In this document: positions 1 to 64,000 of the stretch, piece after piece | How positions within the stretch are numbered: the stretch's first letter is position 1 | Layout: each line of letters starts with the position of its first letter | From: Jatrophihabitans endophyticus | GTDB taxonomy: Bacteria; Actinomycetota; Actinomycetes; Mycobacteriales; Jatrophihabitantaceae | Assembly: GCF_900129455.1 (NCBI RefSeq) | Contig: NZ_FQVU01000003.1 | Span: 372,001-436,000, forward strand | Length of the DNA: 64,000 nt | Direction of reading: 5' to 3' | Translations under genes and position numbers: made by a program | The notes under the pieces: generated by a model | What the model was told of the DNA's origin: nothing | The model's input: only the letters and a program-made list of their open reading frames with translations | Database searches by the model: none

Positions 1-333
1 GAGGCCGCGCACCCGGACGCCAACATCATCTTCGGTGCCGTCATCGACGACACCCTGGGCGACGAGGTCAAGGTGACGGTGATCGCCGCGGGCTTCGACT
101 CGGGCCAGCTGCCCTACAAGAAGGTCGACATCCGGCGGGAGCCGGCGGCGCAGAACCGCTCGGGCGGCGGATCGAGCGCGGTGCAGGCCGAGGCCCCGAC
201 GACGCCGTACCAGGCGCCCGCCGAGGCCACCCGGGCCGAGATCCCGTCCGCCGCGGCGGCGGCCAACGGCGCGCGCCGCGGCTCGCTCGACCTCGACGAC
301 GACCTCGACGTGCCCGACTTCCTCAAGTCCTGA
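1..333 (+). CDS. ftsZ: Cell division GTPase FtsZ, C-terminal part
   Basis: This is the 3' end of ftsZ; the gene enters from the left edge in frame 1 and the first 110 codons seen here end at a TGA. The visible part begins inside the C-terminal FtsZ domain, with the family sequence around [10 protein letters not shown] followed by [15 protein letters not shown] low-complexity linker rich in Ala, Pro and Gly follows, then the conserved actinobacterial tail DLDVPDFLK, which binds partners such as SepF. FtsZ polymerises at mid-cell as the Z-ring. SepF, which ties FtsZ to the membrane in actinobacteria, is encoded two genes downstream, so the usual division cluster is intact here. Confidence 0.97.
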
Positions 334-390
334 TCGTCGGCGGTGCGCCCGCGCACCGCCGACCCGAGCAACGACAGGTGGCGCAGCACC

Positions 391-1125
391 GTGACCCCGC
401 ACGGCGGCGAGCGTGATGCCGAGATCGTCGGCGCCCTCGGCGCGGTCCGCGCCCGGATCGCGCGCGCGTGCCAGGACGCGGGGCGCGACCCGCAGTCGGT
501 GACCCTCGTCGCGGTGACCAAGACGCGCCCCGCGAGCGACGTCGCCGTGCTGGCCCGCCTCGGCGTCCACGACGTCGGGGAGAGCAAGGACCAGGAGGCG
601 CGCGCGAAGATCGCCGAGCTCGGCGACCTCGGCGTCGATCCGGCCGCCCTGCGCTGGCACGTCGTCGGCCAGCTGCAGTCCAACAAGGCCCGCAGCGTCG
701 TCTCCTACGCCCATGCCGTGCACTCGCTCGACCGCCCGAAGCTCGTCCGCGCCCTCGCCGACGCCGTCGACGCCGCGGGGGGACGTGACGAGCCGCTGCA
801 CGTCTTCGTCCAGGTGAGCCTGGACGGCGACCCGCAGCGCGGCGGGGTGCCGCAGGCCGGTCTCGCCGAGCTGGTCGACGCCGTCGCCGCCCGCCCGCAG
901 CTTCGCCTGCGTGGCCTCATGGCCGTCCCGCCGCGCGGGGAGGACCCGCAGCGTGCGTTCGCACGGCTGGCCGAGCTGGCGGCCGGTGTGCGGGCCGACC
1001 ACCCGCGGGCGGACGCGCTCTCGGCCGGCATGAGCGACGACCTCGACGCAGCGGTGCGGCACGGGGCGACACATGTGCGTGTCGGCTCGGCGTTGCTCGG
1101 CCGTCGGGACCCCGTTTTCGGCTAG
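391..1125 (+). CDS. yggS: YggS/PLPBP family pyridoxal-phosphate homeostasis protein
   Basis: A 244-residue TIM-barrel PLP-binding protein of the YggS/PROSC family, which buffers PLP and has no known catalytic reaction. The PLP lysine is probably K44 in VAVTKT. The motif GESKDQEA occupies the place of the usual GENRVQEA, and [13 protein letters not shown] is the family's second signature. I prefer the GTG at 391, which has AGGTGG ten bases upstream. A GTG at 343 also opens the frame but has a poor ribosome site and adds an unlike leader. The gene lies between ftsZ and sepF, as in other actinobacteria, but the pgeF gene often found between ftsZ and yggS is missing. Confidence 0.9.
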
Positions 1126-1171
1126 CGTCCGATCCGACTCAAGTCAGTGTCACGGTTCACCAGGAGGACCA

Positions 1172-1708
1172 ATGCCCGGAGCGATGCACCGTATGGGCGT
1201 CTATCTCGGTCTCGTCGAGGACGACGAGTACGCCGACGCCGACGGCTACGGGCAGGCGGCCGAGCGGGCGCCGGCTCGTCGCGACGACCACGCCGAGCCG
1301 CGCTACGGGCGCGAGACCCACGCCGAGTACTCGCGCGAGCTCGACCGTGACCACCGTGAGCAGCGCGACTTCCGCGACGCGGGCGACTACGACGACGCCC
1401 AGGTCGGCTACGCCGACGACTTCGCCGGCCCGTCGTACCAGATCACCGCGCTGCATCCGCGCACGTACAACGAGGCGCGCACCATCGGCGAGCACTTCCG
1501 CAAGAGCACGCCGGTGATCATGAACCTGTCCGAGATGGACGACGCGGACGCGAAACGACTCGTCGACTTCGCCGCCGGGCTCACCTTCGGCCTGCACGGG
1601 CGCATCGAGCGGGTCACCGCCAAGGTGTTCCTGCTCAGCCCGCACAACGTGAGCGTGACCGCCCAGGACAAGCAGCGCATCGAGAACGGCTTCTTCAACC
1701 AGAGCTGA
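1172..1708 (+). CDS. sepF: Cell division protein SepF
   Basis: A 178-residue SepF. Residues 1-12 ([12 protein letters not shown]) form the amphipathic membrane-anchoring helix. An acidic, Arg- and Asp-rich linker follows to about residue 85. The SepF core then runs to the C-terminus, with [33 protein letters not shown] and a final [12 protein letters not shown]. SepF anchors FtsZ to the membrane; actinobacteria lack FtsA, so it is expected to be essential. The start is fixed by AGGAGG at 1162-1167, five bases before the ATG. An in-frame upstream start would overlap yggS and lacks this site. Confidence 0.95.
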
Positions 1709-1751
1709 TCCGGTCACCCGGTCCGCGATGACGAACGTCCGGCGACGGCCT

Positions 1752-1769
1752 GGCACCATTGACGGTGCC
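1752..1769 (+). terminator. Small hairpin after sepF
   Basis: GGCACC and GGTGCC form a 6-bp stem around a 6-base loop between sepF and yggT. There is no T-tract. It could be a weak terminator or an RNA-processing hairpin inside the division operon. Confidence 0.3.
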
Positions 1770-1850
1770 GGGCCGTTGTCCGGTCACCGGTGGCCGCGTT
1801 GACGGCGCAGGCGGTGCGCCCGAGGCGCACCCGACGGAAGGACACGTGCG

Positions 1851-2138
1851 ATGGCGCTGCTCTGGGGCGTCGTCGGCTATGCCCTGTGGGTCTACATCCT
1901 GCTCGTCCTGGCGCGCGTCGTCGTCGAGTGGGTGCGGCAGTTCGCGCGGTCCTGGCGCCCGGCGGGCACCGCGGCGATCGGCGTGGAACTGGTCTACTCG
2001 GCGACCGATCCACCGATCCGACTGCTACGCCGATTGGTCCCGCCGCTCCAGCTCGGTACTGTAAGCCTCGACTTGAGCGTCATCATCCTGTTGATCGTGC
2101 TGATCGTCGCGCGACTGGTTGCCCTGACGTTCGCGTGA
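1851..2138 (+). CDS. yggT: YggT family membrane protein
   Basis: A 95-residue YggT protein with two hydrophobic segments, about residues 3-25 and 72-94, around a basic loop. The family pattern is visible in YILLVLARVVVEWV and in the loop with TDPPIRLLRRLVPP. YggT proteins are small inner-membrane proteins next to sepF in most Gram-positive division clusters; a role in septal or osmotic functions is suspected but the biochemistry is unknown. GGAAGGA at 1836-1842 precedes the ATG. Its position between sepF and wag31 is the canonical actinobacterial order. Confidence 0.92.
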   Translation: MALLWGVVGYALWVYILLVLARVVVEWVRQFARSWRPAGTAAIGVELVYSATDPPIRLLRRLVPPLQLGTVSLDLSVIILLIVLIVARLVALTFA

Positions 2139-2207
2139 CCGCCCCACCGAGTGACCTGCTGAACCGCCCGACGAAGTGCCCCGCGACGACCGTCCGAACG
2201 GCCTGCC

Positions 2208-2213
2208 TAGGAT
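2208..2213 (+). promoter_or_regulatory. Candidate -10 element of the wag31 promoter
   Basis: The 196-base gap between yggT and wag31 contains TAGGAT, a TANNNT-type actinobacterial -10, about 120 bases before the wag31 ATG. No strong -35 is evident. A separate wag31 promoter is common in this group, but this assignment is by motif only. Confidence 0.35.
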
Positions 2214-2334
2214 CGACCGGAACGCCGTCACACCGCTCCAACGCAGTACCGCGCAAACCCGCGCGGCCCACGTCCCGCACCGCACCACGACCAGCGATCG
2301 CGATCGGCTCGCGACAAGCACATGAGGTGACCGA

Positions 2335-3291
2335 ATGCCGCTGACTCCCGCCGAAGTTCACAACGTCGCCTTCAAGAAACCGCCGATCGGCAAGCGGGGT
2401 TACGACGAGGAAGAGGTCGACGCGTTCCTCGACATCGTCGAGGTCGAGCTCGCCCGCCTGATCGAGGAGAACAACGACCTGCGAGCCCGCGGCGGCTCGG
2501 GGCAGCAGCCGGCCCCGGCCCAGCAGGGCGGCGGCGCCGACCCGGCCGAGCTCGACGCCGCGCGTGAGGACGCCAACCGCGCCCGCGAGGAGAACGGCCG
2601 ACTGCAGAACCGCGTCGGCGAGCTGGAGCGCGCCCTCAACCAGGGCAAGAACGGCGCCCAGCAGCAGGTCGTGCAGCTGCAGCAGCAGATCTCGCAGCTC
2701 GAGCAGCAGCTCAACGAGAACCGCGGGCAGCTCGAGCAGGCGCAGGCCCAGGCCGCCGAGGCGCAGCAGGCCGCGGCCGAGGCGCAGCAGAACGCCGCCG
2801 AGCAGCCGCAGCAGGCGCAGCCGGCCGAGCAGGCCGCCCCGGCGCCGTCGGACCACACCCAGCAGGCGGTGCAGATGCTCGCGCTGGCGCAGCAGACCGC
2901 CGACCAGCACCTCGCGCAGGCCAAGGCCGAGGCCGAGCGGCTCGTCGGCGACGCGCAGTCGACGGCGAAGACCACGGTCGACGACGCCAACGAGCGTTCG
3001 ACCCGCCAGATCTCCGACGCCGAGACCCGCGCCAAGCAGCTGGACGAGGAGAGCTCGGCCCGCGCCCAGCAGACGGTCCAGGAGGCCGAGCAGCGCGCCA
3101 CGGCGATCTCCAACCAGCTCGAGCAGCGCAAGAGCGCGCTGGAGCGGCGCCTGGAGGAGCTGCGCACCTTCGAGCGCGAGTACCGGACCCGGCTCAAGAG
3201 CTACCTCGAGTCGCAGCTGCGCGACCTCGACGCGAGCGGCAAGGCCGAGCCCGCGAGCAGCGGCGACATGGTCGACGCCCAGCAGGGCTGA
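2335..3291 (+). CDS. wag31: Polar growth protein DivIVA/Wag31
   Basis: A 318-residue DivIVA. The N-terminal lipid-binding domain (residues 1-60) shows [32 protein letters not shown] long Gln-, Ala- and Glu-rich coiled coil runs to about residue 160, with many QQ and EQ steps. A Pro/Gln/Ala spacer follows to about residue 185, and a second Glu/Arg/Ala coiled coil runs to near the end. DivIVA senses negative membrane curvature and recruits the polar cell-wall machinery in actinobacteria. GAGGTGA ends four bases before the ATG. It is the last gene of the division cluster and marks a polar-growing bacterium. Confidence 0.95.
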
Positions 3292-3449
3292 CCGTCCCGC
3301 CGTCCCGGCACCACGCACGTCCCGTCCGCCGCAGCGCCCGTCCCGGGTGCTGCGGCGGCGGCGTCTGTGCCGCCGGCCCGTCACCTCGCGGTGCCCTCGG
3401 GTACGTTCCCGATGACGCCGCCCGCCCCGGACTGTGGGAGTGACTCTCG

Positions 3450-5408
3450 ATGCTGCTCATCGGCCTACTCGTCGTGGCGGTCGCCTGCGTCATCGTGGGG
3501 GTCGTCACCGGCCAGGCCGCGTGGTTGATCGCCTCACTCGTGGCGAGCGTCCTCGCCGCGGCGGTGCTCGTCCGCTCGTATCTCGTCCTGCAGCGCAGGC
3601 GCACCGCGAAGCGGCAGGACAAGGCCGAGCGGCGTGCGGCCAAGGCGTCCCGGGCAGGCGCCGACCGGTCGTCGCGACGGGCGGGATCGTCCGCCGTGAG
3701 CGGTGATGCCGCCGTCGATGCGGCCGGCGGTGGCGCGGCCGACGGTGGTGTGGCCGGCGGTACCGACGACGACGTCGTGGTCGTCGACGGCAAGCCGGAC
3801 TACCACCGCGTCGGCTGCCCGCGGCTGCGCGACGAGACCACGATCGCCATCCCGCGGTCCCAGGCGCTGGCGGACGGCTTCGCCGCGTGCGGCGTCTGCA
3901 CGCCCAGTGCCCCGGACGGCTCCGAGGCCGGGCAGCAGGCCGCGCCGGCCGCGGTGAGCCTGGCCAAGGACGCCGGGACCGGGGCGGACGCCCAGGTCTG
4001 GGTGGCCGACGGCTATCCGGAGTACCACGTCGAGGGCTGCGGCGAGCTCGGCGGTCTCGACGCCGAGCCGGTCCCGTACTCGCAGGCCGTCGAGGACGGC
4101 TTCCAGCCCTGCGTGGTGTGCAACCCGGACGCCACCCGCGGGGTCGCGCCGACGACCCCGCCCCCGGCGGCGACGGACCGGCCCGACGACACCGGCGCCG
4201 GCGACCGGCCCGGCCGCGACGACGACCTGGTCTGGGTGGCCGACGGCTTCCCGGACTACCACCGCGACGGCTGCGCCCGGCTCGCCGACCACAGCGACGA
4301 GGCCGTCCCGCGCGAGCAGGCGGTCGAGGACGGCTTCACGCCCTGCGCGGTGTGCCGTCCGGAGGACGCCGAGCCCGCCCTGCACGCCGTCGACGGGGGC
4401 GGCGATGTTGCCGCCGACGACCGTGGTGACGACGACCGTGACGACGACGACCGTGGTGCGGCGGCTGGTAGCGGAACGGCGAGCGTTGCCGCTGCCGGCG
4501 GCGGCGACGCGGCCGGTCGCCAGGTGTGGGTCGTCGACGGCTTCCCCGACTACCACCGCGAGAACTGCTCGGCGATCGCGGCGCTCGATCACGAGCCGGT
4601 CCCGCACGAGCAGGCGGTCGAGGACGGTTTCGCGCCGTGCTCGGTGTGCCGCCCCGAGGAGCCGGCGGCACGCGACGTCGTCGTCGTCGACGGTCTGCCG
4701 GACTACCACCTGCCCGGGTGTGCGGCGCTGGCCGGCCTGCCCGAGGAGACGGTTCCGCACGAGCAGGCGGTCGAGGACGGTTTCGCGCCGTGCTCGGTGT
4801 GCCGGCCCGAGGGTGCCGGCCCCGGTGACACGGTAACGGTCGGGCACCCCCCCGCGGCTCCGGGCGGCGAGCCCGACGCGGAGCGCGCCGTACCGCCCGC
4901 GGCGGAGCCCGATGCGGGGATCGCCCTCGTCGCCGACGCGCCGGTTGACGACGCGGCCGACGACGCGGCCGCCGACGTCCTCGTCGTCGACGGTCACCCC
5001 GACTTCCACCGCGCCGGTTGCGCGCGGCTCTTGGGGCTCGAGGAGGAGTCGATCCCGCGCGACCAGGCGCTCGAGGACGGCTTCGCGCCGTGCCCGGCCT
5101 GCCAGCCCGACGGCGCGCCCCTGGCCGTCACTCCCGTCGCGCCGGGTGTCCCGGCCGTGCCGGTGACGACCGCGACCGCGCCGGCGGAACCGGCCGCGCA
5201 GCTGGAACCGGAGCCCGAGCCGGCGCCTGCGGTGCAGTCGGAGCCGGCCCCGGCCACGCGCGGCGACTCGCAGGTCTGGGTGGTCGAGGGCCGCCCCCGC
5301 TACCACCAGCAGGACTGCCTGATCATCAAGGGACGCGCAGCGCGGCCGATGCCGGAGCAGGCCGCCGTCGACGACGGCTTCCTGCCCTGCTCGCTGTGCC
5401 AGCGGTAG
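3450..5408 (+). CDS. Membrane-anchored protein with seven CCCH (predicted zinc) modules
   Basis: A 652-residue protein of unknown function. Two hydrophobic segments (about residues 1-20 and 22-47) are followed by a basic stretch, so the rest is probably cytoplasmic. It then carries seven copies of a ~44-residue module at about residues 109-150, 183-226, 261-304, 359-402, 410-453, 510-553 and 609-652. Every copy has V-x-V-[VA]-[DE]-G-x-P-x-[YF]-H-x3-C-x23-C-x2-C with exact spacing, and most contain QAVEDGFxPC. The linkers are Ala/Pro/Asp-rich. The module resembles the small Cys/His units, likened to the Ada metal site, found at the ends of some bacterial hydrolases. One His and three Cys per unit suggest one Zn2+ each. 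GGGAGTGA precedes the ATG. It is monocistronic between wag31 and ileS. Confidence 0.85.
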   Translation: MLLIGLLVVAVACVIVGVVTGQAAWLIASLVASVLAAAVLVRSYLVLQRRRTAKRQDKAERRAAKASRAGADRSSRRAGSSAVSGDAAVDAAGGGAADGGVAGGTDDDVVVVDGKPDYHRVGCPRLRDETTIAIPRSQALADGFAACGVCTPSAPDGSEAGQQAAPAAVSLAKDAGTGADAQVWVADGYPEYHVEGCGELGGLDAEPVPYSQAVEDGFQPCVVCNPDATRGVAPTTPPPAATDRPDDTGAGDRPGRDDDLVWVADGFPDYHRDGCARLADHSDEAVPREQAVEDGFTPCAVCRPEDAEPALHAVDGGGDVAADDRGDDDRDDDDRGAAAGSGTASVAAAGGGDAAGRQVWVVDGFPDYHRENCSAIAALDHEPVPHEQAVEDGFAPCSVCRPEEPAARDVVVVDGLPDYHLPGCAALAGLPEETVPHEQAVEDGFAPCSVCRPEGAGPGDTVTVGHPPAAPGGEPDAERAVPPAAEPDAGIALVADAPVDDAADDAAADVLVVDGHPDFHRAGCARLLGLEEESIPRDQALEDGFAPCPACQPDGAPLAVTPVAPGVPAVPVTTATAPAEPAAQLEPEPEPAPAVQSEPAPATRGDSQVWVVEGRPRYHQQDCLIIKGRAARPMPEQAAVDDGFLPCSLCQR

Positions 5409-5419
5409 CGACAGTCCCA

Positions 5420-5477
5420 CTTCCTCGGCGAGTTGGTTGATCAACAGGCCTGTTGATCAACCAACTCGCCGAGGAAG
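5420..5477. terminator. 58-bp perfect palindrome between convergent genes
   Basis: Two 29-base arms meet with no loop, centred between 5448 and 5449, and every base pair matches. It fills the gap between the stop of the seven-module protein and the stop of ileS on the other strand, so it probably acts as a bidirectional terminator. There are no T-tracts. The centre is AT-richer than the surroundings (GTTGATCAAC steps). Confidence 0.75.
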
Positions 5478-5480
5478 GCG

Positions 5481-8400
5481 TCAGGTTGCGGCGCGGCGCA
5501 GCCAGACGGTGAGGCCGAGCTCGGCGTCCTCGACCCGGTGGGCGTCCTCGTCCGGCTCGCCCTCGGTCAGGGTGGTCGCGAGCACCTCGCGAGCGAACTG
5601 GTCGGCGTGCCTACGGATCGCCTCGGCCGGGTCGGGCGACCCGCCGACCCGCCACCAGAGCTCGATGCGGTCGGTGACGTCGAGGCCGGCGTTCTTGCGG
5701 GCGTCCTGCACCGTGCGCACGATCTCGCGGAACAACCCCGCCAGGCGCAGTTCATGGGTCAGCTCGAGGTCGAGTGCGACGGTGTCCGAGCCGTCCGACG
5801 CGACGGCCCACCCCGAGCGCGGCGTCTCGGCGACGACCACCATCTCGCCGGCGATCGGCAGCGTCTCGCCGTCGAGCTCGACGCTCGCCGTACCGGCCCG
5901 GTAGGCCGCGACGAACGCGTCGGCGTCGGCGGCGTGGATCGCGTTCGCGACCGCCTGCGTCCGCTTGCCGAACGCTCGGCCGAGCTCGCGGAAGTTGGCC
6001 TTGACCGAGAGCTGCACGAGCTCGCCGGTGTCACCGAGATCGGCGAGCTCGACGACGTTGAGCTCGTCGCGGACCTGGTCCTGCAGACCCGCGGGCAGGG
6101 CGGCCCACCCCGGCGCCGAGATCAGTGCCTGACCCAGTGGCTGCCGCGTCCTCACCTTGGAGTCGGCGCGGGCGGAGCGGCCGAGCTCGACGAGGCGGCG
6201 TACCAGCGCGACCTGCTCGGCCAGCGTGGCGTCGACCTGGGCCGCGTCCTGCTCCGGCCAGGTGGCGAGGTGCACCGAGTCGACGGCGCCGGTGGCGGCG
6301 TAGAGGGCCTGCCACACCTGCTCGGTGACGAAGGGGACGAACGGGGCCAGCAACCGGGTGAGGACGTCGAGGCACTCGTGCAGCGTGGCGAGTGCAGCGT
6401 CGTCACCGTCCCAGAAGCGACGGCGCGAGCGCCGCACGTACCAGTTCGACAGGTCGTCGACGTACGCGGCGAGCGCCTTGCCCGCCCGGGCGGTGTCGAA
6501 GCGCTCCAGGGCGTCGTCGACCTCGCCGGCGACGCGGTGCACCTCGGACAGCGCCCAGCGGTCCAGGACGGTGGGCTCACCCGTCGCCCCGCCGGGCGTC
6601 CAGTCGTTGGCGCGCGCGTAGAGGGACTGGAAGGAGGCGACCGACCAGTACGTCCGCACGACCTTCGAGGCGATCTCCTCCAACGCCTTGTGCCCCACCC
6701 GGCGCGACGACCATGGCGAGCCGCTGCACAGCATGAACCAGCGCAGCGCGTCGGCGCCGTGCCGGTCCATCAGCGGGATCGGTTCGAGGATGTTGCCCAG
6801 GTGCTTGCTCATCTTGCGGCCGTCCTCGGCGAGGATGTGGCCGAGGCAGACGACGTTGCGGTACGAGGACTGCTCGAACACGAGCGTCCCCACCGCCATG
6901 AGCGAGTAGAACCAGCCGCGGGTCTGGTCGATCGCCTCGCAGATGAAGTCGGCCGGGTAGGCCGCCTTCGCGGCATCGGCGTTGCGGTACGGCGCGCCGA
7001 ACTGCGCGAAGGGCATGGAGCCGGAGTCGAACCAGGCGTCGATCACCTGCGGCACGCGACGGTAGGTGCCCTCCTGGCCGGCGACGGTGAAGGTGACGTC
7101 GTCGACGAACGGCCGGTGCGGATCGGTGAGCTCGACACCGGACAGCTGCTGCAGTTCGGCCAGCGATCCGACGCAGATCTCCCTGCCCGGGTCGGCGTCG
7201 TTGCGCCAGACGGGCAGGGGAGTGCCCCAGTAGCGGTCGCGCGACAGCGCCCAGTCGATGTTGTTGTCCAGCCAGTCGCCGTAGCGGCCGTGCTTGATGG
7301 TCGCCGGGAACCAGTTCGTCGCCTCGTTCTGGGCGAGGAGCTCGTCCTTCACGGCGGTGGTGCGGATGTACCAGGACGGCAGCGCGTAGTACATCAGCGG
7401 TGTGTGGCAACGCCAGCAGTGCGGGTAGCTGTGCTCGTAGGCGACGTGCCGGAAGAGCAAGCCGCGCTGGGTCAGCTCGCGGACGATGGTCTCGTCGGCG
7501 TCCTTGAAGAACTGCCCACCGACGACCGGGAGCTCGGCGGCGAAGTGGCCGTCGGCCTCGACCGGGTTCACGATCGGCAGGCCGTTCGCGCGGCAGAGCG
7601 CAAAGTCCTCGGCACCGAACGCCGGCGCCTCGTGCACCACCCCCGTGCCGTCGTCGGTCGTGACGAAGTCGGCGGCCAGCACGGTGTGCACGGCCGCGTC
7701 GGTGTCGCCGAAGTCCACCCAGTCGAACGGTCGCGCGTACGGGGTGCCGACCAGGTCGGTGCCGGCGACGGTCTCGAGCACCTCCGCGTCATCGCCGAGC
7801 ACCTTCGCGCGCAGGGCAGCCGCGACGACGACGGGTCCGCCGTCGGCCGCTCGGGCGACGACGTACTCCACGCCGGGGTTCACCGCGGCCGCGGTGTTCG
7901 ACACGAGCGTCCACGGCGTCGTCGTCCAGATGAGCAGCGCGACGCCGGGGTGGCGTTCGGCGAGCCCGCCGGCGCGGACGGGGAAACGGACGTAGACCGA
8001 CGGGTCGGTGACGTCCTCGTAACCCTGCGCGACCTCGTGGTCGCTCAATCCCGTCCCGCAGCGCGGGCAGTACGGCGCGACGCGGAAGTCCTCGACGAGC
8101 AGACCCTTGTCGTAGATGGTCTTCAGCGCCCACCACACCGACTCGACGTAGTCGGGGGTCATCGTCCAGTAGGCGTTGTCGTAGTCGGCCCAGTAGCCCA
8201 TGCGCTCGCTCATGGCGAGGAACGCGTCGACGTGGCGCTGCACGTTCTCCCGGCAGGCGGCGTTGAACTCGGCGATGCCGTAGTTCTCGATGTCGGGTTT
8301 GCCGGTGAAGCCGAGCTCCTTCTCGACGGCCAGCTCGACGGGCAGGCCGTGGCAGTCCCACCCCGCCTGGCGGGGGACGTGGTAGCCCTTCATCGTCCGC

Positions 8401-8636
8401 CATCGCGGGAAGACGTCCTTGAACACGCGGGCCTCGACGTGGTGGGTGCCGGGCATGCCGTTCGCCGTGGGCGGGCCCTCGTAGAACGTCCAGGCCGGGC
8501 CGTCGGCGGTGGCGTCGAGGCTGCGCTCGAAGACCGTCCGCTCGCGCCAGCCGGCGATGACCTCGCGGTCGAGGGCGGGCAGGTCGACGTGCGGCGTGAG
8601 CGGCCGGTAACCGGGCCGCTCTGGCGTGGTGGTCAT
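5481..8636 (-). CDS. ileS: Isoleucyl-tRNA synthetase
   Basis: A 1051-residue class Ia synthetase that charges tRNA-Ile with isoleucine. The HIGH-like signature is HHVE at about residues 65-68 and KMSKH lies at 608-612. A CPRCGTGLSDHEV unit and a CWRC pair sit in the editing and insertion region. The length and these features match the large eukaryote-like IleS of mycobacteria rather than the shorter E. coli form. I chose the ATG at 8636, with AAGGAG ten bases upstream; an in-frame ATG at 8690 lies inside the T-box motif and cannot be the start. Regulation is by the T-box leader immediately upstream. The gene converges on its neighbour with a perfect palindrome between them. Confidence 0.97.
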   Translation of the reverse strand: MTTTPERPGYRPLTPHVDLPALDREVIAGWRERTVFERSLDATADGPAWTFYEGPPTANGMPGTHHVEARVFKDVFPRWRTMKGYHVPRQAGWDCHGLPVELAVEKELGFTGKPDIENYGIAEFNAACRENVQRHVDAFLAMSERMGYWADYDNAYWTMTPDYVESVWWALKTIYDKGLLVEDFRVAPYCPRCGTGLSDHEVAQGYEDVTDPSVYVRFPVRAGGLAERHPGVALLIWTTTPWTLVSNTAAAVNPGVEYVVARAADGGPVVVAAALRAKVLGDDAEVLETVAGTDLVGTPYARPFDWVDFGDTDAAVHTVLAADFVTTDDGTGVVHEAPAFGAEDFALCRANGLPIVNPVEADGHFAAELPVVGGQFFKDADETIVRELTQRGLLFRHVAYEHSYPHCWRCHTPLMYYALPSWYIRTTAVKDELLAQNEATNWFPATIKHGRYGDWLDNNIDWALSRDRYWGTPLPVWRNDADPGREICVGSLAELQQLSGVELTDPHRPFVDDVTFTVAGQEGTYRRVPQVIDAWFDSGSMPFAQFGAPYRNADAAKAAYPADFICEAIDQTRGWFYSLMAVGTLVFEQSSYRNVVCLGHILAEDGRKMSKHLGNILEPIPLMDRHGADALRWFMLCSGSPWSSRRVGHKALEEIASKVVRTYWSVASFQSLYARANDWTPGGATGEPTVLDRWALSEVHRVAGEVDDALERFDTARAGKALAAYVDDLSNWYVRRSRRRFWDGDDAALATLHECLDVLTRLLAPFVPFVTEQVWQALYAATGAVDSVHLATWPEQDAAQVDATLAEQVALVRRLVELGRSARADSKVRTRQPLGQALISAPGWAALPAGLQDQVRDELNVVELADLGDTGELVQLSVKANFRELGRAFGKRTQAVANAIHAADADAFVAAYRAGTASVELDGETLPIAGEMVVVAETPRSGWAVASDGSDTVALDLELTHELRLAGLFREIVRTVQDARKNAGLDVTDRIELWWRVGGSPDPAEAIRRHADQFAREVLATTLTEGEPDEDAHRVEDAELGLTVWLRRAAT

Positions 8637-8894
8637 GTCGGTGGTGCTCCTTCGAGTCGTCGCGCAACCCGAGGGACGATGCGTGCGCACCGCGGTACCA
8701 CCCTCGTTGACCCCGCCAGGCGGTGCCCACTCGTTGTCGTGCGTCCGGGTCTAGTAGGGCGACGTCTCGTAGGGCGACGAACCCGTTCTTCCGGTGCTCG
8801 GAGGTGATTTCGCTGATCGGTCCTGGCCCCCGGGCTCACACCGTCCCCGGGTCGCTCTCGGCTGGTCGCCGGGCTACTCGTCCTCGTCCACGCA
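8637..8894 (-). ncRNA. T-box leader of ileS (translational type)
   Basis: The leader read on the minus strand contains the invariant T-box core GGGTGGTACCGCG at complement(8691..8704), inside a GAGGG...CCCTC helix. Further upstream is a Stem I region with GACGAGTAG and GGTGTGAGCC steps. An ATC triplet in AAATCACCTCCGAG (complement 8806..8808) is a plausible isoleucine specifier; a second ATC lies about ten bases upstream, so the choice is not certain. The ribosome site AAGGAG is followed directly by CACCACC, which can pair with the GGTGGT of the T-box core. Uncharged tRNA-Ile would release this sequestration. No terminator hairpin with T-tract is present, so control of translation is inferred, as known for actinobacterial ileS. 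The 5' end is set from a TACACT -10 at complement(8901..8906). Confidence 0.88.
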
Positions 8895-8900
8895 GCGCCG

Positions 8901-8906
8901 AGTGTA
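8901..8906 (-). promoter_or_regulatory. -10 element of the ileS leader
   Basis: TACACT on the minus strand fits the actinobacterial TANNNT -10 and would start the T-box RNA near 8894. No clear -35 is visible. Confidence 0.45.
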
Positions 8907-8997
8907 GCCACCGAGCGCGTGGTCGCGGCGGCCTCGTCGACGGGCGGCGGTCGCGGGGGTATCGGCGTGGGGAGTAGCGACGGCGTGGCGCGACTCA

Positions 8998-9003
8998 TAT
9001 CCT
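8998..9003 (+). promoter_or_regulatory. Candidate -10 of the DksA-like gene
   Basis: TATCCT lies 74 bases before the ATG at 9078. The rest of the gap between the T-box leader and this gene shows no other structure I can support. Confidence 0.35.
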
Positions 9004-9077
9004 GACCGCCTTTGCGGTCGCCAGCGGGGTGGCCGACACGCCAGCGGCCGGCACCGTCCGGCCGAGAAGAGGTGCCC

Positions 9078-10481
9078 ATGGCAGCAGCGGGACGCATCGG
9101 CCGCGCACTTCGTCGCGTCGGCCCGGGCGGACGTTCAGGGAGCTCGAAGACGGCTACCCCTGCTGCAGGCGGTTCCGCGGCGAAGAAGGCGGCGGCGAAG
9201 ACGGCCGCGGTGAAGAAGGCGGCGGTGAAGAAGGCGCCCGTGAAGACGGCGCCCGCGAAGAAGGCGCCCGTGAAGACGGCGCCCGTGAAGAAGGCGCCCG
9301 TGAAGACGGCGGCAGCGAAGAAGACGGCCCCCGTCGAGAAGGCGGCGGCGAAGACGGCCGCGGTGAGGAAGACGGCGGCGAAGACGGCCGCGGTGAAGAA
9401 GACGGCGGCGCCCGTCAAGAAGGCCGCCGTCAAGAAGGCGGCGCCCGTCAAGAAGGCGGCAGCAAAGAAGGCTGCCGTCAAGAAGGCGGCGCCCGTCAAG
9501 AAGGCGGCGCCCGTCAAGAAGGCGGCGCCCGTCAAGAAGGCGGCGCCCGTCAAGAAGGCGGCGCCCGTCAAGAAGGCGGCAGCAAAGAAGGCCGCCCCGG
9601 TCAAGAAGGCTGCCGTCAAGAAGGCCGCGGTGAAGAAGGCGGCCGCCAAGAGGGCCGCCCCGGTCAAGAAGGCGGCGCCAGTCAAGAAGGCTGCCGTCAA
9701 GAAGGCTGCCGTCAAGAAGGCCGCAGCAAAGAAGGCCGCCCCGGTCAAGAAGGCGGCCGCTAAGAAGGCCGCCCCGGTCAAGAAGGCGGCGGCGAAGAAG
9801 ACCGCTACCACGACGGCCGCGCCGGTCGAGCAGGCCGCGGCGAAGAAGACCACCGCCCCGACGGCCGGCCCGGCCGCGCGAGCCACGACGCGTGCGCCGG
9901 GTGAGAAGGCGCCTGTCGAGAAGATCACTCCTCCGCCGGTGCCGGTTACCGTCGACGGCGAAACGGTGAAGACGGCTGCGCCGGTGATCCCGACGGGCGC
10001 CGCGGCGTCGTCGACGCCCACCGCGCCACCGGCACCGCAATCCCCACAGAAAGCAGCACCCGTGACCAAGGCAGTTCCCCAGCAGCCGTCCGACGACGTC
10101 GCCGTTCCCGAGGGTTCGGACTGGACCAAGGCCGAACTGGCCGAGGTCCGCGCGCAGCTCGTGGCCGAGCTGGCCGAGATGCACAGCGCGTACGACGTGT
10201 CGATGCGTGACCTCGACGATCTGCAGCGATCCAGCACCGACGGTGCCGGCGATGACCAGGCCGACGCCGGCAGCAAGACCTTCGAGCGCGAGCAGGAGCA
10301 GTCGATCGCGGCCAATCGCTTCGACCTCATGACGCAGATGGAGCGTGCGGTCGAGCGCATCGACGCCGGCACCTACGGCTTCTGCGAGCGGTGCGGCAAG
10401 CCGATCCCCAAGGCGCGCCTCAAGGCCTTCCCGGCCGCCACCCTCGACGTCGCCTGCAAGCAGCGCGAAGAGCGTCGCTGA
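9078..10481 (+). CDS. DksA/TraR zinc-finger protein with histone-H1-like Lys/Ala/Pro tail
   Basis: A 467-residue protein. Residues 1-33 are basic. Residues about 34-260 are almost only Lys, Ala, Pro, Val and Thr in repeats such as KKAAPVKKAAVKK, like histone H1 tails and mycobacterial HupB or Lsr2-type tails. A Pro/Ala/Thr spacer follows. Residues about 348-467 form a DksA/TraR domain, with a coiled-coil region (DWTKAELAEVRAQLVAELAE) and a zinc finger GFCERCGKPIPKARLKAFP followed by LDVACK. The third cysteine of the classical C4 finger is Asp here, as often in actinobacteria. DksA/TraR proteins bind RNA polymerase; the tail probably adds nucleic-acid binding. GAGAAGAGGTG precedes the ATG. An upstream ATG at 9012 lacks a ribosome site. 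Confidence 0.88.
   Translation: MAAAGRIGRALRRVGPGGRSGSSKTATPAAGGSAAKKAAAKTAAVKKAAVKKAPVKTAPAKKAPVKTAPVKKAPVKTAAAKKTAPVEKAAAKTAAVRKTAAKTAAVKKTAAPVKKAAVKKAAPVKKAAAKKAAVKKAAPVKKAAPVKKAAPVKKAAPVKKAAPVKKAAAKKAAPVKKAAVKKAAVKKAAAKRAAPVKKAAPVKKAAVKKAAVKKAAAKKAAPVKKAAAKKAAPVKKAAAKKTATTTAAPVEQAAAKKTTAPTAGPAARATTRAPGEKAPVEKITPPPVPVTVDGETVKTAAPVIPTGAAASSTPTAPPAPQSPQKAAPVTKAVPQQPSDDVAVPEGSDWTKAELAEVRAQLVAELAEMHSAYDVSMRDLDDLQRSSTDGAGDDQADAGSKTFEREQEQSIAANRFDLMTQMERAVERIDAGTYGFCERCGKPIPKARLKAFPAATLDVACKQREERR
9180..9800 (+). repeat. Degenerate tandem repeat coding the Lys/Ala/Pro tail
   Basis: The DNA is built from short units of GTCAAGAAGGCGGCGCCC or GTGAAGAAGGCGGC type in 6- to 18-base steps. Four near-identical 18-base copies lie around 9486-9570. 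Such DNA can change length by slippage or recombination, so tail length may vary between strains. Confidence 0.8.
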
Positions 10482-10532
10482 GCACCCGCGACACGTCGTC
10501 GGTCGCGAGCCCGCGTACGGGACAATGCCGTG

Positions 10533-11090
10533 GTGACGTCTGACGTGCCCGCCGCCGCGACGCCGGTTCGTCGCAGACGCATCGTGCTCTTCGCGGCCGT
10601 CGCCGTGCTCGTGCTCGGGCTCGACGTCGCGTCCAAGATCGTCGTCGTCGCGCAGCTGCCGCCCACGCACCGACCCGTGCGCATCCTCGGGGGCGTGCTC
10701 TACCTGCAGCAGACCCGCAACTCCGGCGCCGCCTTCTCGCTGGGCACCGGGTTCACGGTGATCCTGACCGCGGTCGCGGTCATCGTCGCGGTCGTCATCA
10801 TCCGCACCGCCAAGCGGTTGCGCAGCGTGGGCTGGGCCATCGCGTTCGGGCTCATCCTGGGTGGCGCCGTCGGCAACCTCGTCGACCGCTTCTTCCGCGA
10901 TCCCGGGATCGGCCGGGGGCACGTCGTCGACTGGCTGAGCGCGTTCGCACCCGACGCCCAGCGGTGGCCCATCTTCAACCTCGCCGACTCCGGCATCGTG
11001 GTCGGCGCGGTGCTCGCCGGGGTGCTGGCTCTCGCGGGCGTCGAGTTCGACGGCCGGCGCCACGTCCGGGCGGAGCGGGACGAGGCGTGA
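10533..11090 (+). CDS. lspA: Lipoprotein signal peptidase
   Basis: A 185-residue LspA, which removes the signal peptide of diacylglyceryl-modified prolipoproteins. There are four membrane segments, at about residues 16-36, 68-90, 96-115 and 144-166. Catalytic Asp residues lie in [10 protein letters not shown] and FNLADS, and the NSGAAFS motif is present. Two GTG codons are adjacent, at 10530 and 10533. The second lies six bases after a GACAAT -10 with no ribosome site, so a leaderless start at 10533 is likely. It overlaps the next gene (rluD) by a GTGA junction. Lgt, the preceding enzyme of the same pathway, is encoded at 51487. Confidence 0.93.
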
Positions 11091-12007
11091 GCAGGCTGCT
11101 GCCGGTACCCGACGGGCTGGACGGGCTGCGCCTCGACGTCGCGATCTCCCGCATGCTGGGCTACTCCCGAACCGCCGCGGCCGACCTCGTCGACGCCGGT
11201 GCGGTCACCCTGGACGGCGTGCACGTCGCGCGCAGCGCCAAGGTGCACGCCGGGTCGTGGCTGGAGGTCGAGGAGCCGGCCGCTGCCCCGGCCGCCCCGC
11301 CGGAACCGGTCGCCGGCCTCACCGTCCTCTACGACGACGACGATCTCGTCGTGGTCGACAAGCCGGTCGGCGTGGCGGCCCATCCGAGCCCCGGCTGGTC
11401 GGGCCCGACGGTCACGCAGGGGCTGGCCGCCATGGGCTACCGCCTCGCGGAGTCCGGTGCAGCCGAGCGGCAGGGCATCGTCCACCGCCTCGACGTCGGG
11501 ACGACCGGGGCGATGGTCGTGGCGAAGAGCGAGCACGCGTACTCGCTGCTCAAGCGCGCGTTCAAGGAGCGCACCGTCGACAAGCGCTACAGCGCGCTCG
11601 TGCAGGGGCACCCCGACCCGACCCGCGGCACGATCGACGCCCCGATCGCGCGGCATCCGGGCTCGGCCTACAAGTTCGCCGTCGTGGCCGGTGGCCGCCC
11701 CAGCGTCACGCATTACGAGACCGACGAGGCGTTCCGCGCGGCCACGCTGCTCGACGTCCACCTCGAGACCGGACGCACCCACCAGATCCGCGTGCACATG
11801 TCGGCCGTCCGGCACCCGTGCGTCGGCGACCTCACCTACGGTGCCGACCCCACGCTCGCGGCTCGGCTGGGACTCACTCGGCAGTGGCTGCACGCGCGGG
11901 AGCTCGCCTTCGGGCATCCGGGGACCGGGGACGAGCTGCGCGTGACGTCACCGTTCCCCGCCGATCTGGCCCGCGCCCTGGACGTCCTGCGCGAGGAGTC
12001 TGGGTAG
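11087..12007 (+). CDS. rluD: RluD-family 23S rRNA pseudouridine synthase
   Basis: A 306-residue RluA/RluD-family pseudouridine synthase. The N-terminal S4 RNA-binding domain covers about residues 1-70 ([26 protein letters not shown]). The catalytic domain has HRLD with the nucleophile at D136, followed by [11 protein letters not shown]. Members isomerise uridines in helix 69 of 23S rRNA; the exact positions cannot be told from the sequence. The GTG start overlaps the lspA stop as GTGA, which fits a two-gene operon common in actinobacteria. It is not preceded by its own ribosome site. Confidence 0.9.
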
Positions 12008-12017
12008 GACACCGGTC

Positions 12018-13457
12018 ATGTCGTCCGAAGGTCACGCCCAGCTGCTCGTCGCCTCCAACCGGGGGCCCCTGTCCATCGTCGCGGGGGAGGGGTCCGACGA
12101 CGACGAGGTACGCCGGGGCAGCGGTGGGCTGGTCTCGGGCATGCAGGCCGCGCTGTCGGCGAGCCCGGACGCCGTGTGGGTGAGCGCCGCCATGAACGAC
12201 CGGGAGCGGGTGCTCGCCCGCCGCTCGCCGGGCGGTCGCATCTCCGAGGTGCCCTTCGTCGCCGAGGCGCTGCACGGCGACTTCGACGTGCGGATGCTGC
12301 CGATCGACGGCACCACGTTCCGCAACGCCTACAACGCGATCGCGAACTCGACGCTGTGGTTCGCGCTGCACCGGCTCTACGACCTGCCGACGCAGCCGAT
12401 CTACGACGCGAGCTGGCGGCGGCAGTGGGCGAGCTACGTCCGCTTCAACCAGGCGTTCGCCGACGCGCTCGCCGAGGCCGCGGCCCCCGGGGCGCACGTC
12501 ATGGTGCAGGACTATCACCTGTTCCTGGTGCCGCGCATGCTGCGCCGCCAGCGCGAGGACGTCCGCATCGGCTTCTTCACGCACACCCCGTGGGTCAACC
12601 CCGCCGACTTCGGCGTGCTGCCCGACGACGTCCAGCGCGAGATCGTCGACGGCATGCTCGGCGCGGACGTGCTCGGCTTCCACACCGAGCGGTGGGCCGG
12701 GCTGTTCCGCGAGACCGCGCAGTCGGTGCTGGGGGTCGACGCCCCCGGGGTGCGGGTCTTCCCGCTCGGCACGGATCCCGACGAGATGCACGAGCAGGCC
12801 GGCCGTCGCGCCGTCGACAGTCAGCTGCGGCTGCTGGAGGAGACCGTCGGCGACCGGCTCCTGATCGGCCGCATCGACCGCACCGAGCTGTCCAAGAACG
12901 TGTACCGCGGGCTGCTCGCCTACCGCGAGGTGCTGCGCACGCGTCCCGAGTGGCGCGGCCGCGTCGTCCACGCCGTGTTCAACAACCCCTCGCGCGAGGA
13001 CGTCCCCGCCTACCGGGAGTACACCGCCCGCATCGAACGGCTGGCCGAGGAGATCGTCGACGAGTTCGAGACCGACGACTGGACGCCGCTGCTGTTCGAG
13101 ATCAGTGAGGAGTACGCGTCCGCGCTGGCCATCATGCGACGCTGCGACGTCGTCTTCGTCAACTCCATCCGCGACGGCATGAACCTCGTCGTGCTCGAGG
13201 AGCTCGTGCTCTCCGAACGCGACCCGTCGGTCGTGCTGTCCCGCGAGACCGGCGCGGCCGAGATCCTCGGCGACGACGCGCTGCTGGTGAACCCGTTCGA
13301 CGTCTCGGGCACGGCGCAGGCGCTCGTCGAGGCGCTGATCATGCCGCGCGAGGAGCGCGCGGCCCGGGCCGAGCGGATGCGTGCCGCCGCCGTCGCGCTG
13401 CCCCCGGTGGCGTGGTTCCAGGCGCAGCTCGACGAGCTGGAGAAGACGGCGGGCTGA
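12018..13457 (+). CDS. otsA: Trehalose-6-phosphate synthase-like GT20 enzyme
   Basis: A 479-residue GT20-family glycosyltransferase that should join glucose from a nucleotide sugar to glucose-6-phosphate. It shows NRGPLS and GSGGLVSGM near the N-terminus, VMVQDYHLFLVPRMLR, GFFTHTPWV, GRIDRTELSKN (the donor-binding Arg/Lys region) and DGMNLVVLEE. Several of these differ from classical OtsA (for example HTPWV for HIPFP, and ELSKN for DYSKG), so this is a divergent branch and its acceptor is less certain than usual. The matching phosphatase, otsB, is 1.3 kb downstream on the other strand. TAGGAC seven bases before the ATG may give a leaderless mRNA. Confidence 0.82.
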   Translation: MSSEGHAQLLVASNRGPLSIVAGEGSDDDEVRRGSGGLVSGMQAALSASPDAVWVSAAMNDRERVLARRSPGGRISEVPFVAEALHGDFDVRMLPIDGTTFRNAYNAIANSTLWFALHRLYDLPTQPIYDASWRRQWASYVRFNQAFADALAEAAAPGAHVMVQDYHLFLVPRMLRRQREDVRIGFFTHTPWVNPADFGVLPDDVQREIVDGMLGADVLGFHTERWAGLFRETAQSVLGVDAPGVRVFPLGTDPDEMHEQAGRRAVDSQLRLLEETVGDRLLIGRIDRTELSKNVYRGLLAYREVLRTRPEWRGRVVHAVFNNPSREDVPAYREYTARIERLAEEIVDEFETDDWTPLLFEISEEYASALAIMRRCDVVFVNSIRDGMNLVVLEELVLSERDPSVVLSRETGAAEILGDDALLVNPFDVSGTAQALVEALIMPREERAARAERMRAAAVALPPVAWFQAQLDELEKTAG

Positions 13458-13470
13458 ACCGGGGCCGTCC

Positions 13471-13574
13471 ACTGGCGACCTCTCGCGTCGACTGGCGACC
13501 TGTCCGCCGACTGGCGAGCTATAGCTCGCCAGTCGGCTCGGAAGTCGCCAGTCGAGCGCGGAAGTCGCCAGTCG
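13471..13574. terminator. Nested inverted-repeat cluster between convergent genes
   Basis: Three copies of ACTGGCGA(C/G) on the left (13471, 13491, 13510) face three CGCCAGT copies on the right (13526, 13546, 13566). The core 13506-13537 is a perfect 32-bp palindrome centred between 13521 and 13522. It lies between the stops of otsA (plus) and the Old Yellow Enzyme (minus) and probably terminates both transcripts. Confidence 0.65.
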
Positions 13575-13583
13575 ACGGGGCGG

Positions 13584-14657
13584 TCAGGCGTCCAGGGCGG
13601 GGTAGTCGGTGTAACCGCGGGCGCCGCCGCCGTAGAAGGTGCCGGCGTCCGGCTCGTTCAGCGGGGCGCCGTGGCGCCACCGTTCGACGAGGTCGGGGTT
13701 GGCCAGGACCGGTCGCCCGACGGCCACGAGATCGGCGAGGTCCTCGTCGAGCACGGCCTGGGCCGACTCGCGGCTGGTGACGGTGCCGAAGCCGTCGTTT
13801 GCGATCACCGGGCCGCCGAAGCGGGCCCGCAGGTCGCGGATGAGCTCGCTACGCGGGTCGGCGAGGTAGGACAGGTAGGCGATGTGCAGCGGCGCGATGC
13901 CGTCGACGAGGGTGCGGTAGGTCTCGCCGGTCGCGGCCGCGTCCTCCTCGAGCGCACCCTGGATGTTGTGCGACGGCGAGATCCGGATGCCGACGCGCTC
14001 CGGGCCGATGGCCTCGGCGACCGCGGTGACGACCTCGATCGCGAAGCGTGCCCGGTTGGCCGGCGTGCCGCCGTAGCCGTCGGTGCGGGTGTTGGACGAC
14101 GGTGCCAGGAACTGGTGCACGAGGTAGCCGTTCGCGGCGTGGATCTCGACGCCGTCCAGGCCCGCGTCGACCGCCTGACGGGCCGCGTGGACGAACTCGC
14201 CGACGACGTCGGCGATCTCGTCGGTCCCGAGCGCGCGGGGCGTCGGGTGGTCGCGCGGGCCCTCGGCGGTGACGATCGTGCCCGGCGCGGCGATGGCGCT
14301 CGGCGCGACGACGTCGGGCGTCGGCTTGTTGTCGGGGTGGCCGATGCGTCCGGCGTGCATGAGCTGGACGACGATGCGCCCGCCGCGCTCGTGCACCGCG
14401 TCGGCGACGGCGCGCCAGCCCTCGCGCTGCTCGTCGCTGAAGATGCCGGGCGTGTTCAGGTAGCCCTGGCCGACGGCGCTCGGCTGCGTGCCCTCGCTGA
14501 CGATCAGGCCGACCCCGGCGCGCTGGCCGTAGTACTCGGCCGCGATCCGCTGCGGCACCTGGCCCTCGCCGGCGCGGTTGCGGGTCAGCGGCGCCATGAC
14601 GACGCGGTTGGCGAGCGTCAGCTTGCCGATCTCGACGGGCTCGAAAAGGCTGGTCAT
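13584..14657 (-). CDS. Old Yellow Enzyme family NADH:flavin oxidoreductase
   Basis: A 357-residue FMN-dependent ene-reductase of the OYE/NemA type, a TIM barrel that reduces activated C=C bonds or nitro groups with NAD(P)H. It begins SLFEPVEIGKLTLANRVVMAPLTR. The substrate-binding HAANGYLVHQFLAPSSNTR, with the His/Asn pair, and RTDGYGG are typical. The C-terminal phosphate-binding part has VGRPVLANPDLVERW. The start at 14657 has GGAGGA upstream; longer in-frame readings run into shadow sequence. It shares its strand with otsB, 86 bases upstream, but no functional link to trehalose is apparent. The substrate is unknown. Confidence 0.93.
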   Translation of the reverse strand: MTSLFEPVEIGKLTLANRVVMAPLTRNRAGEGQVPQRIAAEYYGQRAGVGLIVSEGTQPSAVGQGYLNTPGIFSDEQREGWRAVADAVHERGGRIVVQLMHAGRIGHPDNKPTPDVVAPSAIAAPGTIVTAEGPRDHPTPRALGTDEIADVVGEFVHAARQAVDAGLDGVEIHAANGYLVHQFLAPSSNTRTDGYGGTPANRARFAIEVVTAVAEAIGPERVGIRISPSHNIQGALEEDAAATGETYRTLVDGIAPLHIAYLSYLADPRSELIRDLRARFGGPVIANDGFGTVTSRESAQAVLDEDLADLVAVGRPVLANPDLVERWRHGAPLNEPDAGTFYGGGARGYTDYPALDA

Positions 14658-14743
14658 GCGTTCCTCCGTGCGACGTGGGTTCCTCCGGCCCAAGCCGCTG
14701 CGGCACCCGGGACTTCCCCGATGTGACGGGCGCGACCGCGAGG

Positions 14744-15547
14744 TCAGTCCTGCGCGAGCGCGGTCAGCAGCGCGACGGCCGCGTCGGCGTCGGGCACGCG
14801 GACGTCCGCGGCGGCCACGGCCTCGGGGACGGCGGAGGCCTCGACCGCGACGCTCCACGCCGGCACGCCCCGCTCGCGCAGCCGCACGATCTCGGCGAAC
14901 GCGGGCAGGTCGCCGAGGTCGTCGCCGAGGTAGAGGACGGCCGACGGCGGGCGATCCGCGACGAGCCGCTCGATCGCGCCGGCCTTGTCGAAGCCGGGCA
15001 GTCGCAGCTCGAGCACGCCGCTGCCGGGGTGGACCTCGAAGCCGAGCTCCTCGCCCAGCGCCGTCACCGGCTCGCGGATCGCCGCGAGCGCCGCGACGGG
15101 GTCGTCGGCCTTGCGGGCGTGCACCACGAGCGAGAGCCGCTTGTCCTCGACCCACACGGCGGGGTCGGCCGGGACGTCGGCGAGCGTGGCGGGCAGCCGG
15201 TCGCGCAGCGCCTCGACGGCGGCCGGCGTGTCCGGCGTCAGCAGCTCGCCCGCGCACCACGTCTCCGCGCCGTAGACGCCCGCGACGACGATGCCGGGCA
15301 CGGCGTCCAGGCCACCCAGCCGGACGACGGTGCGCGCGTCGCGGCCGGTGACGACGGCGACCGTCGCCCCGCGCCGGGTGAGCGCCGTCAGGGCCTCGAT
15401 CGTGCCGGGCACCGCGCGCGAGTCCTCGGGGTCCACCTGCAGCGGCGCGAGCGTGCCGTCGAAGTCGGTCGTGACAAGGGCGTGCGCGACGTGCGGACGC
15501 AGGGCGGCGAGCAGCGCGGCGGGATCGTCGGGCAGGGCAGTGTTCAC
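14744..15547 (-). CDS. otsB: Trehalose-6-phosphate phosphatase
   Basis: A 267-residue HAD-superfamily phosphatase. Motif I is DFDGTLAPL, motif III Lys is in EDKRLS, and motif IV is LGDDLGDLPAF. VVTGRD is the motif II region. OtsB removes the phosphate from trehalose-6-phosphate and would complete the path started by the GT20 enzyme at 12018. The GTG start at 15547 has GAGGA upstream. Unusually, otsA and otsB face each other with an Old Yellow Enzyme gene between them and so cannot share a transcript. Confidence 0.9.
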   Translation of the reverse strand: MNTALPDDPAALLAALRPHVAHALVTTDFDGTLAPLQVDPEDSRAVPGTIEALTALTRRGATVAVVTGRDARTVVRLGGLDAVPGIVVAGVYGAETWCAGELLTPDTPAAVEALRDRLPATLADVPADPAVWVEDKRLSLVVHARKADDPVAALAAIREPVTALGEELGFEVHPGSGVLELRLPGFDKAGAIERLVADRPPSAVLYLGDDLGDLPAFAEIVRLRERGVPAWSVAVEASAVPEAVAAADVRVPDADAAVALLTALAQD

Positions 15548-15768
15548 CCGGCCATCCTCGCCGATGCCGCCGCGCGACCCGATCGTGGACCCGACTGGCC
15601 GCCCCGTCGGCATGTCGGTCCACGATTCGCGGAACCTCCAGTTGAGGTCGAGATATCCGTCGGACACGCCTGCCGCGACACGCCGACGGTTGTCGGTGGC
15701 GGGTGTGAGAATCGACCGGTCGCGCCGGGTCGCCGGGGCGACGGTTCGAGCAAGGGGAGTGCCTGCAC

Positions 15769-18700
15769 GTGTCAGCCGGGTCCGGGTCCAACGACCAGTT
15801 CGTGCACCTGCACGTGCACACCGAGTACTCGATGCTCGACGGCGCCGCCCGGTTGACCGAACTGTTCGAGTCGGCCGCGCGGATGGGCATGCCGGCGCTG
15901 GCCATGACCGATCACGGCAACGTCTTCGGCGCGCAGGACTTCTACAGCAAGGCCACCGCGGCCGGGGTCAAGCCGATCATCGGCATGGAGGCCTACGTCA
16001 CCCCGAACACCCACCGCGGCGAGCGCACCCGGGTGCGCTGGGCCGAGGGGGGCGAGAACGACGTCTCCGGCGGTGGCGCGTTCACCCACATGACGCTGCT
16101 GGCCGAGAACACCGCCGGCATGCACAACCTGTTCCGGCTCTCCTCGCGCTCCTCGCTCGAGGGCTTCTTCTACAAGCCGCGCGCCGACCGCGAGCTGCTC
16201 GCCGAGTACGCCGACGGCCTGATCGCCACCACCGGCTGCCCCTCGGGGGAGATCCAGACCTGGCTGCGCATCGGCGACTACGAGAAGGCCCGCGCGAGCG
16301 CGGCCGAGTTCCGCGACATCTTCGGGCGCGACAACTACTACCTCGAGCTGATGGACCACGGGCTGGCCATCGAGACCCGCGTGCGCGACGACCTGCTGCG
16401 GCTGGCCAAGGACCTCCAGTTGCCGATGATCGCCACCAACGACCTGCACTACACGCACGCCGAGGACGCCGACACCCACGAGATCCTGCTGTGCGTGCAG
16501 TCGGGCAAGACCATGGCCGACCCGAACCGGTTCAAGTTCGACGCGCGCGACTTCTACCTCAAGAGCCCGGCCGAGATGCGCTCGCTGTGGGCCGACAAGT
16601 ACGACCTGCGCGAGGCGTGCGACAACACGCTGCTCATCGCCGAGCGCTGCGAGGTCAGCTTCACCGAGGGCAACGGCACCTACATGCCGAACTTCCCGGT
16701 GCCCGACGGCGAGACCGAGTCCTCGTGGTTCCGTACGGAGGTCGCCACCGGGATGCAGCGCCGCTTTCCCGACGGCATCCCCGCCGACGCGCAGCGGCAG
16801 GCCGACTACGAGGTCGGCGTCATCGAGCAGATGCGCTTCCCCGGCTACTTCCTCGTGGTCGCCGACTTCATCAACTGGGCCAAGGACAACGGCATCCGCG
16901 TGGGCCCGGGCCGTGGCTCGGGCGCGGGGTCGATGGTCGCCTACGCCATGCGCATCACCGACCTCAACCCGCTGCAGCACGGGCTCATCTTCGAGCGGTT
17001 CCTCAACCCCGACCGCGTGTCGATGCCCGACTTCGACGTGGACTTCGACGAGCGCCGGCGCGGCGAGGTCATCCGCTACGTCACCGAGAAGTACGGCAGC
17101 GACCGCGTCGCGCAGATCGTCACCTACGGCACGATCAAGGCCAAGCAGGCGGTGAAGGACGCCGGCCGCGTGCTCGGCTACCCGTTCGCCATGGGCGACC
17201 GCATCACCAAGGTCATGCCGCCGCCGGTGATGGGCAAGGACGTCCCGCTCGCCAAGATCTTCGATCGCGACCATGCCCGGTACAACGAGGGCGGCGAGTT
17301 CCGCGCGCTGTACGAGTCCGACCAGGAGGTCGCCAAGGTCGTCGACCAGGCCAAGGGCCTGGAGGGGTTGAAGCGGCAGTGGGGGGTGCACGCCGCCGGC
17401 GTCATCATGTCGAGCGACCCGCTGCTCGACCTGATCCCGATCATGAAGCGCGAGCAGGACGGCGCGATCATCACGCAGTTCGACTACCCGACCTGCGAGA
17501 AGCTCGGCCTGATCAAGATGGACTTCCTCGGGTTGCGCAACCTGACGATCCTCGACGACGCGCTCGAGAACATCAAGATCAACCGCGACGAGGACGTCGT
17601 GGTCGAGGAGCTCGACCTCACCGACCGAGTCACCTACGACCTGCTCGCCCGGGGCGAGACGCTCGGGGTGTTCCAGCTCGACGGCGGCCCCATGCGGGCG
17701 CTGCTGCGGTCGATGCGGCCGGACAACTTCGAGGACATCTCGGCCGTCGGCGCGCTCTACCGCCCCGGCCCGATGGGTGCCGACTCGCACAACAAGTACG
17801 CCAACCGCAAGAACGGCCGCGAGCCGGTGGTGCCGATCCACCCCGAGCTCGCCGAGCCGCTCGCGGAGATCCTGGGCGAGACCTTCGGGCTCATCGTGTA
17901 CCAGGAGCAGGTCATGGCCATCGCGCAGAAGGTCGCGGGCTTCTCGCTCGGTCAGGCCGACATCCTGCGCCGCGCCATGGGCAAGAAGAAGAAGGCCGAG
18001 CTGGACAAGCAGTTCGCCGGCTTCTCCGGCGGCATGAAGGACAACGGCTTCTCCGAGGCCGCGGTGAAGACGCTCTGGGACATCCTGCTCCCGTTCTCCG
18101 ACTACGCCTTCAACAAGGCGCACTCGGCCGCCTACGGGCTGGTGTCCTACTGGACGGCGTACCTCAAGGCCAACTACCCGGCCGAGTACATGGCGGCGCT
18201 GTTGACGTCGGTGAAGGACGACAAGGACAAGATGGCGATCTACCTCGCCGAGTGCCGCCGCATGGGCATCAAGGTGCTGCCGCCGTGCGTCAACGAGTCC
18301 GAGGCCAACTTCACCCCGACCGGCACCGACATCCGCTTCGGGCTCACCGCGATCCGCAACGTCGGGGCGAACGTCGTCGCCTCGATCGTCGCCACGCGCA
18401 AGCTCAAGGGCGCGTTCGCCGACGTCGGCGACTTCCTGAAGAAGGTCGACGCCGTGGTGTGCAACAAGCGCACCATCGAGGGGCTGATCAAGGGCGGCGC
18501 GTTCGACTCGCTCGGGCACATGCGCCGCGGCCTGATCAACGTCTACGAGGCCGCGGTCGACAGCGTGCTCGACAGCAAGCGGGCCGCCGAGCGCGGTCAG
18601 GACTCGCTGTGGGACAGCCTCGAGGTCACCGCCGACGACCCGAGCGAGGACGTCTTCGCCGTCCGCGTCCCCGAGGTCGAGTGGGACAAGAAGGTCCTGC

Positions 18701-19314
18701 TGCAGTTCGAGCGCGAGATGCTCGGCCTCTACGTCTCCGACCACCCGCTGTTCGGTCTCGAGCACGTCCTGGGCAACGCCGCCGACTGCTCGGTGGCCGC
18801 GGTGCAGGCCGAGGGGGCGGGTGAGGCGCAGACGTTGACGCTCGCGGGCATCCTCAGCTCGGTGAACCGGCGCGTCACCAAGGCGGGCGCACCCTGGGCC
18901 AACGCCGTGCTCGAGGACCTCGAGGGCTCCATCGAGGTCATGTTCTTCCCCGCCACCTACGCGCAGGTCGCGCTCAACGTCGCCGAGGACGCGGTGGTGG
19001 CGATCAAGGGACGCACCGACGCCCGCGACGACACGGTCAAGCTGATCGCCAGCGAGCTCAGCGTCCTCGACACCACGCAGACCGACGGCACCCGCGGCCC
19101 GGTGCGGCTGCGCCTCGAGGCGACCCGGTGCACGCCGCCGCTGGTGAGCCGGCTCAAGGACGTCCTGGTCACCCATGCCGGGCCCACCGAGGTGCATCTG
19201 GAGCTGCTCAGCCAGAACAGCCCGACGGTGGTGCTCGACACCCGGGTGACCCCGTCGGCCGCGCTCATGGGCGACCTCAAGGCGCTGCTCGGGCCGACGG
19301 CCATCTCGGCCTGA
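15769..19314 (+). CDS. dnaE: DNA polymerase III alpha subunit (DnaE1)
   Basis: A 1181-residue replicative polymerase. The N-terminal PHP domain begins HLHVHTEYSMLDG and has TDHGN; in actinobacterial DnaE1 this domain is an active proofreading exonuclease. The palm carries the catalytic PDFDVDFDERRR near residue 421. The finger and beta-binding regions follow, then a C-terminal OB-fold near residue 1023 (LAGILSSVNRRVTKAG). The GTG start has AAGGGGAG upstream. The gene stands alone, divergent from otsB (221-base gap) and convergent with the MFS exporter (18-base gap). Confidence 0.97.
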   Translation: MSAGSGSNDQFVHLHVHTEYSMLDGAARLTELFESAARMGMPALAMTDHGNVFGAQDFYSKATAAGVKPIIGMEAYVTPNTHRGERTRVRWAEGGENDVSGGGAFTHMTLLAENTAGMHNLFRLSSRSSLEGFFYKPRADRELLAEYADGLIATTGCPSGEIQTWLRIGDYEKARASAAEFRDIFGRDNYYLELMDHGLAIETRVRDDLLRLAKDLQLPMIATNDLHYTHAEDADTHEILLCVQSGKTMADPNRFKFDARDFYLKSPAEMRSLWADKYDLREACDNTLLIAERCEVSFTEGNGTYMPNFPVPDGETESSWFRTEVATGMQRRFPDGIPADAQRQADYEVGVIEQMRFPGYFLVVADFINWAKDNGIRVGPGRGSGAGSMVAYAMRITDLNPLQHGLIFERFLNPDRVSMPDFDVDFDERRRGEVIRYVTEKYGSDRVAQIVTYGTIKAKQAVKDAGRVLGYPFAMGDRITKVMPPPVMGKDVPLAKIFDRDHARYNEGGEFRALYESDQEVAKVVDQAKGLEGLKRQWGVHAAGVIMSSDPLLDLIPIMKREQDGAIITQFDYPTCEKLGLIKMDFLGLRNLTILDDALENIKINRDEDVVVEELDLTDRVTYDLLARGETLGVFQLDGGPMRALLRSMRPDNFEDISAVGALYRPGPMGADSHNKYANRKNGREPVVPIHPELAEPLAEILGETFGLIVYQEQVMAIAQKVAGFSLGQADILRRAMGKKKKAELDKQFAGFSGGMKDNGFSEAAVKTLWDILLPFSDYAFNKAHSAAYGLVSYWTAYLKANYPAEYMAALLTSVKDDKDKMAIYLAECRRMGIKVLPPCVNESEANFTPTGTDIRFGLTAIRNVGANVVASIVATRKLKGAFADVGDFLKKVDAVVCNKRTIEGLIKGGAFDSLGHMRRGLINVYEAAVDSVLDSKRAAERGQDSLWDSLEVTADDPSEDVFAVRVPEVEWDKKVLLQFEREMLGLYVSDHPLFGLEHVLGNAADCSVAAVQAEGAGEAQTLTLAGILSSVNRRVTKAGAPWANAVLEDLEGSIEVMFFPATYAQVALNVAEDAVVAIKGRTDARDDTVKLIASELSVLDTTQTDGTRGPVRLRLEATRCTPPLVSRLKDVLVTHAGPTEVHLELLSQNSPTVVLDTRVTPSAALMGDLKALLGPTAISA

Positions 19315-19332
19315 GCCCCGCGCTGCCGGCGG

Positions 19333-20862
19333 TCAGCGCCCGGCGCCCGGTGCGCCGTCCCGGTCGCCGCGGCGCAGGACGATGACCGCGCACGCCGCCA
19401 GCAGCAGCATCCCCGCGGCGGTGGCCAGCGCGACCTGCATGCCGTCGACGAAGGCGGCCTGCGCGCGGCCGGCGAGCGACGGGTCGATCGCCCGGGCGAC
19501 GGCGAGCGACTCGCGGGCGTGCTCGGCGACGCGGTGCGGCACCCCCGGCAGGGGCAGGTGACCGCGGTAGAGCGAGAGCAGGATGCTGCCGAGCACGGCG
19601 ATCCCCAGCGCACCGCCCAGCTCGCGCGCGACGTCGTTCATCGCCGAGCCGACGCCCTGCTTGTCCGCGGGCAGCGCGTCGGTCACCGCCGCGGTGGCCG
19701 GCGTCATGGCCAGCCCCATCCCGGCGCCGAGCGCGACGAGCCCGCCCAGCAGCAGCCAGTAGGGGCTCCGCTCGTCGAGGCGTGACAGCAGCCCGAGCGC
19801 GGCGGCGGCGAGGACGAGCCCGGCCGCGGACGCGTGGGCGGTGCCGAACCGGTCGGCGAGCCGCGGCGCGACGAGCCGTGCGCTCGGCATCATGCCGAGG
19901 GCCATCGGCACGAGGCTCGCCGCGGCGACGAGCGGCGAGTTGCCCAGCACCAGCTGCAGGTACTGCAGCACCAGGAAGACGAAGCCGAAGAAGGCGGCGA
20001 ACTGCAGCGTGAGCGACAGCACGCCCGCGCCGAACGCGGGGACGCCGAAGAGCCGGACGTCCAGCAGCGGGGTCGCGGTCCGCGTCTCCCACACCGCGAA
20101 CAGCGCGAGCAGCACCGCCCCCGCGGCCAGGCCGCCGAGGGTGCGTGCCGTCCACCACCCCGCGGTCGGGGCCTCGATGATCGAGTAGACCAGCGCGGCG
20201 AGACCGGCGGCGCTCACGAGCGCGCCGAGGACGTCCACGCGCGGCGCGTCCGGGTCGGCGGACTCCGGCACGACCCGCAGCGTCGCGACCAGCGCGATCG
20301 CGGCGAGCGCGACGTTGACGCCGAACACGCCGCGCCACGACCAGTGCTCGAGCACGAGCCCCGACGCGAGCAGGCCGACGACGGCCGAGGCGCCGGCGAC
20401 GCCGGCCCACGTGCCCACGGCCTTCGCGCGCTGGGCCGCCGGGAAAATGGTGGTGACCGTCGCCAGCGTCGCCGGCATGACGAGCGCGGCGCCGAGGCCG
20501 AGCACCGCGCGGAGCGCGATCAGGGCCGGGGCCGAGTCGACCGTCATCGCGACGGCCGAACCGGTGCCGAAGACGAGCAGCCCGGCGACGAGGACCCGTC
20601 GCCGCCCGGCCCGGTCGCCGATCGCCCCGCCGGCGAGCAACAGGGCGGCGAAGGTCAGGGCGTACGCGTCGACGATCCACGACAGCTGCGTCTGGCTCGC
20701 GCGGGTCTCGGCGGCGATCGAGGGCAGCGCCACGTTGAGCGACGCGGTGGCGGCCACGACGGTGGCCAGGGCCAGGCAGGTCGTGGCGAGGACGGCGCCG
20801 TGGCCGTGCCGGGGGGTGGGGGCTGCGACCCGCGGGTCGCGGGCTCCGGTGCCGGTCGTCAT
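19333..20862 (-). CDS. DHA2-family MFS drug exporter
   Basis: A 509-residue proton-driven exporter of the EmrB/QacA (14-segment) type. The loop 2-3 motif reads GGAIGDRAGRRRV, and TTCLALATVVAATASLNVALPSI is the first membrane segment. Motif C-like Gly/Pro-rich sequence (GLGAALVMPATLATV) marks an antiporter. AGGAG precedes the ATG. It is divergent from a TetR gene with only 64 bases between them, the usual arrangement for a repressor controlling an efflux pump. The substrate is unknown. The C-terminal ~20 residues are Arg/Asp-rich and cytoplasmic. Confidence 0.9.
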   Translation of the reverse strand: MTTGTGARDPRVAAPTPRHGHGAVLATTCLALATVVAATASLNVALPSIAAETRASQTQLSWIVDAYALTFAALLLAGGAIGDRAGRRRVLVAGLLVFGTGSAVAMTVDSAPALIALRAVLGLGAALVMPATLATVTTIFPAAQRAKAVGTWAGVAGASAVVGLLASGLVLEHWSWRGVFGVNVALAAIALVATLRVVPESADPDAPRVDVLGALVSAAGLAALVYSIIEAPTAGWWTARTLGGLAAGAVLLALFAVWETRTATPLLDVRLFGVPAFGAGVLSLTLQFAAFFGFVFLVLQYLQLVLGNSPLVAAASLVPMALGMMPSARLVAPRLADRFGTAHASAAGLVLAAAALGLLSRLDERSPYWLLLGGLVALGAGMGLAMTPATAAVTDALPADKQGVGSAMNDVARELGGALGIAVLGSILLSLYRGHLPLPGVPHRVAEHARESLAVARAIDPSLAGRAQAAFVDGMQVALATAAGMLLLAACAVIVLRRGDRDGAPGAGR

Positions 20863-20896
20863 CGGCGTGCTCCTGTCCGATCGGGTGGGACTCGAC

Positions 20897-20909
20897 GGTG
20901 ACGGTCACC
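20897..20909. promoter_or_regulatory. Candidate TetR operator in the divergent promoter
   Basis: GGTGAC and GTCACC form perfect 6-base arms around one base, in the 64-base gap between the MFS and TetR starts. Position and symmetry fit binding by the adjacent TetR protein; this is by motif only. Confidence 0.45.
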
Positions 20910-20926
20910 CGCCCTAGATTTCAACC

Positions 20927-21553
20927 GTGATGAATAAACCGCGGGGACGAGGCCGGCCGGCGCACCCCACCGGGGCGCGCGACGCGATCCTGGCGGTGGC
21001 GCAGCGTCGCTTCGTCCGCGAGGGGTACGAGGCCGTCACGTTGCGCTCGGTCGCCGCCGAGGCCGGGGTCGACGTCGCGGCGGTGAGCTACCACTTCGGA
21101 TCGAAGAAGGGGCTGTTCGGGGCCGCGCTCGCGCTGTCGACCAACCCGGCCGACGTCATCGCCGAGGTCTTCGCCGGCCCGGCCGCCACGGCACCGCAGC
21201 GACTGGTGCGCCGCGTGCTGCAGGCCTGGGACGACGAGGAGGACGGCGCCAAGCTGCGCCGGCTCGGGCAGCGCGCGGTGGGCGACCCCGACGTCGCGCG
21301 GCTCGTCCGCGAGATGTTCGAGCGCGAGATGACGCCCGTCATCGTCGGGCACATCGGCGGGGCGGACGCGCAGCTGCGCGCCGCCACGGTCATCAGCGTG
21401 ATCGGCGGGCTCATCATCGGCCGCTACCTGGTGGGCATCGAACCGCTCGCCTCGCTGCCGGCCGATGAATTGGTGGCCCGGCTCGCACCCCTCGTCCGCG
21501 TCGCGCTGGCCGGGGCCCGGGCCGCCGAGACACCGCGACGGCGCCCCGGGTAG
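20927..21553 (+). CDS. TetR/AcrR family repressor
   Basis: A 208-residue TetR regulator. The helix-turn-helix covers about residues 17-62, with AILAVAQRRFVREGYEAVTLRSVAAEAGV and VSYHFGSKKGLF. The ligand domain follows and resembles the C-terminal domain of PsrA/RutR-like members. A TAGATT -10 ends six bases before the GTG, so the mRNA may be leaderless; an ATG one codon further in is also possible. It probably represses the divergent DHA2 exporter in response to an exported compound. Confidence 0.88.
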   Translation: MMNKPRGRGRPAHPTGARDAILAVAQRRFVREGYEAVTLRSVAAEAGVDVAAVSYHFGSKKGLFGAALALSTNPADVIAEVFAGPAATAPQRLVRRVLQAWDDEEDGAKLRRLGQRAVGDPDVARLVREMFEREMTPVIVGHIGGADAQLRAATVISVIGGLIIGRYLVGIEPLASLPADELVARLAPLVRVALAGARAAETPRRRPG

Positions 21554-21567
21554 GGCCGGCGGGCGGT

Positions 21568-21622
21568 GTCACCCGGGCGTCACCTGCGCGTCGCCCCGCC
21601 GTCGCCGGGACGTGGCCCCCCG
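21568..21622 (+). promoter_or_regulatory. Array of five 11-nt direct repeats (PHO-box-like)
   Basis: Five consecutive 11-base units read GTCACCCGGGC, GTCACCTGCGC, GTCGCCCCGCC, GTCGCCGGGAC and GTGGCCCCCCG. They end 15 bases before a TAGCGT -10 (21638-21643), so they cover the -35 region of the methyltransferase promoter. Spacing and core match the direct-repeat units bound by actinobacterial PhoP regulators. The matching arrays at 23771, 23858 and 27220 support a shared regulator. Confidence 0.6.
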
Positions 21623-21637
21623 GGCGGTCGACCTTCC

Positions 21638-21643
21638 TAGCGT
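21638..21643 (+). promoter_or_regulatory. -10 of the surface-polymer methyltransferase
   Basis: TAGCGT in CTTCCTAGCGTCG. The same CTTCCTAGC string is at the -10 of the minus-strand glycosyltransferase at 22387, which suggests the two promoters are related. Confidence 0.5.
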
Positions 21644-21699
21644 CGGGGCCGCGACCGTCCGCCGTCCGGCGGTGACGGCCCACCACCGTCGGGAGAGCG

Positions 21700-22374
21700 A
21701 TGCACACGTCGGCCATGAACCACATGCGGCTCTCCGTGGAGCAATACCTGAAGCGCGACCGTCACTACGACGTCCTCGACTTCGGGTCCCAGGCCGCCGG
21801 CAACGGCCGGACGCACCGCGAGGTGCTCGTCGACCACGACGTCACCTACACCGGTGTCGACGTGGTGGCGGGGGAGAACGTCGACATCGTGATGGCCAAG
21901 CCGTACCGCATCCCCGCGCGGGCGAGGTCCTTCGACGTCGTCATCACCGGATCGGCCTTCGAGCACATCCCGTTCATGTGGGCGTCGTTCCTGGAGATCG
22001 CGCGGGTGCTGCGGCCCGGCGGCCTGGTGTTCCTGACCGCGCCGTCGCGCGGCCACATCCACTTCGACATGGACTGCTGGCGCTTCTACCCCGACTCGAT
22101 GCGGGCCCTCGCCGCGTTCGCGCGCATGCAGCTGCTCGAGGCCCACACCGACATGCCGCCGAAGCACCCCCGCGGTGGGGTCGACTACGCGCGCGTGGAC
22201 TACGAGCGCAACTACTGGGGCGACACCGTCGGCGTGTTCCGCAAGCCGCAGGAGTACTCGATGCTCGTGGCCCCCGTGCGCGAGGTGATCGTGTGGTGGG
22301 CGAACCGGGTCAACGGCATCGAGCACGTGCCGCGCAAGTACGGCACGAAGAAGCGGTTCCGCGTCGCCCTCTGA
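21700..22374 (+). CDS. Class I SAM-dependent methyltransferase (Methyltransf_11 type)
   Basis: A 224-residue methyltransferase. The SAM-binding region begins YDVLDFGSQAAGNGRTH, and the acidic loop is TYTGVDVVAG. FDVVITGSAFEHIPFMW and VLRPGGLVFLTAPS are the following strand motifs. The first glycine-rich loop is atypical (DFGSQAAGN for DxGxGxG). It opens the surface-polymer cluster and probably methylates a sugar hydroxyl, a common decoration of such polymers; the acceptor is unknown. GGGAG lies close to the ATG at 21700, so the in-frame ATG at 21715 is an alternative. A direct-repeat array and a -10 lie upstream. Confidence 0.82.
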   Translation: MHTSAMNHMRLSVEQYLKRDRHYDVLDFGSQAAGNGRTHREVLVDHDVTYTGVDVVAGENVDIVMAKPYRIPARARSFDVVITGSAFEHIPFMWASFLEIARVLRPGGLVFLTAPSRGHIHFDMDCWRFYPDSMRALAAFARMQLLEAHTDMPPKHPRGGVDYARVDYERNYWGDTVGVFRKPQEYSMLVAPVREVIVWWANRVNGIEHVPRKYGTKKRFRVAL

Positions 22375-22386
22375 CGAGCCGGTGCG

Positions 22387-23727
22387 TCAGAGCTGCGCGA
22401 TGCGCTTGACGCGGGGCTCGACGACGCGGACGCCGTACCGGTAGGCGCGGCGCGCGGCCACGCGCGCGGCGCGACGCGCGAACGACGGGCGCGTCCCGAT
22501 CGCGTCGGACGGCGCCAGCACGGCGCCGGTGCGGTCGATGCCGTACCTCGCGAGCAGGCCGGGCAGGTAGGCGCCGGCCCGCTCCTCGTCGAGCCATGGG
22601 CGCAGCGGCGGCAGCTCCGCGCGCTTCGCGACAAGCTCGCCGAGCCGGTCGGCGGCGGCGGTGTAGGAGTCCGGGCCCACGACCACGCCGTGCGCGGCGG
22701 CCCACTCCGGGCGGGTGACGGGCAGCTCGCCGCGCAGCAGCGACGGCCAGGACGTCATCGCCCCGGACCCGACGAACAGCTGGTTGCCGAGCGACTCGCG
22801 GATGCCGTAGTCGGTGAGCAGTGCCGTCGGGATGCCGCGGTGCATGGCCTCGATCGCCGCCGTCGAGCTGACGGTGACGCACAGGTCGGTGCGATCGAGC
22901 ACCGCGTCCATCGCGCCGTAGGCGAAGGTCAGGTTGGGCGGCAGCTCCTCCGGTGGGAGCAGGGCCTCGAAGTGGAAGGGCTCGACGTGCGTCGTCCGGT
23001 CGCCGACCCGGGCACGCAGCTTGACCACCACCGCGTGATCGGGGTGCCGACGGCCGTAGGCGGCCGCCTGCTCCAGGACGTGCCGGCGCTCCGCCTCCTG
23101 CTGCGGGACGCCGGGCTGGGTCACGAAGGTGAGCGTGAAGGGATGCCGCTGCCGCGCCTGCGCCGCGTCGTAGGGCGCCCCGCCGAGGAACGGCAGCGCC
23201 GTCGCGACGACCGACTTCGGGTCGGCGCCGAGATCGGCGAAGACGTCGGCGAAGCGGGCGGCGTCGGCGTCGCAGTTGGCGAGCACGAGATCGGCGCCGG
23301 CGCGGTTCACGAGCCCGTCGATGATCTTCTCGTACACGAGCCCGACGTAACCGGTGACGACGACCGGCCGGGTCGGCCGGTCCCGCCACGCCCGCCCCAG
23401 GGCGTGCAGCAGCGACTGGACGCAGCCGCCGATGCACGCGAGCACGACCACCTCGGCGTCGCTGTCGGCCAGCCGGGCGACGGTCTCGGCGATGCTCGCC
23501 CGCCGCAGCGAGGCGGGGGTGATGCCGATGTCGGCCAGCTGCTGGTCGTTGGGGACCGAGCGGCCGAGCAGCAACGTCGCGTGCAGCTGCGCGGGGCGGT
23601 CGGCGACGAGGCGGGCCGCCACGGTGGCCCCCCACTTCCATCGGCTGTCCGAGTCCGCCACGACCTCGACGCGCCAGGGTGGCGTCTCGGTGCCGTCGTC
23701 CGTCGTCGTCGGGGGGCTCGCCGTCAT
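22387..23727 (-). CDS. GT-B-type glycosyltransferase-like protein of the polysialic-type cluster (DUF6716-like)
   Basis: A 446-residue protein that resembles putative glycosyltransferases (DUF6716 type) seen beside neuA/neuB in actinobacteria. Visible features are an N-terminal Rossmann-like half with VVVVTGYVGLVYEKIIDGL and LVLANCDADAARFADVF, and a C-terminal half with TVSSTAAIEAMHRGIPTALLTDYG, the Ser-Ser-Thr plus Gly-x-Pro pattern of capsule glycosyltransferases. There is no signal peptide; the C-terminus is strongly basic. A TAGCTT -10 lies seven bases before the ATG, so the mRNA should be leaderless. The gene is divergent from the GT2 enzyme, and the shared promoter region carries two direct-repeat arrays. 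The sugar it transfers is unknown. Confidence 0.65.
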   Translation of the reverse strand: MTASPPTTTDDGTETPPWRVEVVADSDSRWKWGATVAARLVADRPAQLHATLLLGRSVPNDQQLADIGITPASLRRASIAETVARLADSDAEVVVLACIGGCVQSLLHALGRAWRDRPTRPVVVTGYVGLVYEKIIDGLVNRAGADLVLANCDADAARFADVFADLGADPKSVVATALPFLGGAPYDAAQARQRHPFTLTFVTQPGVPQQEAERRHVLEQAAAYGRRHPDHAVVVKLRARVGDRTTHVEPFHFEALLPPEELPPNLTFAYGAMDAVLDRTDLCVTVSSTAAIEAMHRGIPTALLTDYGIRESLGNQLFVGSGAMTSWPSLLRGELPVTRPEWAAAHGVVVGPDSYTAAADRLGELVAKRAELPPLRPWLDEERAGAYLPGLLARYGIDRTGAVLAPSDAIGTRPSFARRAARVAARRAYRYGVRVVEPRVKRIAQL

Positions 23728-23734
23728 GGCCGCG

Positions 23735-23740
23735 AAGCTA
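23735..23740 (-). promoter_or_regulatory. -10 of the minus-strand glycosyltransferase gene
   Basis: TAGCTT on the minus strand, seven bases before the ATG at 23727. It implies transcription starting at the start codon. Confidence 0.55.
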
Positions 23741-23770
23741 GGAAGCGCGCCTTGCCGCGAGGGAGCATGC

Positions 23771-23814
23771 AGGTGGCGGTCGGGGAGCGGTCAGGTAAAT
23801 GCGAGGTTCCGCGG
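23771..23814 (-). promoter_or_regulatory. Array of four 11-nt direct repeats (PHO-box-like)
   Basis: On the plus strand the units are AGGTGGCGGTC, GGGGAGCGGTC, AGGTAAATGCG and AGGTTCCGCGG. Read on the minus strand they give the [TC]ACCT or [TC]CCCC cores seen in the other arrays of this cluster. The array lies 31-74 bases upstream of the -10 of the glycosyltransferase at 22387. Confidence 0.5.
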
Positions 23815-23857
23815 GTGGCTGCCGCGGCGCCCGGGCCCCCGGCGCACCCGCCCGCCC

Positions 23858-23901
23858 GTCACCTGCTGCTCACCCGCGCGCGTCGAGACGGCCACCTGGG
23901 C
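23858..23901 (+). promoter_or_regulatory. Array of 11-nt direct repeats (PHO-box-like)
   Basis: Units GTCACCTGCTG (23858), CTCACCCGCGC (23869), a degenerate unit at 23880, and a CCACCTG unit at 23891 keep strict 11-base phase. They lie upstream of the GT2 start at 23940 and face the array at 23771, so the divergent region carries one array for each gene. Confidence 0.5.
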
Positions 23902-23939
23902 CTCATCGTGTCGTCGCCGCGCGCCGCGACCATCTCCGG

Positions 23940-24911
23940 GTGCCGACCGACCCGACACTGACCGTCGTACTTCCCGTCCGCAACGTCGCGGCGTACCTGC
24001 CCGACATGCTCACCTCCCTGGGGCTCAATACCGACGTCGACCTGCAGCTCGTCGTCGTCGACGACGGCTCCGACGACGGGACCGCGCAGGTGATCGAGGA
24101 GTTCGCGGACCGGTTGCCGCAGCTGCAGGCGATCCGGCACGACACCGCGGTCGGGCTGGCCGACGCCCGCAACGCCGGGCTGGACCGTGCCGTCGGGCGC
24201 CACGTCTGCTTCCTCGACGGCGACGACTGGCTCGCGCCGGGGTACCTCGGCCGGCTCGTCCACGCGATCGACGGGCTCGGCTGCGACTTCGTGCGCGTGG
24301 ACCACGTGCAGGTGCGCGACCGCGACCGCGTCGTGCACCTCGCGCCCGAGGCCCGTCGCGACGTCGTGCTCGACCCGCGCTCGGGCATCCTGCCGGCCAG
24401 CCGACGCACGATGATCGACTACCCGTACGCCTGGGCGGGCATCTTCCGGCGCGAGCTCGGCGAGCTGCTGCGCTTCCCGGCCGGGCTGCACACCGCCGAG
24501 GACCGGCCGTGGATCTGGCGCCTGCACCGCGAGGCCCGCAGCTACGCCGTGACGTCCCTGGCCGGCGTGTTCTACCGGCGCGACGTCGCGAACTCCCTGA
24601 CGCAGATCGGCGACCACCGGCAACTGCAGTTCGTCGACGCCTACGCGATGGTGCTCGCGCAGGTGAGCGGCGACGCGGCGCTGCTGGGCAAGGCGATGCG
24701 CCAGTTCCTCGGCATCGTCGCGCACCAGGTGGAACAGGGCGAGGAGCGCTTCACCGCCCCGCTGCGCCGGCAGCTGGCCGAGCGTGTCACCGAGCTGCTC
24801 GCCGGGGTGGACCCCGACGTCGTCGGGCGGGCACTGCCCGGTGACGACCGCATCCAGGTGCTCGCCCCGCTGCTGCCCGCGGCCGTCCTCGGCCGGCGGT
24901 GGGCGTCGTGA
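23940..24911 (+). CDS. Family 2 glycosyltransferase
   Basis: A 323-residue GT-A inverting glycosyltransferase. It begins TLTVVLPVRNVAAYLPDML. The nucleotide-binding VVVDDGSDDGTAQVI and the metal-binding FLDGDDWLAPGYL are classical, and TAEDRPWIWRL carries the likely catalytic Glu-Asp. The C-terminal ~100 residues are helical and resemble those of capsule and teichoic-acid polymerases. I chose GTG 23940; a GTG or ATG further upstream would add unrelated Pro/Arg-rich sequence. The stop overlaps the start of the next gene as GTGA, which makes the two co-transcribed. It probably adds a neutral sugar to the surface polymer. Confidence 0.88.
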   Translation: MPTDPTLTVVLPVRNVAAYLPDMLTSLGLNTDVDLQLVVVDDGSDDGTAQVIEEFADRLPQLQAIRHDTAVGLADARNAGLDRAVGRHVCFLDGDDWLAPGYLGRLVHAIDGLGCDFVRVDHVQVRDRDRVVHLAPEARRDVVLDPRSGILPASRRTMIDYPYAWAGIFRRELGELLRFPAGLHTAEDRPWIWRLHREARSYAVTSLAGVFYRRDVANSLTQIGDHRQLQFVDAYAMVLAQVSGDAALLGKAMRQFLGIVAHQVEQGEERFTAPLRRQLAERVTELLAGVDPDVVGRALPGDDRIQVLAPLLPAAVLGRRWAS

Positions 24912-26287
24912 CCAGCGTCTTCTACGCCTCGACCCTGTTCGGGGCCATGACCCTGGCCACCGCGCTGGACGCGGGAGCGTTCGGCGACCACGACGAGCGG
25001 CGCGTGCTGATCGTCTCGAACACCGTGCCGATCCCCGAGATCACGCCCTCGTTCGACCGGTTGCCCGCGGCGGCGGGGCTGCGCGAGCGCTTTGACGACG
25101 TCGTCGACTGGAACGCGCTGGTCGCGCCGCTGCACCCGTCGCGGTGGCGACCGCGCGCGGCGGAGGCGCCCATGCTGGCACGGCTGTTCGCGCAGCGGCT
25201 CGGGCTGGCGGGCGGGGTGCGCGAGCTCGTGCTGGAATCGGTGGCCGTCGCTCCCGCGCGCACCATCGGCTCGCTGCTGCAGGGCTGCCCGATCACGGTG
25301 TACTCCGACGGGCTGATGAGCTACGGGCCCACGCGCGACAACCTGCCGGCCGGCATCGGCCGGCGTACCAGCCGGCTGCTGTACCTCGACCTCGTCCCGA
25401 CGATCGCGCCGCTGCTGCTACGCGAGTACGACGTCGCCACGGTCGCGCTGCCCGACACCGGTTTCCGGCGCGTCGTCGCCTCGCTGCCCGCGGCCGACGC
25501 CGCCGGCGCGCGCGGCGCACCCGTCGTCCTCGGCCAGTACCTCTCGCAGCTCGGCATCCTCGAGCCGCGCGAGGAGCTCGAGCTGCACGAGCGCATGCTC
25601 GACGCCCTCGCCGCGCGCGGGGCGGACCGGGTCGTGTTCCGGCCCCACCCGGCGGCGCGGCGGGTGCACGTGCTGCCGCTGCAACGCCACGCGCAGCGGC
25701 GGGGGGTCGAGCTCGTCGTCCCGGACGACGGCCTGCCGGCCGAGTCCTGGTTCGCGGCCGCCGGCCCGTCGCTGGTGGTGTCGTGCTTCAGCACCGCGCT
25801 GTTCACCGCGAGCCGGTTCTACGGCTGCGAGGTCGCGACGATGGGCACCGACACCGTCCTCGAGCGGGTCGCCCCGTTCGAGAACAGCAACCGCATCCCC
25901 GTGACGCTGGCGGACGCGCTGCTGCCCCGCCTGGACGCGGACGGCGGGACCACGAGACCCGACGTGCCGGACGTGACCGAGCTCGTGCGCGCCGTCGGCT
26001 ACTGCATGCAGGCCGACCGGCTCGCCGATCTGCGCGACGCCGCCGCCGCCTACCTCGGCCGGCACGGGCGCGAGCGCTACTTCAAGCGCAAGCGGCTCGA
26101 GGCGGTCGGGCTGCTGGCACCGCCGCCGGCCGCGCCGGCACCGACTGCGCCGCCGGTCGGCAAGGGGCTGCTGGCGCGGGCCGGTGGCCGACGCCCGGGC
26201 GGCCGCGCGGCGGCCGGCCGGGCAGGCGGGCCCGGTGACCGGCCGGTGACCCGCGAGGACGGACGACCGAACAGGAGACGGACGTGA
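24908..26287 (+). CDS. Polysialyltransferase-like glycosyltransferase
   Basis: A 459-residue protein resembling the alpha-2,8-polysialyltransferase family. Motifs seen are VYSDGLMSYGP (the Asp-Gly motif), VVFRPHPA (the His-Pro motif that contacts the CMP phosphate) and VVSCFSTALF (the Ser/Thr pair). These three motifs in this order are the signature of bacterial sialyl- and polysialyltransferases. It would extend the polymer with CMP-nonulosonate. No membrane segment is visible. The last ~50 residues are Pro/Ala- then Arg/Gly-rich and disordered. The start (GTG 24908) overlaps the GT2 stop, and the stop overlaps the next start. A GTG at 24899 is an alternative start. Confidence 0.72.
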   Translation: MTSVFYASTLFGAMTLATALDAGAFGDHDERRVLIVSNTVPIPEITPSFDRLPAAAGLRERFDDVVDWNALVAPLHPSRWRPRAAEAPMLARLFAQRLGLAGGVRELVLESVAVAPARTIGSLLQGCPITVYSDGLMSYGPTRDNLPAGIGRRTSRLLYLDLVPTIAPLLLREYDVATVALPDTGFRRVVASLPAADAAGARGAPVVLGQYLSQLGILEPREELELHERMLDALAARGADRVVFRPHPAARRVHVLPLQRHAQRRGVELVVPDDGLPAESWFAAAGPSLVVSCFSTALFTASRFYGCEVATMGTDTVLERVAPFENSNRIPVTLADALLPRLDADGGTTRPDVPDVTELVRAVGYCMQADRLADLRDAAAAYLGRHGRERYFKRKRLEAVGLLAPPPAAPAPTAPPVGKGLLARAGGRRPGGRAAAGRAGGPGDRPVTREDGRPNRRRT

Positions 26288-27216
26288 CCATGGGATCCCT
26301 TCGCAGCTCGCCCTTGGTGCGGGTACCGCGGCGCACGTTGACCGAGCTCGTCGACCGGCGGGTCGCCGCGGCGATGAAGCGCCACGAGATCGCCCGGGAC
26401 GAGACCGCCGAGCTGCGCCGCGAGGTGCAGCAGCTGCGCGAGCGCACCCGCACCTTCGAGCTGCTCCTCGACGGCGCCGGGCGGGGTACGGCGCGGATGC
26501 CGTCGCCGGCCAACCTGGCGGGGTTGCAGCGCGAGATCACCGGCCTGTGCGGCGACCCCGAGGCCGCCGAGCGCAACGTGCACGGCGCGTTCCGCCTGCT
26601 CGTCGCCCTCGAGTCGCTCGGGGTGGGGCGCATCGCCGGGGGCACGATGAACATCTGCGGCAAGCTCGCCACCGTCCCGCTGCTCGCCAGGACCGACGGC
26701 GCGGAGCTCGAGATGCTCGAGATCGGGACGCTGTACGGCCTGTTCGCGGCCGCGCTGCTGCGGATGACCGAGCGCACCGGGGCCACGCCGTCGCTGACGA
26801 TCGTCGACCCGCTGGTGGGCATGCAGCTGCAGAACCAGGCCGCGATCCCCGCCGACGCGTCCGGCACGCCGGTCGCCGCGGCGGCGGTGCGGACGAACCT
26901 CGCGCTGGCCGGGGCCGCGGGTGGCGCGGCCCGGATCGTCGTCGGCCTCTCCGGCGACGCCGACGTCCGGGCCACGGTCGGCGACCGCCGTTACGGCGTC
27001 GTGGTGGTCGACGGCGACCACGGCTACGAAGGCGTGGCCGAGGACCTGCGCTGGGTCGAGCAGATCGTCGCGCCCGGCGGCATCGTCGTGCTCGACGACT
27101 ACGGCGACGGCAAGTGGCCCGGCGTGCAGCGCGCGCTGCAGGACCACCTCGCCGGCGACTCGCGGCTGACGCTGCTGGGCCGGGTGGCGACGTCGGGTTA
27201 CCTGCGGGCGGCCTGA
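26284..27216 (+). CDS. Class I SAM methyltransferase (Methyltransf_24 type) with N-terminal coiled coil
   Basis: A 310-residue protein. Residues about 20-65 form a charged coiled coil (RRVAAAMKRHEIARDETAE, then REVQQLRERT). The methyltransferase domain has LEMLEIGTLYGLFAAALL for SAM, IVDPLVGM, and VVVVDGDHGYEGVAEDL plus GGIVVLDDYGDGKWPG. The DGDH and DDY pairs are typical of Methyltransf_24 enzymes that act on sugars in surface glycans. The GTG start overlaps the preceding stop as GTGA; an ATG two codons in is the alternative. It is the last gene of the 23940 operon. Confidence 0.85.
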   Translation: MTMGSLRSSPLVRVPRRTLTELVDRRVAAAMKRHEIARDETAELRREVQQLRERTRTFELLLDGAGRGTARMPSPANLAGLQREITGLCGDPEAAERNVHGAFRLLVALESLGVGRIAGGTMNICGKLATVPLLARTDGAELEMLEIGTLYGLFAAALLRMTERTGATPSLTIVDPLVGMQLQNQAAIPADASGTPVAAAAVRTNLALAGAAGGAARIVVGLSGDADVRATVGDRRYGVVVVDGDHGYEGVAEDLRWVEQIVAPGGIVVLDDYGDGKWPGVQRALQDHLAGDSRLTLLGRVATSGYLRAA

Positions 27217-27219
27217 CGC

Positions 27220-27241
27220 GTTCACCCGGACGTCAACCGGC
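27220..27241 (+). promoter_or_regulatory. Pair of 11-nt direct repeats upstream of neuA (PHO-box-like)
   Basis: GTTCACCCGGA and CGTCAACCGGC are adjacent 11-base units sharing a TCA(C/A)C core. They begin three bases after the stop of the methyltransferase at 26284 and lie 50 bases upstream of the neuA -10. Of the four arrays in the cluster this one is nearest to the published GTTCACC core of PHO boxes. Confidence 0.55.
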
Positions 27242-27290
27242 TGCCCTGCGACGTCCACTTCGCGAACGACTCCCGGTCCACCTGCGCTCA

Positions 27291-27296
27291 TAACTT
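27291..27296 (+). promoter_or_regulatory. -10 of the neuA-neuB transcript
   Basis: TAACTT lies seven bases before the ATG of neuA with no ribosome site, so the transcript probably begins at the start codon. Confidence 0.6.
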
Positions 27297-27303
27297 CAGC
27301 GAC

Positions 27304-28479
27304 ATGAGGACGCGCGTGGTGGCGGTGATCCCCGCCCGGGGCGGGTCGAAGGGCGTCCCCGGCAAGAACGTCACCGAGGTCGGCGGCCGGCCGCTGGTCG
27401 CCCGCGCGGTCGCCGCCGCCCGGGCGGCCGGGCACGTCGACCGCGTGCTCGTCTCCACCGACGACCCGTTGATCGCGAGCGCCGCCCGCGACGCCGGGGC
27501 CGAGATCGTCGACCGCCCCGTCGCCCTGGCCGACGACACCGCGACCTCGGAGTCCGCGTTGCGGCACGCGCTCGACACCGCCGCCCCCGAGGCCGAGGTC
27601 GTGCTGCTCGTGCAGTGCACGTCGCCGTTCCTCTCCGCCGACGACGTCGACGGCGTCGCCGCGGCGGTGCTCGGCGGTGCCGACAGCGCCTTCACCGCCG
27701 CGGTGTCGCACGGCTTCCTGTGGCGGCCCGACGGCACCGGCGTGAACCACGACCCGGCGACGCGGCCGCGTCGTCAGGACCGGCCGGTCGAGCTGCTCGA
27801 GACCGGCGCCGCGTACGCCATGCGGGTCGACGGCTTCCGTCGTACCGGGCACCGCTTCTTCGGTCGCGTCGTGCCCGTCGCCGTCGACCCGGCCCGCACC
27901 CTGGAGATCGACGAGCCGGCCGACCTCGACCGGGCCCGGCTGCTGGCGCCGCTGGTCGACCACGCCACGAGCATCGGGCTCGCGGACGTCGACGCGCTGG
28001 TGCTCGACTTCGACGGCACGCTGACCGACGACCGCGTCGTCGTCGACCAGGACGGCCGTGAGTCGGTCACCGTGCATCGCGGCGACGGGCTCGGCATCGC
28101 CGCGCTGCGCCGCGCCGGGTTGGCCGTCGTCATCCTGTCGACCGAGCAGAACCCGGTCGTCAGCGCGCGGGCGCGCAAATTGAACATCCCTGCGCTGCAG
28201 GGGATCGAGGCGAAGGGTGTCGCCCTCGCGCAATGGTGCGCGGATCACGGCCACGACCTCGCTCGCACGGCCTACGTGGGCAACGACGTCAACGACCTGC
28301 CGTGTTTCGACATCGTCGGCTGGCCCATCGCGGTCGCCGACGCCCATCACTCGGTGCGTGCACGAGCGCGCATCGTCACTGCCGCCGCCGGCGGCCACGG
28401 CGCGATCCGCGAGGTTGCGTCGCGACTGCTAGGGAAGGAGATCCGAGATGGATCTGACTCGCTTGCGCTACATCGGTGA
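27304..28479 (+). CDS. neuA: Bifunctional CMP-nonulosonate cytidylyltransferase / HAD phosphatase (NeuA-HAD)
   Basis: A 391-residue fusion. Residues 1-225 are a NeuA-type cytidylyltransferase with IPARGGSKGVPGKNV, VSTDDPLIA, LLVQCTSPF and a final LEIDEPADLDRA; it activates a nonulosonic acid with CTP. Residues about 230-385 are a KdsC-like HAD phosphatase with all motifs: LDFDGTLTDD, LSTEQNPVV, the Lys in IEAKGV, and YVGNDVNDLPCF. The same domain order exists in vertebrate CMAS. A phosphatase here suits removal of the 9-phosphate from Kdn-9-P or Neu5Ac-9-P before activation. The 3' end overlaps neuB by 32 bases, so the two are coupled. A -10 seven bases before the ATG suggests a leaderless mRNA. 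Confidence 0.88.
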   Translation: MRTRVVAVIPARGGSKGVPGKNVTEVGGRPLVARAVAAARAAGHVDRVLVSTDDPLIASAARDAGAEIVDRPVALADDTATSESALRHALDTAAPEAEVVLLVQCTSPFLSADDVDGVAAAVLGGADSAFTAAVSHGFLWRPDGTGVNHDPATRPRRQDRPVELLETGAAYAMRVDGFRRTGHRFFGRVVPVAVDPARTLEIDEPADLDRARLLAPLVDHATSIGLADVDALVLDFDGTLTDDRVVVDQDGRESVTVHRGDGLGIAALRRAGLAVVILSTEQNPVVSARARKLNIPALQGIEAKGVALAQWCADHGHDLARTAYVGNDVNDLPCFDIVGWPIAVADAHHSVRARARIVTAAAGGHGAIREVASRLLGKEIRDGSDSLALHR

Positions 28480-29377
28480 CCGACCGGTCGGCCCCGACCA
28501 CCCCGTCTACGTCACCGCCGAGATCGGCATCAACCACAACGGTGACCTCGGCGACGCGCTCGCCATGATCGACGTCGCGGTCGCGGCGGGCTGCGACGCC
28601 GTCAAGTTCCAGAAGCGCACCCCCGAGATCTGCGTGCCGGCCGACCAGCAGCAGGTCGAGCGGGACACGCCCTGGGGCCGGATGACCTACCTCGCCTACC
28701 GGCACCGCGTCGAGTTCGGCCAGGACGAGTACGAGGCCATCGACCGCTACTGCCGGCAGCGGGGCATCGCGTGGTTCGCCTCGCCGTGGGACGTGCCGAG
28801 CGTGGACTTCCTCGAGCTGATGGACCCGCCCGCGCACAAGATCGCGTCGGCGTCGCTGACCGACGACGAGCTGCTTGCCCGGGTGCGCGAGACCGGCCGC
28901 ACCGTGATCCTGTCCACGGGCATGTCGACGCCCGACGAGATCCGCCACGCCATCGACGTGCTCGGCCGGGAGCGGCTCGTCCTCTGCCACACGACGAGCT
29001 CCTACCCGGCGCCGCCGGAGGAGCTCAACCTGCGCATGCTGCACACGCTGATGCACAACTACCCCGACGTGCCCATCGGCTACAGCGGGCACGAGATCGG
29101 TCTGCAGACCACGGTGGCGGCGGTGGCGCTCGGCGCGACCTTCGTCGAGCGGCACATCACCCTCGACCGCGCCAACTGGGGCTCCGACCAGGCCGCGTCG
29201 GTCGAGCCCTCGGGGCTGCAGCGTCTCGTGCGTGACATCCGCGTCGTGGAGAGCGCATTGGGCGACGGCGTCAAGCGCGTCTACGACAGCGAGCTGCCGG
29301 TGCGGGCGAAGCTGCGCCGGACGGTCGACACCGCGTCGGTGGACACCACACCGGGCGACACCGTCGCCGCGCGGTGA
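28448..29377 (+). CDS. neuB: N-acylneuraminate / Kdn synthase (NeuB family), lacking the SAF domain
   Basis: A 309-residue NeuB-family TIM barrel that condenses phosphoenolpyruvate with a hexose or its 6-phosphate to give a nonulosonic acid. Motifs seen are VTAEIGINHNGDLGDA, AVKFQKRTPE, FASPWDV, ILSTGMST, CHTTSSYPAP and GYSGHEIG. Usual NeuB proteins have about 340-350 residues with a C-terminal antifreeze-like (SAF) domain; this one ends soon after the ELPVRAKLRR that normally leads into it, so the domain is missing. AAGGAG seven bases before the ATG lies inside neuA. No neuC-type epimerase is nearby, which favours Kdn made from mannose-6-phosphate over N-acetylneuraminate. Confidence 0.9.
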   Translation: MDLTRLRYIGDRPVGPDHPVYVTAEIGINHNGDLGDALAMIDVAVAAGCDAVKFQKRTPEICVPADQQQVERDTPWGRMTYLAYRHRVEFGQDEYEAIDRYCRQRGIAWFASPWDVPSVDFLELMDPPAHKIASASLTDDELLARVRETGRTVILSTGMSTPDEIRHAIDVLGRERLVLCHTTSSYPAPPEELNLRMLHTLMHNYPDVPIGYSGHEIGLQTTVAAVALGATFVERHITLDRANWGSDQAASVEPSGLQRLVRDIRVVESALGDGVKRVYDSELPVRAKLRRTVDTASVDTTPGDTVAAR

Positions 29378-29378
29378 C

Positions 29379-30413
29379 ATGACCGCCCTGCGGACCCTCG
29401 CGCTGGTGGAGAGCGCGACACAGCTGCTCAACGTCGTCGAGTGGGCGCACGCGACGGGGGAGACCGCGGATCTGCGGATCGCGGTGCTCTGCCCGAAGGA
29501 CTCGCCCACCCGTGGGCAGCTGCGCGAGGTCGGCGCGCTCGCCGCCGGCAGCGGCCTGAACGTCGACCTGGTCGACATCCGGGCGCTGGGCTCCGGCGGT
29601 CTGCTCGGCGGCGTGCGCCTCACCCGGTCGCTGTCGGCCGCGCACCGCGTCGTCCTCGGCGACCCGTTCTCCGGGCTCATCCAGACGCTGCTGCCCTTCG
29701 TGCGGGCCGAGCACGTCGTCGTGGTCGACGACGGGACGGCGACGTGGGAGTTCGCGGCGTGCGTGGACAGCGGCGCGCCGCTGGTCAGGTGGCGGCTGGA
29801 GGCCCGGGGGGCGACGCCCCGGGCGGCGCGCGCCACCCGGCTGCTCTCGCCCGGCGCGCACCGGACGCTCACCGTGTTCAGCTGCCTCACCGGGGCGACG
29901 CCGGTGGGTGCGGCAGGCATCGTGAACCGGTACGGGTGGACGCGCTCGCAGGGCGTCCCGCAGGTGCGCGCGGACGAGATCGACGTCGTCGGCGCCTCGC
30001 TGGTGGAGACGGGGGTCGTCGACCGGGCCGCGTACCTGGCCGCCCTCGCCCGGCTGGCCGCCCGAGCCACCGGGGTGCGCTATCTGGCGCACCGGCGCGA
30101 GTCGGAGAACCGGCTGGCCGAGATCGCCGCGCTGCCGAACGTCCGGGTGCAGCGCGGCCGGCTGCCGGTCGAGCTCACGCTGCGACAGGGTCCGGTCGCC
30201 GCGCACGTCATCACCTTCCCCTCGACGGCGGCGCACACGCTTCCGGTGGTGCTCGGTGACCTGTCCGACGATGCGACGCGGCCCGCCGTGCGGGTCGAGG
30301 TGCGCCGGGTCGAGGACGCCTGGTTCACGCCGTCGACCGGCAGCCACGCCCGCGACTTCGTGACGCGGATCGGCACCGACGCCCCCGCCCGGCCGGTGCT
30401 CGAACCGGCGTGA
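29379..30413 (+). CDS. Second sialyl/polysialyltransferase-like protein
   Basis: A 344-residue protein with the sialyltransferase-type motif order: VVVVDDGTATWEF (Asp-Asp-Gly), YLAHRRESENRLAEI (in place of the His-Pro motif) and VITFPSTAAHTLP (Ser-Thr). Similarity is loose, so the exact family is uncertain. Placed directly behind neuB with one base between stop and start, it is most likely a transferase that uses the CMP-sugar made by NeuA. It may act as initiator while the protein at 24908 elongates, or the reverse. The N-terminus (TLALVESATQLLNVVEWAH) is typical of this type and there is no membrane segment. Confidence 0.6.
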   Translation: MTALRTLALVESATQLLNVVEWAHATGETADLRIAVLCPKDSPTRGQLREVGALAAGSGLNVDLVDIRALGSGGLLGGVRLTRSLSAAHRVVLGDPFSGLIQTLLPFVRAEHVVVVDDGTATWEFAACVDSGAPLVRWRLEARGATPRAARATRLLSPGAHRTLTVFSCLTGATPVGAAGIVNRYGWTRSQGVPQVRADEIDVVGASLVETGVVDRAAYLAALARLAARATGVRYLAHRRESENRLAEIAALPNVRVQRGRLPVELTLRQGPVAAHVITFPSTAAHTLPVVLGDLSDDATRPAVRVEVRRVEDAWFTPSTGSHARDFVTRIGTDAPARPVLEPA

Positions 30414-30451
30414 AGAGCGGTCGACCGGCGGGGGCGCCCGGCCGCGCTGGG

Positions 30452-30457
30452 TAATCT
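30452..30457 (+). promoter_or_regulatory. -10 of the membrane protein gene at 30465
   Basis: TAATCT lies seven bases before the ATG. No ribosome site is present, so a leaderless mRNA is likely. Confidence 0.5.
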
Positions 30458-30464
30458 CGCAGGT

Positions 30465-31070
30465 ATGGAGCCACCCCTTCCCGCGCGCCGGGCGGACGAG
30501 CCGGACGAGCCGTTCGGCGACGCCCGCCCCGCCTACGACGTGGGGGAGTTCCCGCAGGGCTCCCCGTTCAGCCGCTGGGCGCTCGCCCGCTACGTCATCG
30601 GGCGAGTGCTGCTGGATCGCGTCAGCTGGTCGCTGCTGGGCATCGGCGTCACGCTCGTGGTGCTGGCCGTGTGCGCGCGCTTCCTGCTCCACTCCACGCT
30701 GCTCGCCGTGCTGCTCGGCATCGTCGCGGTGATGGTGCTGCTCATGCGGGCGTTGCTCCGGGCCGTGCTGCGCCGCCTCATGGGCAGCAAGGTCTACGGC
30801 CCGCTCGAGGACCGGCTCGGCGAACTCGTCCTCGGCGCCACGAACGACGTCTTCGGCGAGCTCAACCGCGTCGGTCTGCCGTCGCGGACGATCACGCTGC
30901 CGTTGCTCGCGTTCCGCCTGGTCGGGCGCCGCCGCAAGGACACGATGGCGCGGCTGCGGCAGTTCCAGGTGGAGCGGGCCGTCTCGCGCGCCCGGCTCGA
31001 CGAGCTGCACATGCTGCTGCGCGAGGGGACCGGCCGCGGCCCGGGCGCCGCGCCGGGACGCTCCACGTGA
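30465..31070 (+). CDS. Actinobacterial membrane protein of unknown function
   Basis: A 201-residue protein I do not recognise. The N-terminal ~40 residues are acidic and Pro-rich. Two membrane segments follow at about residues 52-72 and 75-95. A cytoplasmic C-terminal domain begins SKVYGPLEDRLGELVLGATNDVFGELNRVGLP and ends in a basic helix (RLRQFQVERAVSRARLDELHMLL). The regular amphipathic C-terminal part suggests protein-protein contact. Its stop overlaps the next start as GTGA, so the two membrane proteins are probably made together. Confidence 0.7.
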   Translation: MEPPLPARRADEPDEPFGDARPAYDVGEFPQGSPFSRWALARYVIGRVLLDRVSWSLLGIGVTLVVLAVCARFLLHSTLLAVLLGIVAVMVLLMRALLRAVLRRLMGSKVYGPLEDRLGELVLGATNDVFGELNRVGLPSRTITLPLLAFRLVGRRRKDTMARLRQFQVERAVSRARLDELHMLLREGTGRGPGAAPGRST

Positions 31071-31828
31071 GCATGGCGCTGGACGGCGGCCCGGGTGGGG
31101 CGGGCCGGCCCGACGCCGACCCGCGGCGGGACGCCGCGGCCGACCTGCGGGTCGCGGCCGTGATCGTGCTGGCCCTGGCCGTGGTCGGGGCGCTGCTCGG
31201 GCTCGTGTGGGCGGCCTGGAGCCCGCCGGGACCGATCGCGCTCGTCCGCTCCGCCGGCCTGCAACCCGACGAGACCGAGGCCTTCGTCGCCGGGGACGGC
31301 CGGTACCTCGTGCTCTCGGCCGTCGCCGGGCTGCTCGCCGGGCTGCTCGCCTGGACGCGGTCGCGGCAGCGGGGACCGATCGTGCTGCTCGCCCTCGCCG
31401 TCGGCGGTCTCGCCGGATCGCTGCTGCTCTGGGCGGTCGGCCGTCTGACGGGTGGCGGCTCGACCGACGGCAAGGTGAACACGATCGTGGCGCGGCTGCC
31501 GCTGACGTTGCACGCCCACGGGCTGCTCTTCCTGCAGGCCGGGGTCGCCGTCCTCGTCTACGGGCTGTTGGTGGCGTTCGCCGCCCGTGACGACCTGGGC
31601 CGGCCCGACCCGCTGCGCGACCGGCTCCATGCGGCCGCGACCGCGCCGCCCGGGGCTCATCCCGCTCCCGGCCACCCGGGTCCCTATCCGCCGCCGTACC
31701 CGCCCCCGGGTGGCTACCCGGGCTCGTACCCACCGCCGTCAGTTGCTCCCGACGGGCAGTCGCAGGACGGCGGGGGACACCGCGATGCTGCGGGTCCGCT
31801 GCAGCAGCGCGATCTCCCGCCGCAGTAG
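31067..31828 (+). CDS. DUF2567-like membrane protein with Pro/Tyr-rich tail
   Basis: A 253-residue protein with about four membrane segments (near residues 28-48, 82-100, 108-128 and 148-168) and VWAAWSPPGPIALV after the first, similar to actinobacterial DUF2567 proteins of unknown function. Residues from about 195 are a repetitive Pro/Tyr/Gly tail (PYPPPYPPPGGYPG). The last ~30 residues are encoded antisense to the end of the LON gene, an overlap of 90 bases. Translation starts at GTG 31067 (overlapping the previous stop) or ATG 31073. Confidence 0.68.
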   Translation: MSMALDGGPGGAGRPDADPRRDAAADLRVAAVIVLALAVVGALLGLVWAAWSPPGPIALVRSAGLQPDETEAFVAGDGRYLVLSAVAGLLAGLLAWTRSRQRGPIVLLALAVGGLAGSLLLWAVGRLTGGGSTDGKVNTIVARLPLTLHAHGLLFLQAGVAVLVYGLLVAFAARDDLGRPDPLRDRLHAAATAPPGAHPAPGHPGPYPPPYPPPGGYPGSYPPPSVAPDGQSQDGGGHRDAAGPLQQRDLPPQ

Positions 31829-32419
31829 GCGGCCCACCCGGACGAGCCGTTCGGCCGTCGTGCCGTCGGTGAGCAGGGCCTGCTTCTCCGCCGGCGGGAG
31901 CGGCAGCCGCGCGGCGAGCTGGTAGGAGAGCTGGTTGGCGTCGCGCGGGAGCTCGGCCCCGGTGCCGCGGCCGGCGAGCCTCACCAGCATGGCGTCGTAG
32001 ACGTCGATCAGCTCGCGGGCGCGGGTCTCCTGCGCCGCGGTGAGCTCGCCGTCGGGCTCGGGCAGGTACTCGATGCGGGCGCGCAGGTACGGCCGGCCCG
32101 TCGGCAGCAGGTCGAGGACGCGGAATCGGCGGCTGCCCACCGAGAGCAGGTCCGACGTCCCGTCGTCGGCGGTGTCGACCTCGAGCACCTCGGCCGTCGT
32201 CCCGATCGGCTCGACCTCGGGGAGGTCGCCGGTGGCGACGACCGGCGTCAGCGCCTCGGTGCCGGCCCGCAGGGCGACGACCCCGAACACCGGCCCCGCG
32301 GGCGCCTCGGCGATGTCGCGCAGCAGCTCGCGGTAACGCTGCTCGAAGATGTGCAGCGGCAACGGCATCCCGGGCAGCAGCACGTGGCTCAGCGGGAACA
32401 GCGGGATGACCTCCGGCAC
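31739..32419 (-). CDS. LON substrate-binding domain protein
   Basis: A 226-residue stand-alone LON N-terminal (PUA-like) domain protein, starting [23 protein letters not shown] with ERYRE-like FEQRYRELL. There is no ATPase or Ser-Lys protease domain, so it is not a protease. Such proteins are widespread in actinobacteria and their role is unknown; peptide or protein binding is assumed. GTG start. Its last 30 codons overlap the opposite-strand DUF2567-like gene. It is divergent from hisD with a 54-base gap. Confidence 0.85.
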
Positions 32420-32473
32420 GCCTCACACGCTAGTGCGCGGCGGCCACCCACCGCGTCCGTAGACTCAGCGGAC

Positions 32474-33772
32474 GTGCTACGACGCGTCGACCTGACCTCC
32501 GCCACCGGTGCCGATCTGCGCCGTGCCCTGCCCCGCGCGCAGGTCGACGTCCGGGCCGCGCTCGACACCGTCGCGCCGCTGGTGGCGGCGGTCAAGGACC
32601 GTGGGTACGACGCGGTCCGCGAGGCCACCCTGCGCTACGACGGCGTCGACGTCGCCCGGCCGCGGGTCGCCGCCGGGCAGCTCGCCGAGGCGTCGGCCGC
32701 CCTCGACGCCGGCGTCCGCGCTGCCCTGGAGGAGTCGATCCGCCGCGCCCGCATCGTCCACGAGGCGCAGCGCCGCGAGACGGTCGACGTCCAGGTCGTG
32801 CCCGGCGGCACCGTCACCGAACGGTGGGTGCCGGTGCAGCGGGTGGGGCTCTACGTGCCGGGTGGTCTCGCCGTCTACCCGTCGAGCGTGGTGATGAACG
32901 TCGTGCCGGCGCAGGTCGCGGGCGTCGATTCGATCGCTGTCTTCACCCCCGCGCAGCGCGAGTTCGACGGCCTGCCCCACCCGACGATCCTGGCCGCGTG
33001 CGCGCTGCTCGGCGTCGACGAGGTGTACGCCGTCGGCGGGGCCCAGGCCGTCGCGCTCGCCGCCTACGGCGACGACGCGCTGCAGATCGACCCCGTCGAC
33101 GTGATCACCGGCCCGGGCAACGTCTACGTCGCCGCCGCCAAGCGGCTCGTCCAGGGCGTCGTCGGCATCGACTCCGAGGCCGGCCCGACCGAGATCGCCG
33201 TCCTCGCCGACGCCACCGCCGACCCCGCGCACGTCGCGGCCGACCTCATCAGCCAGGCCGAGCACGACACCCTCGCCGCGTCGGTCCTGGTCACCGACTC
33301 CGTCGCGCTCGCCGACGCCGTCGACGCCGAGGTCGAGCGCCAGGTCGCCGCCACCAAGCACACCGAGCGGGTGCGCACCGCGTTGGCGGGGGAGCAGTCG
33401 GCGACGGTGCTCGTGCGCGACCTCGAGCAGGGGCTCGCCGTCGTCGACGCCTACGCCGCCGAGCACCTCGAAGTCGTCACCGCCGACGCGCGGGCGTGGG
33501 CCGAACGCGTTCGCAACGCCGGCTGCATCTTCGTCGGCCCGCACGCACCGGTGTCGCTCGGCGACTACTGCGCCGGCTCCAACCACGTCCTGCCGACGGG
33601 CTGCACCGCGCGGCACGCGTCCGGGCTGTCGGTGCAGTCGTTCCTCAAGGGCGTGCACCTGGTCGAGTACACCGCGGCCGCGCTGGCCGAGGTCGCCCCG
33701 CACGTCATCGCGCTCGCCGAGGCCGAGGACCTCCCCGCCCACGGTGCAGCCGTCGCGATCCGCACGACATGA
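32474..33772 (+). CDS. hisD: Histidinol dehydrogenase
   Basis: A 432-residue HisD, which oxidises L-histidinol to histidine in two NAD+ steps using Zn2+. Motifs are [51 protein letters not shown] and AEHLEVV, plus the Zn-binding His in HVLPTG. The GTG at 32474 lies eight bases after a TAGACT -10 and has no ribosome site; it is likely leaderless and is the first gene of a hisDCBH-x-hisA operon. The stop overlaps hisC as ATGA. Confidence 0.95.
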
Positions 33773-34857
33773 CCTCGCTCGACGACCTGCCGCTGCGCGA
33801 CGAGCTGCGTGGCGAGACGCCGTACGGGGCGCCGCAGCTCGACGTGCCGGTGCAGCTCAACACGAACGAGAACCCCTACCGGCCGAGCGAGACCGTCGTC
33901 GCCGACATGGCGGCCGCCGTCGCCGAGGCCGCGCGGGGCCTCAACCGCTACCCCGATCGCGACGCCGTCGCTCTGCGCGCCGGTCTCGCCGAGTACCTGA
34001 CCGCCGACGGCGGTGTCCCGCTCGCGACCGAGCAGGTGTGGGCGGCCAACGGCTCCAACGAGGTCGTGCTGCAGCTGCTGCTCGCCTTCGGCGGCCCGGG
34101 ACGCACCGCCGTCTCGTTCGCACCCACCTACTCGATGTATCCCGAGTACGCGCGCGACAGCCACACCGAGTGGGTGCTGGGACGCCGGGCGGACGACTTC
34201 ACCATCGACCGGGAGCACGCGCTCGGCGTGATCGCCGAGCACCGGCCGTCCGTCGTGCTGCTGGCCTCGCCGAACAACCCGACCGGAACGGCCCTGCCGA
34301 TCGACGACATCGCGGCGATCGTGGCCGCCGCGCCCGGCGTGGTCATCGTGGACGAGGCCTACGGCGAGTTCCGTCGGAGCGGCGTGCCGAGTGCGCTCTC
34401 GCTGCTGCCGGACTCGCCACGGCTCGTGGTCACCCGCACGATGAGCAAGGCCTTCGCGCTCGCCGGCGGCCGGGTCGGCTACCTCGCGGCGTCGCCCGCG
34501 GTGGTCGACGCCGTGCGCATCGTCCGGCTGCCCTACCACCTGTCCTCGACGACGCAGGCGGTCGCCGGCGCCGCGCTCCGTCACGCCGACGAGCTGCTCG
34601 GCGCGGTCGCCGAGCTCCGTGCCGAACGCGACCGCACCGTCGCCTGGCTGCGCGGCCGGGGTCTGCAGGCCGCGGACTCCGACGCCAACTTCGTGCTGTT
34701 CGGGACCTTCGCCGACCGGCACGCGGTGTGGCAGGGCCTGCTCGACCGCGGCGTGCTCATCCGCGAGACTGGACCCGACGGCTGGCTGCGCGTCTCGATC
34801 GGCACGCCGGCGGAGATGGCGGCGTTCCGCACCGCCCTGGAAGAGGTGACGGCATGA
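33769..34857 (+). CDS. hisC: Histidinol-phosphate aminotransferase
   Basis: A 362-residue class I/II PLP aminotransferase that converts imidazole acetol-phosphate and glutamate to histidinol-phosphate. The N-terminus [25 protein letters not shown] is the HisC signature, SPNNPTGT and VDEAYGEF follow, and the PLP Lys is K227 in [20 protein letters not shown] overlaps link it to hisD before and hisB after, so expression is coupled. Confidence 0.95.
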
Positions 34858-35456
34858 CCAGCACGCCCCGTACCGGGCGCGTCGAGCGCGCGACCAAGGA
34901 GACGAAGATCGCGCTGTCGATCGACCTCGACGGCAGCGGCCGGACGGACGTCTCCACCGGCGTCGGCTTCTACGACCACATGCTCACGTCCTTCGGCAAG
35001 CACGGCCTGTTCGACCTCAGCGTGCAGGTCGAGGGCGATCTGCACATCGACGCCCACCACACGGTCGAGGACACCGCGATCGCGCTCGGCCAGGCGTTCG
35101 CGCAGGCGGCCGGCGACAAGGCGGGCACGCGTCGCTTCGGCGATGCGACGATCCCGATGGACGAGTGCCTGGTGCACGCCGCGGTCGACCTCTCCGGGCG
35201 CCCCTACCTCGTGCACAACGAGCCGGCGGGCGCGCCGCCCACGATCGGGCCCGACTACGCCACGACGCTCACCCGGCACGTGTTCGAGTCCTTCGTCTAC
35301 CACGCGGCGATCGCGCTGCACGTCAACGTCCACGCCGGACGCGACTGGCACCACGTCACCGAGGCGCAGTACAAGGCGGTCGCCCGGGCGCTGCGGTCCG
35401 CCGTCGAGCTCGACCCGCGGGTGCAGGGCGTCCCGTCCACCAAGGGAGTCCTGTAA
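34854..35456 (+). CDS. hisB: Imidazoleglycerol-phosphate dehydratase
   Basis: A 200-residue monofunctional HisB dehydratase, a metal-dependent enzyme with two Mn sites. The His clusters [14 protein letters not shown] and [16 protein letters not shown] are present, along with [16 protein letters not shown]. No phosphatase half is fused. It ends in TAA at 35454-35456; hisH begins at that last base. Confidence 0.95.
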
Positions 35457-36064
35457 TCGCGGGCAAGCGCGTCACCGTCCTCGACTACGGCTCGGGCAAC
35501 CTGCGCTCGGCGCAACGTGCGCTCGAACGCGTCGGTGCCGAGGTGACGGTGACCGCCGACCGCGCCGCCGCCGACAACTGCGACGGCCTCGTCGTGCCCG
35601 GCGTCGGCGCGTACGCCGCCTGCATGGCCGGGCTGCACGCGATCGAGGGCGAGCTCATCGTCTCCTCCCGCGTGGCGGCCGGACGTCCGCTGCTGGGAAT
35701 CTGCGTGGGCATGCAGGTGCTCTTCGACGCCGGCGTCGAGCACGGGGTCGAGTCCGTCGGGCTGCGCGTGCTGCCGGGACGCGTCGAGGCGCTGCGGGCG
35801 CCGGTCGTCCCGCACATGGGGTGGAACACCGTCACCGCCGCCGACGGCTCCGTGCTCTTCGCGGGCATGGCCGCCGACACCCGCTTCTACTTCGTGCACT
35901 CCTACGCCGCGCACGACTCCGACGGCGCGCTGACCTGGGCGACCCACGGCGAGCCCTTCGTCGCCGCGGTCGAGCGGGGCTCGGTGAGCGCGACGCAGTT
36001 CCACCCGGAGAAGTCCGGCGACGCGGGTGCCACGCTGCTCGAGAACTGGCTCGCGACGCTCTGA
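35456..36064 (+). CDS. hisH: Imidazole glycerol phosphate synthase, glutaminase subunit (apparent ATC start)
   Basis: A 202-residue class I amidotransferase that supplies ammonia to HisF. It starts [22 protein letters not shown], with the nucleophile Cys in [11 protein letters not shown] and the His-Glu pair in QFHPEKSG. No ATG, GTG or TTG is available in frame between the end of hisB and the conserved DYGSGN. The codon in the right place is ATC at 35456, overlapping the hisB TAA as TAATC, with AAGGGAG at 35442-35448 at ideal spacing. This is either a real ATC start or an error or mutation of ATG. Upstream in-frame readings only give hisB shadow sequence. Confidence 0.9.
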
Positions 36065-36083
36065 GCGGCGGGAGGATGGCGGC

Positions 36084-36419
36084 GTGAGCAAGCAGCGCAA
36101 GGTGGCGCGGGCGCAGCGGGAGGCCGCGGCGGCGCAGCGGACGGCGGCCGAGCAGGCCCGCCGCGACCACGAGGCCGCGCTGCGTGCCCGGCGCGAGCGA
36201 CGCGCGGCGCTGCGTCGCCGGCTGCGCGTCTGGCCGAGCGGTCCGCGCCGCCGCGACACCCGCGAGCGCGCCGGTGCGCTCGCCGTCCTGGTGCTGCTCG
36301 TGCTGGCCGTCGTGTACGTGCTGACCCGGTCGGTCTCGGTCACGATCGCTACTGCTTTGATCCTCGTCGTGGGCGCGCCCGTCCTGGTGCTGCTCTTCTT
36401 CGATCGGAGTCGACGTTGA
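36084..36419 (+). CDS. Small membrane protein between hisH and hisA
   Basis: A 111-residue protein I do not recognise. Residues 1-58 are an Arg/Ala/Glu-rich helix ([20 protein letters not shown]). Two membrane segments follow at about residues 65-83 and 88-106, then a basic end (FFDRSRR). A protein of this kind lies inside the his operon of several actinobacteria. GTG start with GGAGGATG upstream; the stop overlaps hisA's TTG, so it is co-translated with the pathway. A role in histidine synthesis is not shown. Confidence 0.72.
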
Positions 36420-37147
36420 CCGCTGTCCCGACCCTGCAGCTGCTGCCCGCCGTCGACGTCGCCGGGGGTCGCGCCGTGCGCCTCGTCCAGGGGGAGGCGG
36501 GGTCGGAGACGTCCTACGGCGACCCGCTCGAGGCGGCCCTCGCCTGGCAGCGCGACGGCGCCGAGTGGATCCACCTCGTCGATCTCGACGCCGCCTTCGG
36601 CCGCGGCGACAACCGTCGGCTGCTGGCCGAGGTCGTCGGCCGACTGGACGTGGCGGTCGAGCTCTCCGGCGGCATCCGCGACGACATCTCGCTCGAGGCG
36701 GCGCTCGCCACCGGGTGCGCCCGCGTCAATCTCGGCACCGCCGCGCTCGAGTCGCCGGAGTGGGTGCGCCGCGCCATCGCGCGGCACGGCGAGAAGATCG
36801 CCGTGGGCCTCGACGTCCGGGGCACGACGCTCGCCGCCCGCGGGTGGACGCAGGAGGGCGGCGACATCTGGGAGACGCTCGCCCGTCTCGACGCCGACGG
36901 CTGCGCCCGTTACGTCGTCACCGACGTCACCAAGGACGGCACCCTCCAGGGCCCCAACCTCGACCTGCTGCGCGAGGTCTGCGCCCGCACCGACAAGCCG
37001 GTGGTGGCCAGCGGGGGGGTGTCCTCGCTCGACGACCTGCGCGCCATCGCCGGCCTCACCGACCTCGGGGTCGAGGGCGCGATCGTGGGCAAGGCGCTCT
37101 ACGCCGGGGCGTTCACGCTGCCCGAGGCGCTCGCCGCCGTCCGCTGA
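36416..37147 (+). CDS. priA: PriA: bifunctional HisA/TrpF phosphoribosyl isomerase
   Basis: A 243-residue (beta-alpha)8 isomerase. It acts on ProFAR in histidine synthesis and, in actinobacterial PriA, also on phosphoribosyl anthranilate in tryptophan synthesis. The catalytic Asp residues are in [10 protein letters not shown] and [20 protein letters not shown] and [16 protein letters not shown] are the PriA-like loops. No trpF is found among the trp genes of this window, which fits the dual role. The start is TTG at 36416, overlapping the previous stop as TTGA, with GGAG upstream. Confidence 0.92.
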
Positions 37148-37156
37148 CCCCCCATC

Positions 37157-37200
37157 GCGCTCGTGGCGGCTGCCGCCCGTGTCCGAGCGCCTGCCGCCAC
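37157..37200. terminator. Interleaved hairpins between priA and the MFS gene
   Basis: GTGGCGGC (37163-37170) pairs with GCCGCCAC (37193-37200), and CGCTCG (37158-37163) pairs with CGAGCG (37184-37189). The two pairings are mutually exclusive. The element lies between convergent stops and probably terminates transcription. Confidence 0.45.
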
Positions 37201-37206
37201 AACCGG

Positions 37207-38478
37207 TCAAGCCAGGGTCTCGGCCGGCTGTCGCGCCTGCGCGCGCGGCAGTTCGCCGCCGCGGGCCTCCTTGCCGATCGCCGCGAGCACCGCGACCGCG
37301 ACGAAGACCGGGATCATCGTCGCGCACAGCGCGAACGTGTAGCTGTGCGTCTCGGCGAGGTGCTCCTGGATCGGCAGGTTGAACGCGGCGAGGCAGTTGC
37401 CGAGCTGGTAGGTGACGCCGGGGTAGAAGCCGCGGATCTCGGCCGGGGAGAGCTCGGTGAGATGGGCCGGGATCACCCCCCACGCCCCCTGCACCACGAA
37501 CTGCATCAGGAACGACCCCAGGCAGATCAACCCGAGGGTGTGGGACGCCGCGAACAGCGGCAGGATCGGTAGGCCGAGCACGGCGCAGAACACGACGACG
37601 GCCCGACGCCCGTACCGCTCCGAGGTCGCCCCCATGAGGGTGCCGCCGAACAGGGCGCCCACGTTGTAGAGGATCGCGACGTACAGCGCGGTGTTCTCCG
37701 AGAACCCCAGACCCTTCTTGAGGAAGGACGGGTAGACGTCCTGCGTGCCGTGGCTCATCCAGTTGAACGCGGTCATCAGCAGGATGAGGTAGCCGAAGCG
37801 ACGCAGCACCCGGGCGTTCGCCATCACGTCGCGAAAGCGCGTCTTGTTGGCGACGACGTTCGCGCGCGTCTCCTGCCAGACCTCGGACTCGGTCACCCGC
37901 GTGCGCACGAACAGCGACACCAGTGCCGGCAGCACCGAGAACGCGAACAGGCCGCGCCAGCCCCAGGTCGTCAGGTTCTCGATGAGCAGGTAGGCGATCG
38001 CGGCGAGCATGTAGCCGATCGCGTACCCCTGCTGGACGATGCCCGAGACGAGACCCCGACGCCCCGGTGGCACCTTCTCCATCGCGAGCGACGCGCCGAG
38101 GCCCCACTCGCCGCCCATGCCGATCCCGTAGAGCAGCCGCAGCACGAGCAGGAAGGTGTAGTTGGGCGCGAAGGTGCACAGGAAGCCGACGAGCGAGTAG
38201 AAGGACACGTCGACGATCAGGACCTTCTTGCGGCCCGAGCGGTCGGCCCACGCCCCGAACAGGGCCGCACCGATCGGACGCATCAGCAGCGTCGCCGTCG
38301 TCAGGAACGCCATGCGGGTCGCCGAGACGCCGAGATCGTCGCCGACGTCGACGTAGACGAGCACGACGATGAAGTAGTCGAACGCGTCCATCGCCCAGCC
38401 GAGCGTCGCCGCGGCGACGGCGCGGATGTCGGCGCCGGTCATGTGCTGCGGGTCGTCCGGCTCCGTCGTGGTGTCCAT
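37207..38478 (-). CDS. MFS carboxylate/sialate:H+ symporter-like carrier
   Basis: A 423-residue, 12-segment MFS carrier. It begins [20 protein letters not shown], the D-x-F-D/Y start typical of the SHS (sialate:H+ symporter) and metabolite:H+ symporter families, and has [25 protein letters not shown] and [12 protein letters not shown], which resembles Jen1/NanT-type carriers. The substrate may be a short monocarboxylate or a sugar acid; the sequence does not decide. It interrupts the histidine genes on the opposite strand and is not linked to them functionally. Confidence 0.8.
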
Positions 38479-38639
38479 ACCTGGTCCCCCTCGGATTCCG
38501 CGGTCGTTCCCAGGAAGTGCGTCTCTCCGTTATGCCCCACGTGCCGCACCGTCACAAGACCGTGAGGAGGTAGGTTTCGCTCCCACACATCGTCTGCGGG
38601 CGGGCACCGACGCCCTCCGCACGACCGGGAGGGAACCCC

Positions 38640-39383
38640 ATGACCGTCTCGTCCACCGCCGCGCCCGCCGTGGCACCACCCGCCGCCGCCCGTCGGACGC
38701 CCCGCCGAGCGGCCGCCGCACTCGCCGCCGGACTGGTGCTCGGCGTGGTGCCGGGGGTCGTCCTGGCCGGCGGTGCCGACGCCGCCACGCCCACGACGTT
38801 GACGCTGCGCGCCGACCATCGCACCTACACCGCGGGCTCGCGGGTCGTCCTGCGGGCCCATCTGAACGCGGCAGACCGTTCGGTCACCTTCTACGAGAAG
38901 CATCGCGGCGTGTCGAACCGCACGATCTACAGCGGCACGACCGACGCCCACGGCAACGTCGCGATCGACGGCTCGGCCGGGTACACGTCCACCTTCACCG
39001 CGAAGTTCGCGGGCGACTCCACGTACGCGGCCAGCTCCGCGACGACCAGGATCACGGTCCGGGTCAGGATGGCCATCGCCGCCGGCGGGGGCACGAAGCA
39101 CAAGGGGTACCGCACGTACCACCAGTCGAAGAAGGCCACGGTGGCCACCGCGGTCGCGCCGTCCAAGCGCGGGCACAAGGTGCTGTTCCGCCTGCAGGAG
39201 CGGCGCAAGGGGCACTACCGCACGCTGCAGACCCGCCGTTACAAGATCGGCAAGAAGAGCGCCGTCGCCATCACCTACCGCGGCGTGGCGGGCCACCGTT
39301 ACCGCGTCCGGGCCGAGTACGCGGGTGACTCGCTCAACGCCAGGAACCACACCGCCTGGACGTACTCGCGCTTCGTGCGCTGA
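38640..39383 (+). CDS. Secreted Ig-like-fold protein
   Basis: A 247-residue exported protein. A Pro/Ala/Arg-rich leader and a hydrophobic segment ([21 protein letters not shown]) end in an Ala-x-Ala site near residue 49 (ADAA, then TPTT). Residues about 52-135 resemble a bacterial Ig-like domain of the kind that ends [12 protein letters not shown] ([19 protein letters not shown]). The second half repeats the fold loosely ([12 protein letters not shown]) and is rich in Lys, Arg and Tyr, so it may bind polyanionic wall polymers. No enzyme motif is seen. GGGAGGGAA precedes the ATG. Confidence 0.75.
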
Positions 39384-39424
39384 CACGCGTCCGCCGCGCG
39401 GTGGTCACCCGGCAGACTGGCGGG

Positions 39425-40210
39425 GTGACCACCGCCGGAACGCTCGCCGTCCGCGTCATCCCGTGCCTGGACGTCGACGCCGGCCGGGTCGTCAAGGGCG
39501 TCAACTTCGCGGGGCTGCGCGACGCCGGCGACCCCGTCGAGCTCGCCCGTCGCTACGACCAGCAGGGCGCCGACGAGCTGACGTTCCTCGACATCACCGC
39601 GTCCTCCGGCGGGCGGGAGACGACCTACGAGGTCGTCCGCCGGACCGCCGAGCAGGTGTTCATCCCGCTCACCGTCGGCGGCGGCGTCCGCACCCCGCAC
39701 GACGTCGACGCGCTGCTGCGCGCGGGCGCCGACAAGGTCGGCGTCAACACCGCCGCCATCGCCCGCCCGGAGCTGATCGGCGAGATCGCGCGGCAGTTCG
39801 GCAACCAGGTGCTCGTGCTCTCGGCCGACGTGCGGCGCGTCCCGGCCGGCGGGGTGCCGACACCGAGCGGCTTCGAGGTCACCACCCACGGCGGCCGGCG
39901 CGGGACGGGCATCGACGCGATCGGCTGGATCGGCCGCGCCGCCGACCTCGGCGCCGGCGAGATCCTGCTCAACTCCATGGACGCCGACGGGACCAAGGAC
40001 GGCTTCGACCTCGACCTCGTCGCCCGTGCGCGGGCCGCGGTGTCGGTGCCGGTGATCGCCAGTGGGGGAGCCGGCGCCCGAGAGCACTTCGCACCGGCGG
40101 TCGCCGCGGGGGCCGACGCCGTCCTCGCCGCCAGCGTGTTCCACTTCGGCGAGCTCACCGTCGGCGACGTCAAGGACGACCTGCGCGCGGCCGGCGTCGT
40201 CGTCCGCTGA
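39425..40210 (+). CDS. hisF: Imidazole glycerol phosphate synthase, cyclase subunit
   Basis: A 261-residue HisF TIM barrel, the partner of HisH. The catalytic Asp residues lie in [17 protein letters not shown] and [28 protein letters not shown] and [12 protein letters not shown] are the family motifs. The sequence between the two halves ([14 protein letters not shown]) is normal for actinobacterial HisF. I chose GTG 39425, six bases after a CAGACT -10; GTG 39401 would add eight unlike residues. It is 3.3 kb from hisH, separated by an MFS carrier and a secreted protein. Confidence 0.95.
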
Positions 40211-40305
40211 GCGTTTCCGCACCGCGGCCGACCGCCGCGCCGCGTAGAGTCGCGCCGACACGTTCGGCGCACCGGGTCAGGCGCGGGCAGGAGGCACGAC
40301 GGGCA

Positions 40306-40791
40306 ATGCACGACGACGACGTCCGGGAGACGCCGCCGGCAGTGGTCGGCGCGGTCTCGATCGGCACCGCCCCGCTGCCCTTCCTGGCCGTCTACGCCGT
40401 GCTGTTCATCCTGCACGGGACGATCAGCCCGGCCCACCCGCCGGACATCACCTCGACGCAGACCGGCGAGCTGATCGCCGGCATCGTGGCCGCGGTCGTC
40501 TTCGTCGTGCTGGCGACGACGCTGTGGCTCTTCCTCAACGGCCGCTACCGCTGGCCGTTCGTCGTGGGGCAGCTGGTCGTGCTCGTCACGACGGCGTGGT
40601 TCCTCGTCGACGACACCGCGGGGGGTGTCGCGGTGTCCGCACTCGTCTGCGCGACCAGCCTGGTCGCGCTCGTGCTCGGCTTCGCGCCGGGTTCGTGGCG
40701 CCACGTGCGCCGGCCGGTGCCCGCGCTGGTCGGTCGCGCCTTCCGCGAGGACGTGAGATCCGGCGAGGAGGCGACCCCCGCCGAGGTCTAG
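40306..40791 (+). CDS. Four-helix membrane protein of unknown function
   Basis: A 161-residue protein with about four membrane segments (near residues 22-40, 58-78, 84-102 and 106-126) and short charged ends (MHDDDVRE at the start, SGEEATPAEV at the end). I do not recognise a family. AGGAGG lies 11 bases before the ATG. It follows hisF closely and precedes the two-component system; nothing in the sequence links it to either. Confidence 0.65.
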   Translation: MHDDDVRETPPAVVGAVSIGTAPLPFLAVYAVLFILHGTISPAHPPDITSTQTGELIAGIVAAVVFVVLATTLWLFLNGRYRWPFVVGQLVVLVTTAWFLVDDTAGGVAVSALVCATSLVALVLGFAPGSWRHVRRPVPALVGRAFREDVRSGEEATPAEV

Positions 40792-40915
40792 CGCATATCC
40801 GGTACACAGGACTCGCCCATGTTCGGCTCAGGTGTGGTGCTCAGGATGGACACAGCACAGACCAAGACCGCACCTGGTCGGTGATCGCCCGGCCCGAGCC
40901 TGGAGAGCCAACGAA

Positions 40916-41635
40916 ATGAGCGCAGCAACCGTCGTGTCGAATCCCACCACCAAGCGCCGGGTCCTCGTCGTGGACGACGAGGACAACGTCACCCATCTCG
41001 TCTCGTCCGCCCTGCGCTTCGACGGCTTCGAGACCATCACCGCCGACAGCGGCACCGCGGCCCTCGCCAAGGTGGCCGAGACCGACCCGGACCTCATCGT
41101 CCTCGACGTCATGATGCCGGGCCTCGACGGCCTCGGCGTGCTGCAGAACCTGCGGGCCGCGGGCTCGCAGGTGCCCGTCATCTTCCTCACCGCGCGTGAC
41201 ACCGCCAGCGACCGCATCGTGGGGCTCCGCTCCGGCGCCGACGACTACGTCGTCAAGCCGTTCAGCATCGAGGAGCTCCTCGCCCGCGTGCACGCCGTCC
41301 TGCGCCGCTCGGCTCCGGACGCCGGTCGCGAGGGCGTACTCACCGTTGCCGACCTCGAGCTGGACGAGAACAGCCACGAGGTCACCCGCGCCGGGGTCGA
41401 GGTGCACCTCACCGCCACCGAGTTCGAGCTGCTGCGCTACCTCATGCGCAACGAGCGCGTCGTGCTCAGCAAGACGCAGATCCTCGACCGGGTCTGGAAG
41501 TACGACTTCCAGGGGCAGTCCAACATCGTCGAGCTCTACATCGGCTACCTGCGCAAGAAGATCGACAACATCGAGCCCAAGCTCATCCACACCATCCGCG
41601 GTGCCGGTTACGTCATCAAGGCCCCGCGCCAGTGA
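40916..41635 (+). CDS. OmpR/PhoP-family response regulator
   Basis: A 239-residue regulator. The receiver domain covers residues 14-125, with acidic VVDDEDN, phosphorylated D64 in IVLDVMMPG, FLTARD and the Lys in VVKPFS. The winged-helix DNA-binding domain covers about residues 140-236: LTATEFELLRYLMRN, DRVWKYDFQGQSNIVELYIGYLRKKID and HTIRGAGYVI. By reading it is close to mycobacterial PhoP (ELDExxHEV, DHVWRYDFGG) and related TcrA-type regulators. GGAGAG precedes the ATG. Proteins of this subgroup bind direct repeats, so it is a candidate for the 11-nt arrays at 21568-27241, though a separate PhoP elsewhere in the genome is equally possible. Confidence 0.88.
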   Translation: MSAATVVSNPTTKRRVLVVDDEDNVTHLVSSALRFDGFETITADSGTAALAKVAETDPDLIVLDVMMPGLDGLGVLQNLRAAGSQVPVIFLTARDTASDRIVGLRSGADDYVVKPFSIEELLARVHAVLRRSAPDAGREGVLTVADLELDENSHEVTRAGVEVHLTATEFELLRYLMRNERVVLSKTQILDRVWKYDFQGQSNIVELYIGYLRKKIDNIEPKLIHTIRGAGYVIKAPRQ

Positions 41636-41639
41636 CCCG

Positions 41640-43217
41640 GTGAGCACCGCGCACACCACCGGGCACTACGACGGGCCGCCGCCGACCGTCCCCCCGGCGC
41701 AACCGCCGGCGCCGCCCGCCGGGTCACCCGACCCCGCGGACGCGCCGACGCCCCTGCCACGTCGGCGCCGCGGCCCGCGCAGCCTGACGTCGAAGCTCAC
41801 GCTGTTCGTCGTCTCGCTCGTGGTGGTCCTGGTGCTCGTCGTGTCGTCGACGACGTGGTTCCTCATGCGGTCGTTCCTCGGCGACAAGCTCGAGGGGCAG
41901 CTGGGCACGACGTCGACCCAGAACTCCGGCTTCATCGAGCGCTGCCTCGATCACCTCACCCGCGTGAACCAGCGCACGCTCAGCTGCGAGTTCGGACCGC
42001 AGACCCAGGAGGAGTGGGTCGCCGCGATCGTCCCGCAGACCGGCACCACGCTGATCTTCAGCGGCAAGTACAGCAGCGAGCTGCACGGTCTCGACCTGAC
42101 CGCCGACGAGATCCGCGCGCTGATCGAAGACCCGGGACGCCGGTTGACGGTGCAGGTCGACGGCCAGGAGCTCCGGGTCGCGGCACAGCCGGCGCCGGGC
42201 GGCGACTACATCGTCGCGACCGGGCTGTCCACCGAGGAGGTCAGTGACACGCTCCGGCGCCTCGTCCTCCTGGAGGTGGTCATCGGCGGCGCGGCCGTCC
42301 TGATCGCGCTGTTCGCCACGACCGCCGGCGTGCAGTTCAGCCTGCGCCGGTTGCGACGGGTCACCACCACCGCGCAAGAGGTCGCGACCGAGCTGTCGCC
42401 CGAGGGCGCCGGCCTCGACCGCCGCGTGCCCGACGACGAGCCCGACACCGAGGTCGGCCAGCTCGCGACGTCGTTCAACACGATGCTCGCGGCGGTCGAG
42501 ACGCAGTTCGGGGCTCGCCTCGAGAGCGAGCAGCGCATGCGACAGTTCCTCGCCGACGCCTCCCACGAGCTGCGCACGCCGCTGACCTCGATCCGCGGCT
42601 ACGCCGAGCTCGCCCGGATGCAGCGCGCGGTCGGCGAGAACAACGAGGACAACCTCGACCGCATCGAGTTCGAGGGCACGCGCATGTCGCGGTTGGTCGA
42701 GGACCTGCTCATCCTCGCCCGCGGCGACGGCAACGGGGAGGACCGGCCGCTGCGGCAGGAGCTCATCGACGTCGCCGGGCTCATCGACGACGCCGTGAGC
42801 GGGTCGCGGGCGGCGTTCCCGCAGCGCGAGATCGTGCTCGGCGAGGTCGCGCCCGAGGCCCACGTCGTCGGCGACCCCGACCAGCTGCTGCGGGTGATCC
42901 GCAACCTGGTCAACAACGCCGCCGTCCACACCGCACCCGAGCGCCCCATCCGCGTGGACGGGACGGCCGACGCCGACGGCGTGACGATCCGGGTGGTCGA
43001 CGGTGGCCCCGGGTTGTCGGCCGAGGACGCCGCCCACGTCTTCGAGCGGTTCTGGCGCGCCGACAAGGCCCGCACCCGCGCCCGGGGTGGCAGCGGCCTC
43101 GGCATGTCGATCGTCGCCACCATCGTCCGCGCGCACGGCGGGAGCGTCCGCTTCGACAGCACCGTCGAGCACGGCAGCACCGTCACGGTGCGGCTGCCGG
43201 CGGCGCAGCCGGACTGA
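41640..43217 (+). CDS. Sensor histidine kinase, partner of the PhoP-like regulator
   Basis: A 525-residue membrane kinase. A Pro-rich cytoplasmic start (residues 1-45) leads to membrane segment 1 (about 52-74), an extracellular sensor of about 130 residues with Cys in ERCLDHL and LSCEFG, and segment 2 (about 209-232). A HAMP linker follows, then HisKA with phosphorylated H309 in ASHELRTPLTSIRGY, then HATPase_c with NLVNNAAVHT, DGGPGL and GGSGLGMSIV. The start (GTG 41640) lies four bases after the regulator's stop. The two extracellular cysteines may form a disulfide. The signal is unknown. Confidence 0.9.
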   Translation: MSTAHTTGHYDGPPPTVPPAQPPAPPAGSPDPADAPTPLPRRRRGPRSLTSKLTLFVVSLVVVLVLVVSSTTWFLMRSFLGDKLEGQLGTTSTQNSGFIERCLDHLTRVNQRTLSCEFGPQTQEEWVAAIVPQTGTTLIFSGKYSSELHGLDLTADEIRALIEDPGRRLTVQVDGQELRVAAQPAPGGDYIVATGLSTEEVSDTLRRLVLLEVVIGGAAVLIALFATTAGVQFSLRRLRRVTTTAQEVATELSPEGAGLDRRVPDDEPDTEVGQLATSFNTMLAAVETQFGARLESEQRMRQFLADASHELRTPLTSIRGYAELARMQRAVGENNEDNLDRIEFEGTRMSRLVEDLLILARGDGNGEDRPLRQELIDVAGLIDDAVSGSRAAFPQREIVLGEVAPEAHVVGDPDQLLRVIRNLVNNAAVHTAPERPIRVDGTADADGVTIRVVDGGPGLSAEDAAHVFERFWRADKARTRARGGSGLGMSIVATIVRAHGGSVRFDSTVEHGSTVTVRLPAAQPD

Positions 43218-43244
43218 GTCGCGGCCTCGGGCACAATTGGCGCC

Positions 43245-43610
43245 ATGCCGCCCGGTGACCCGTCCGCCCTCGACCCGGCCGTCGCGGCGCGCCTCAAGCG
43301 CGACGCGCAGGGCCTCGTCGCCGCCGTCGTCCAGCAGTACGACACCGGCGAGGTGCTCATGCTCGGCTGGATGGACGACGAGGCGCTGCACCGCACGCTC
43401 ACCACCGGGCGGGGGACCTACTGGTCGCGCTCGCGCCAGGAGTACTGGGTCAAGGGCGACACCTCCGGGCACGTGCAGCACGTCAGGTCGGTGGCGCTCG
43501 ACTGCGACGGCGACGCCCTGCTCGTGAAGGTCGACCAGACCGGCGCCGCCTGCCACACCGGCGAGCGCACCTGCTTCGACGCGGGCGTGCTGGCGGTGAG
43601 CGGCGCGTGA
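43245..43610 (+). CDS. hisI: Phosphoribosyl-AMP cyclohydrolase
   Basis: A 121-residue HisI, a Zn/Mg enzyme that opens the adenine ring of PR-AMP. Motifs are [27 protein letters not shown], the Asp-rich LDCDGDALL, and the metal-binding Cys in [18 protein letters not shown] -10 lies seven bases before the ATG, so the mRNA may be leaderless. The stop overlaps trpE's start as GTGA, which couples a histidine gene to a tryptophan gene. Confidence 0.95.
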
Positions 43611-45136
43611 CCGCCCTGCCCGGCGGCACGCCGGTGATCGGCCGCGGCGACCTCGACCGGCTCGCCCGCACGCACCGGCTCGTCCCCATCACCCGGACCC
43701 TCTTCGCCGACGGCGAGACGCCGGTCGGGGTCTACCGCAAGCTCGCGGCCGGTCGGCCGGGCACGTTCCTGCTGGAGTCGGCCGAGCCCGGTGCGTCCTT
43801 CTCACGCTGGTCGTTCGTGGGCGTGGACGCCCGTGCGCGACTCAGCGTCGCCGACGGCTCCGCGGTGTGGACGGGCGAGGTGCCCGGCGGCACCCCGACC
43901 GACGACGATCCGCTCGCGGCGCTCGGCGCGGCCTGGCGGGCCGTGAAGGCGCCACGGCTGCCCGGGTTGCCGCCGCTCACCGGCGGCTTCGTCGGCTTCC
44001 TCGGCTACGACGTCGTGCGGCGCATCGAACGCCTGCCCGACAAGGCGGTCGACGACCTCGGCCTGCCCGAGCTGACGATGTTCCTGACCACGGACCTCGC
44101 GGCGGTCGACCACCACGAGTGCACGGTCGTGCTGATCGCCAACGCCGTGCTCGGGCCCGAGATGGGTGCGGTCGAGATCGACGAGGCCTACGCCGACGCG
44201 GTGCGCCGGCTCGACCGGATGCAGGCCGCGCTCGCCACCCCCGCCCCGCCGACGGTCGCCACGACCACCGCCGTCGCGCCCAAGGAGGCGCAGTCGCGCA
44301 CGCCGGCCGGCGAGTACCAGCCGGCGGTCGAGGCGGCGCTGGAGGCGGTCCGCGCCGGTGACGTGTTCCAGATCCAGGTCGGGCAGCGCTTCGTGGCCGA
44401 CACCGCCGCCGACCCGCTCGACGTCTATCGCGTGCTGCGCACGCTCAACCCGTCGCCGTACATGTACTTCCTGCGCGCCGGCGAGGAGCACGATCCCGTC
44501 GACATCGTCGGCTGCAGTCCCGAGGCGTTGGTGTCGGTCAGCGGGGACCGTGCGGTGCTGCACCCGATCGCGGGGACGCGGCGGCGCGGCGAGACCGCCG
44601 AGCGCGACGCCGCGCTCGCGCAGGAGCTCGTGAGCGACCCCAAGGAACGCGCCGAGCACGTGATGCTGGTCGACCTCGCCCGCAACGACCTCGGCCGGGT
44701 GGCGGCTCCCGGCTCGGTCGAGGTCGTCGAGTTCGGCACGGTCGAGCGGTACAGCCACGTCTGGCACATCGTGTCGACGGTCGAGGCGCAGGTCGCCACG
44801 GGCAAGGACGCCTTCGACGTCCTCACCGCGACGTTCCCGGCCGGCACGCTCACCGGCGCGCCCAAGGTGCGGGCGATGGAGCTGATCGACGAGCTCGAAC
44901 CGGTGCGGCGCCACGTCTACGGCGGCGCCGTCGGCTATCTCGACGCCGCCGGCGACCTCGACATGGCGATCGCCATCCGCACCGCCGTGATGCGCGGCGG
45001 CAAGGCCTACGTCCAGGCGGCGGCGGGCGTCGTCGCCGACAGCGTCCCGGCGAACGAGGAGCAGGAGACCCGGAACAAGGCGCGGGCCGTCCTGCAGGCG
45101 ATCGCCACCGCCGAGACGCTGCGGACGGTGTCGTGA
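43607..45136 (+). CDS. trpE: Anthranilate synthase component I
   Basis: A 509-residue TrpE that makes anthranilate from chorismate with the TrpG glutaminase. The N-terminal regulatory region has [18 protein letters not shown], with the LLES feedback-inhibition motif. The catalytic part shows [51 protein letters not shown] and [18 protein letters not shown]. trpG is not in the window. It overlaps hisI before and the Trp-associated membrane gene after, so it is translated within an operon. Confidence 0.95.
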
Positions 45137-45828
45137 AGCGGTTCGCCGGTCTCGCGCTCGCGCTGCTGGTGGACGTCGTGGGCGCCGGCGGGGCGCTGCT
45201 GCTCTCCCTCGCCACGTGGCAACGGGTGACCGCCGCCCGGCCGCGCCCGTTCGGCGACGTCACCGTCGGCATGACCGGTCGCGACGTGGACTCGGCGAGC
45301 ACGGCGCTCGCCCTGGTGGCCCTCGCCGGCGTCGTCGCGGTGCTGGCGACCCGCGGGTGGTGGCGTCGGCTGGTGGGTGGCTTCGTCGCCCTGGCCGGCG
45401 CCGGCCTGGTGTGGCGCGGCATCACCGCGTCGAGCGCGGTCGGCGACGGACGGGCGCGGGCGTTCCTGGAGTCGCACCGGCCGACCGCCTCGTTGTCGCC
45501 CGGGGTCGCCCCGCGCGTCGAGGTGCACGGCTGGTGGGCGGTGCTGTCGGTCGGCTGCGGCGTGCTGGTGCTGATCGCCGGTTCGCTGGTGGCGGTGCGG
45601 GGCGGACGGTGGCAGGCGATGTCGGCGCGCTACGACGCGGTTCCCCCCGCCTCGCCGTCGGCGGCCGCCGCGCCGGATGCGGCGCCGGCGGACGGACGAG
45701 GCGACGCACCGACCGACGGCGAGGCCCGGGACGCGGCGGCGGGGGTGCGGGCCGCGGCCCTGTGGTCGGCGCTCGACCGCGGCGAGGATCCCACCTCCGG
45801 GCCGACCGCCGACCCGCGATCCGGCTGA
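45133..45828 (+). CDS. Trp biosynthesis-associated membrane protein
   Basis: A 231-residue protein of the Trp-associated membrane family found in actinobacterial trp operons between trpE and trpC. It has four membrane segments, near residues 7-27, 55-73, 78-96 and 133-155. LATWQRVTAARPRPFGDVTVGMTGRDV is typical of the external loop, and the C-terminal ~75 residues are Ala/Asp-rich and disordered. Its function is unknown; tryptophan or precursor transport is only a guess from context. The start overlaps the trpE stop. Confidence 0.85.
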   Translation: MKRFAGLALALLVDVVGAGGALLLSLATWQRVTAARPRPFGDVTVGMTGRDVDSASTALALVALAGVVAVLATRGWWRRLVGGFVALAGAGLVWRGITASSAVGDGRARAFLESHRPTASLSPGVAPRVEVHGWWAVLSVGCGVLVLIAGSLVAVRGGRWQAMSARYDAVPPASPSAAAAPDAAPADGRGDAPTDGEARDAAAGVRAAALWSALDRGEDPTSGPTADPRSG

Positions 45829-45897
45829 CCACGGCGAGCGATTACCCTCTACGCAGCGACTGACGCACCGAGCGGACACGACGCAGGGGGGTACCCG

Positions 45898-46710
45898 GTG
45901 ACGAGCGTTCTCGACGACATCGTCGCGGGGGTCCGCGAGGACGTCGCGGCGCGCGAGTCCGTACGTCCGCTCGCCGAGGTCAAGGCCCGGGCGGCCGACG
46001 CACCCCCGGCGCGTGACGGCCTCGCGGCCCTGCTCGCCCCCGGAGTCGGCGTGATCGCCGAGGTGAAGCGCAGCAGCCCGTCCCGCGGCGCGCTCGCCTC
46101 CATCGCCGATCCCGCCGCGCTCGCCGCCCAGTACGAGGCCGGCGGCGCGCGGGTCATCAGCGTGCTCACCGAGCACCGTCGCTTCGGCGGCTCGCTCGCC
46201 GATCTCGACGCCGTGCGGGCCCGGGTCGACGTCCCGCTGCTGCGCAAGGACTTCGTGGTCGGCTCCTACCAGGTGCACGAGGCGCGCGCCCACGGCGCCG
46301 ACCTCGTCCTGCTCATCGTCGCGGCCCTCGAGCAGAACGTGCTGATCGGCCTGCTCGAACGCATCGAGTCGCTCGGCATGACCGCGCTCGTCGAGGTCCA
46401 CACCGAGGGCGAGGCCTCGCGTGCGCTGGACGCCGGCGCCCGGGTGATCGGTGTCAACGCCCGCAACCTGAAGACCCTCGACGTCGACCGCTCGACGTTC
46501 GAGCGGATCGCGCCCGGCCTGCCCAGCTGCGTCGTCAAGATCGCCGAGTCGGGCGTGCGCGGCCCGCTCGACCTGATCGAGTACGCGTCGTGCGGTGCCG
46601 ACGCCGTCCTCGTCGGCGAGACCCTCGTCGTCGGCGCCGATCCGCGCCAGGCCGTCGCCGACCTCGTCACCGCGGGCGCCCACCCCGCTACGCCGCGCGC
46701 CGCGCGCTGA
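45898..46710 (+). CDS. trpC: Indole-3-glycerol phosphate synthase
   Basis: A 270-residue TIM barrel that closes the indole ring. Motifs are [13 protein letters not shown] with the catalytic Lys, [34 protein letters not shown] and IAESGVRG. The GTG start has an AGGGGGG ribosome site. It follows the Trp-associated membrane gene by 69 bases. The next gene on this strand, trpB, is 0.8 kb away, behind an inserted minus-strand methyltransferase. Confidence 0.95.
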
Positions 46711-46760
46711 CGTCCCCGGGGCCGATCCGGCGGGGTCGACGGTGACCGGCGCCGGTGACG

Positions 46761-47354
46761 CTACGGCCGGCGCAGCACGGTGACCGCCCAGGTGGCGTCG
46801 TCGCGCCAGGGGGCGAGGTCCCATCCGGCGAAGCGATGTTCACGACGCAGGCCCGCCGCGTCGCAGTCACGGTCGAAGTCGCCGAGCGAATAAGCGCGAT
46901 CTAGCGCAAATCCGGTCACCACGACCCCGCCGGGACGGACGTGGGTGCTCACACGGGTGAGCACTCGCTCCTCGCTGCCCGGCGCGACGAACACCATGAC
47001 GTTGCCCGCCAGCACCGCCGCGTCGAACGGCTCGTCGTCGAGGTCGAGGGTGGCCAAATCGGCGACCAGCCAGCGGGGGCCCGGATGGTCCGCGCGAGCC
47101 GCGGCGACGAGCTGCGGATCGACGTCCACGCCGAGGACGTCGTGCCCCCGCTCGTGCAGGACGGCGGCGGTCCGCCCCGGCCCGCAGCCCGCGTCGAGGA
47201 TCCGGGAGCGGGGCGCGACGAGCGCGTCGACGAATCGCGCCTCGCCGGCGAGATCGGCACCCTCCGCCGCGAGCCGGCGGAACCGGTCGATGTACCAGTC
47301 GGCGTGCCCTTCGCCGAACTCGGTGAACCAGCGCGGCCGAACGGTCTCACCCAT
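46761..47354 (-). CDS. Class I SAM-dependent methyltransferase
   Basis: A 197-residue small-molecule methyltransferase. The SAM motif is ILDAGCGPGRTAAVLHERGHDVLGVDVDPQLV, then FDAAVLAGNVMVFV and HVRPGGVVVTGFAL. The N-terminal WFTEFGEGHADWYIDRFR is seen in a common actinobacterial subgroup of unknown substrate. AGGAGG precedes the ATG. It interrupts the trp genes between trpC and trpB on the other strand, where other actinobacteria often have a small trp-associated frame; no role in tryptophan synthesis is implied. Confidence 0.88.
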   Translation of the reverse strand: MGETVRPRWFTEFGEGHADWYIDRFRRLAAEGADLAGEARFVDALVAPRSRILDAGCGPGRTAAVLHERGHDVLGVDVDPQLVAAARADHPGPRWLVADLATLDLDDEPFDAAVLAGNVMVFVAPGSEERVLTRVSTHVRPGGVVVTGFALDRAYSLGDFDRDCDAAGLRREHRFAGWDLAPWRDDATWAVTVLRRP

Positions 47355-47420
47355 GAACGACGCAGCCCTCCTGCGGCCTGGTCGCGCCGCCGCCGCCGAC
47401 TCTACGCAGCGCTGCCCGGT

Positions 47421-47471
47421 ATGGTCTCTGCCATGGCGTTCGCAGTGGTCGACGGGCGATGGCGCGGCTGA
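47421..47471 (+). other. Possible 16-codon leader peptide before trpB
   Basis: ATG 47421 opens a short frame, MVSAMAFAVVDGRWRG, ending 60 bases before trpB. It has one Trp near its end and a weak CGGC/GCCG hairpin after it. One Trp is little for attenuation, and no clear terminator or antiterminator pair is visible. Confidence 0.2.
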
Positions 47472-47531
47472 CGCCGCCCACCCAGCCAGCTCTCCTGCGT
47501 CCCCGCAGCCTGTCCCGACCGGAGCACCGCC

Positions 47532-48796
<1,265 letters not shown>

Positions 48797-48800
<4 letters not shown>

Positions 48801-49606
48801 GCACCCCGCCGACCACCCCCCTGACCACCGCGCTCGCCACCGCGAAGGCGGCCGGCCGCGCCGCACTGGTCGGGTACCTGCCCGTCGGCTACCCCGACGT
48901 CGACACCTCGATCGCGGCGATGCGGGCGCTGGTCGAGGGCGGCTGCGACGTCGTCGAGGTCGGCATCCCCTACAGCGACCCGGTGATGGACGGCCCCACG
49001 ATCCAGCGCGCCACCGAGCCGGCGGTGCGTGCGGGTGTCGGCCTGCGCGACGCGTTGCGTGCGGTCAGCGCCGTCGTCGACGCCGGAGGCGCCGCCGTCA
49101 CGATGGGGTACTGGAACCAGGTCGAGCGCTACGGCGTCGCCCGCTTCGCCGCCGACCTCGCCGCCGCGGGCGGCTCGGGCGCGATCACCCCCGACCTCAT
49201 TCCCGAGGAGGCGGGGGAGTGGCTGTCGGCCAGCGACGAGCACGGGCTCGATCGGATCTTCCTCGTGGCGCCGTCCTCCACCGACGCGCGGATCGTCTCC
49301 ACCGCCGCCGCGTCGCGCGGGTTCGTGTACGCGACCGCCGTGATGGGCGTGACCGGCGCCCGCACCTCTGTCGGCGATGCCGCGGGGACGCTCGTCGGCC
49401 GGGTGCGGGCGCTCGCGCCCGACGTCGCGGTGTGCGTGGGGCTCGGCGTGTCCACCGGCGCGCAGGCGGCCGAGATCGCCGCCTTCGCCGACGGCGTCAT
49501 CGTCGGCTCGGCGCTCGTGAAGTGCCTGCTCGACTCGCCCGACGAGAGCGGCGTGGCCGCGGTGGGCGAGCTGGCCGCGGAGCTCGCCGCGGGCGTCCGC
49601 CACTGA
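48797..49606 (+). CDS. trpA: Tryptophan synthase alpha chain
   Basis: A 269-residue TIM barrel that releases indole from indole-3-glycerol phosphate. Catalytic Glu and Asp lie in [32 protein letters not shown] is the loop 2 region, and [12 protein letters not shown] and [15 protein letters not shown] follow. The GTG start is taken from the 4-base overlap with trpB. A perfect palindrome begins one base after the stop. Confidence 0.96.
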
Positions 49607-49656
49607 CCGCTTTTGGCGGCTGAGCGCAGCATGCTGCGCTCAGCCGCCAAAAGCGG
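49607..49656. terminator. 50-bp perfect palindrome between trpA and the lysozyme gene
   Basis: Two 25-base arms meet at an AT centre (49631/49632) with no mismatch. The right arm ends CCGCCAAAAGCGG and the left begins CCGCTTTTGGCGG. It lies between convergent stops and probably terminates both. Confidence 0.75.
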
Positions 49657-49670
49657 AGGGGGTGGGGGGA

Positions 49671-50375
49671 TCAGCCGCGGGCCAGGGCCTGCAGCTGGCT
49701 CAGGTCGCCGTTGAAGCGGTCCTGGTCGCCCGGGTACGTGCCCGAGTCGGCGTTCTGCCAGAACGTGTAGTAACCCCAGCCCGCGGGCAGGGCACCGACC
49801 GACGAGCTGTACCGCGCGATCCACAGCGGGTTGGTGCCGGAGAAGTCACCCGAGACGCACTGCGACCACCACGACGTCGAGGTGTAGATGACGGGGTAGA
49901 CACCCGTCGCCGCGTGGTAGGTGTTGCTGAAGTCGCGGATCCAGGAGCCCATCGCGCTGGCCGACAGGCCGTAGCAGGTGGCTCCGGACGGGTTGTACTC
50001 CATGTCCAGGGCGCCGGGCAGCGTCTTGCCGTCGCCGGACCACCGGCCGCCGTGGGCGAGGAAGTAGTTCGCCTGCGCGGCGCCGCTGGACGACCCCGGC
50101 CGGGCGAAGTGGTACGCGCCGCGGATGAAGCCGGCGTCGTACGAGCCGGTGTAGTTGGACCCGAAGTTCGGGTCGGTGTAGGTCGTGCCCTCGGTCGCCT
50201 TGATGTAGACGAAGCGGGCGCCGGCGCTGTACTGCGCGCCCCAGTTGATCGACCCCTGGTAGTGCGAGACGTCCATGCCGTACACGACGCCGGCCGCCGA
50301 GGCGGGGCCGGCGGCGACGGTGAGACCGAGTGCGGCGGCGAGGGTGGCGAGCAGGGCGAGTGCGGTTCTCTTCAC
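49671..50375 (-). CDS. Secreted GH25 lysozyme
   Basis: A 234-residue N-acetylmuramidase. Residues 1-28 are a signal peptide (VKRTALALLATLAAALGLTV, cleaved near ASA-AG). The GH25 domain begins GMDVSHYQGSINW, with the catalytic Asp-x-Glu in GALDMEYNP, and FVYIKATEGTTYTD and YHFARP are family motifs. Two Cys in the mature part (ATCYG and SQCVSG) may form a disulfide. No wall-binding domain is attached. The GTG start has AGGAGG upstream; an in-frame ATG 36 codons upstream has no ribosome site. A housekeeping or defensive cell-wall enzyme is more likely than a phage lysin, as there are no phage genes around. Confidence 0.92.
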   Translation of the reverse strand: MKRTALALLATLAAALGLTVAAGPASAAGVVYGMDVSHYQGSINWGAQYSAGARFVYIKATEGTTYTDPNFGSNYTGSYDAGFIRGAYHFARPGSSSGAAQANYFLAHGGRWSGDGKTLPGALDMEYNPSGATCYGLSASAMGSWIRDFSNTYHAATGVYPVIYTSTSWWSQCVSGDFSGTNPLWIARYSSSVGALPAGWGYYTFWQNADSGTYPGDQDRFNGDLSQLQALARG

Positions 50376-50479
50376 GACGGGTGCCTCCTGGTGGTCGTCC
50401 GGAACGGAGCTGCGAAACCGGACAAACCCTGGCAGAAGCGCAGGAAACCGTACATGGGGAGCGGTCTCCATCGGCCGCA

Positions 50480-51454
50480 TCACGGCGCGAGCAGCAGCTT
50501 GCCCGTCGTTCGTCGGCCCTCGAGGTCGCGGTACGCGGTGGCGACGTCGGCGAGCGGGTAGCGACCGCCCACGGCGATGTCGAGCGAGCCGTCGGCGATG
50601 CCGGCGAAGACGTCACCGGCGCGCTGCAGCAGCTCGGCCCGGGTGGCCGCGTAGTGCGCGAGCGTGGGACGGGTGACGAACAGCGAGCCGGCCGGGTTGA
50701 GCCGCTGCAGGTCGAACGGGGGCACCTGACCGCTCGACGCGCCGAAGAGCGCCAGCAGGCCGCGCGGACGGAGGGCGGCGAGCGAGGCCTCGAACGTCGC
50801 CCGCCCCACGCCGTCGTAGACGACGTGCACGCCGTCGGGGACGACGTCGCGCACCGCGGCCGCGAGGTCGCCGGCGTCGATCTCGTCGGTCCGCAGCACC
50901 ACGTCGGCGCCGGCCGCCCGGGCGACGGCGACCTTCGCCGCGCTGCCGACGGTCGCGACGACGCGCGCACCCTGCGCCGTGGCCAGCTGGACCAGCAGCC
51001 GGCCGACCCCGCCGGCCGCCGCGTGCACGAGCACCTCGTCGCCCTCGGCGACCGGGTACGTCGAGTGCACCAGGTAGTGCGCGGTCATGCCTTGCAGCAG
51101 TGCCGCCGCGGCGAGGTCGGCCGGCACCTGCTCCGGGACCGGCACGGCCTGCGCGGCGTCGACCACCGCGAGCTCGGCCTGGCCGCCGCGGGCCGACGCC
51201 GTGGCCACCACGTCGCCCTCGCCGATCCCGTCCACGCCCGCGCCGACGGCGACGACGCGGCCGGCGCACTCGTCGCCGAGGACGAACGGCGGCTCGCCCG
51301 GATACACGCCCTCCCGCATGTACACGTCCTTGAAGTTGACGCCCGCCGCCGCGACCTCGACGAGCACCTCGCCCGGGCCGGGTTCGGGGTCGGGCCGCTG
51401 CTGCACGGCCAGGACGTCGACGCCACCGTGTTCGGTCACCACCACTGCGCGCAT
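50480..51454 (-). CDS. qor: Zeta-crystallin-type NADPH:quinone oxidoreductase
   Basis: A 324-residue medium-chain reductase without zinc. It shows GPGEVLVEVAAAGVNFKDVYMREGVYP, the GDECAGRVVAVG turn, LLQGMTAHYLV and the NADPH-binding VHAAAGGVGRLLVQLA. It reduces quinones by one electron or acts on enals. It is divergent from lgt with almost no gap (5 bases to ATG 51460), which supports the later start chosen for lgt. Confidence 0.9.
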   Translation of the reverse strand: MRAVVVTEHGGVDVLAVQQRPDPEPGPGEVLVEVAAAGVNFKDVYMREGVYPGEPPFVLGDECAGRVVAVGAGVDGIGEGDVVATASARGGQAELAVVDAAQAVPVPEQVPADLAAAALLQGMTAHYLVHSTYPVAEGDEVLVHAAAGGVGRLLVQLATAQGARVVATVGSAAKVAVARAAGADVVLRTDEIDAGDLAAAVRDVVPDGVHVVYDGVGRATFEASLAALRPRGLLALFGASSGQVPPFDLQRLNPAGSLFVTRPTLAHYAATRAELLQRAGDVFAGIADGSLDIAVGGRYPLADVATAYRDLEGRRTTGKLLLAP

Positions 51455-51486
51455 GTCCGATGTCCTACCCGGTTACCGTTGCTGTC

Positions 51487-52446
51487 GTGAAATCCGTGGC
51501 CGGCATCGACGATCGCCTGCTCGCGTCGATCCCCAGCCCGACGCGCAGCGTGTGGCACCTGGGGCCGCTGCCCGTCCGCGCGTACGCGCTGTGCATCATC
51601 GTCGGCATCGTCGTCGCGCTGTGGGTCGCCACCCGCCGCTGGCGCGAACGCGGCGGCGATCCGGACCACGTGTGGGACGTCGCCGGCTGGGCGATCGTGT
51701 TCGGCATCGTCGGCGGCCGGCTCTACCACGTGCTCACCGACCCCGAGCTGTACTTCGGCTCCGGGCGCCACCCGCTCGACGCGCTCAAGATCTGGGACGG
51801 CGGGCTGGGCATCTGGGGGGCCATCGCCCTCGGCGGCGTGGGGGCCTGGATCGGCTGTCGCCGCCGCGGCATCCGGCTCGCGGTGTTCGCCGACGCCTGC
51901 ATCCCCGGCGTGGTCTTCGCGCAGGCGATCGGCCGGCTCGGCAACTGGTTCAACAACGAGCTCTACGGCGCTCCGACCGACCTGCCGTGGGGCCTCGAGA
52001 TCCACAACCTGTCGATCGAGACCGGCCGCAGCAACGGCGCGGTCATCGGCACCTTCCAGCCGACCTTCCTCTACGAGCTGCTGTGGGACGCCGCCGTGGG
52101 CGTCGCGCTCATCCTGCTCGACCGCCGGCTGCGACTCGGCCGTGGCAACGTCCTCGCCCTCTACGTCATGGGCTACACGCTGGGGCGGTTCTGGATCGAG
52201 CTGCTGCGCCGCGACGACGCGAACCACATCCTCGGCCTGCGGCTGAACGTGTGGACCTCGATCGTCGTCTTCCTGCTGGGCCTCGCCTACTTCCTGCGGC
52301 ACGGTGGCTTCCGCGCCGAGCGCGAGGCGAGCCCGTACCAGGACAGCCATGTCGCCGTGCCGGTCGCGGCGGACCCGGCCCCGGCCGGGCAGGGCGCACC
52401 CGAAGCGGACGAGGAGGTCGCGGCCGAGCGTGGGCACGACGACTGA
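51487..52446 (+). CDS. lgt: Prolipoprotein diacylglyceryl transferase
   Basis: A 319-residue membrane enzyme that moves diacylglycerol from phosphatidylglycerol to the lipobox Cys. It has about seven membrane segments; the Lgt signature is AIGRLGNWFNNELYG, with the essential Arg, and FQPTFLYELLWD and RFWIELLRRDD follow. The C-terminal ~45 residues are acidic and disordered. GTG 51487 is preferred because TACCGT lies exactly seven bases upstream (leaderless) and because SIPSPTRSVWHLGPLPVRAYAL then starts near the end, as in other Lgt; ATG 51460 would leave no room for a promoter. Confidence 0.93.
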   Translation: MKSVAGIDDRLLASIPSPTRSVWHLGPLPVRAYALCIIVGIVVALWVATRRWRERGGDPDHVWDVAGWAIVFGIVGGRLYHVLTDPELYFGSGRHPLDALKIWDGGLGIWGAIALGGVGAWIGCRRRGIRLAVFADACIPGVVFAQAIGRLGNWFNNELYGAPTDLPWGLEIHNLSIETGRSNGAVIGTFQPTFLYELLWDAAVGVALILLDRRLRLGRGNVLALYVMGYTLGRFWIELLRRDDANHILGLRLNVWTSIVVFLLGLAYFLRHGGFRAEREASPYQDSHVAVPVAADPAPAGQGAPEADEEVAAERGHDD

Positions 52447-53140
52447 GGCCGAGATCCACCACCAGCACCGCGACGTCGGCGGCGGCTGGCTGCGCCCCAC
52501 CGTCTTCGGGGCCATGGACGGGCTCGTCTCCAACTTCGCGCTCGTGGCGGGGGTGGCCGCGGCCTCGTCGAGCGGCACGCAGGTCACCCTCGCCGGGTGG
52601 GCCGGCCTGGTCGGCGGCGCGTTCTCGATGGCGGCCGGCGAGTTCATCTCGGTGCGCAGCCAGAACGAGTCGACGGCCGCCGAGGTCGAGGTCGAGCGTC
52701 GTGAGCTGCTCACGAACGCCGCGGCCGAGCAGGCCGAGCTCGCGCAGGCGTTCGTCGCGAAGGGCGTCGACGCCGACATCGCCGCCATCGTGGCCGCGCA
52801 GCTGTCGCGCGATCCGGACCAGGCGCTGCTCGTCCACGCGCGGGAGGAGCTCGGCGTCGACCCCAAGCAGCTGCCCAGCCCGGCCGTCGCCGCCGCGTCG
52901 TCGCTCGCGTCGTTCGCGCTCGGTGCCTTCGTCCCGCTGCTGCCCTACCTGCTCGGTGCCACGACGATCGTGGTGCCCGCGGTGCTCGCCGTCGTCGCGC
53001 TGTTCGCCGCCGGTGCGGTGACGTCGCGCTTCACGAGCCGCAGCTGGTGGTTCGCGGGCGCCCGGCAGCTCGCCTTCGGCCTCGCCGCGGCCGCGGTCAC
53101 CTACGGTGTCGGCGCGGCGTTCGGGGCGACGGTCGGCTGA
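52430..53140 (+). CDS. VIT1/CCC1 family iron/manganese transporter
   Basis: A 236-residue VIT1/CCC1-family protein. It has five membrane segments and WLRPTVFGAMDGLVSNFALVAGVAAA at the first, AGLVGGAFSMAAGEFISVRSQNE at the second with the conserved Met/Glu metal path, and a cytoplasmic Glu-rich helical region (VEVERRELLTNAAAEQAELA) that in plant VIT1 binds metal. These proteins export or store Fe2+/Mn2+. The GTG start overlaps lgt's end by 17 bases with GGAGG upstream. The last segments are LASFALGAFVPLLPYLLGA and the end RQLAFGLAAAAVTYGVGAAFG. Confidence 0.88.
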   Translation: MGTTTEAEIHHQHRDVGGGWLRPTVFGAMDGLVSNFALVAGVAAASSSGTQVTLAGWAGLVGGAFSMAAGEFISVRSQNESTAAEVEVERRELLTNAAAEQAELAQAFVAKGVDADIAAIVAAQLSRDPDQALLVHAREELGVDPKQLPSPAVAAASSLASFALGAFVPLLPYLLGATTIVVPAVLAVVALFAAGAVTSRFTSRSWWFAGARQLAFGLAAAAVTYGVGAAFGATVG

Positions 53141-53217
53141 TCCGTCCCTCAATCCGTCACCGACCCGCTCGGCCCCGTCGCGTCGTCGCCGGCGCGGATG
53201 TGACATCCGCCGTTGTC

Positions 53218-53235
53218 AGACCGACCGGTCGGTCT
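53218..53235. promoter_or_regulatory. Perfect 18-bp TetR-type operator over the kinase promoter
   Basis: AGACCGACCGGTCGGTCT is a perfect palindrome directly before a TAGGGT -10 (53237-53242), which is seven bases before the ATG at 53250. Its position between the -35 and -10 regions suits repression, probably by the TetR encoded at 55595. A near copy is at 58004-58019. Confidence 0.7.
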
Positions 53236-53249
53236 TTAGGGTCGGGTGA

Positions 53250-54269
53250 ATGGCTGATCTCCCCGGCGTCGACCTCGCGGCACTGACCGGTTGGCTCGAC
53301 CGCGCCCGCCCCGGCCTGCGGCAGGGCGAGCTGTCCGGCGAGGTGATCGCCGGCGGCAAGTCCAACCTCACCTACCGCATCACGGACGGGACGGCGACGT
53401 GGGCGCTGCGCCGCCCGCCGCTCGCGCACGTGCTGCCCACCGCACACGACATGGTGCGCGAGTGGCGCGTCATCAGCGCGCTGCAGGGCACCGCCGTGGC
53501 CGTCCCCGAGGCCGTGGCGCTGTGCGAGGACGCCGACGTGCTGGGCGCGCAGTTCTACCTCATGGGCTTCGTCGACGGCGTCGTGCTCGATCGTCCCGAC
53601 GTGCTCGGGACCGTCACGCCGGACGCCGCCACCCGCAGCTGCGAGCTGCTGGTCGACACGCTCGTCGACCTGCACGAGGTCGACCCGGGCACGGTCGGCC
53701 TCGGCGACTTCGGCCGGCCGGACGGCTTCCTGGCCCGACAGGTCCGGCGCTGGACCCAGCAGTGGCAGGCGTCGCAGACGCAGCCGCGGGCCGAGGTCGA
53801 GCGCACCGTCGAGCTGCTGACGACCACCCTGCCCGAGCAGTCGACGCCGGCCATCGTCCATGGCGACTACCGCCTCACCAACGTCATGTTCGACCGGGGG
53901 CTGCAGCGCATCGCGGCGGTCGTGGACTGGGAGATGGCCACGCTCGGCGACCCGCTCACCGACGTCGGTCTCATGGTCGTCTACCAGGGCCTCGCCGCGC
54001 AGGACGACACCGTCATGCCGCTCATGGCGCCGACGCAGGGTTTCCTCACCACCGACGCGCTCGTGGACCGCTACGCGCAGCGCTCGCCCCGCGACCTCAC
54101 CGCGCTCGACTGGTACGTCGCCTTCGGCTACTACAAGCTCGCCGTGGTCTCGGAGGGCATCCACAACCGCTACCTCGCCGGCAAGACGGTGGGCGAGGGC
54201 TTCGACCACTTCGGCGAGCGCGTGCCCGAGCTGCTGGAGCGCGCGCTGTCGCTGCTCGAGGCGCGCTGA
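53250..54269 (+). CDS. ACAD10/11-type acyl kinase (APH phosphotransferase fold)
   Basis: A 339-residue APH-fold kinase. It shows VIAGGKSNLTYRITDG (nucleotide loop), RRPPLAHVLPTAHDMVREWRV, the catalytic loop HGDYRLTNVMFD and the metal motif VVDWEMATLGDP. These match the kinase half of vertebrate ACAD10/11 and of the bacterial LvaA enzyme, which phosphorylate 4-hydroxyacyl-CoA. The dehydrogenase half is the next gene, 56 bases downstream. A -10 seven bases before the ATG suggests a leaderless mRNA, with the 18-bp operator just upstream of it. Substrate assignment is inferred from the pairing. Confidence 0.85.
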   Translation: MADLPGVDLAALTGWLDRARPGLRQGELSGEVIAGGKSNLTYRITDGTATWALRRPPLAHVLPTAHDMVREWRVISALQGTAVAVPEAVALCEDADVLGAQFYLMGFVDGVVLDRPDVLGTVTPDAATRSCELLVDTLVDLHEVDPGTVGLGDFGRPDGFLARQVRRWTQQWQASQTQPRAEVERTVELLTTTLPEQSTPAIVHGDYRLTNVMFDRGLQRIAAVVDWEMATLGDPLTDVGLMVVYQGLAAQDDTVMPLMAPTQGFLTTDALVDRYAQRSPRDLTALDWYVAFGYYKLAVVSEGIHNRYLAGKTVGEGFDHFGERVPELLERALSLLEAR

Positions 54270-54325
54270 CGTCGACGCGCACCGACCACCTACCCACCGA
54301 ACGCGATCCCGGACGAGAGGACACG

Positions 54326-55573
54326 ATGGACTTCGAGCACAGCGAACGCTCGCAGCAGCTGCAGCGGGAGGTGCGCGCCTTCCTGGCCGACCACGTCTAC
54401 CCGGCCGAGCACGAGTTCGAGGAGCAGGCCGCCGCCAACCGGGCCGCCGGGACGCCGTTCCGCACCCCGGCCGTGCTGGCCGAGCTCAAGACCGAGGCGC
54501 GCCGCCGCGGGCTGTGGAACCTGTTCCTGCCGGCCGGGGTCTCGCCCGCGGACGGCCCGGAGCTCGGAGCCGGGCTCTCGGTGCTCGACTACGCGCCGCT
54601 CGCCGAGCTGTCGGGACGCTCGATCGCCCTCGCGCCGGAGGCCATGAACTGCTCGGCGCCGGACACCGGCAACATGGAGCTGCTGACCATGTTCGGCACC
54701 GAGCAGCAACGCGAGCAGTGGCTGCGCCCGCTGCTCGACGGTGAGATCCGCTCGTGCTTCTCGATGACCGAGCCGGACGTCGCCTCCTCGGACGCCACCA
54801 ACATCGCCACCACCATCACGCGCGACGGCGACAGCTACGTCGTGCGGGGGCGCAAGTGGTGGTCGACGGGCGCGATGCGTCCCGAGTGCACGGTCGCCAT
54901 CGTCATGGGCGTGAACGACGTCGACGGCCCGCGGCACGCCCGCCACTCCATGATCCTCGTGCCGCTCGACGCGCCCGGCGTCACCATCGAGCGCTCCACG
55001 AGCGTGTTCGGCTACGACGACGGCCCGCACGGCGGTCACGGCGTCATCGACTACGACGTCCGCGTCCCGGCCGAGAACCTGCTCGGCCCGGAGGGCGGCG
55101 GTTTCATGATGGCCCAGGCGCGGTTGGGCCCGGGCCGGATCCATCACTGCATGCGCAGCCTGGGCATGGCCGAGCGCGCGCTCGAGCTGATGTGCACGCG
55201 CACGGCGTCACGCTCGACGTTCGGCCAGCCGATCGCGCGCCACGGGGTCGTGCAGGAGTGGATCGCCGAGTCGCGGCTCGCCATCGACCAGGCCCGGCTG
55301 CTGGTGCTCCAGGCCGCCTGGCTCATCGACACCGTGGGCGTGAAGGACGCCCGCACCGAGATCGCGGCCATCAAGGTCGCCGCGCCGCGGGCTGCGTCGT
55401 GGGTCGTCGACCGCGCGATCCAGGCGCACGGGGGTGCGGGCGTGTCCGGCGACGTGCCGCTGGCCGAGATGTGGGCGCAGCTGCGCACGCTGCACCTGGC
55501 CGACGGGCCCGACGAGGTGCACCTGCGCTCCATCGCGCGCGACGAGCTGCGTGCCCATGCGCCGCGTGACTGA
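54326..55573 (+). CDS. ACAD10/11-type acyl-CoA dehydrogenase
   Basis: A 415-residue FAD-dependent acyl-CoA dehydrogenase of the ACAD10/11 group. Typical strings are AEHEFEEQAAANR near the start, CFSMTEPDVASSDATNI, RKWWSTGAM, GGFMMAQARLGPGRIHHCMR, FGQPIARHGVVQEWIAESR and HGGAGVSGDVPLAEMWAQLRTLHLADGPDEVH. In this group the enzyme eliminates the phosphate added by the preceding kinase to give an enoyl-CoA. GAGAGGA precedes the ATG. The two genes being adjacent corresponds to the single fused protein of animals. Confidence 0.92.
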   Translation: MDFEHSERSQQLQREVRAFLADHVYPAEHEFEEQAAANRAAGTPFRTPAVLAELKTEARRRGLWNLFLPAGVSPADGPELGAGLSVLDYAPLAELSGRSIALAPEAMNCSAPDTGNMELLTMFGTEQQREQWLRPLLDGEIRSCFSMTEPDVASSDATNIATTITRDGDSYVVRGRKWWSTGAMRPECTVAIVMGVNDVDGPRHARHSMILVPLDAPGVTIERSTSVFGYDDGPHGGHGVIDYDVRVPAENLLGPEGGGFMMAQARLGPGRIHHCMRSLGMAERALELMCTRTASRSTFGQPIARHGVVQEWIAESRLAIDQARLLVLQAAWLIDTVGVKDARTEIAAIKVAAPRAASWVVDRAIQAHGGAGVSGDVPLAEMWAQLRTLHLADGPDEVHLRSIARDELRAHAPRD

Positions 55574-55594
55574 CGCGCCCGCCGGCGGTCGGCC

Positions 55595-56275
55595 GTGACC
55601 GGGCCCGCCGGCGGCCCGCCGGACCTCCCGGACCTCCCGGACCTCCCGGACCTCCCGGACCTCCCGGACCTCCCGGACCCGCCGGCGCACGGCGCGCGCG
55701 AGCGCGTGCTGGCCGCCGCCGTCGATCTGTTCGCCGAGCAGGGCTACGACGGCACGAGCGTGGCGCAGGTGCTGGCCCGGGCCGGGGTCGCGAAGGGCGG
55801 TTTCTACCACCACTTCGCGAGCAAGGAGGCGTTGCTGTACGAGGTGTACGGCGATCTCATCGAGCGCCAGCTCGCGAGCATGGCCGAGATCCTCGCCCGC
55901 GGCGCCAGCCCGGCGCTCACGCTGCGCGCGCTGATCGACGACCTGGTCACCTCGACGGCCGCGAACGCCCGCCCCGCGCTCGTCTTCTGGCGCGAGCAGC
56001 ACAAGCTCGGGGGCGAGCGCACCGCGCAGTACCGCCGGCAGCGCCGTCGCTACCACGACACCGTGCGCCGGCTCGTCCGTGACGGCCAGGCCAGCGGCGA
56101 CTTCACGACCGTCGCCTCGGCCGACACCGTCACCTACACCATCTTCGGCGTCATCAACGAGATGCCGCTGTGGTTCCGCGCCGGGGGGACGCTCCGCCCG
56201 GCGCAGTTCGCGGCCGAGCTCGCGGACCTCGTCCTCGCCGCGCTCACGCCGACCGAAGGGAAGCACCGGCCATGA
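55595..56275 (+). CDS. TetR/AcrR regulator with an Asp-Leu-Pro repeat tail
   Basis: A 226-residue TetR regulator. Residues about 10-28 are (Asp-Leu-Pro)6, encoded by a 9-base tandem repeat. The helix-turn-helix follows at residues 35-80 with RERVLAAAVDLFAEQGYDGTSV and GGFYHHFASKEALL. The ligand domain has DLVTSTAANARPALVFWREQH, like regulators of acyl-CoA metabolism. The GTG start has no clear ribosome site, but no better start exists before the DNA-binding domain. It sits inside the operon and probably controls it through the operator at 53218. The stop overlaps the next start as ATGA. Confidence 0.85.
   Translation: MTGPAGGPPDLPDLPDLPDLPDLPDLPDPPAHGARERVLAAAVDLFAEQGYDGTSVAQVLARAGVAKGGFYHHFASKEALLYEVYGDLIERQLASMAEILARGASPALTLRALIDDLVTSTAANARPALVFWREQHKLGGERTAQYRRQRRRYHDTVRRLVRDGQASGDFTTVASADTVTYTIFGVINEMPLWFRAGGTLRPAQFAAELADLVLAALTPTEGKHRP
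55621..55674 (+). repeat. Six perfect 9-bp tandem repeats in a TetR gene
   Basis: Six perfect copies of GGACCTCCC, followed by one degenerate copy (GGACCCGCC), encode the Asp-Leu-Pro tract. Changes in copy number keep the reading frame, so the tract can vary without destroying the regulator. Confidence 0.9.
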
Positions 56276-57237
56276 CCCGATGGGGGCTCACCGTCCCGCT
56301 GCCGGGGGTGTCACTGCCCGACCACGCCGACATCGTCCGCGCCCTGCCCGACCTGGGGTACACCGACCTCTGGTCGGCCGAGACGAACGGCACCGACGCC
56401 TTCACGCCGCTCGCCCTGGCCGCCTCGTGGGAGCCGACGCTGCGTCTCGGCACCGCGATCGTGCCCGCCTTCACCCGCGGGCCCGCGCTGATCGCGATGT
56501 CGGCGTCGTCGCTGGCCCAGGCCGCGCCGGGGCGTTTCGTGCTCGGCCTCGGCGCGTCGAGTCCCGCGATCGTCGAGAAGTGGAACGGCCTCGCGTTCGA
56601 CCAGCCGTTCCGCCGAACCCGCGACGTGCTGCGGGCGGTGCGGACGGCACTCGCCGGGGAGCGGGTCGACGGCGAGTTCGACACCTTCAGCGTCAGCCGG
56701 TTCAAGCTCGACGGGCCGCCGGCCGAGCCGCCGCCCATCGTGCTGGCGGCACTTCGCGCGCAAATGCTCAAACTCGCGGGACGCGAGGCGGACGGTGCGA
56801 TCCTGAACTGGCTGGCGTCCTACGACGTCGCGCAGTGCCTCGCCGAGGTCGCGAACCCCGACGCCGAGGTCGTGGCCCGCATCTTCGTCTGCCCGACCGA
56901 GGACGTCGAATACGCGCGCAACGTGGGCCGGTTCATGATCTCCAGCTACCTCACGGTGCCCGCGTACGCGGCGTTCCACGACTGGCTCGGACGCGGGGAG
57001 GTGCTGCGTCCCATGCACGAGGCGTGGGCGGCCGGCGACCGCAAGGCGGCGCTCGCGGCGGTGCCCGACGACGTGGTCGACGACCTGGTTCTTCACGGCA
57101 GCCCGGAGTCGTGCCGCGACCAGGTGCAGGCCTACGCCGCGGCCGGCGTCACGACCCCGGTGCTGGCGCTCGTCCCGACCCCGGACGGGCCGCCCACCCT
57201 GGAGCTGCTGCGCCGACTCGCACCCGAGGGGGCCTGA
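56272..57237 (+). CDS. LLM-class F420-dependent oxidoreductase
   Basis: A 321-residue luciferase-like TIM barrel. It begins RWGLTVPLPGVSLPDHADIVRALPDLGYTDLWSAET, the usual start of F420-dependent LLM proteins, and has LRLGTAIVPAFTRGPALIAMSASSLAQ, the substrate/F420 loop RFVLGLGASSPAIVEKWNG and SPESCRDQVQAYAAAGV near the end. It probably oxidises or reduces an intermediate of the operon's substrate. ATG overlaps the TetR stop, and its stop overlaps the next ATG. The exact reaction is not known. Confidence 0.88.
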   Translation: MTRWGLTVPLPGVSLPDHADIVRALPDLGYTDLWSAETNGTDAFTPLALAASWEPTLRLGTAIVPAFTRGPALIAMSASSLAQAAPGRFVLGLGASSPAIVEKWNGLAFDQPFRRTRDVLRAVRTALAGERVDGEFDTFSVSRFKLDGPPAEPPPIVLAALRAQMLKLAGREADGAILNWLASYDVAQCLAEVANPDAEVVARIFVCPTEDVEYARNVGRFMISSYLTVPAYAAFHDWLGRGEVLRPMHEAWAAGDRKAALAAVPDDVVDDLVLHGSPESCRDQVQAYAAAGVTTPVLALVPTPDGPPTLELLRRLAPEGA

Positions 57238-58034
57238 TGGAGATCCACGACGCGGTCGTCGTCGTCACCGGCGGCGCGAGCGGGATCGGCGCCGCCCTCG
57301 CACGCCGCTTCCACGGCGACGGTGCGCGTCACGTGGTCGTCGTCGACCGGGACGCGGACGGCGCGCGGGCCGTCGCGGCCGAGGTGGGCGGCGTCGCCGA
57401 GCAGGTGGACGTCGCCGACGCCGACGCCGTCGCGGCGCTGGTGACACGCACGCTGGATCGCGAGGGCCGCATCGACCTGTTCTGCTCCAACGCCGGTCGC
57501 ACCACCGGCGTGGGGGTCGCCTCGCCGGAGCTGTGGCAGGCCGCGTGGGACCTCAACGTCATGGCGCACGTGCACGCCGCGCGAGCGGTGCTGCCCGCGA
57601 TGCTCGAGCGCGGCCGGGGCCACCTGCTGCAGACCGCGTCGGCGGCGGGGCTGCTCACCTCGCCCGGCGACGCGCCGTACGCCGTGACCAAGCACGGCGC
57701 GGTGGCGTTCGCGGAGTGGCTCGCGGTGACCTACGGCGACCGCGGGATCGGCGTCAGCGTGCTCTGCCCGATGGGCGTGTCGACACCGTTGCTCATGGAC
57801 CCGCTCGCCGCGGGCGAGGCCGGCGCGCAGGCGGTCGCAGCGTCGGGTGACATCGTGAGCGCCGAGCACGTCGCCGACGTGGTGGCCGCGGGGCTCGCGG
57901 GGGACAGGTTCCTGCTCCTGCCGCATCCCGAGGTCGGTACGTTCTGGGCGCAGAAGGCGTCGAGCCCCGACCGCTGGCTCGCCGGTGTACGCCGGCTCGT
58001 CTCGACCGACCGATCGGACAACGAGGAAAGGTAG
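57237..58034 (+). CDS. Short-chain dehydrogenase/reductase
   Basis: A 265-residue classical SDR. The cofactor motif is VTGGASGIGAAL, acidic VVVVDRDADG suggests NAD+, CSNAG replaces NNAG, and the catalytic set is Ser in LQTASAAG and YAVTK. The C-terminal region has WLAGVRRLVSTDR. It probably oxidises a 3-hydroxy or alcohol intermediate of the operon. The start overlaps the LLM stop by one base (TGATG). Confidence 0.88.
   Translation: MEIHDAVVVVTGGASGIGAALARRFHGDGARHVVVVDRDADGARAVAAEVGGVAEQVDVADADAVAALVTRTLDREGRIDLFCSNAGRTTGVGVASPELWQAAWDLNVMAHVHAARAVLPAMLERGRGHLLQTASAAGLLTSPGDAPYAVTKHGAVAFAEWLAVTYGDRGIGVSVLCPMGVSTPLLMDPLAAGEAGAQAVAASGDIVSAEHVADVVAAGLAGDRFLLLPHPEVGTFWAQKASSPDRWLAGVRRLVSTDRSDNEER
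58004..58019. promoter_or_regulatory. Near copy of the 53218 operator before fabG
   Basis: GACCGACCGATCGGAC matches 14 of 16 core bases of the operator at 53218. It lies at the end of the SDR gene, 22 bases before the fabG ATG, and may allow separate control of fabG by the same TetR. Confidence 0.35.
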
Positions 58035-58040
58035 TTCGTC

Positions 58041-58805
58041 ATGGCAGGAGTTCAGGACCGCGTCGCGCTCGTCACCGGCGGCGCGCAGGGCATCGGTGCC
58101 GGCATCGCCGCGCGGCTCGCCGCCGACGGCGCCAAGGTCGCGGTGCTCGACCTCAATCAAGCGGCCGCGCAGGCCACCGTCGACCAGATCACCGGCATCG
58201 GCGGCACCGCGATCGCGCTGGGCGCCGACGTGTCCGACGGCGAGCAGGTGCAGGCGGCCGTGGACCAGGTCGCAGCCGAGCTGGGCGGCCTGCACATCCT
58301 GGTCAACAACGCCGGCGTGCTGCGCGACAACCTGCTGTTCAAGATGAGCGAGGACGACTGGACGACGGTGATGAACGTCCACCTGCGCGGTGCCTTCCTC
58401 TGCAGCAAGGCGGCCCAGAAGCACATGGTGGACGCCAAGTACGGCCGCATCATCTCGATGTCCTCGACCTCGGCGACCGGCAACCGCGGCCAGGCGAACT
58501 ACTCGACGGCCAAGATGGGCCTGCAGGGCCTGACGAAGACGCTCGCGATCGAGCTCGGCCCGTTCGGCATCACCGCCAACGCCATCGCGCCCGGCTTCAT
58601 CGAGACCGCGATGACCAAGGCGACGGCCGAGCGCATCGGCATCACGATCGAGCAGATGCGCGAGGCGAACGCGAAGAACAACCCGGTGCGTCGCGGCGGC
58701 GTCCCCGCCGACATCGCCAACGCCGCCGCGTTCTTCGCCGGCGAGGAGAGCGGCTACGTCACCGGCCAGGTGCTCTACGTCGACGGCGGCAGCGAACTGG
58801 TGTAG
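58041..58805 (+). CDS. FabG-type 3-oxoacyl reductase / 3-hydroxyacyl dehydrogenase
   Basis: A 254-residue SDR with the FabG pattern: VTGGAQGIGAGIA, VDD-like LGADVSDGE, LVNNAGVLRD, the catalytic Ser in SMSSTSA, YSTAK and the C-terminal GYVTGQVLYVDGG. The sequence NAIAPGFIETAMT is typical. In an acyl-CoA operon it more likely works on 3-hydroxyacyl-CoA than in fatty-acid synthesis. GAGGAAAGG lies upstream of the ATG. It is the last gene of the operon. Confidence 0.9.
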   Translation: MAGVQDRVALVTGGAQGIGAGIAARLAADGAKVAVLDLNQAAAQATVDQITGIGGTAIALGADVSDGEQVQAAVDQVAAELGGLHILVNNAGVLRDNLLFKMSEDDWTTVMNVHLRGAFLCSKAAQKHMVDAKYGRIISMSSTSATGNRGQANYSTAKMGLQGLTKTLAIELGPFGITANAIAPGFIETAMTKATAERIGITIEQMREANAKNNPVRRGGVPADIANAAAFFAGEESGYVTGQVLYVDGGSELV

Positions 58806-58813
58806 GTGAGCCG

Positions 58814-58863
58814 CGCCGGATCGCTCAGGCGACAGCGTCGGCTGAGAGCTGAGCGATCCGGCG
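58814..58863. terminator. Hairpin between fabG and the SGNH hydrolase gene
   Basis: CGCCGGATCGCTCAG (58814-58828) is the perfect inverse of 58849-58863, with a 20-base loop. It lies between convergent stops and would serve both. Confidence 0.65.
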
Positions 58864-58892
58864 ACGACATCAGCGAAGTGCCGGGGAGGCGG

Positions 58893-59684
58893 TCACGCCG
58901 CGGCGGCGAAGGTGGGGTAGTAGGCGCTGCGGTGGCCGTCCTCGGTCGGGTGGTAGGAGATGCCGAAGTCGGCGAAGTTGACCGAGTGCAGCCAGCGGTT
59001 GTCGTCGCAGATCTCGTGGCCGGCGAACGCGGGCCGGACGTCGGCGAACGTCGCGCCCGCCCGCGACGCCGCACCGGACAGCACCGTGGAGAGCACGTCG
59101 ATGCCCTCGTCGATCTTCGTCCGCTTGGTCTGGCTCAGCCCGACGCAGTCGGCGTCGAGGTCGTAGAAGTCCGGGTAGTTCAGCACGACGAGCTCGGCGT
59201 CCGGCGAGCGGTCGCGGATCTGGGCGAACAGGCTGTCGAGCTTGCCGGACAGCGCGCTGCGGGCGTCGGCCTCGGCGGCGTCGATCTCGCTGACGCAGGT
59301 GTCGTCGCTCTTGAGGTTGCAGTCCTTCATCACCCCGGCGAAGTCCTCGTCGTTGCCGCCGATGGTGATGCTGACCAGCGTCGTCGTCGCCGACAGCGCC
59401 GAGAGCTGGTCGGCGACGACGTCGGCGGTGGTCGCGCCGGAGCAGGCCACCGAGGTGTACGAGGCGGGGGAGTGCGCGTCGGCCCACACCTGGCTGTAGG
59501 CGTTCGTGCTGCGGTCGCAGGAACCGGAGCTGTCGACGTAGTCGCCGGCGCCGACGCCGGAGGAGTAGGAGTCGCCGAGCGCGACGTAGTGCACCGCGGC
59601 CGCCGCGGCCACCGGGGAGGCGAGGGCGAGGACGGCGCCGAGCGCGGCGACGAGGGTGGCGAACAGGACGGGGATGCGGCGCAC
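58893..59684 (-). CDS. Secreted SGNH/GDSL hydrolase
   Basis: A 263-residue exported esterase or lipase. Residues 1-28 form a signal peptide (VRRIPVLFATLVAALGAVLAL, cut near the ASPVAAAAA stretch). Catalytic blocks are the Ser in ALGDSYSSGVGAGDY, Gly-Asn in ITIGGNDEDF and Asp-His in SYHPTEDGHRSAYY. Three Cys pairs (SCDRS, VACSG, KDCN/DTCV, ADCVG, HEICDD) match the disulfide pattern of Streptomyces-type GDSL lipases. GGAGG lies six bases before the GTG at 59684; a longer in-frame reading from 59765 has no ribosome site. Confidence 0.9.
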   Translation of the reverse strand: MRRIPVLFATLVAALGAVLALASPVAAAAAVHYVALGDSYSSGVGAGDYVDSSGSCDRSTNAYSQVWADAHSPASYTSVACSGATTADVVADQLSALSATTTLVSITIGGNDEDFAGVMKDCNLKSDDTCVSEIDAAEADARSALSGKLDSLFAQIRDRSPDAELVVLNYPDFYDLDADCVGLSQTKRTKIDEGIDVLSTVLSGAASRAGATFADVRPAFAGHEICDDNRWLHSVNFADFGISYHPTEDGHRSAYYPTFAAAA

Positions 59685-59848
59685 GGCGACCTCCACTGGG
59701 GAACCGGTGTGTCCGGTTTGCGATTTCCGTCCGGGATGTTCTATCGCGAGACCACTGGTCCGCACCAGTCATCCGCGGTGGCCACTTGTGGACGGCCCGC
59801 GAGCCGCAGCGGACTCGGTGCGCGGCGCGGGGCACGTACGCTGGGCGC

Positions 59849-61390
59849 GTGTTCGACACGCTCTCCGACCGGCTCTCCGGCGTCTTCACCAACCTGCGCG
59901 GCAAGGGACGACTGTCCGACGCCGACATCGACGCCACCGCGCGCGAGATCCGCATCGCCCTGCTCGAGGCCGACGTCGCGCTCCCGGTCGTCCGGCAGTT
60001 CATCGCCCGGATCAAGGAGCGCGCGGGCGGCGCCGAGGTCTCCAAGGCGCTGAACCCGGCGCAGCAGGTCATCAAGATCGTCAACGAGGAGCTCGTGGCG
60101 ATCCTCGGCGGCGAGACCCGCCGGCTGCAGTACGCGAAGCAGCCGCCGACGGTGATCATGCTCGCCGGCCTGCAGGGCGCCGGCAAGACGACGCTCGCCG
60201 GCAAGCTGGCCCGCTGGCTGCGCGACCAGGGCCACACGCCGCTGCTCGTGGCCTGCGACCTGCAGCGCCCGAACGCGGTCAACCAGCTGCAGGTGGTCGG
60301 TGAGCGCGCCGGCGTGCAGACCTACGCCCCCGAACCGGGCAACGGAGTGGGGGACCCGGTACGGGTGGCGCGGGACTCGATCGACTTCGCCCGCCGCGCG
60401 CAGCACGACATGGTCGTCGTCGACACCGCCGGCCGCCTGGGCATCGACGCCGAGATGATGCAGCAGGCGGCCGACATCCGCGCCGCGGTCGACCCGCAGG
60501 AGGTCCTGTTCGTCGTCGACGCCATGGTGGGCCAGGACGCGGTCAACACCGCCCAGGCCTTCCAGGACGGTGTCGGCTTCACTGGCGTCGTGCTGACCAA
60601 GCTCGACGGCGACGCCCGCGGTGGTGCGGCGCTGAGCGTCCGCGAGGTCACCGGGCAGCCCATCATGTTCGCCTCGAACGGTGAGAAGCTCGAGGACTTC
60701 GACGTCTTCCATCCCGATCGGATGGCCTCGCGCATCCTCGGCATGGGCGACATGCTGACCCTGATCGAGCAGGCCGAGCGCCACTTCGACCAGGACGAGG
60801 CCGAGCGGATGGCGGCCAAGCTGACCGCCGGCAACCAGTTCACCCTCGAGGACTTCCTGGACCAGCTGCAGGCGATCCGCCGGATGGGCCCCATCGGCAA
60901 CCTGCTCGGCATGATGCCGGGCATGGGGCAGATGAAGGACGCCCTGGCGCAGGTCGACGACAAGGACCTCGACCGCACCGCGGCGATCATCCGTGGCATG
61001 ACGCCGGCGGAGCGGGAGAACCCCAAGATCATCAACGGCTCGCGGCGACTGCGCATCGCCACCGGCTCGGGCGTGAAGGTCAGCGACGTCAACCAGCTCG
61101 TCGACCGCTTCTTCGAGGCCCGCAAGATGATGGGCCAGCTCGGCGGGATGGGGCTGCCGGGCATGCGCAAGCGCAGCGCGACCAAGTCCTCCAAGAACAC
61201 CCGCAAGGGCAAGAAGGGCAAGAAGGGCGGCAGCCGCGGGCCGACGCAGGCCCGGATGCCCGCGGGCTACCCGGGCGGCCTGCCCGGCGGGTTGCCCGGT
61301 GCCGGCCTCGGCGGCGATCAGCTGCCCCCGGGGCTCCCGCCCGGCATGCAGATGCCCGACCTGTCCAAGCTCAAGCTGCCCAAGGAGTAG
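59849..61390 (+). CDS. ffh: Signal recognition particle protein Ffh
   Basis: A 513-residue SRP54 GTPase, which brings ribosomes with nascent membrane proteins to FtsY. The N domain is residues 1-85. G motifs are GLQGAGKTTLAGKLARWL, DTAGRLGID, VLTKLDGDARGG, and the M domain (about residues 300-440) carries Met-rich NLLGMMPGMGQMKDAL and the RNA-binding SGVKVSDVNQLVDRFFEARKMM. A Gly/Pro-rich tail follows. TACGCT lies six bases before the GTG, so the mRNA is probably leaderless. The 4.5S RNA gene is not in the window. Confidence 0.96.
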   Translation: MFDTLSDRLSGVFTNLRGKGRLSDADIDATAREIRIALLEADVALPVVRQFIARIKERAGGAEVSKALNPAQQVIKIVNEELVAILGGETRRLQYAKQPPTVIMLAGLQGAGKTTLAGKLARWLRDQGHTPLLVACDLQRPNAVNQLQVVGERAGVQTYAPEPGNGVGDPVRVARDSIDFARRAQHDMVVVDTAGRLGIDAEMMQQAADIRAAVDPQEVLFVVDAMVGQDAVNTAQAFQDGVGFTGVVLTKLDGDARGGAALSVREVTGQPIMFASNGEKLEDFDVFHPDRMASRILGMGDMLTLIEQAERHFDQDEAERMAAKLTAGNQFTLEDFLDQLQAIRRMGPIGNLLGMMPGMGQMKDALAQVDDKDLDRTAAIIRGMTPAERENPKIINGSRRLRIATGSGVKVSDVNQLVDRFFEARKMMGQLGGMGLPGMRKRSATKSSKNTRKGKKGKKGGSRGPTQARMPAGYPGGLPGGLPGAGLGGDQLPPGLPPGMQMPDLSKLKLPKE

Positions 61391-61476
61391 CCGGGAGCGC
61401 CGGGGCGCGCGCCGCCGGCGGCTATCGTGGGCCGACCCTCCTGCCCGACCACCGACGCGAACGGACCCACTCCAGC

Positions 61477-62115
61477 GTGTTGAACATCCACGCCCGCGCC
61501 GCCTTCTCCCGCGCGCTGGTGCCGCTGGCCACCGCTCTCGTCCGCGCCGGCGTCACCCCCGACGTCATCACCGTCGTCGGCACCGTCGGTGCCGTGGCCG
61601 GTGCCCTGGCCCTGCTCGGCACGGGCTGGTTCTTCGTGGGGACGCTGGTCGTCTGGTTCTTCGTCATGCTCGACATGGTCGACGGCGCGGTGGCCCGGGC
61701 CGGGGGCCGTGGCACCGACTTCGGTGCCGTCCTGGACTCCTCGTGCGACCGCATCGCCGACGCGGCCGTGTTCGGCGCCGTCGCCTGGTACTACGCCCAG
61801 CACGGCGAGCGGTGGATGCTGCTCGCCGCGCTGCTGTGCCTGGTGCTGGGGTCGCTGACCAGCTACATCCGGGCGCGCGCCGAGGGGGCAGGCTTCACCT
61901 GCACCGTCGGCATCGCCGAGCGGGCCGAACGGCTGATCGCGGTCCTGGTCGGCACGGGCCTCACCGGCCTCGGCGTCCCCTTCGTCCTCGCCGTCGCGCT
62001 GTGGCTGCTCGTCGCCGCGTCCGCGATCACCGTGGTCCAGCGCTTCGCGACCGTCCGCGAGCAGTCCCGTGCCCGCGCCGCCGCCGTGGAGGCGCCCCGG
62101 CCGGCGGGCTCCTGA
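61477..62115 (+). CDS. pgsA: Phosphatidylinositol phosphate synthase
   Basis: A 212-residue CDP-alcohol phosphatidyltransferase with six membrane segments. The catalytic motif D-x2-D-G-x2-A-R-x8-G-x3-D-x3-D is seen as DMVDGAVARAGGRGTDFGAVLDSSCD. In actinobacteria, the enzyme next to patA and pimA joins CDP-diacylglycerol to inositol-1-phosphate, the first step of phosphatidylinositol and mannoside synthesis. GTG start at 61477; a TTG follows it. Its stop overlaps patA as TGATG. Confidence 0.92.
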   Translation: MLNIHARAAFSRALVPLATALVRAGVTPDVITVVGTVGAVAGALALLGTGWFFVGTLVVWFFVMLDMVDGAVARAGGRGTDFGAVLDSSCDRIADAAVFGAVAWYYAQHGERWMLLAALLCLVLGSLTSYIRARAEGAGFTCTVGIAERAERLIAVLVGTGLTGLGVPFVLAVALWLLVAASAITVVQRFATVREQSRARAAAVEAPRPAGS

Positions 62116-63071
62116 TGCTCGACGGCGTCCGGGAGCGCGCGACCGGACTCGGCTACTCCGCGGGCTGGAGCGTGGTGAAGTCGCTGCCGCGGGGTGTCTC
62201 GGCCCGCGCCTTCCGCGCGGCCGCGGACGCCGCCACCGTCCGCAACGGCGGCGGGGCCCGGCAGCTGCGCAGGAACCTGCGTCGCGTCGTCGGGCCGGCG
62301 ATGTCCGAGCTGCGCATGGACGCGCTGGTCGGCGCCGCGCTGCGCTCCTATTCGCGCTACTGGCTCGAGACGTTCCGGCTGGAGGCGATGGACCACGCCG
62401 CGGTGGCCGAGAGCTTCGACCGCAACAGCCGGGGCCTGGACCTGCTCGACGCCGGGCTCGCCGCGGGCAACGGGGTCGTGGTGGCGCTGTCGCACTCCGG
62501 GAACTGGGACGCCTCGGGGATCTGGTGCATCGAGCGCTACGGGCCGCTCACCACGGTCGCGGAGCGGCTCCGCCCGGCGTCGGTCTTCGATCGCTTCGTC
62601 GCCTACCGCGAGTCGATCGGGATGGAGGTCGTCGCGCTCACCGGCGGGGAGCGCCCGCCCATGGCCGTGCTGTCCGACCGGCTCCGGGACAACGGCGTGG
62701 TGTGCCTGCTGGCCGACCGCGACCTGTCGCACCACGGCATCGAGGTCGACTTCTTCGGCGAGCGCACCCGCATGCCGGCCGGTCCCGCGCTGCTCGCCGC
62801 CACGACCGGTGCCCAGCTGATCGTCGCGCACTCCCGTTTCGTCGGCGACGACGGCTGGGGCCACGACCTGCGCGGCCCCGTCGCGCTGCCGGGGGAGCGG
62901 CTGCGCGACCGGGTCGTCGCGGCGACGCAGACGATGGCCGATCTGTTCGCCGAGGGCATCCGCGGCAAGCCCGAGGACTGGCACATGCTGCAGCGGCTGT
63001 GGCTCGCCGACCTGCCGGCCCGCCCCGCGCCACCGGTCGCCGCCGCGCCGGCCGGGACCACCGGACGGTAG
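62115..63071 (+). CDS. patA: Phosphatidylinositol mannoside acyltransferase
   Basis: A 318-residue LpxL/HtrB-family acyltransferase. The catalytic His-x4-Asp is in ALSHSGNWD, and the conserved CLLADRDLSHHGIEVDFFGE and KPEDWHMLQRLW follow. PatA puts an acyl chain on the first mannose of PIM. The ATG overlaps the pgsA stop, and pimA follows four bases later. The C-terminal ~15 residues are Pro/Ala-rich. Confidence 0.92.
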   Translation: MLDGVRERATGLGYSAGWSVVKSLPRGVSARAFRAAADAATVRNGGGARQLRRNLRRVVGPAMSELRMDALVGAALRSYSRYWLETFRLEAMDHAAVAESFDRNSRGLDLLDAGLAAGNGVVVALSHSGNWDASGIWCIERYGPLTTVAERLRPASVFDRFVAYRESIGMEVVALTGGERPPMAVLSDRLRDNGVVCLLADRDLSHHGIEVDFFGERTRMPAGPALLAATTGAQLIVAHSRFVGDDGWGHDLRGPVALPGERLRDRVVAATQTMADLFAEGIRGKPEDWHMLQRLWLADLPARPAPPVAAAPAGTTGR

Positions 63072-63074
63072 GCG

Positions 63075-64000
63075 ATGCGGATCGGGATCGTGTGCCCGTA
63101 CTCGTGGGACATCCCCGGCGGGGTCCAGGCCCACGTGCGCGACCTCGCCGAGAAGCTCGTCACCCTCGGCCACGTCGTGTCGGTGCTGGCGCCCGGGGAC
63201 GACGAGATCCCCGACCGCCCCGACTATCTCGAGGTGGCGGGCAAGGCGGTGCCCATCCCGTACAACGGCTCGGTGGCGCGCCTGCAGTTCGGCCTGGTGT
63301 CGGCGGCCCGGGTGAGGCGCTGGCTGCGCGACGGGGCCTTCGACGTCGTCCACGTGCACGAGCCCGCGCCGCCGAGCCTCTCGCTGCTGACGTGCATGAT
63401 CCACGACGGCCCGCTCGTGGCGACCTTCCACGCCGCGACCGTCCGCTCCCGCTTCCTCGCCATGTTCGACACCGTGCTGCAGCCCTTCCTGGAGAAGATC
63501 TCGGGCAAGATCGCGGTGTCGGCCGCGGCCCGGCAGGTCATCGTCGAGCATCTCGGCGGCGACGCCGTGGTGATCCCGAACGGCGTCGCCGTCGACCACT
63601 ACGCCGGCGCCGAACCGCTGCCGGGCTACCCCCGGGCCGGTGGCACGGTGGGCTTCATCGGCCGCTACGACGAGGCCCGCAAGGGCATGGACGTCCTCGT
63701 CGGCGCGCTCGAGCTGCTGGCCCCGCTGCGCCCCGAGCTGCGGGTCGTGGTCGCCGGCCGCGGCGACGCGGACGACTTCCGCGCCGGCCTGCCGGCCGGG
63801 CTCGCCGACCGCTTCGACCTGCTCGGCCAGGTGAGCGAGGCCGACAAGGCCCGCATGCTGCGCAGCGTGGACGTCTACTGCGCGCCGAACACCGGGCAGG
63901 AGAGCTTCGGCGTCATCCTGCTCGAGGCCATGGCCGCGCGGACGGCGATCGTGGCGTCGGACATCGAGCCCTTCCGCCGCGTCCTCGACGGGGGTGTGGC
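63075..64000 (+). CDS. pimA: Phosphatidylinositol mannosyltransferase PimA (3' end missing)
   Basis: A GT4 GT-B glycosyltransferase cut by the right edge; 308 codons are seen of about 370-390 expected. The start MRIGIVCPYSWDIPGGVQAHVRDLAEKL, HVHEPAPPSLSL, TFHAATVRSRF, the linker IPNGVAVDHY, GFIGRYDEARKGMDVLV and the GDP-mannose-binding ESFGVILLEAMA are PimA features. It adds the first mannose to phosphatidylinositol on the cytoplasmic side. The pgsA-patA-pimA order is a strong actinobacterial signature. Confidence 0.93.
   Translation, partial: MRIGIVCPYSWDIPGGVQAHVRDLAEKLVTLGHVVSVLAPGDDEIPDRPDYLEVAGKAVPIPYNGSVARLQFGLVSAARVRRWLRDGAFDVVHVHEPAPPSLSLLTCMIHDGPLVATFHAATVRSRFLAMFDTVLQPFLEKISGKIAVSAAARQVIVEHLGGDAVVIPNGVAVDHYAGAEPLPGYPRAGGTVGFIGRYDEARKGMDVLVGALELLAPLRPELRVVVAGRGDADDFRAGLPAGLADRFDLLGQVSEADKARMLRSVDVYCAPNTGQESFGVILLEAMAARTAIVASDIEPFRRVLDGGV

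Follow-up and report, generated by a model that had tools for sequence, protein, structure and literature searches.

Candidate PHO boxes in phase with −10 elements in a nonulosonate polymer gene cluster of Jatrophihabitans endophyticus

Four arrays of 11-nt direct repeats precede the transcription units of a putative nonulosonate polymer gene cluster in Jatrophihabitans endophyticus, and we consider them, with a probability of roughly 0.85, to be PHO boxes, that is, operators through which SenX3-RegX3 would switch on a phosphate-free nonulosonate wall polymer at low phosphate. The repeat motif, its phase relative to the −10 box, its conservation and the presence of RegX3 are read directly from the DNA. 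All coordinates refer to the window, the stretch of 64,000 nt of contig NZ_FQVU01000003.1 that was analysed. In the window cluster (table 1) neuA, neuB, DUF6716, GT2 and POLYST genes co-occur, which is the teichulosonic acid gene set; the score of the Kdn-9-phosphate phosphatase model NF058599 is 76.5 bits against a cut-off of 180, and the NeuB and pseudaminate synthase models are below cut-off too. Elsewhere in the host genome, PF04464 genes give four matches.

Table 1. Promoter elements and genes of the cluster (window coordinates; MT, first methyltransferase gene)
Feature	Position	Strand	Remark
MT promoter, PHO-like array, five units	21564..21622	+	weak motif; in phase with −10
MT promoter, −10 box TAGCGT	21638..21643	+	67 nt from first unit
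Methyltransferase (Methyltransf_11)	21700..22374	+	
DUF6716 putative glycosyltransferase	22387..23727	-	match 6.7e-95
DUF6716 promoter, −10 box TAGCTT	23735..23740	-	end 7 nt from ATG
DUF6716 promoter, candidate PHO array, four units, one good (CGCATTTACCT)	23771..23814	-	
GT2 promoter, candidate PHO array, pair GCCCGTCACCT GCTGCTCACCC	23854..23901	+	12.6 bits
GT2 promoter, possible −10 TCGTGT at 45 nt	23906..23911	+	picked by position; lacks the A of TANNNT
GT2 glycosyltransferase	23940..24911	+	GTG start picked by eye
POLYST-type (alpha-2,8-polysialyltransferase family) transferase	24899..26287	+	match 6.6e-25
Second methyltransferase (Methyltransf_24, MT24)	26284..27216	+	
neuA promoter, candidate PHO pair CGCGTTCACCC GGACGTCAACC	27217..27238	+	12.4 bits; weaker in-phase units continue to −10
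neuA promoter, −10 box TAACTT	27291..27296	+	end 7 nt from ATG
NeuA-type cytidylyltransferase with fused HAD phosphatase domain	27304..28479	+	
NeuB-type nonulosonate synthase	28448..29377	+	

Repeat units and their frequency in the genome

The sequence-only reading had described 11-nt-phased arrays at four sites, and all four were found in place. The MT array consists, from 21568, of the units GTCACCCGGGC GTCACCTGCGC GTCGCCCCGCC GTCGCCGGGAC GTGGCCCCCCG; the GT2 array, from 23858, of GTCACCTGCTG CTCACCCGCGC GCGTCGAGACG GCCACCTGGGC, the third of which does not match; and the neuA array, from 27220, of GTTCACCCGGA CGTCAACCGGC. The DUF6716 array runs on the minus strand from 23814 down to 23771 in strict 11-nt register and contains GGAACC, TTTACC, CTCCCC and GCCACC. 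The (G)TCACC core that had been ascribed to all four is seen in the MT units, which read GTCACC, and does not apply at DUF6716, where the shared letters are no more than ACC or CCC. The GTTCACC-like core of lineage pstS promoters is present at neuA and GT2, occurs in one unit at DUF6716 and is absent at MT.

Two scores rank the arrays in opposite order. Unsupervised learning on the DNA upstream of pstS and phoU in relatives (59 regions, own genome excluded) yielded an 11-nt tandem of CGTTCAC(C/T). Pairs of at least 12 bits, a level exceeded by both GT2 and neuA, occur 23 times in a background of 759,202 positions (380 kb of the genome, both strands); the MT pair reaches 2.0 bits and the DUF6716 pair 0.7 bits, with a single DUF6716 unit at 8.7 bits. 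In a consensus-free 5x11 self-similarity test, which takes the best register within a few bases (777,894 positions, 780 kb of the genome), values as high as those of MT and DUF6716 are found at 6.7e-5 and 9.6e-5 of positions, respectively, and GT2 (1.1e-3) and neuA (3.8e-3) are unremarkable. Both MT and DUF6716 keep the 11-nt period, MT scoring 7.42 at period 11 and no higher than 4.99 at any of the periods 7-10 and 12-15. Pair scoring as the sole criterion, which would have discarded these two arrays, was rejected.

Nor does a motif scan by itself single out the cluster. The whole-genome consensus pair scan gave 39 pairs against 7 with the reversed pattern, and the four arrays are not among the 39; the only one of these pairs in the window lies at about 26234 on the minus strand, within the POLYST gene. 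Six pairs of at least 12 bits fall within the window, namely GT2, neuA and those at 12963 on the plus strand and at 26233, 43594 and 47813 on the minus strand, and at these last four a search for an in-phase −10 found none. Of 30 loci from a blind scan of the genome for GTTCACC pairs, just two had an in-phase −10, namely pstS and the gene of a PitH-type (PHO4-family) phosphate transporter. The phoU region of the same genome reaches only 8.9 bits by the motif and has no −10 by the rule described below.

Phase between the repeats and the −10 box

A regularity that the sequence-only reading had not noted is that the distance from the repeats to the −10 box is 11k+1 nt. It is 45 nt in 13/13 tabulated pstS promoters of the family (of 16 family pstS rows, L094 and L103, with motif scores of 24.8 and 26.5, were left out, as was L096, which is nearly identical to L095) and 67 nt at neuA, DUF6716 and MT of the window. 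One of the tabulated pstS promoters has an additional off-phase TAACGT within its repeats. Altogether the distance is 1 mod 11 in 23/23 tabulated promoters, comprising the 13 of pstS, five from the window and the relative RYN_133, and five DUF6716-neuA operons of other families, the last being the strong-pair subset of seven (L053 and L054 left out). At each of neuA, DUF6716 and MT, the promoters with a TAnCnT box, the in-phase score is the best of the 11 phases. At the GT2 promoter neither TAnCnT nor TANNNT was found, and the placement seen at pstS is reproduced there only through the weak TCGTGT. The phase rule, as far as sequence can tell, thus supports all window arrays except for the −10 of GT2. 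Because the 11-nt motif matches that at pstS/phoU of relatives and the −10 phase matches that at pstS, the identification of the arrays as PHO boxes is well supported.

The same phase recurs across the class. By the single-unit rule, 46/49 neuA-type operons with a candidate −10 are in phase, compared with 46/517 in shuffles, and the remaining three are off phase; another five of the 54 loci lack a candidate −10. L261 is tallied as off phase since a tie was resolved to an upstream TAGGAT, its TAGCGT being in phase under the pair rule. By the pair rule the count is 36/37 with a candidate −10 (shuffles, 33/321). The five loci of group f41 have no −10 by the pair rule, because a better pair further upstream is selected, and are in phase at 23 nt by the single-unit rule. 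A similar number of random matches had been named beforehand as the outcome that would count against PHO boxes, and it did not materialize: across 780 kb of the genome, the combinations of motif and −10 favour no particular phase, with 3/31 at phase 1. One of these phase-1 matches (L149) lies upstream of an ABC-transporter ATP-binding gene, as judged by eye, and was taken as chance; another of the three scores 8 bits or more.

Conservation separates the arrays further. In RYN_133 both array and distance are kept at the neuA and DUF6716 promoters, and no counterpart of MT was found there. Among eight DUF6716 loci with NeuA the box is absent in two (L053 and L054); among those lacking NeuA in the DNA examined, 3/16 have a pair of at least 12 bits. 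Background −10 sites reach the score of DUF6716 in 3/124 cases and that of MT in 6/124. The case for MT therefore rests on periodicity and phase, given its low pair score, its background rate and its missing counterpart. It is conceivable, if somewhat doubtful, that PHO promoters are limited to GT2, neuA and DUF6716 and that the GTC/GCC words of the MT array came together by chance in DNA rich in G+C, since 46/208,282 windows of DNA called non-coding are as periodic, which amounts to a few percent per intergenic region of about 140 bases. Against this, MT has its TAGCGT at exactly 67 nt, the distance also seen at neuA and DUF6716, and its in-phase score is the top of 11.

Regulator and proposed switch

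The preferred reading is that of PHO boxes under SenX3-RegX3, the type of system named PhoR-PhoP in Streptomyces. A RegX3 match (1e-107) is encoded on another contig, adjoining phoU and a histidine kinase gene. The sequence-only reading had proposed as a candidate binder the regulator at 40916, whose gene (40832-41635) lies in the window; this protein is closest to M. tuberculosis PhoP and was rejected as first choice. The likely phosphate regulator of the arrays, judging from the genes, is RegX3 beside phoU, and the window's relative of mycobacterial "PhoP" is probably not the phosphate regulator here.

The operator letters bear on the same question. Mycobacterial PhoP recognizes a TCACAGC-like motif. 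The neuA, GT2 and MT units continue TCACC (TCACCCG, TCACCTG, TCACCCG), and TCACAGC-like units of the mycobacterial PhoP operator were not found in the arrays. It is therefore unlikely that the arrays serve another OmpR-type regulator with an 11-nt period, be it the 40832-41635 protein or MtrA, responding to other cues (envelope, acid, development, nitrogen); moreover, the motif was learned from pstS/phoU and recurs with the same phase at the host's own pstS and PHO4-family transporter gene. In favour of such a regulator are the similarity of the window protein to M. tuberculosis PhoP, the poor fit of the MT array (GTCACC) to GTTCACC, the 7-bp direct repeats and 4-bp spacer described for M. tuberculosis PhoP binding (PMC4832192), and the report that S. 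coelicolor MtrA binds two 6-nt repeats separated by 5 nt, with several regulators sharing PhoP sites (PMC6988585). That chance alone produced all four arrays in a genome with 73% G+C is highly improbable. Words resembling GTCACC are frequent (114 pairs of at least 8 bits in the 759,202 positions), but the phase lock to −10, conservation both in RYN_133 and class-wide, the shuffles and a background in which the phases are evenly spread all speak against it.

Under the PHO-box reading, RegX3 phosphorylated at low phosphate would line up head to tail on the 11-nt units. Since array and −10 are separated in full 11-bp steps, the bound subunits would face RNA polymerase from one side of the helix and replace the −35 element. 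The MT, DUF6716, GT2-POLYST-MT24 and neuA-neuB units would be switched on together, so that a phosphate-free nonulosonate wall polymer would be made under phosphate shortage. From the presence of a pstS-type switch before polymer genes it follows that a phosphate-free coat is probably made when phosphate is exhausted; RegX3 binding, induction, the identity of the polymer and its exchange for teichoic acid are what we infer from this arrangement. We also lean towards regarding low-phosphate switching of nonulosonate wall polymers as an old and widespread actinobacterial trait, not one peculiar to Streptomyces, in which the array stands 2, 3, 4, 5 or 6 units from −10 (23, 34, 45, 56 or 67 nt) and almost never between steps. 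If this is true, Pho control could be tested for from sequence alone, and promoters could perhaps be tuned by the number of intervening units. Where G+C content is very high, the 11k+1 rule tells likely PHO promoters apart from GTTCACC words that arise by chance.

Comparison with known systems

On the one hand, the arrays share with the actinobacterial PhoP/RegX3 PHO box (GTTCACC) the 11-nt units, the core and the −10 phase seen at family pstS. On the other hand, the MT and DUF6716 units are degenerate compared with that box, and the neuA, DUF6716 and MT arrays stand two units further from −10 than those of family pstS (67 versus 45). In Bacillus subtilis, the PhoP-linked exchange of teichoic for teichuronic acid puts a phosphate-free polymer under Pho control (PMC4415409); this is the likeness to the proposed switch, whereas the polymer and genes are different (uronate versus nonulosonate).

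The sequence-only reading had known of no description of such control for a nonulosonate polymer, a view that does not hold: S. coelicolor and S. lividans have a teichulosonic (Kdn) acid locus (SCO4873-SCO4882; SLI_5146-5156 in S. lividans) that has been published as PhoP-controlled, with a phosphate-free product (PMC2267785, PMC3282765, PMC8003754, PMC13011467). As far as the published descriptions compared here go, that locus, like the window, combines neuA/neuB-type and glycosyltransferase genes with PHO control. The same neuA, neuB, DUF6716, GT2 and POLYST set is found in the loci of a group of probable Streptomyces genomes (f33), where DUF6716-neuA is divergent from GT2/POLYST and PHO promoters lie on both strands. 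The window differs from the Streptomyces Kdn locus in its host family, in a neuA with its own candidate PHO promoter (also in RYN_133) and in extra methyltransferase genes. The present analysis contributes a further host family, separate candidate PHO promoters inside the cluster and a class-wide phase rule; with these the known Streptomyces response would reach a second actinobacterial family and, judging by sequence, several others.

Probable PHO-type promoters and the 11-nt arrays

The promoters of neuA, GT2 and DUF6716 are of the PHO type and their arrays very probably RegX3 operators, and a PHO-type promoter is likely at the methyltransferase gene (MT) as well. The sequence-only reading had placed PHO-box-like arrays with an 11-nt step in front of these four genes; its coordinates are correct for all four, and at the minus-strand DUF6716 array the 11-nt step holds, but the core is not the one claimed, being merely ACC-like.

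Genes of the cluster and 11-nt arrays in the window
Feature	Position	Strand	Remark
MT array	21568-21622	+	
Methyltransferase (MT)	21700		
DUF6716 glycosyltransferase	22387-23727	-	
DUF6716 array	23771-23814	-	
GT2 array	23858-23901	+	
GT2 glycosyltransferase	23940		start picked by eye
POLYST-type transferase	24899		
Second methyltransferase	26284		
neuA array	27220-27241	+	
NeuA-type cytidylyltransferase	27304-28479	+	fused to KdsC/Kdn-phosphatase-like HAD domain, one protein
neuB	28448		

Regions upstream of pstS (30) and phoU (31) were collected here and in relatives, and the motif was trained on the 59 that come from relatives, by expectation-maximisation from 150 random seeds. The eight best seeds agreed on a single unit, nnCGTTCAC(C/T)(C)n, in tandem; five of the 59 regions contained only poor pairs (below 4 bits). 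The own pstS, outside the training set, scored 22.0 bits and the own phoU region just 8.9. In the window, pairs score 12.6 bits at GT2, 12.4 at neuA, 2.0 at MT and 0.7 at DUF6716, whose array holds one good single unit (8.7 bits); the background contains 23 pairs of at least 12 bits in 759,202 positions (both strands, 380 kb), and four more such pairs in the window fall outside the arrays. By motif score alone, two of the four arrays are convincing. A consensus-free measure of 11-nt self-similarity singles out MT (6.7e-5) and DUF6716 (9.6e-5) among 777,894 positions, which are precisely the two that the motif score does not favour. A strong GTCACC pair (13.3 bits) at 26233 on the minus strand, within the POLYST coding region and without an in-phase -10 box, is probably due to chance.

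Spacing between operator and -10 box

Distances were measured from the first unit's conserved A to the T of the -10 box. In the family pstS promoters this distance is 45 nt to TA(G/A/C)CGT in 13 of 13 tabulated cases. It is 67 nt in the window at neuA (TAACTT), DUF6716 (TAGCTT) and MT (TAGCGT), likewise at the neuA and DUF6716 promoters of the relative RYN_133, and 45 or 56 nt in the DUF6716-neuA operons L040, L042, L046, L047 and L052 of other families; a strong pair is present in these five of seven and absent from L053 and L054. All 23 tabulated promoters lie at 1 modulo 11 (11k+1). For the GT2 promoter no TAnCnT box was found, and TCGTGT at 45 nt is a candidate -10 selected for its position. 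With the -10 box fixed, all 12 promoters tested, GT2 among them, scored higher in phase than in any other of the 11 phases.

Among 124 background TAnC(G/T)T sites (780 kb), only pstS itself reaches the neuA score, three reach that of DUF6716 and six that of MT. Combinations of motif and -10 box of at least 8 bits are even over the phases in 780 kb of the genome, where phase 1 accounts for 3 of 31, pstS among them. In the window phase 1 accounts for two of six, namely neuA and DUF6716. A blind whole-genome pair scan returned 39 matches at 30 loci, and TANNNT at 15-85 nt occurs at two of them. One is pstS and the other a gene for a phosphate transporter of the PHO4 (PitH) family, and each is in phase, at 45 nt. 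At neuA and DUF6716 the -10 box stops 7 nt short of the ATG, which fits leaderless transcripts. At locus L011 (1501-1518; contig C2 684009-684026) a PHO-like pair lies amid PF04464 polymerase genes of the teichoic type (C2 673-690 kb), with no -10 found within 15-85 nt; it could be a repression site or chance.

Distribution across the class

Of 394 class genomes, 76 encode a NeuA of this kind (E <= 1e-60), the own genome counted, and NeuA proteins of other genomes align over nearly the full length of the NeuA-HAD fusion. Upstream DNA was analysed for 54 of the other 75; in the remaining 21 the match was partial or sat at the end of a contig. The pair rule finds TANNNT at 15-85 nt in 37 of 54, in phase in 36 of 37 (shuffles 33/321); by the single-unit rule a candidate -10 is present in 49 of 54, in phase in 46 of 49 (shuffles 46/517). 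By family of class genomes the latter in-phase counts are f31 (16/17), f33 (18/19), f51 (5/5), f41 (5/5), f56 (1/1), f59 (1/1) and f57 (0/1); in another five f51 loci this rule gives no candidate -10.

In f33, whose genomes are probably Streptomyces, 18 of the 19 loci have GT2 and DUF6716 in divergent orientation. On the strand opposite DUF6716 a candidate -10 is present in 18; it is in phase in 15 and off by one base, at 46, in three; PHO boxes therefore stand at both divergent f33 promoters, as in the window. A few pairs miss the rule by a single base, at 46 or 35 nt: those of L248, L252 and L257 (strand opposite DUF6716) and L226, three of the four belonging to GT2-side promoters. DUF6716 is also divergent to neuA in five f41 loci, where no -10 was found at the DUF6716 side. 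Of 26 in-phase loci of f33, f51, f56 and f59, 24 have a gap of 6 or 7 nt between -10 box and start (no in-frame start was found in the remaining two), which suggests leaderless mRNAs of these operon heads; the gap is 18-75 nt in the ten f31 loci. Loci with the short gap include L230, L232, L236, L238, L239, L227, L229 and most of f33.

The genome measures 4.48 Mb and the window has 73% G+C. The closest named relative of the cluster is in Jatrophihabitans sp. RYN_133 (L031), with identities of 78% for NeuA and about 65% for DUF6716. Among this genome and 60 relatives searched, full-length DUF6716 matches were confined to these two of 61, a third match being short and weak. The cluster has the same flanks in the window (region 15769-33772) and in RYN_133 (L141), a dnaE-like gene on one side and histidine genes on the other; neither cluster methyltransferase has a match in RYN_133 (L141).

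Likely regulator and proposed Streptomyces counterpart

A histidine kinase gene and a response regulator adjoin phoU, and this regulator matches M. tuberculosis RegX3 at 1e-107. The OmpR-type response regulator at 40832-41635 (+) best matches M. tuberculosis PhoP (5e-80) and RegX3 more weakly (5e-50); judged by these matches it is not of the RegX3 type. The Streptomyces regulator named PhoP we take to be of the RegX3 type. According to published accounts, the S. coelicolor PHO core is GTTCACC in 11-nt units (PMC4415409), and in Microlunatus a DNase footprint spans GTTCACnnnnnGTTCaC, but the regulator there is PolR (PMC6754071); the motif by itself therefore cannot name the regulator.

From gene content and f33 gene order, rather than direct comparison with S. 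coelicolor, we infer that the cluster is the counterpart of the SCO4873-4882 locus. In the literature, SCO4873-81 with neuAB tracks phosphate-starvation genes and is termed PhoP-dependent and phosphorus-free (PMC2267785, PMC3282765), SCO4873-4882 are described as major PhoP targets (PMC13011467), the polymer is composed of galactose and Kdn (PMC7831098), and in S. lividans (SLI_5146-5156) a phosphate-free teichulosonic acid replaces teichoic acid when phosphate limits (PMC8003754). The earlier supposition that such control had not been described therefore falls, being contradicted for Streptomyces (PMC2267785, PMC3282765, PMC8003754, PMC13011467). Outside Streptomyces, Pho control of a nonulosonate polymer was not found among the papers listed by the searches, which is a weak negative. 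Elsewhere in this genome PF04464 polymerase-type genes (four matches on C2) leave room for a putative teichoic-to-nonulosonate exchange. The mechanism is already known in kind and the host family is new; what is added to the Streptomyces picture is that neuA-neuB has a PHO promoter of its own, and that an 11k+1 rule from operator to -10 box recurs across the class.
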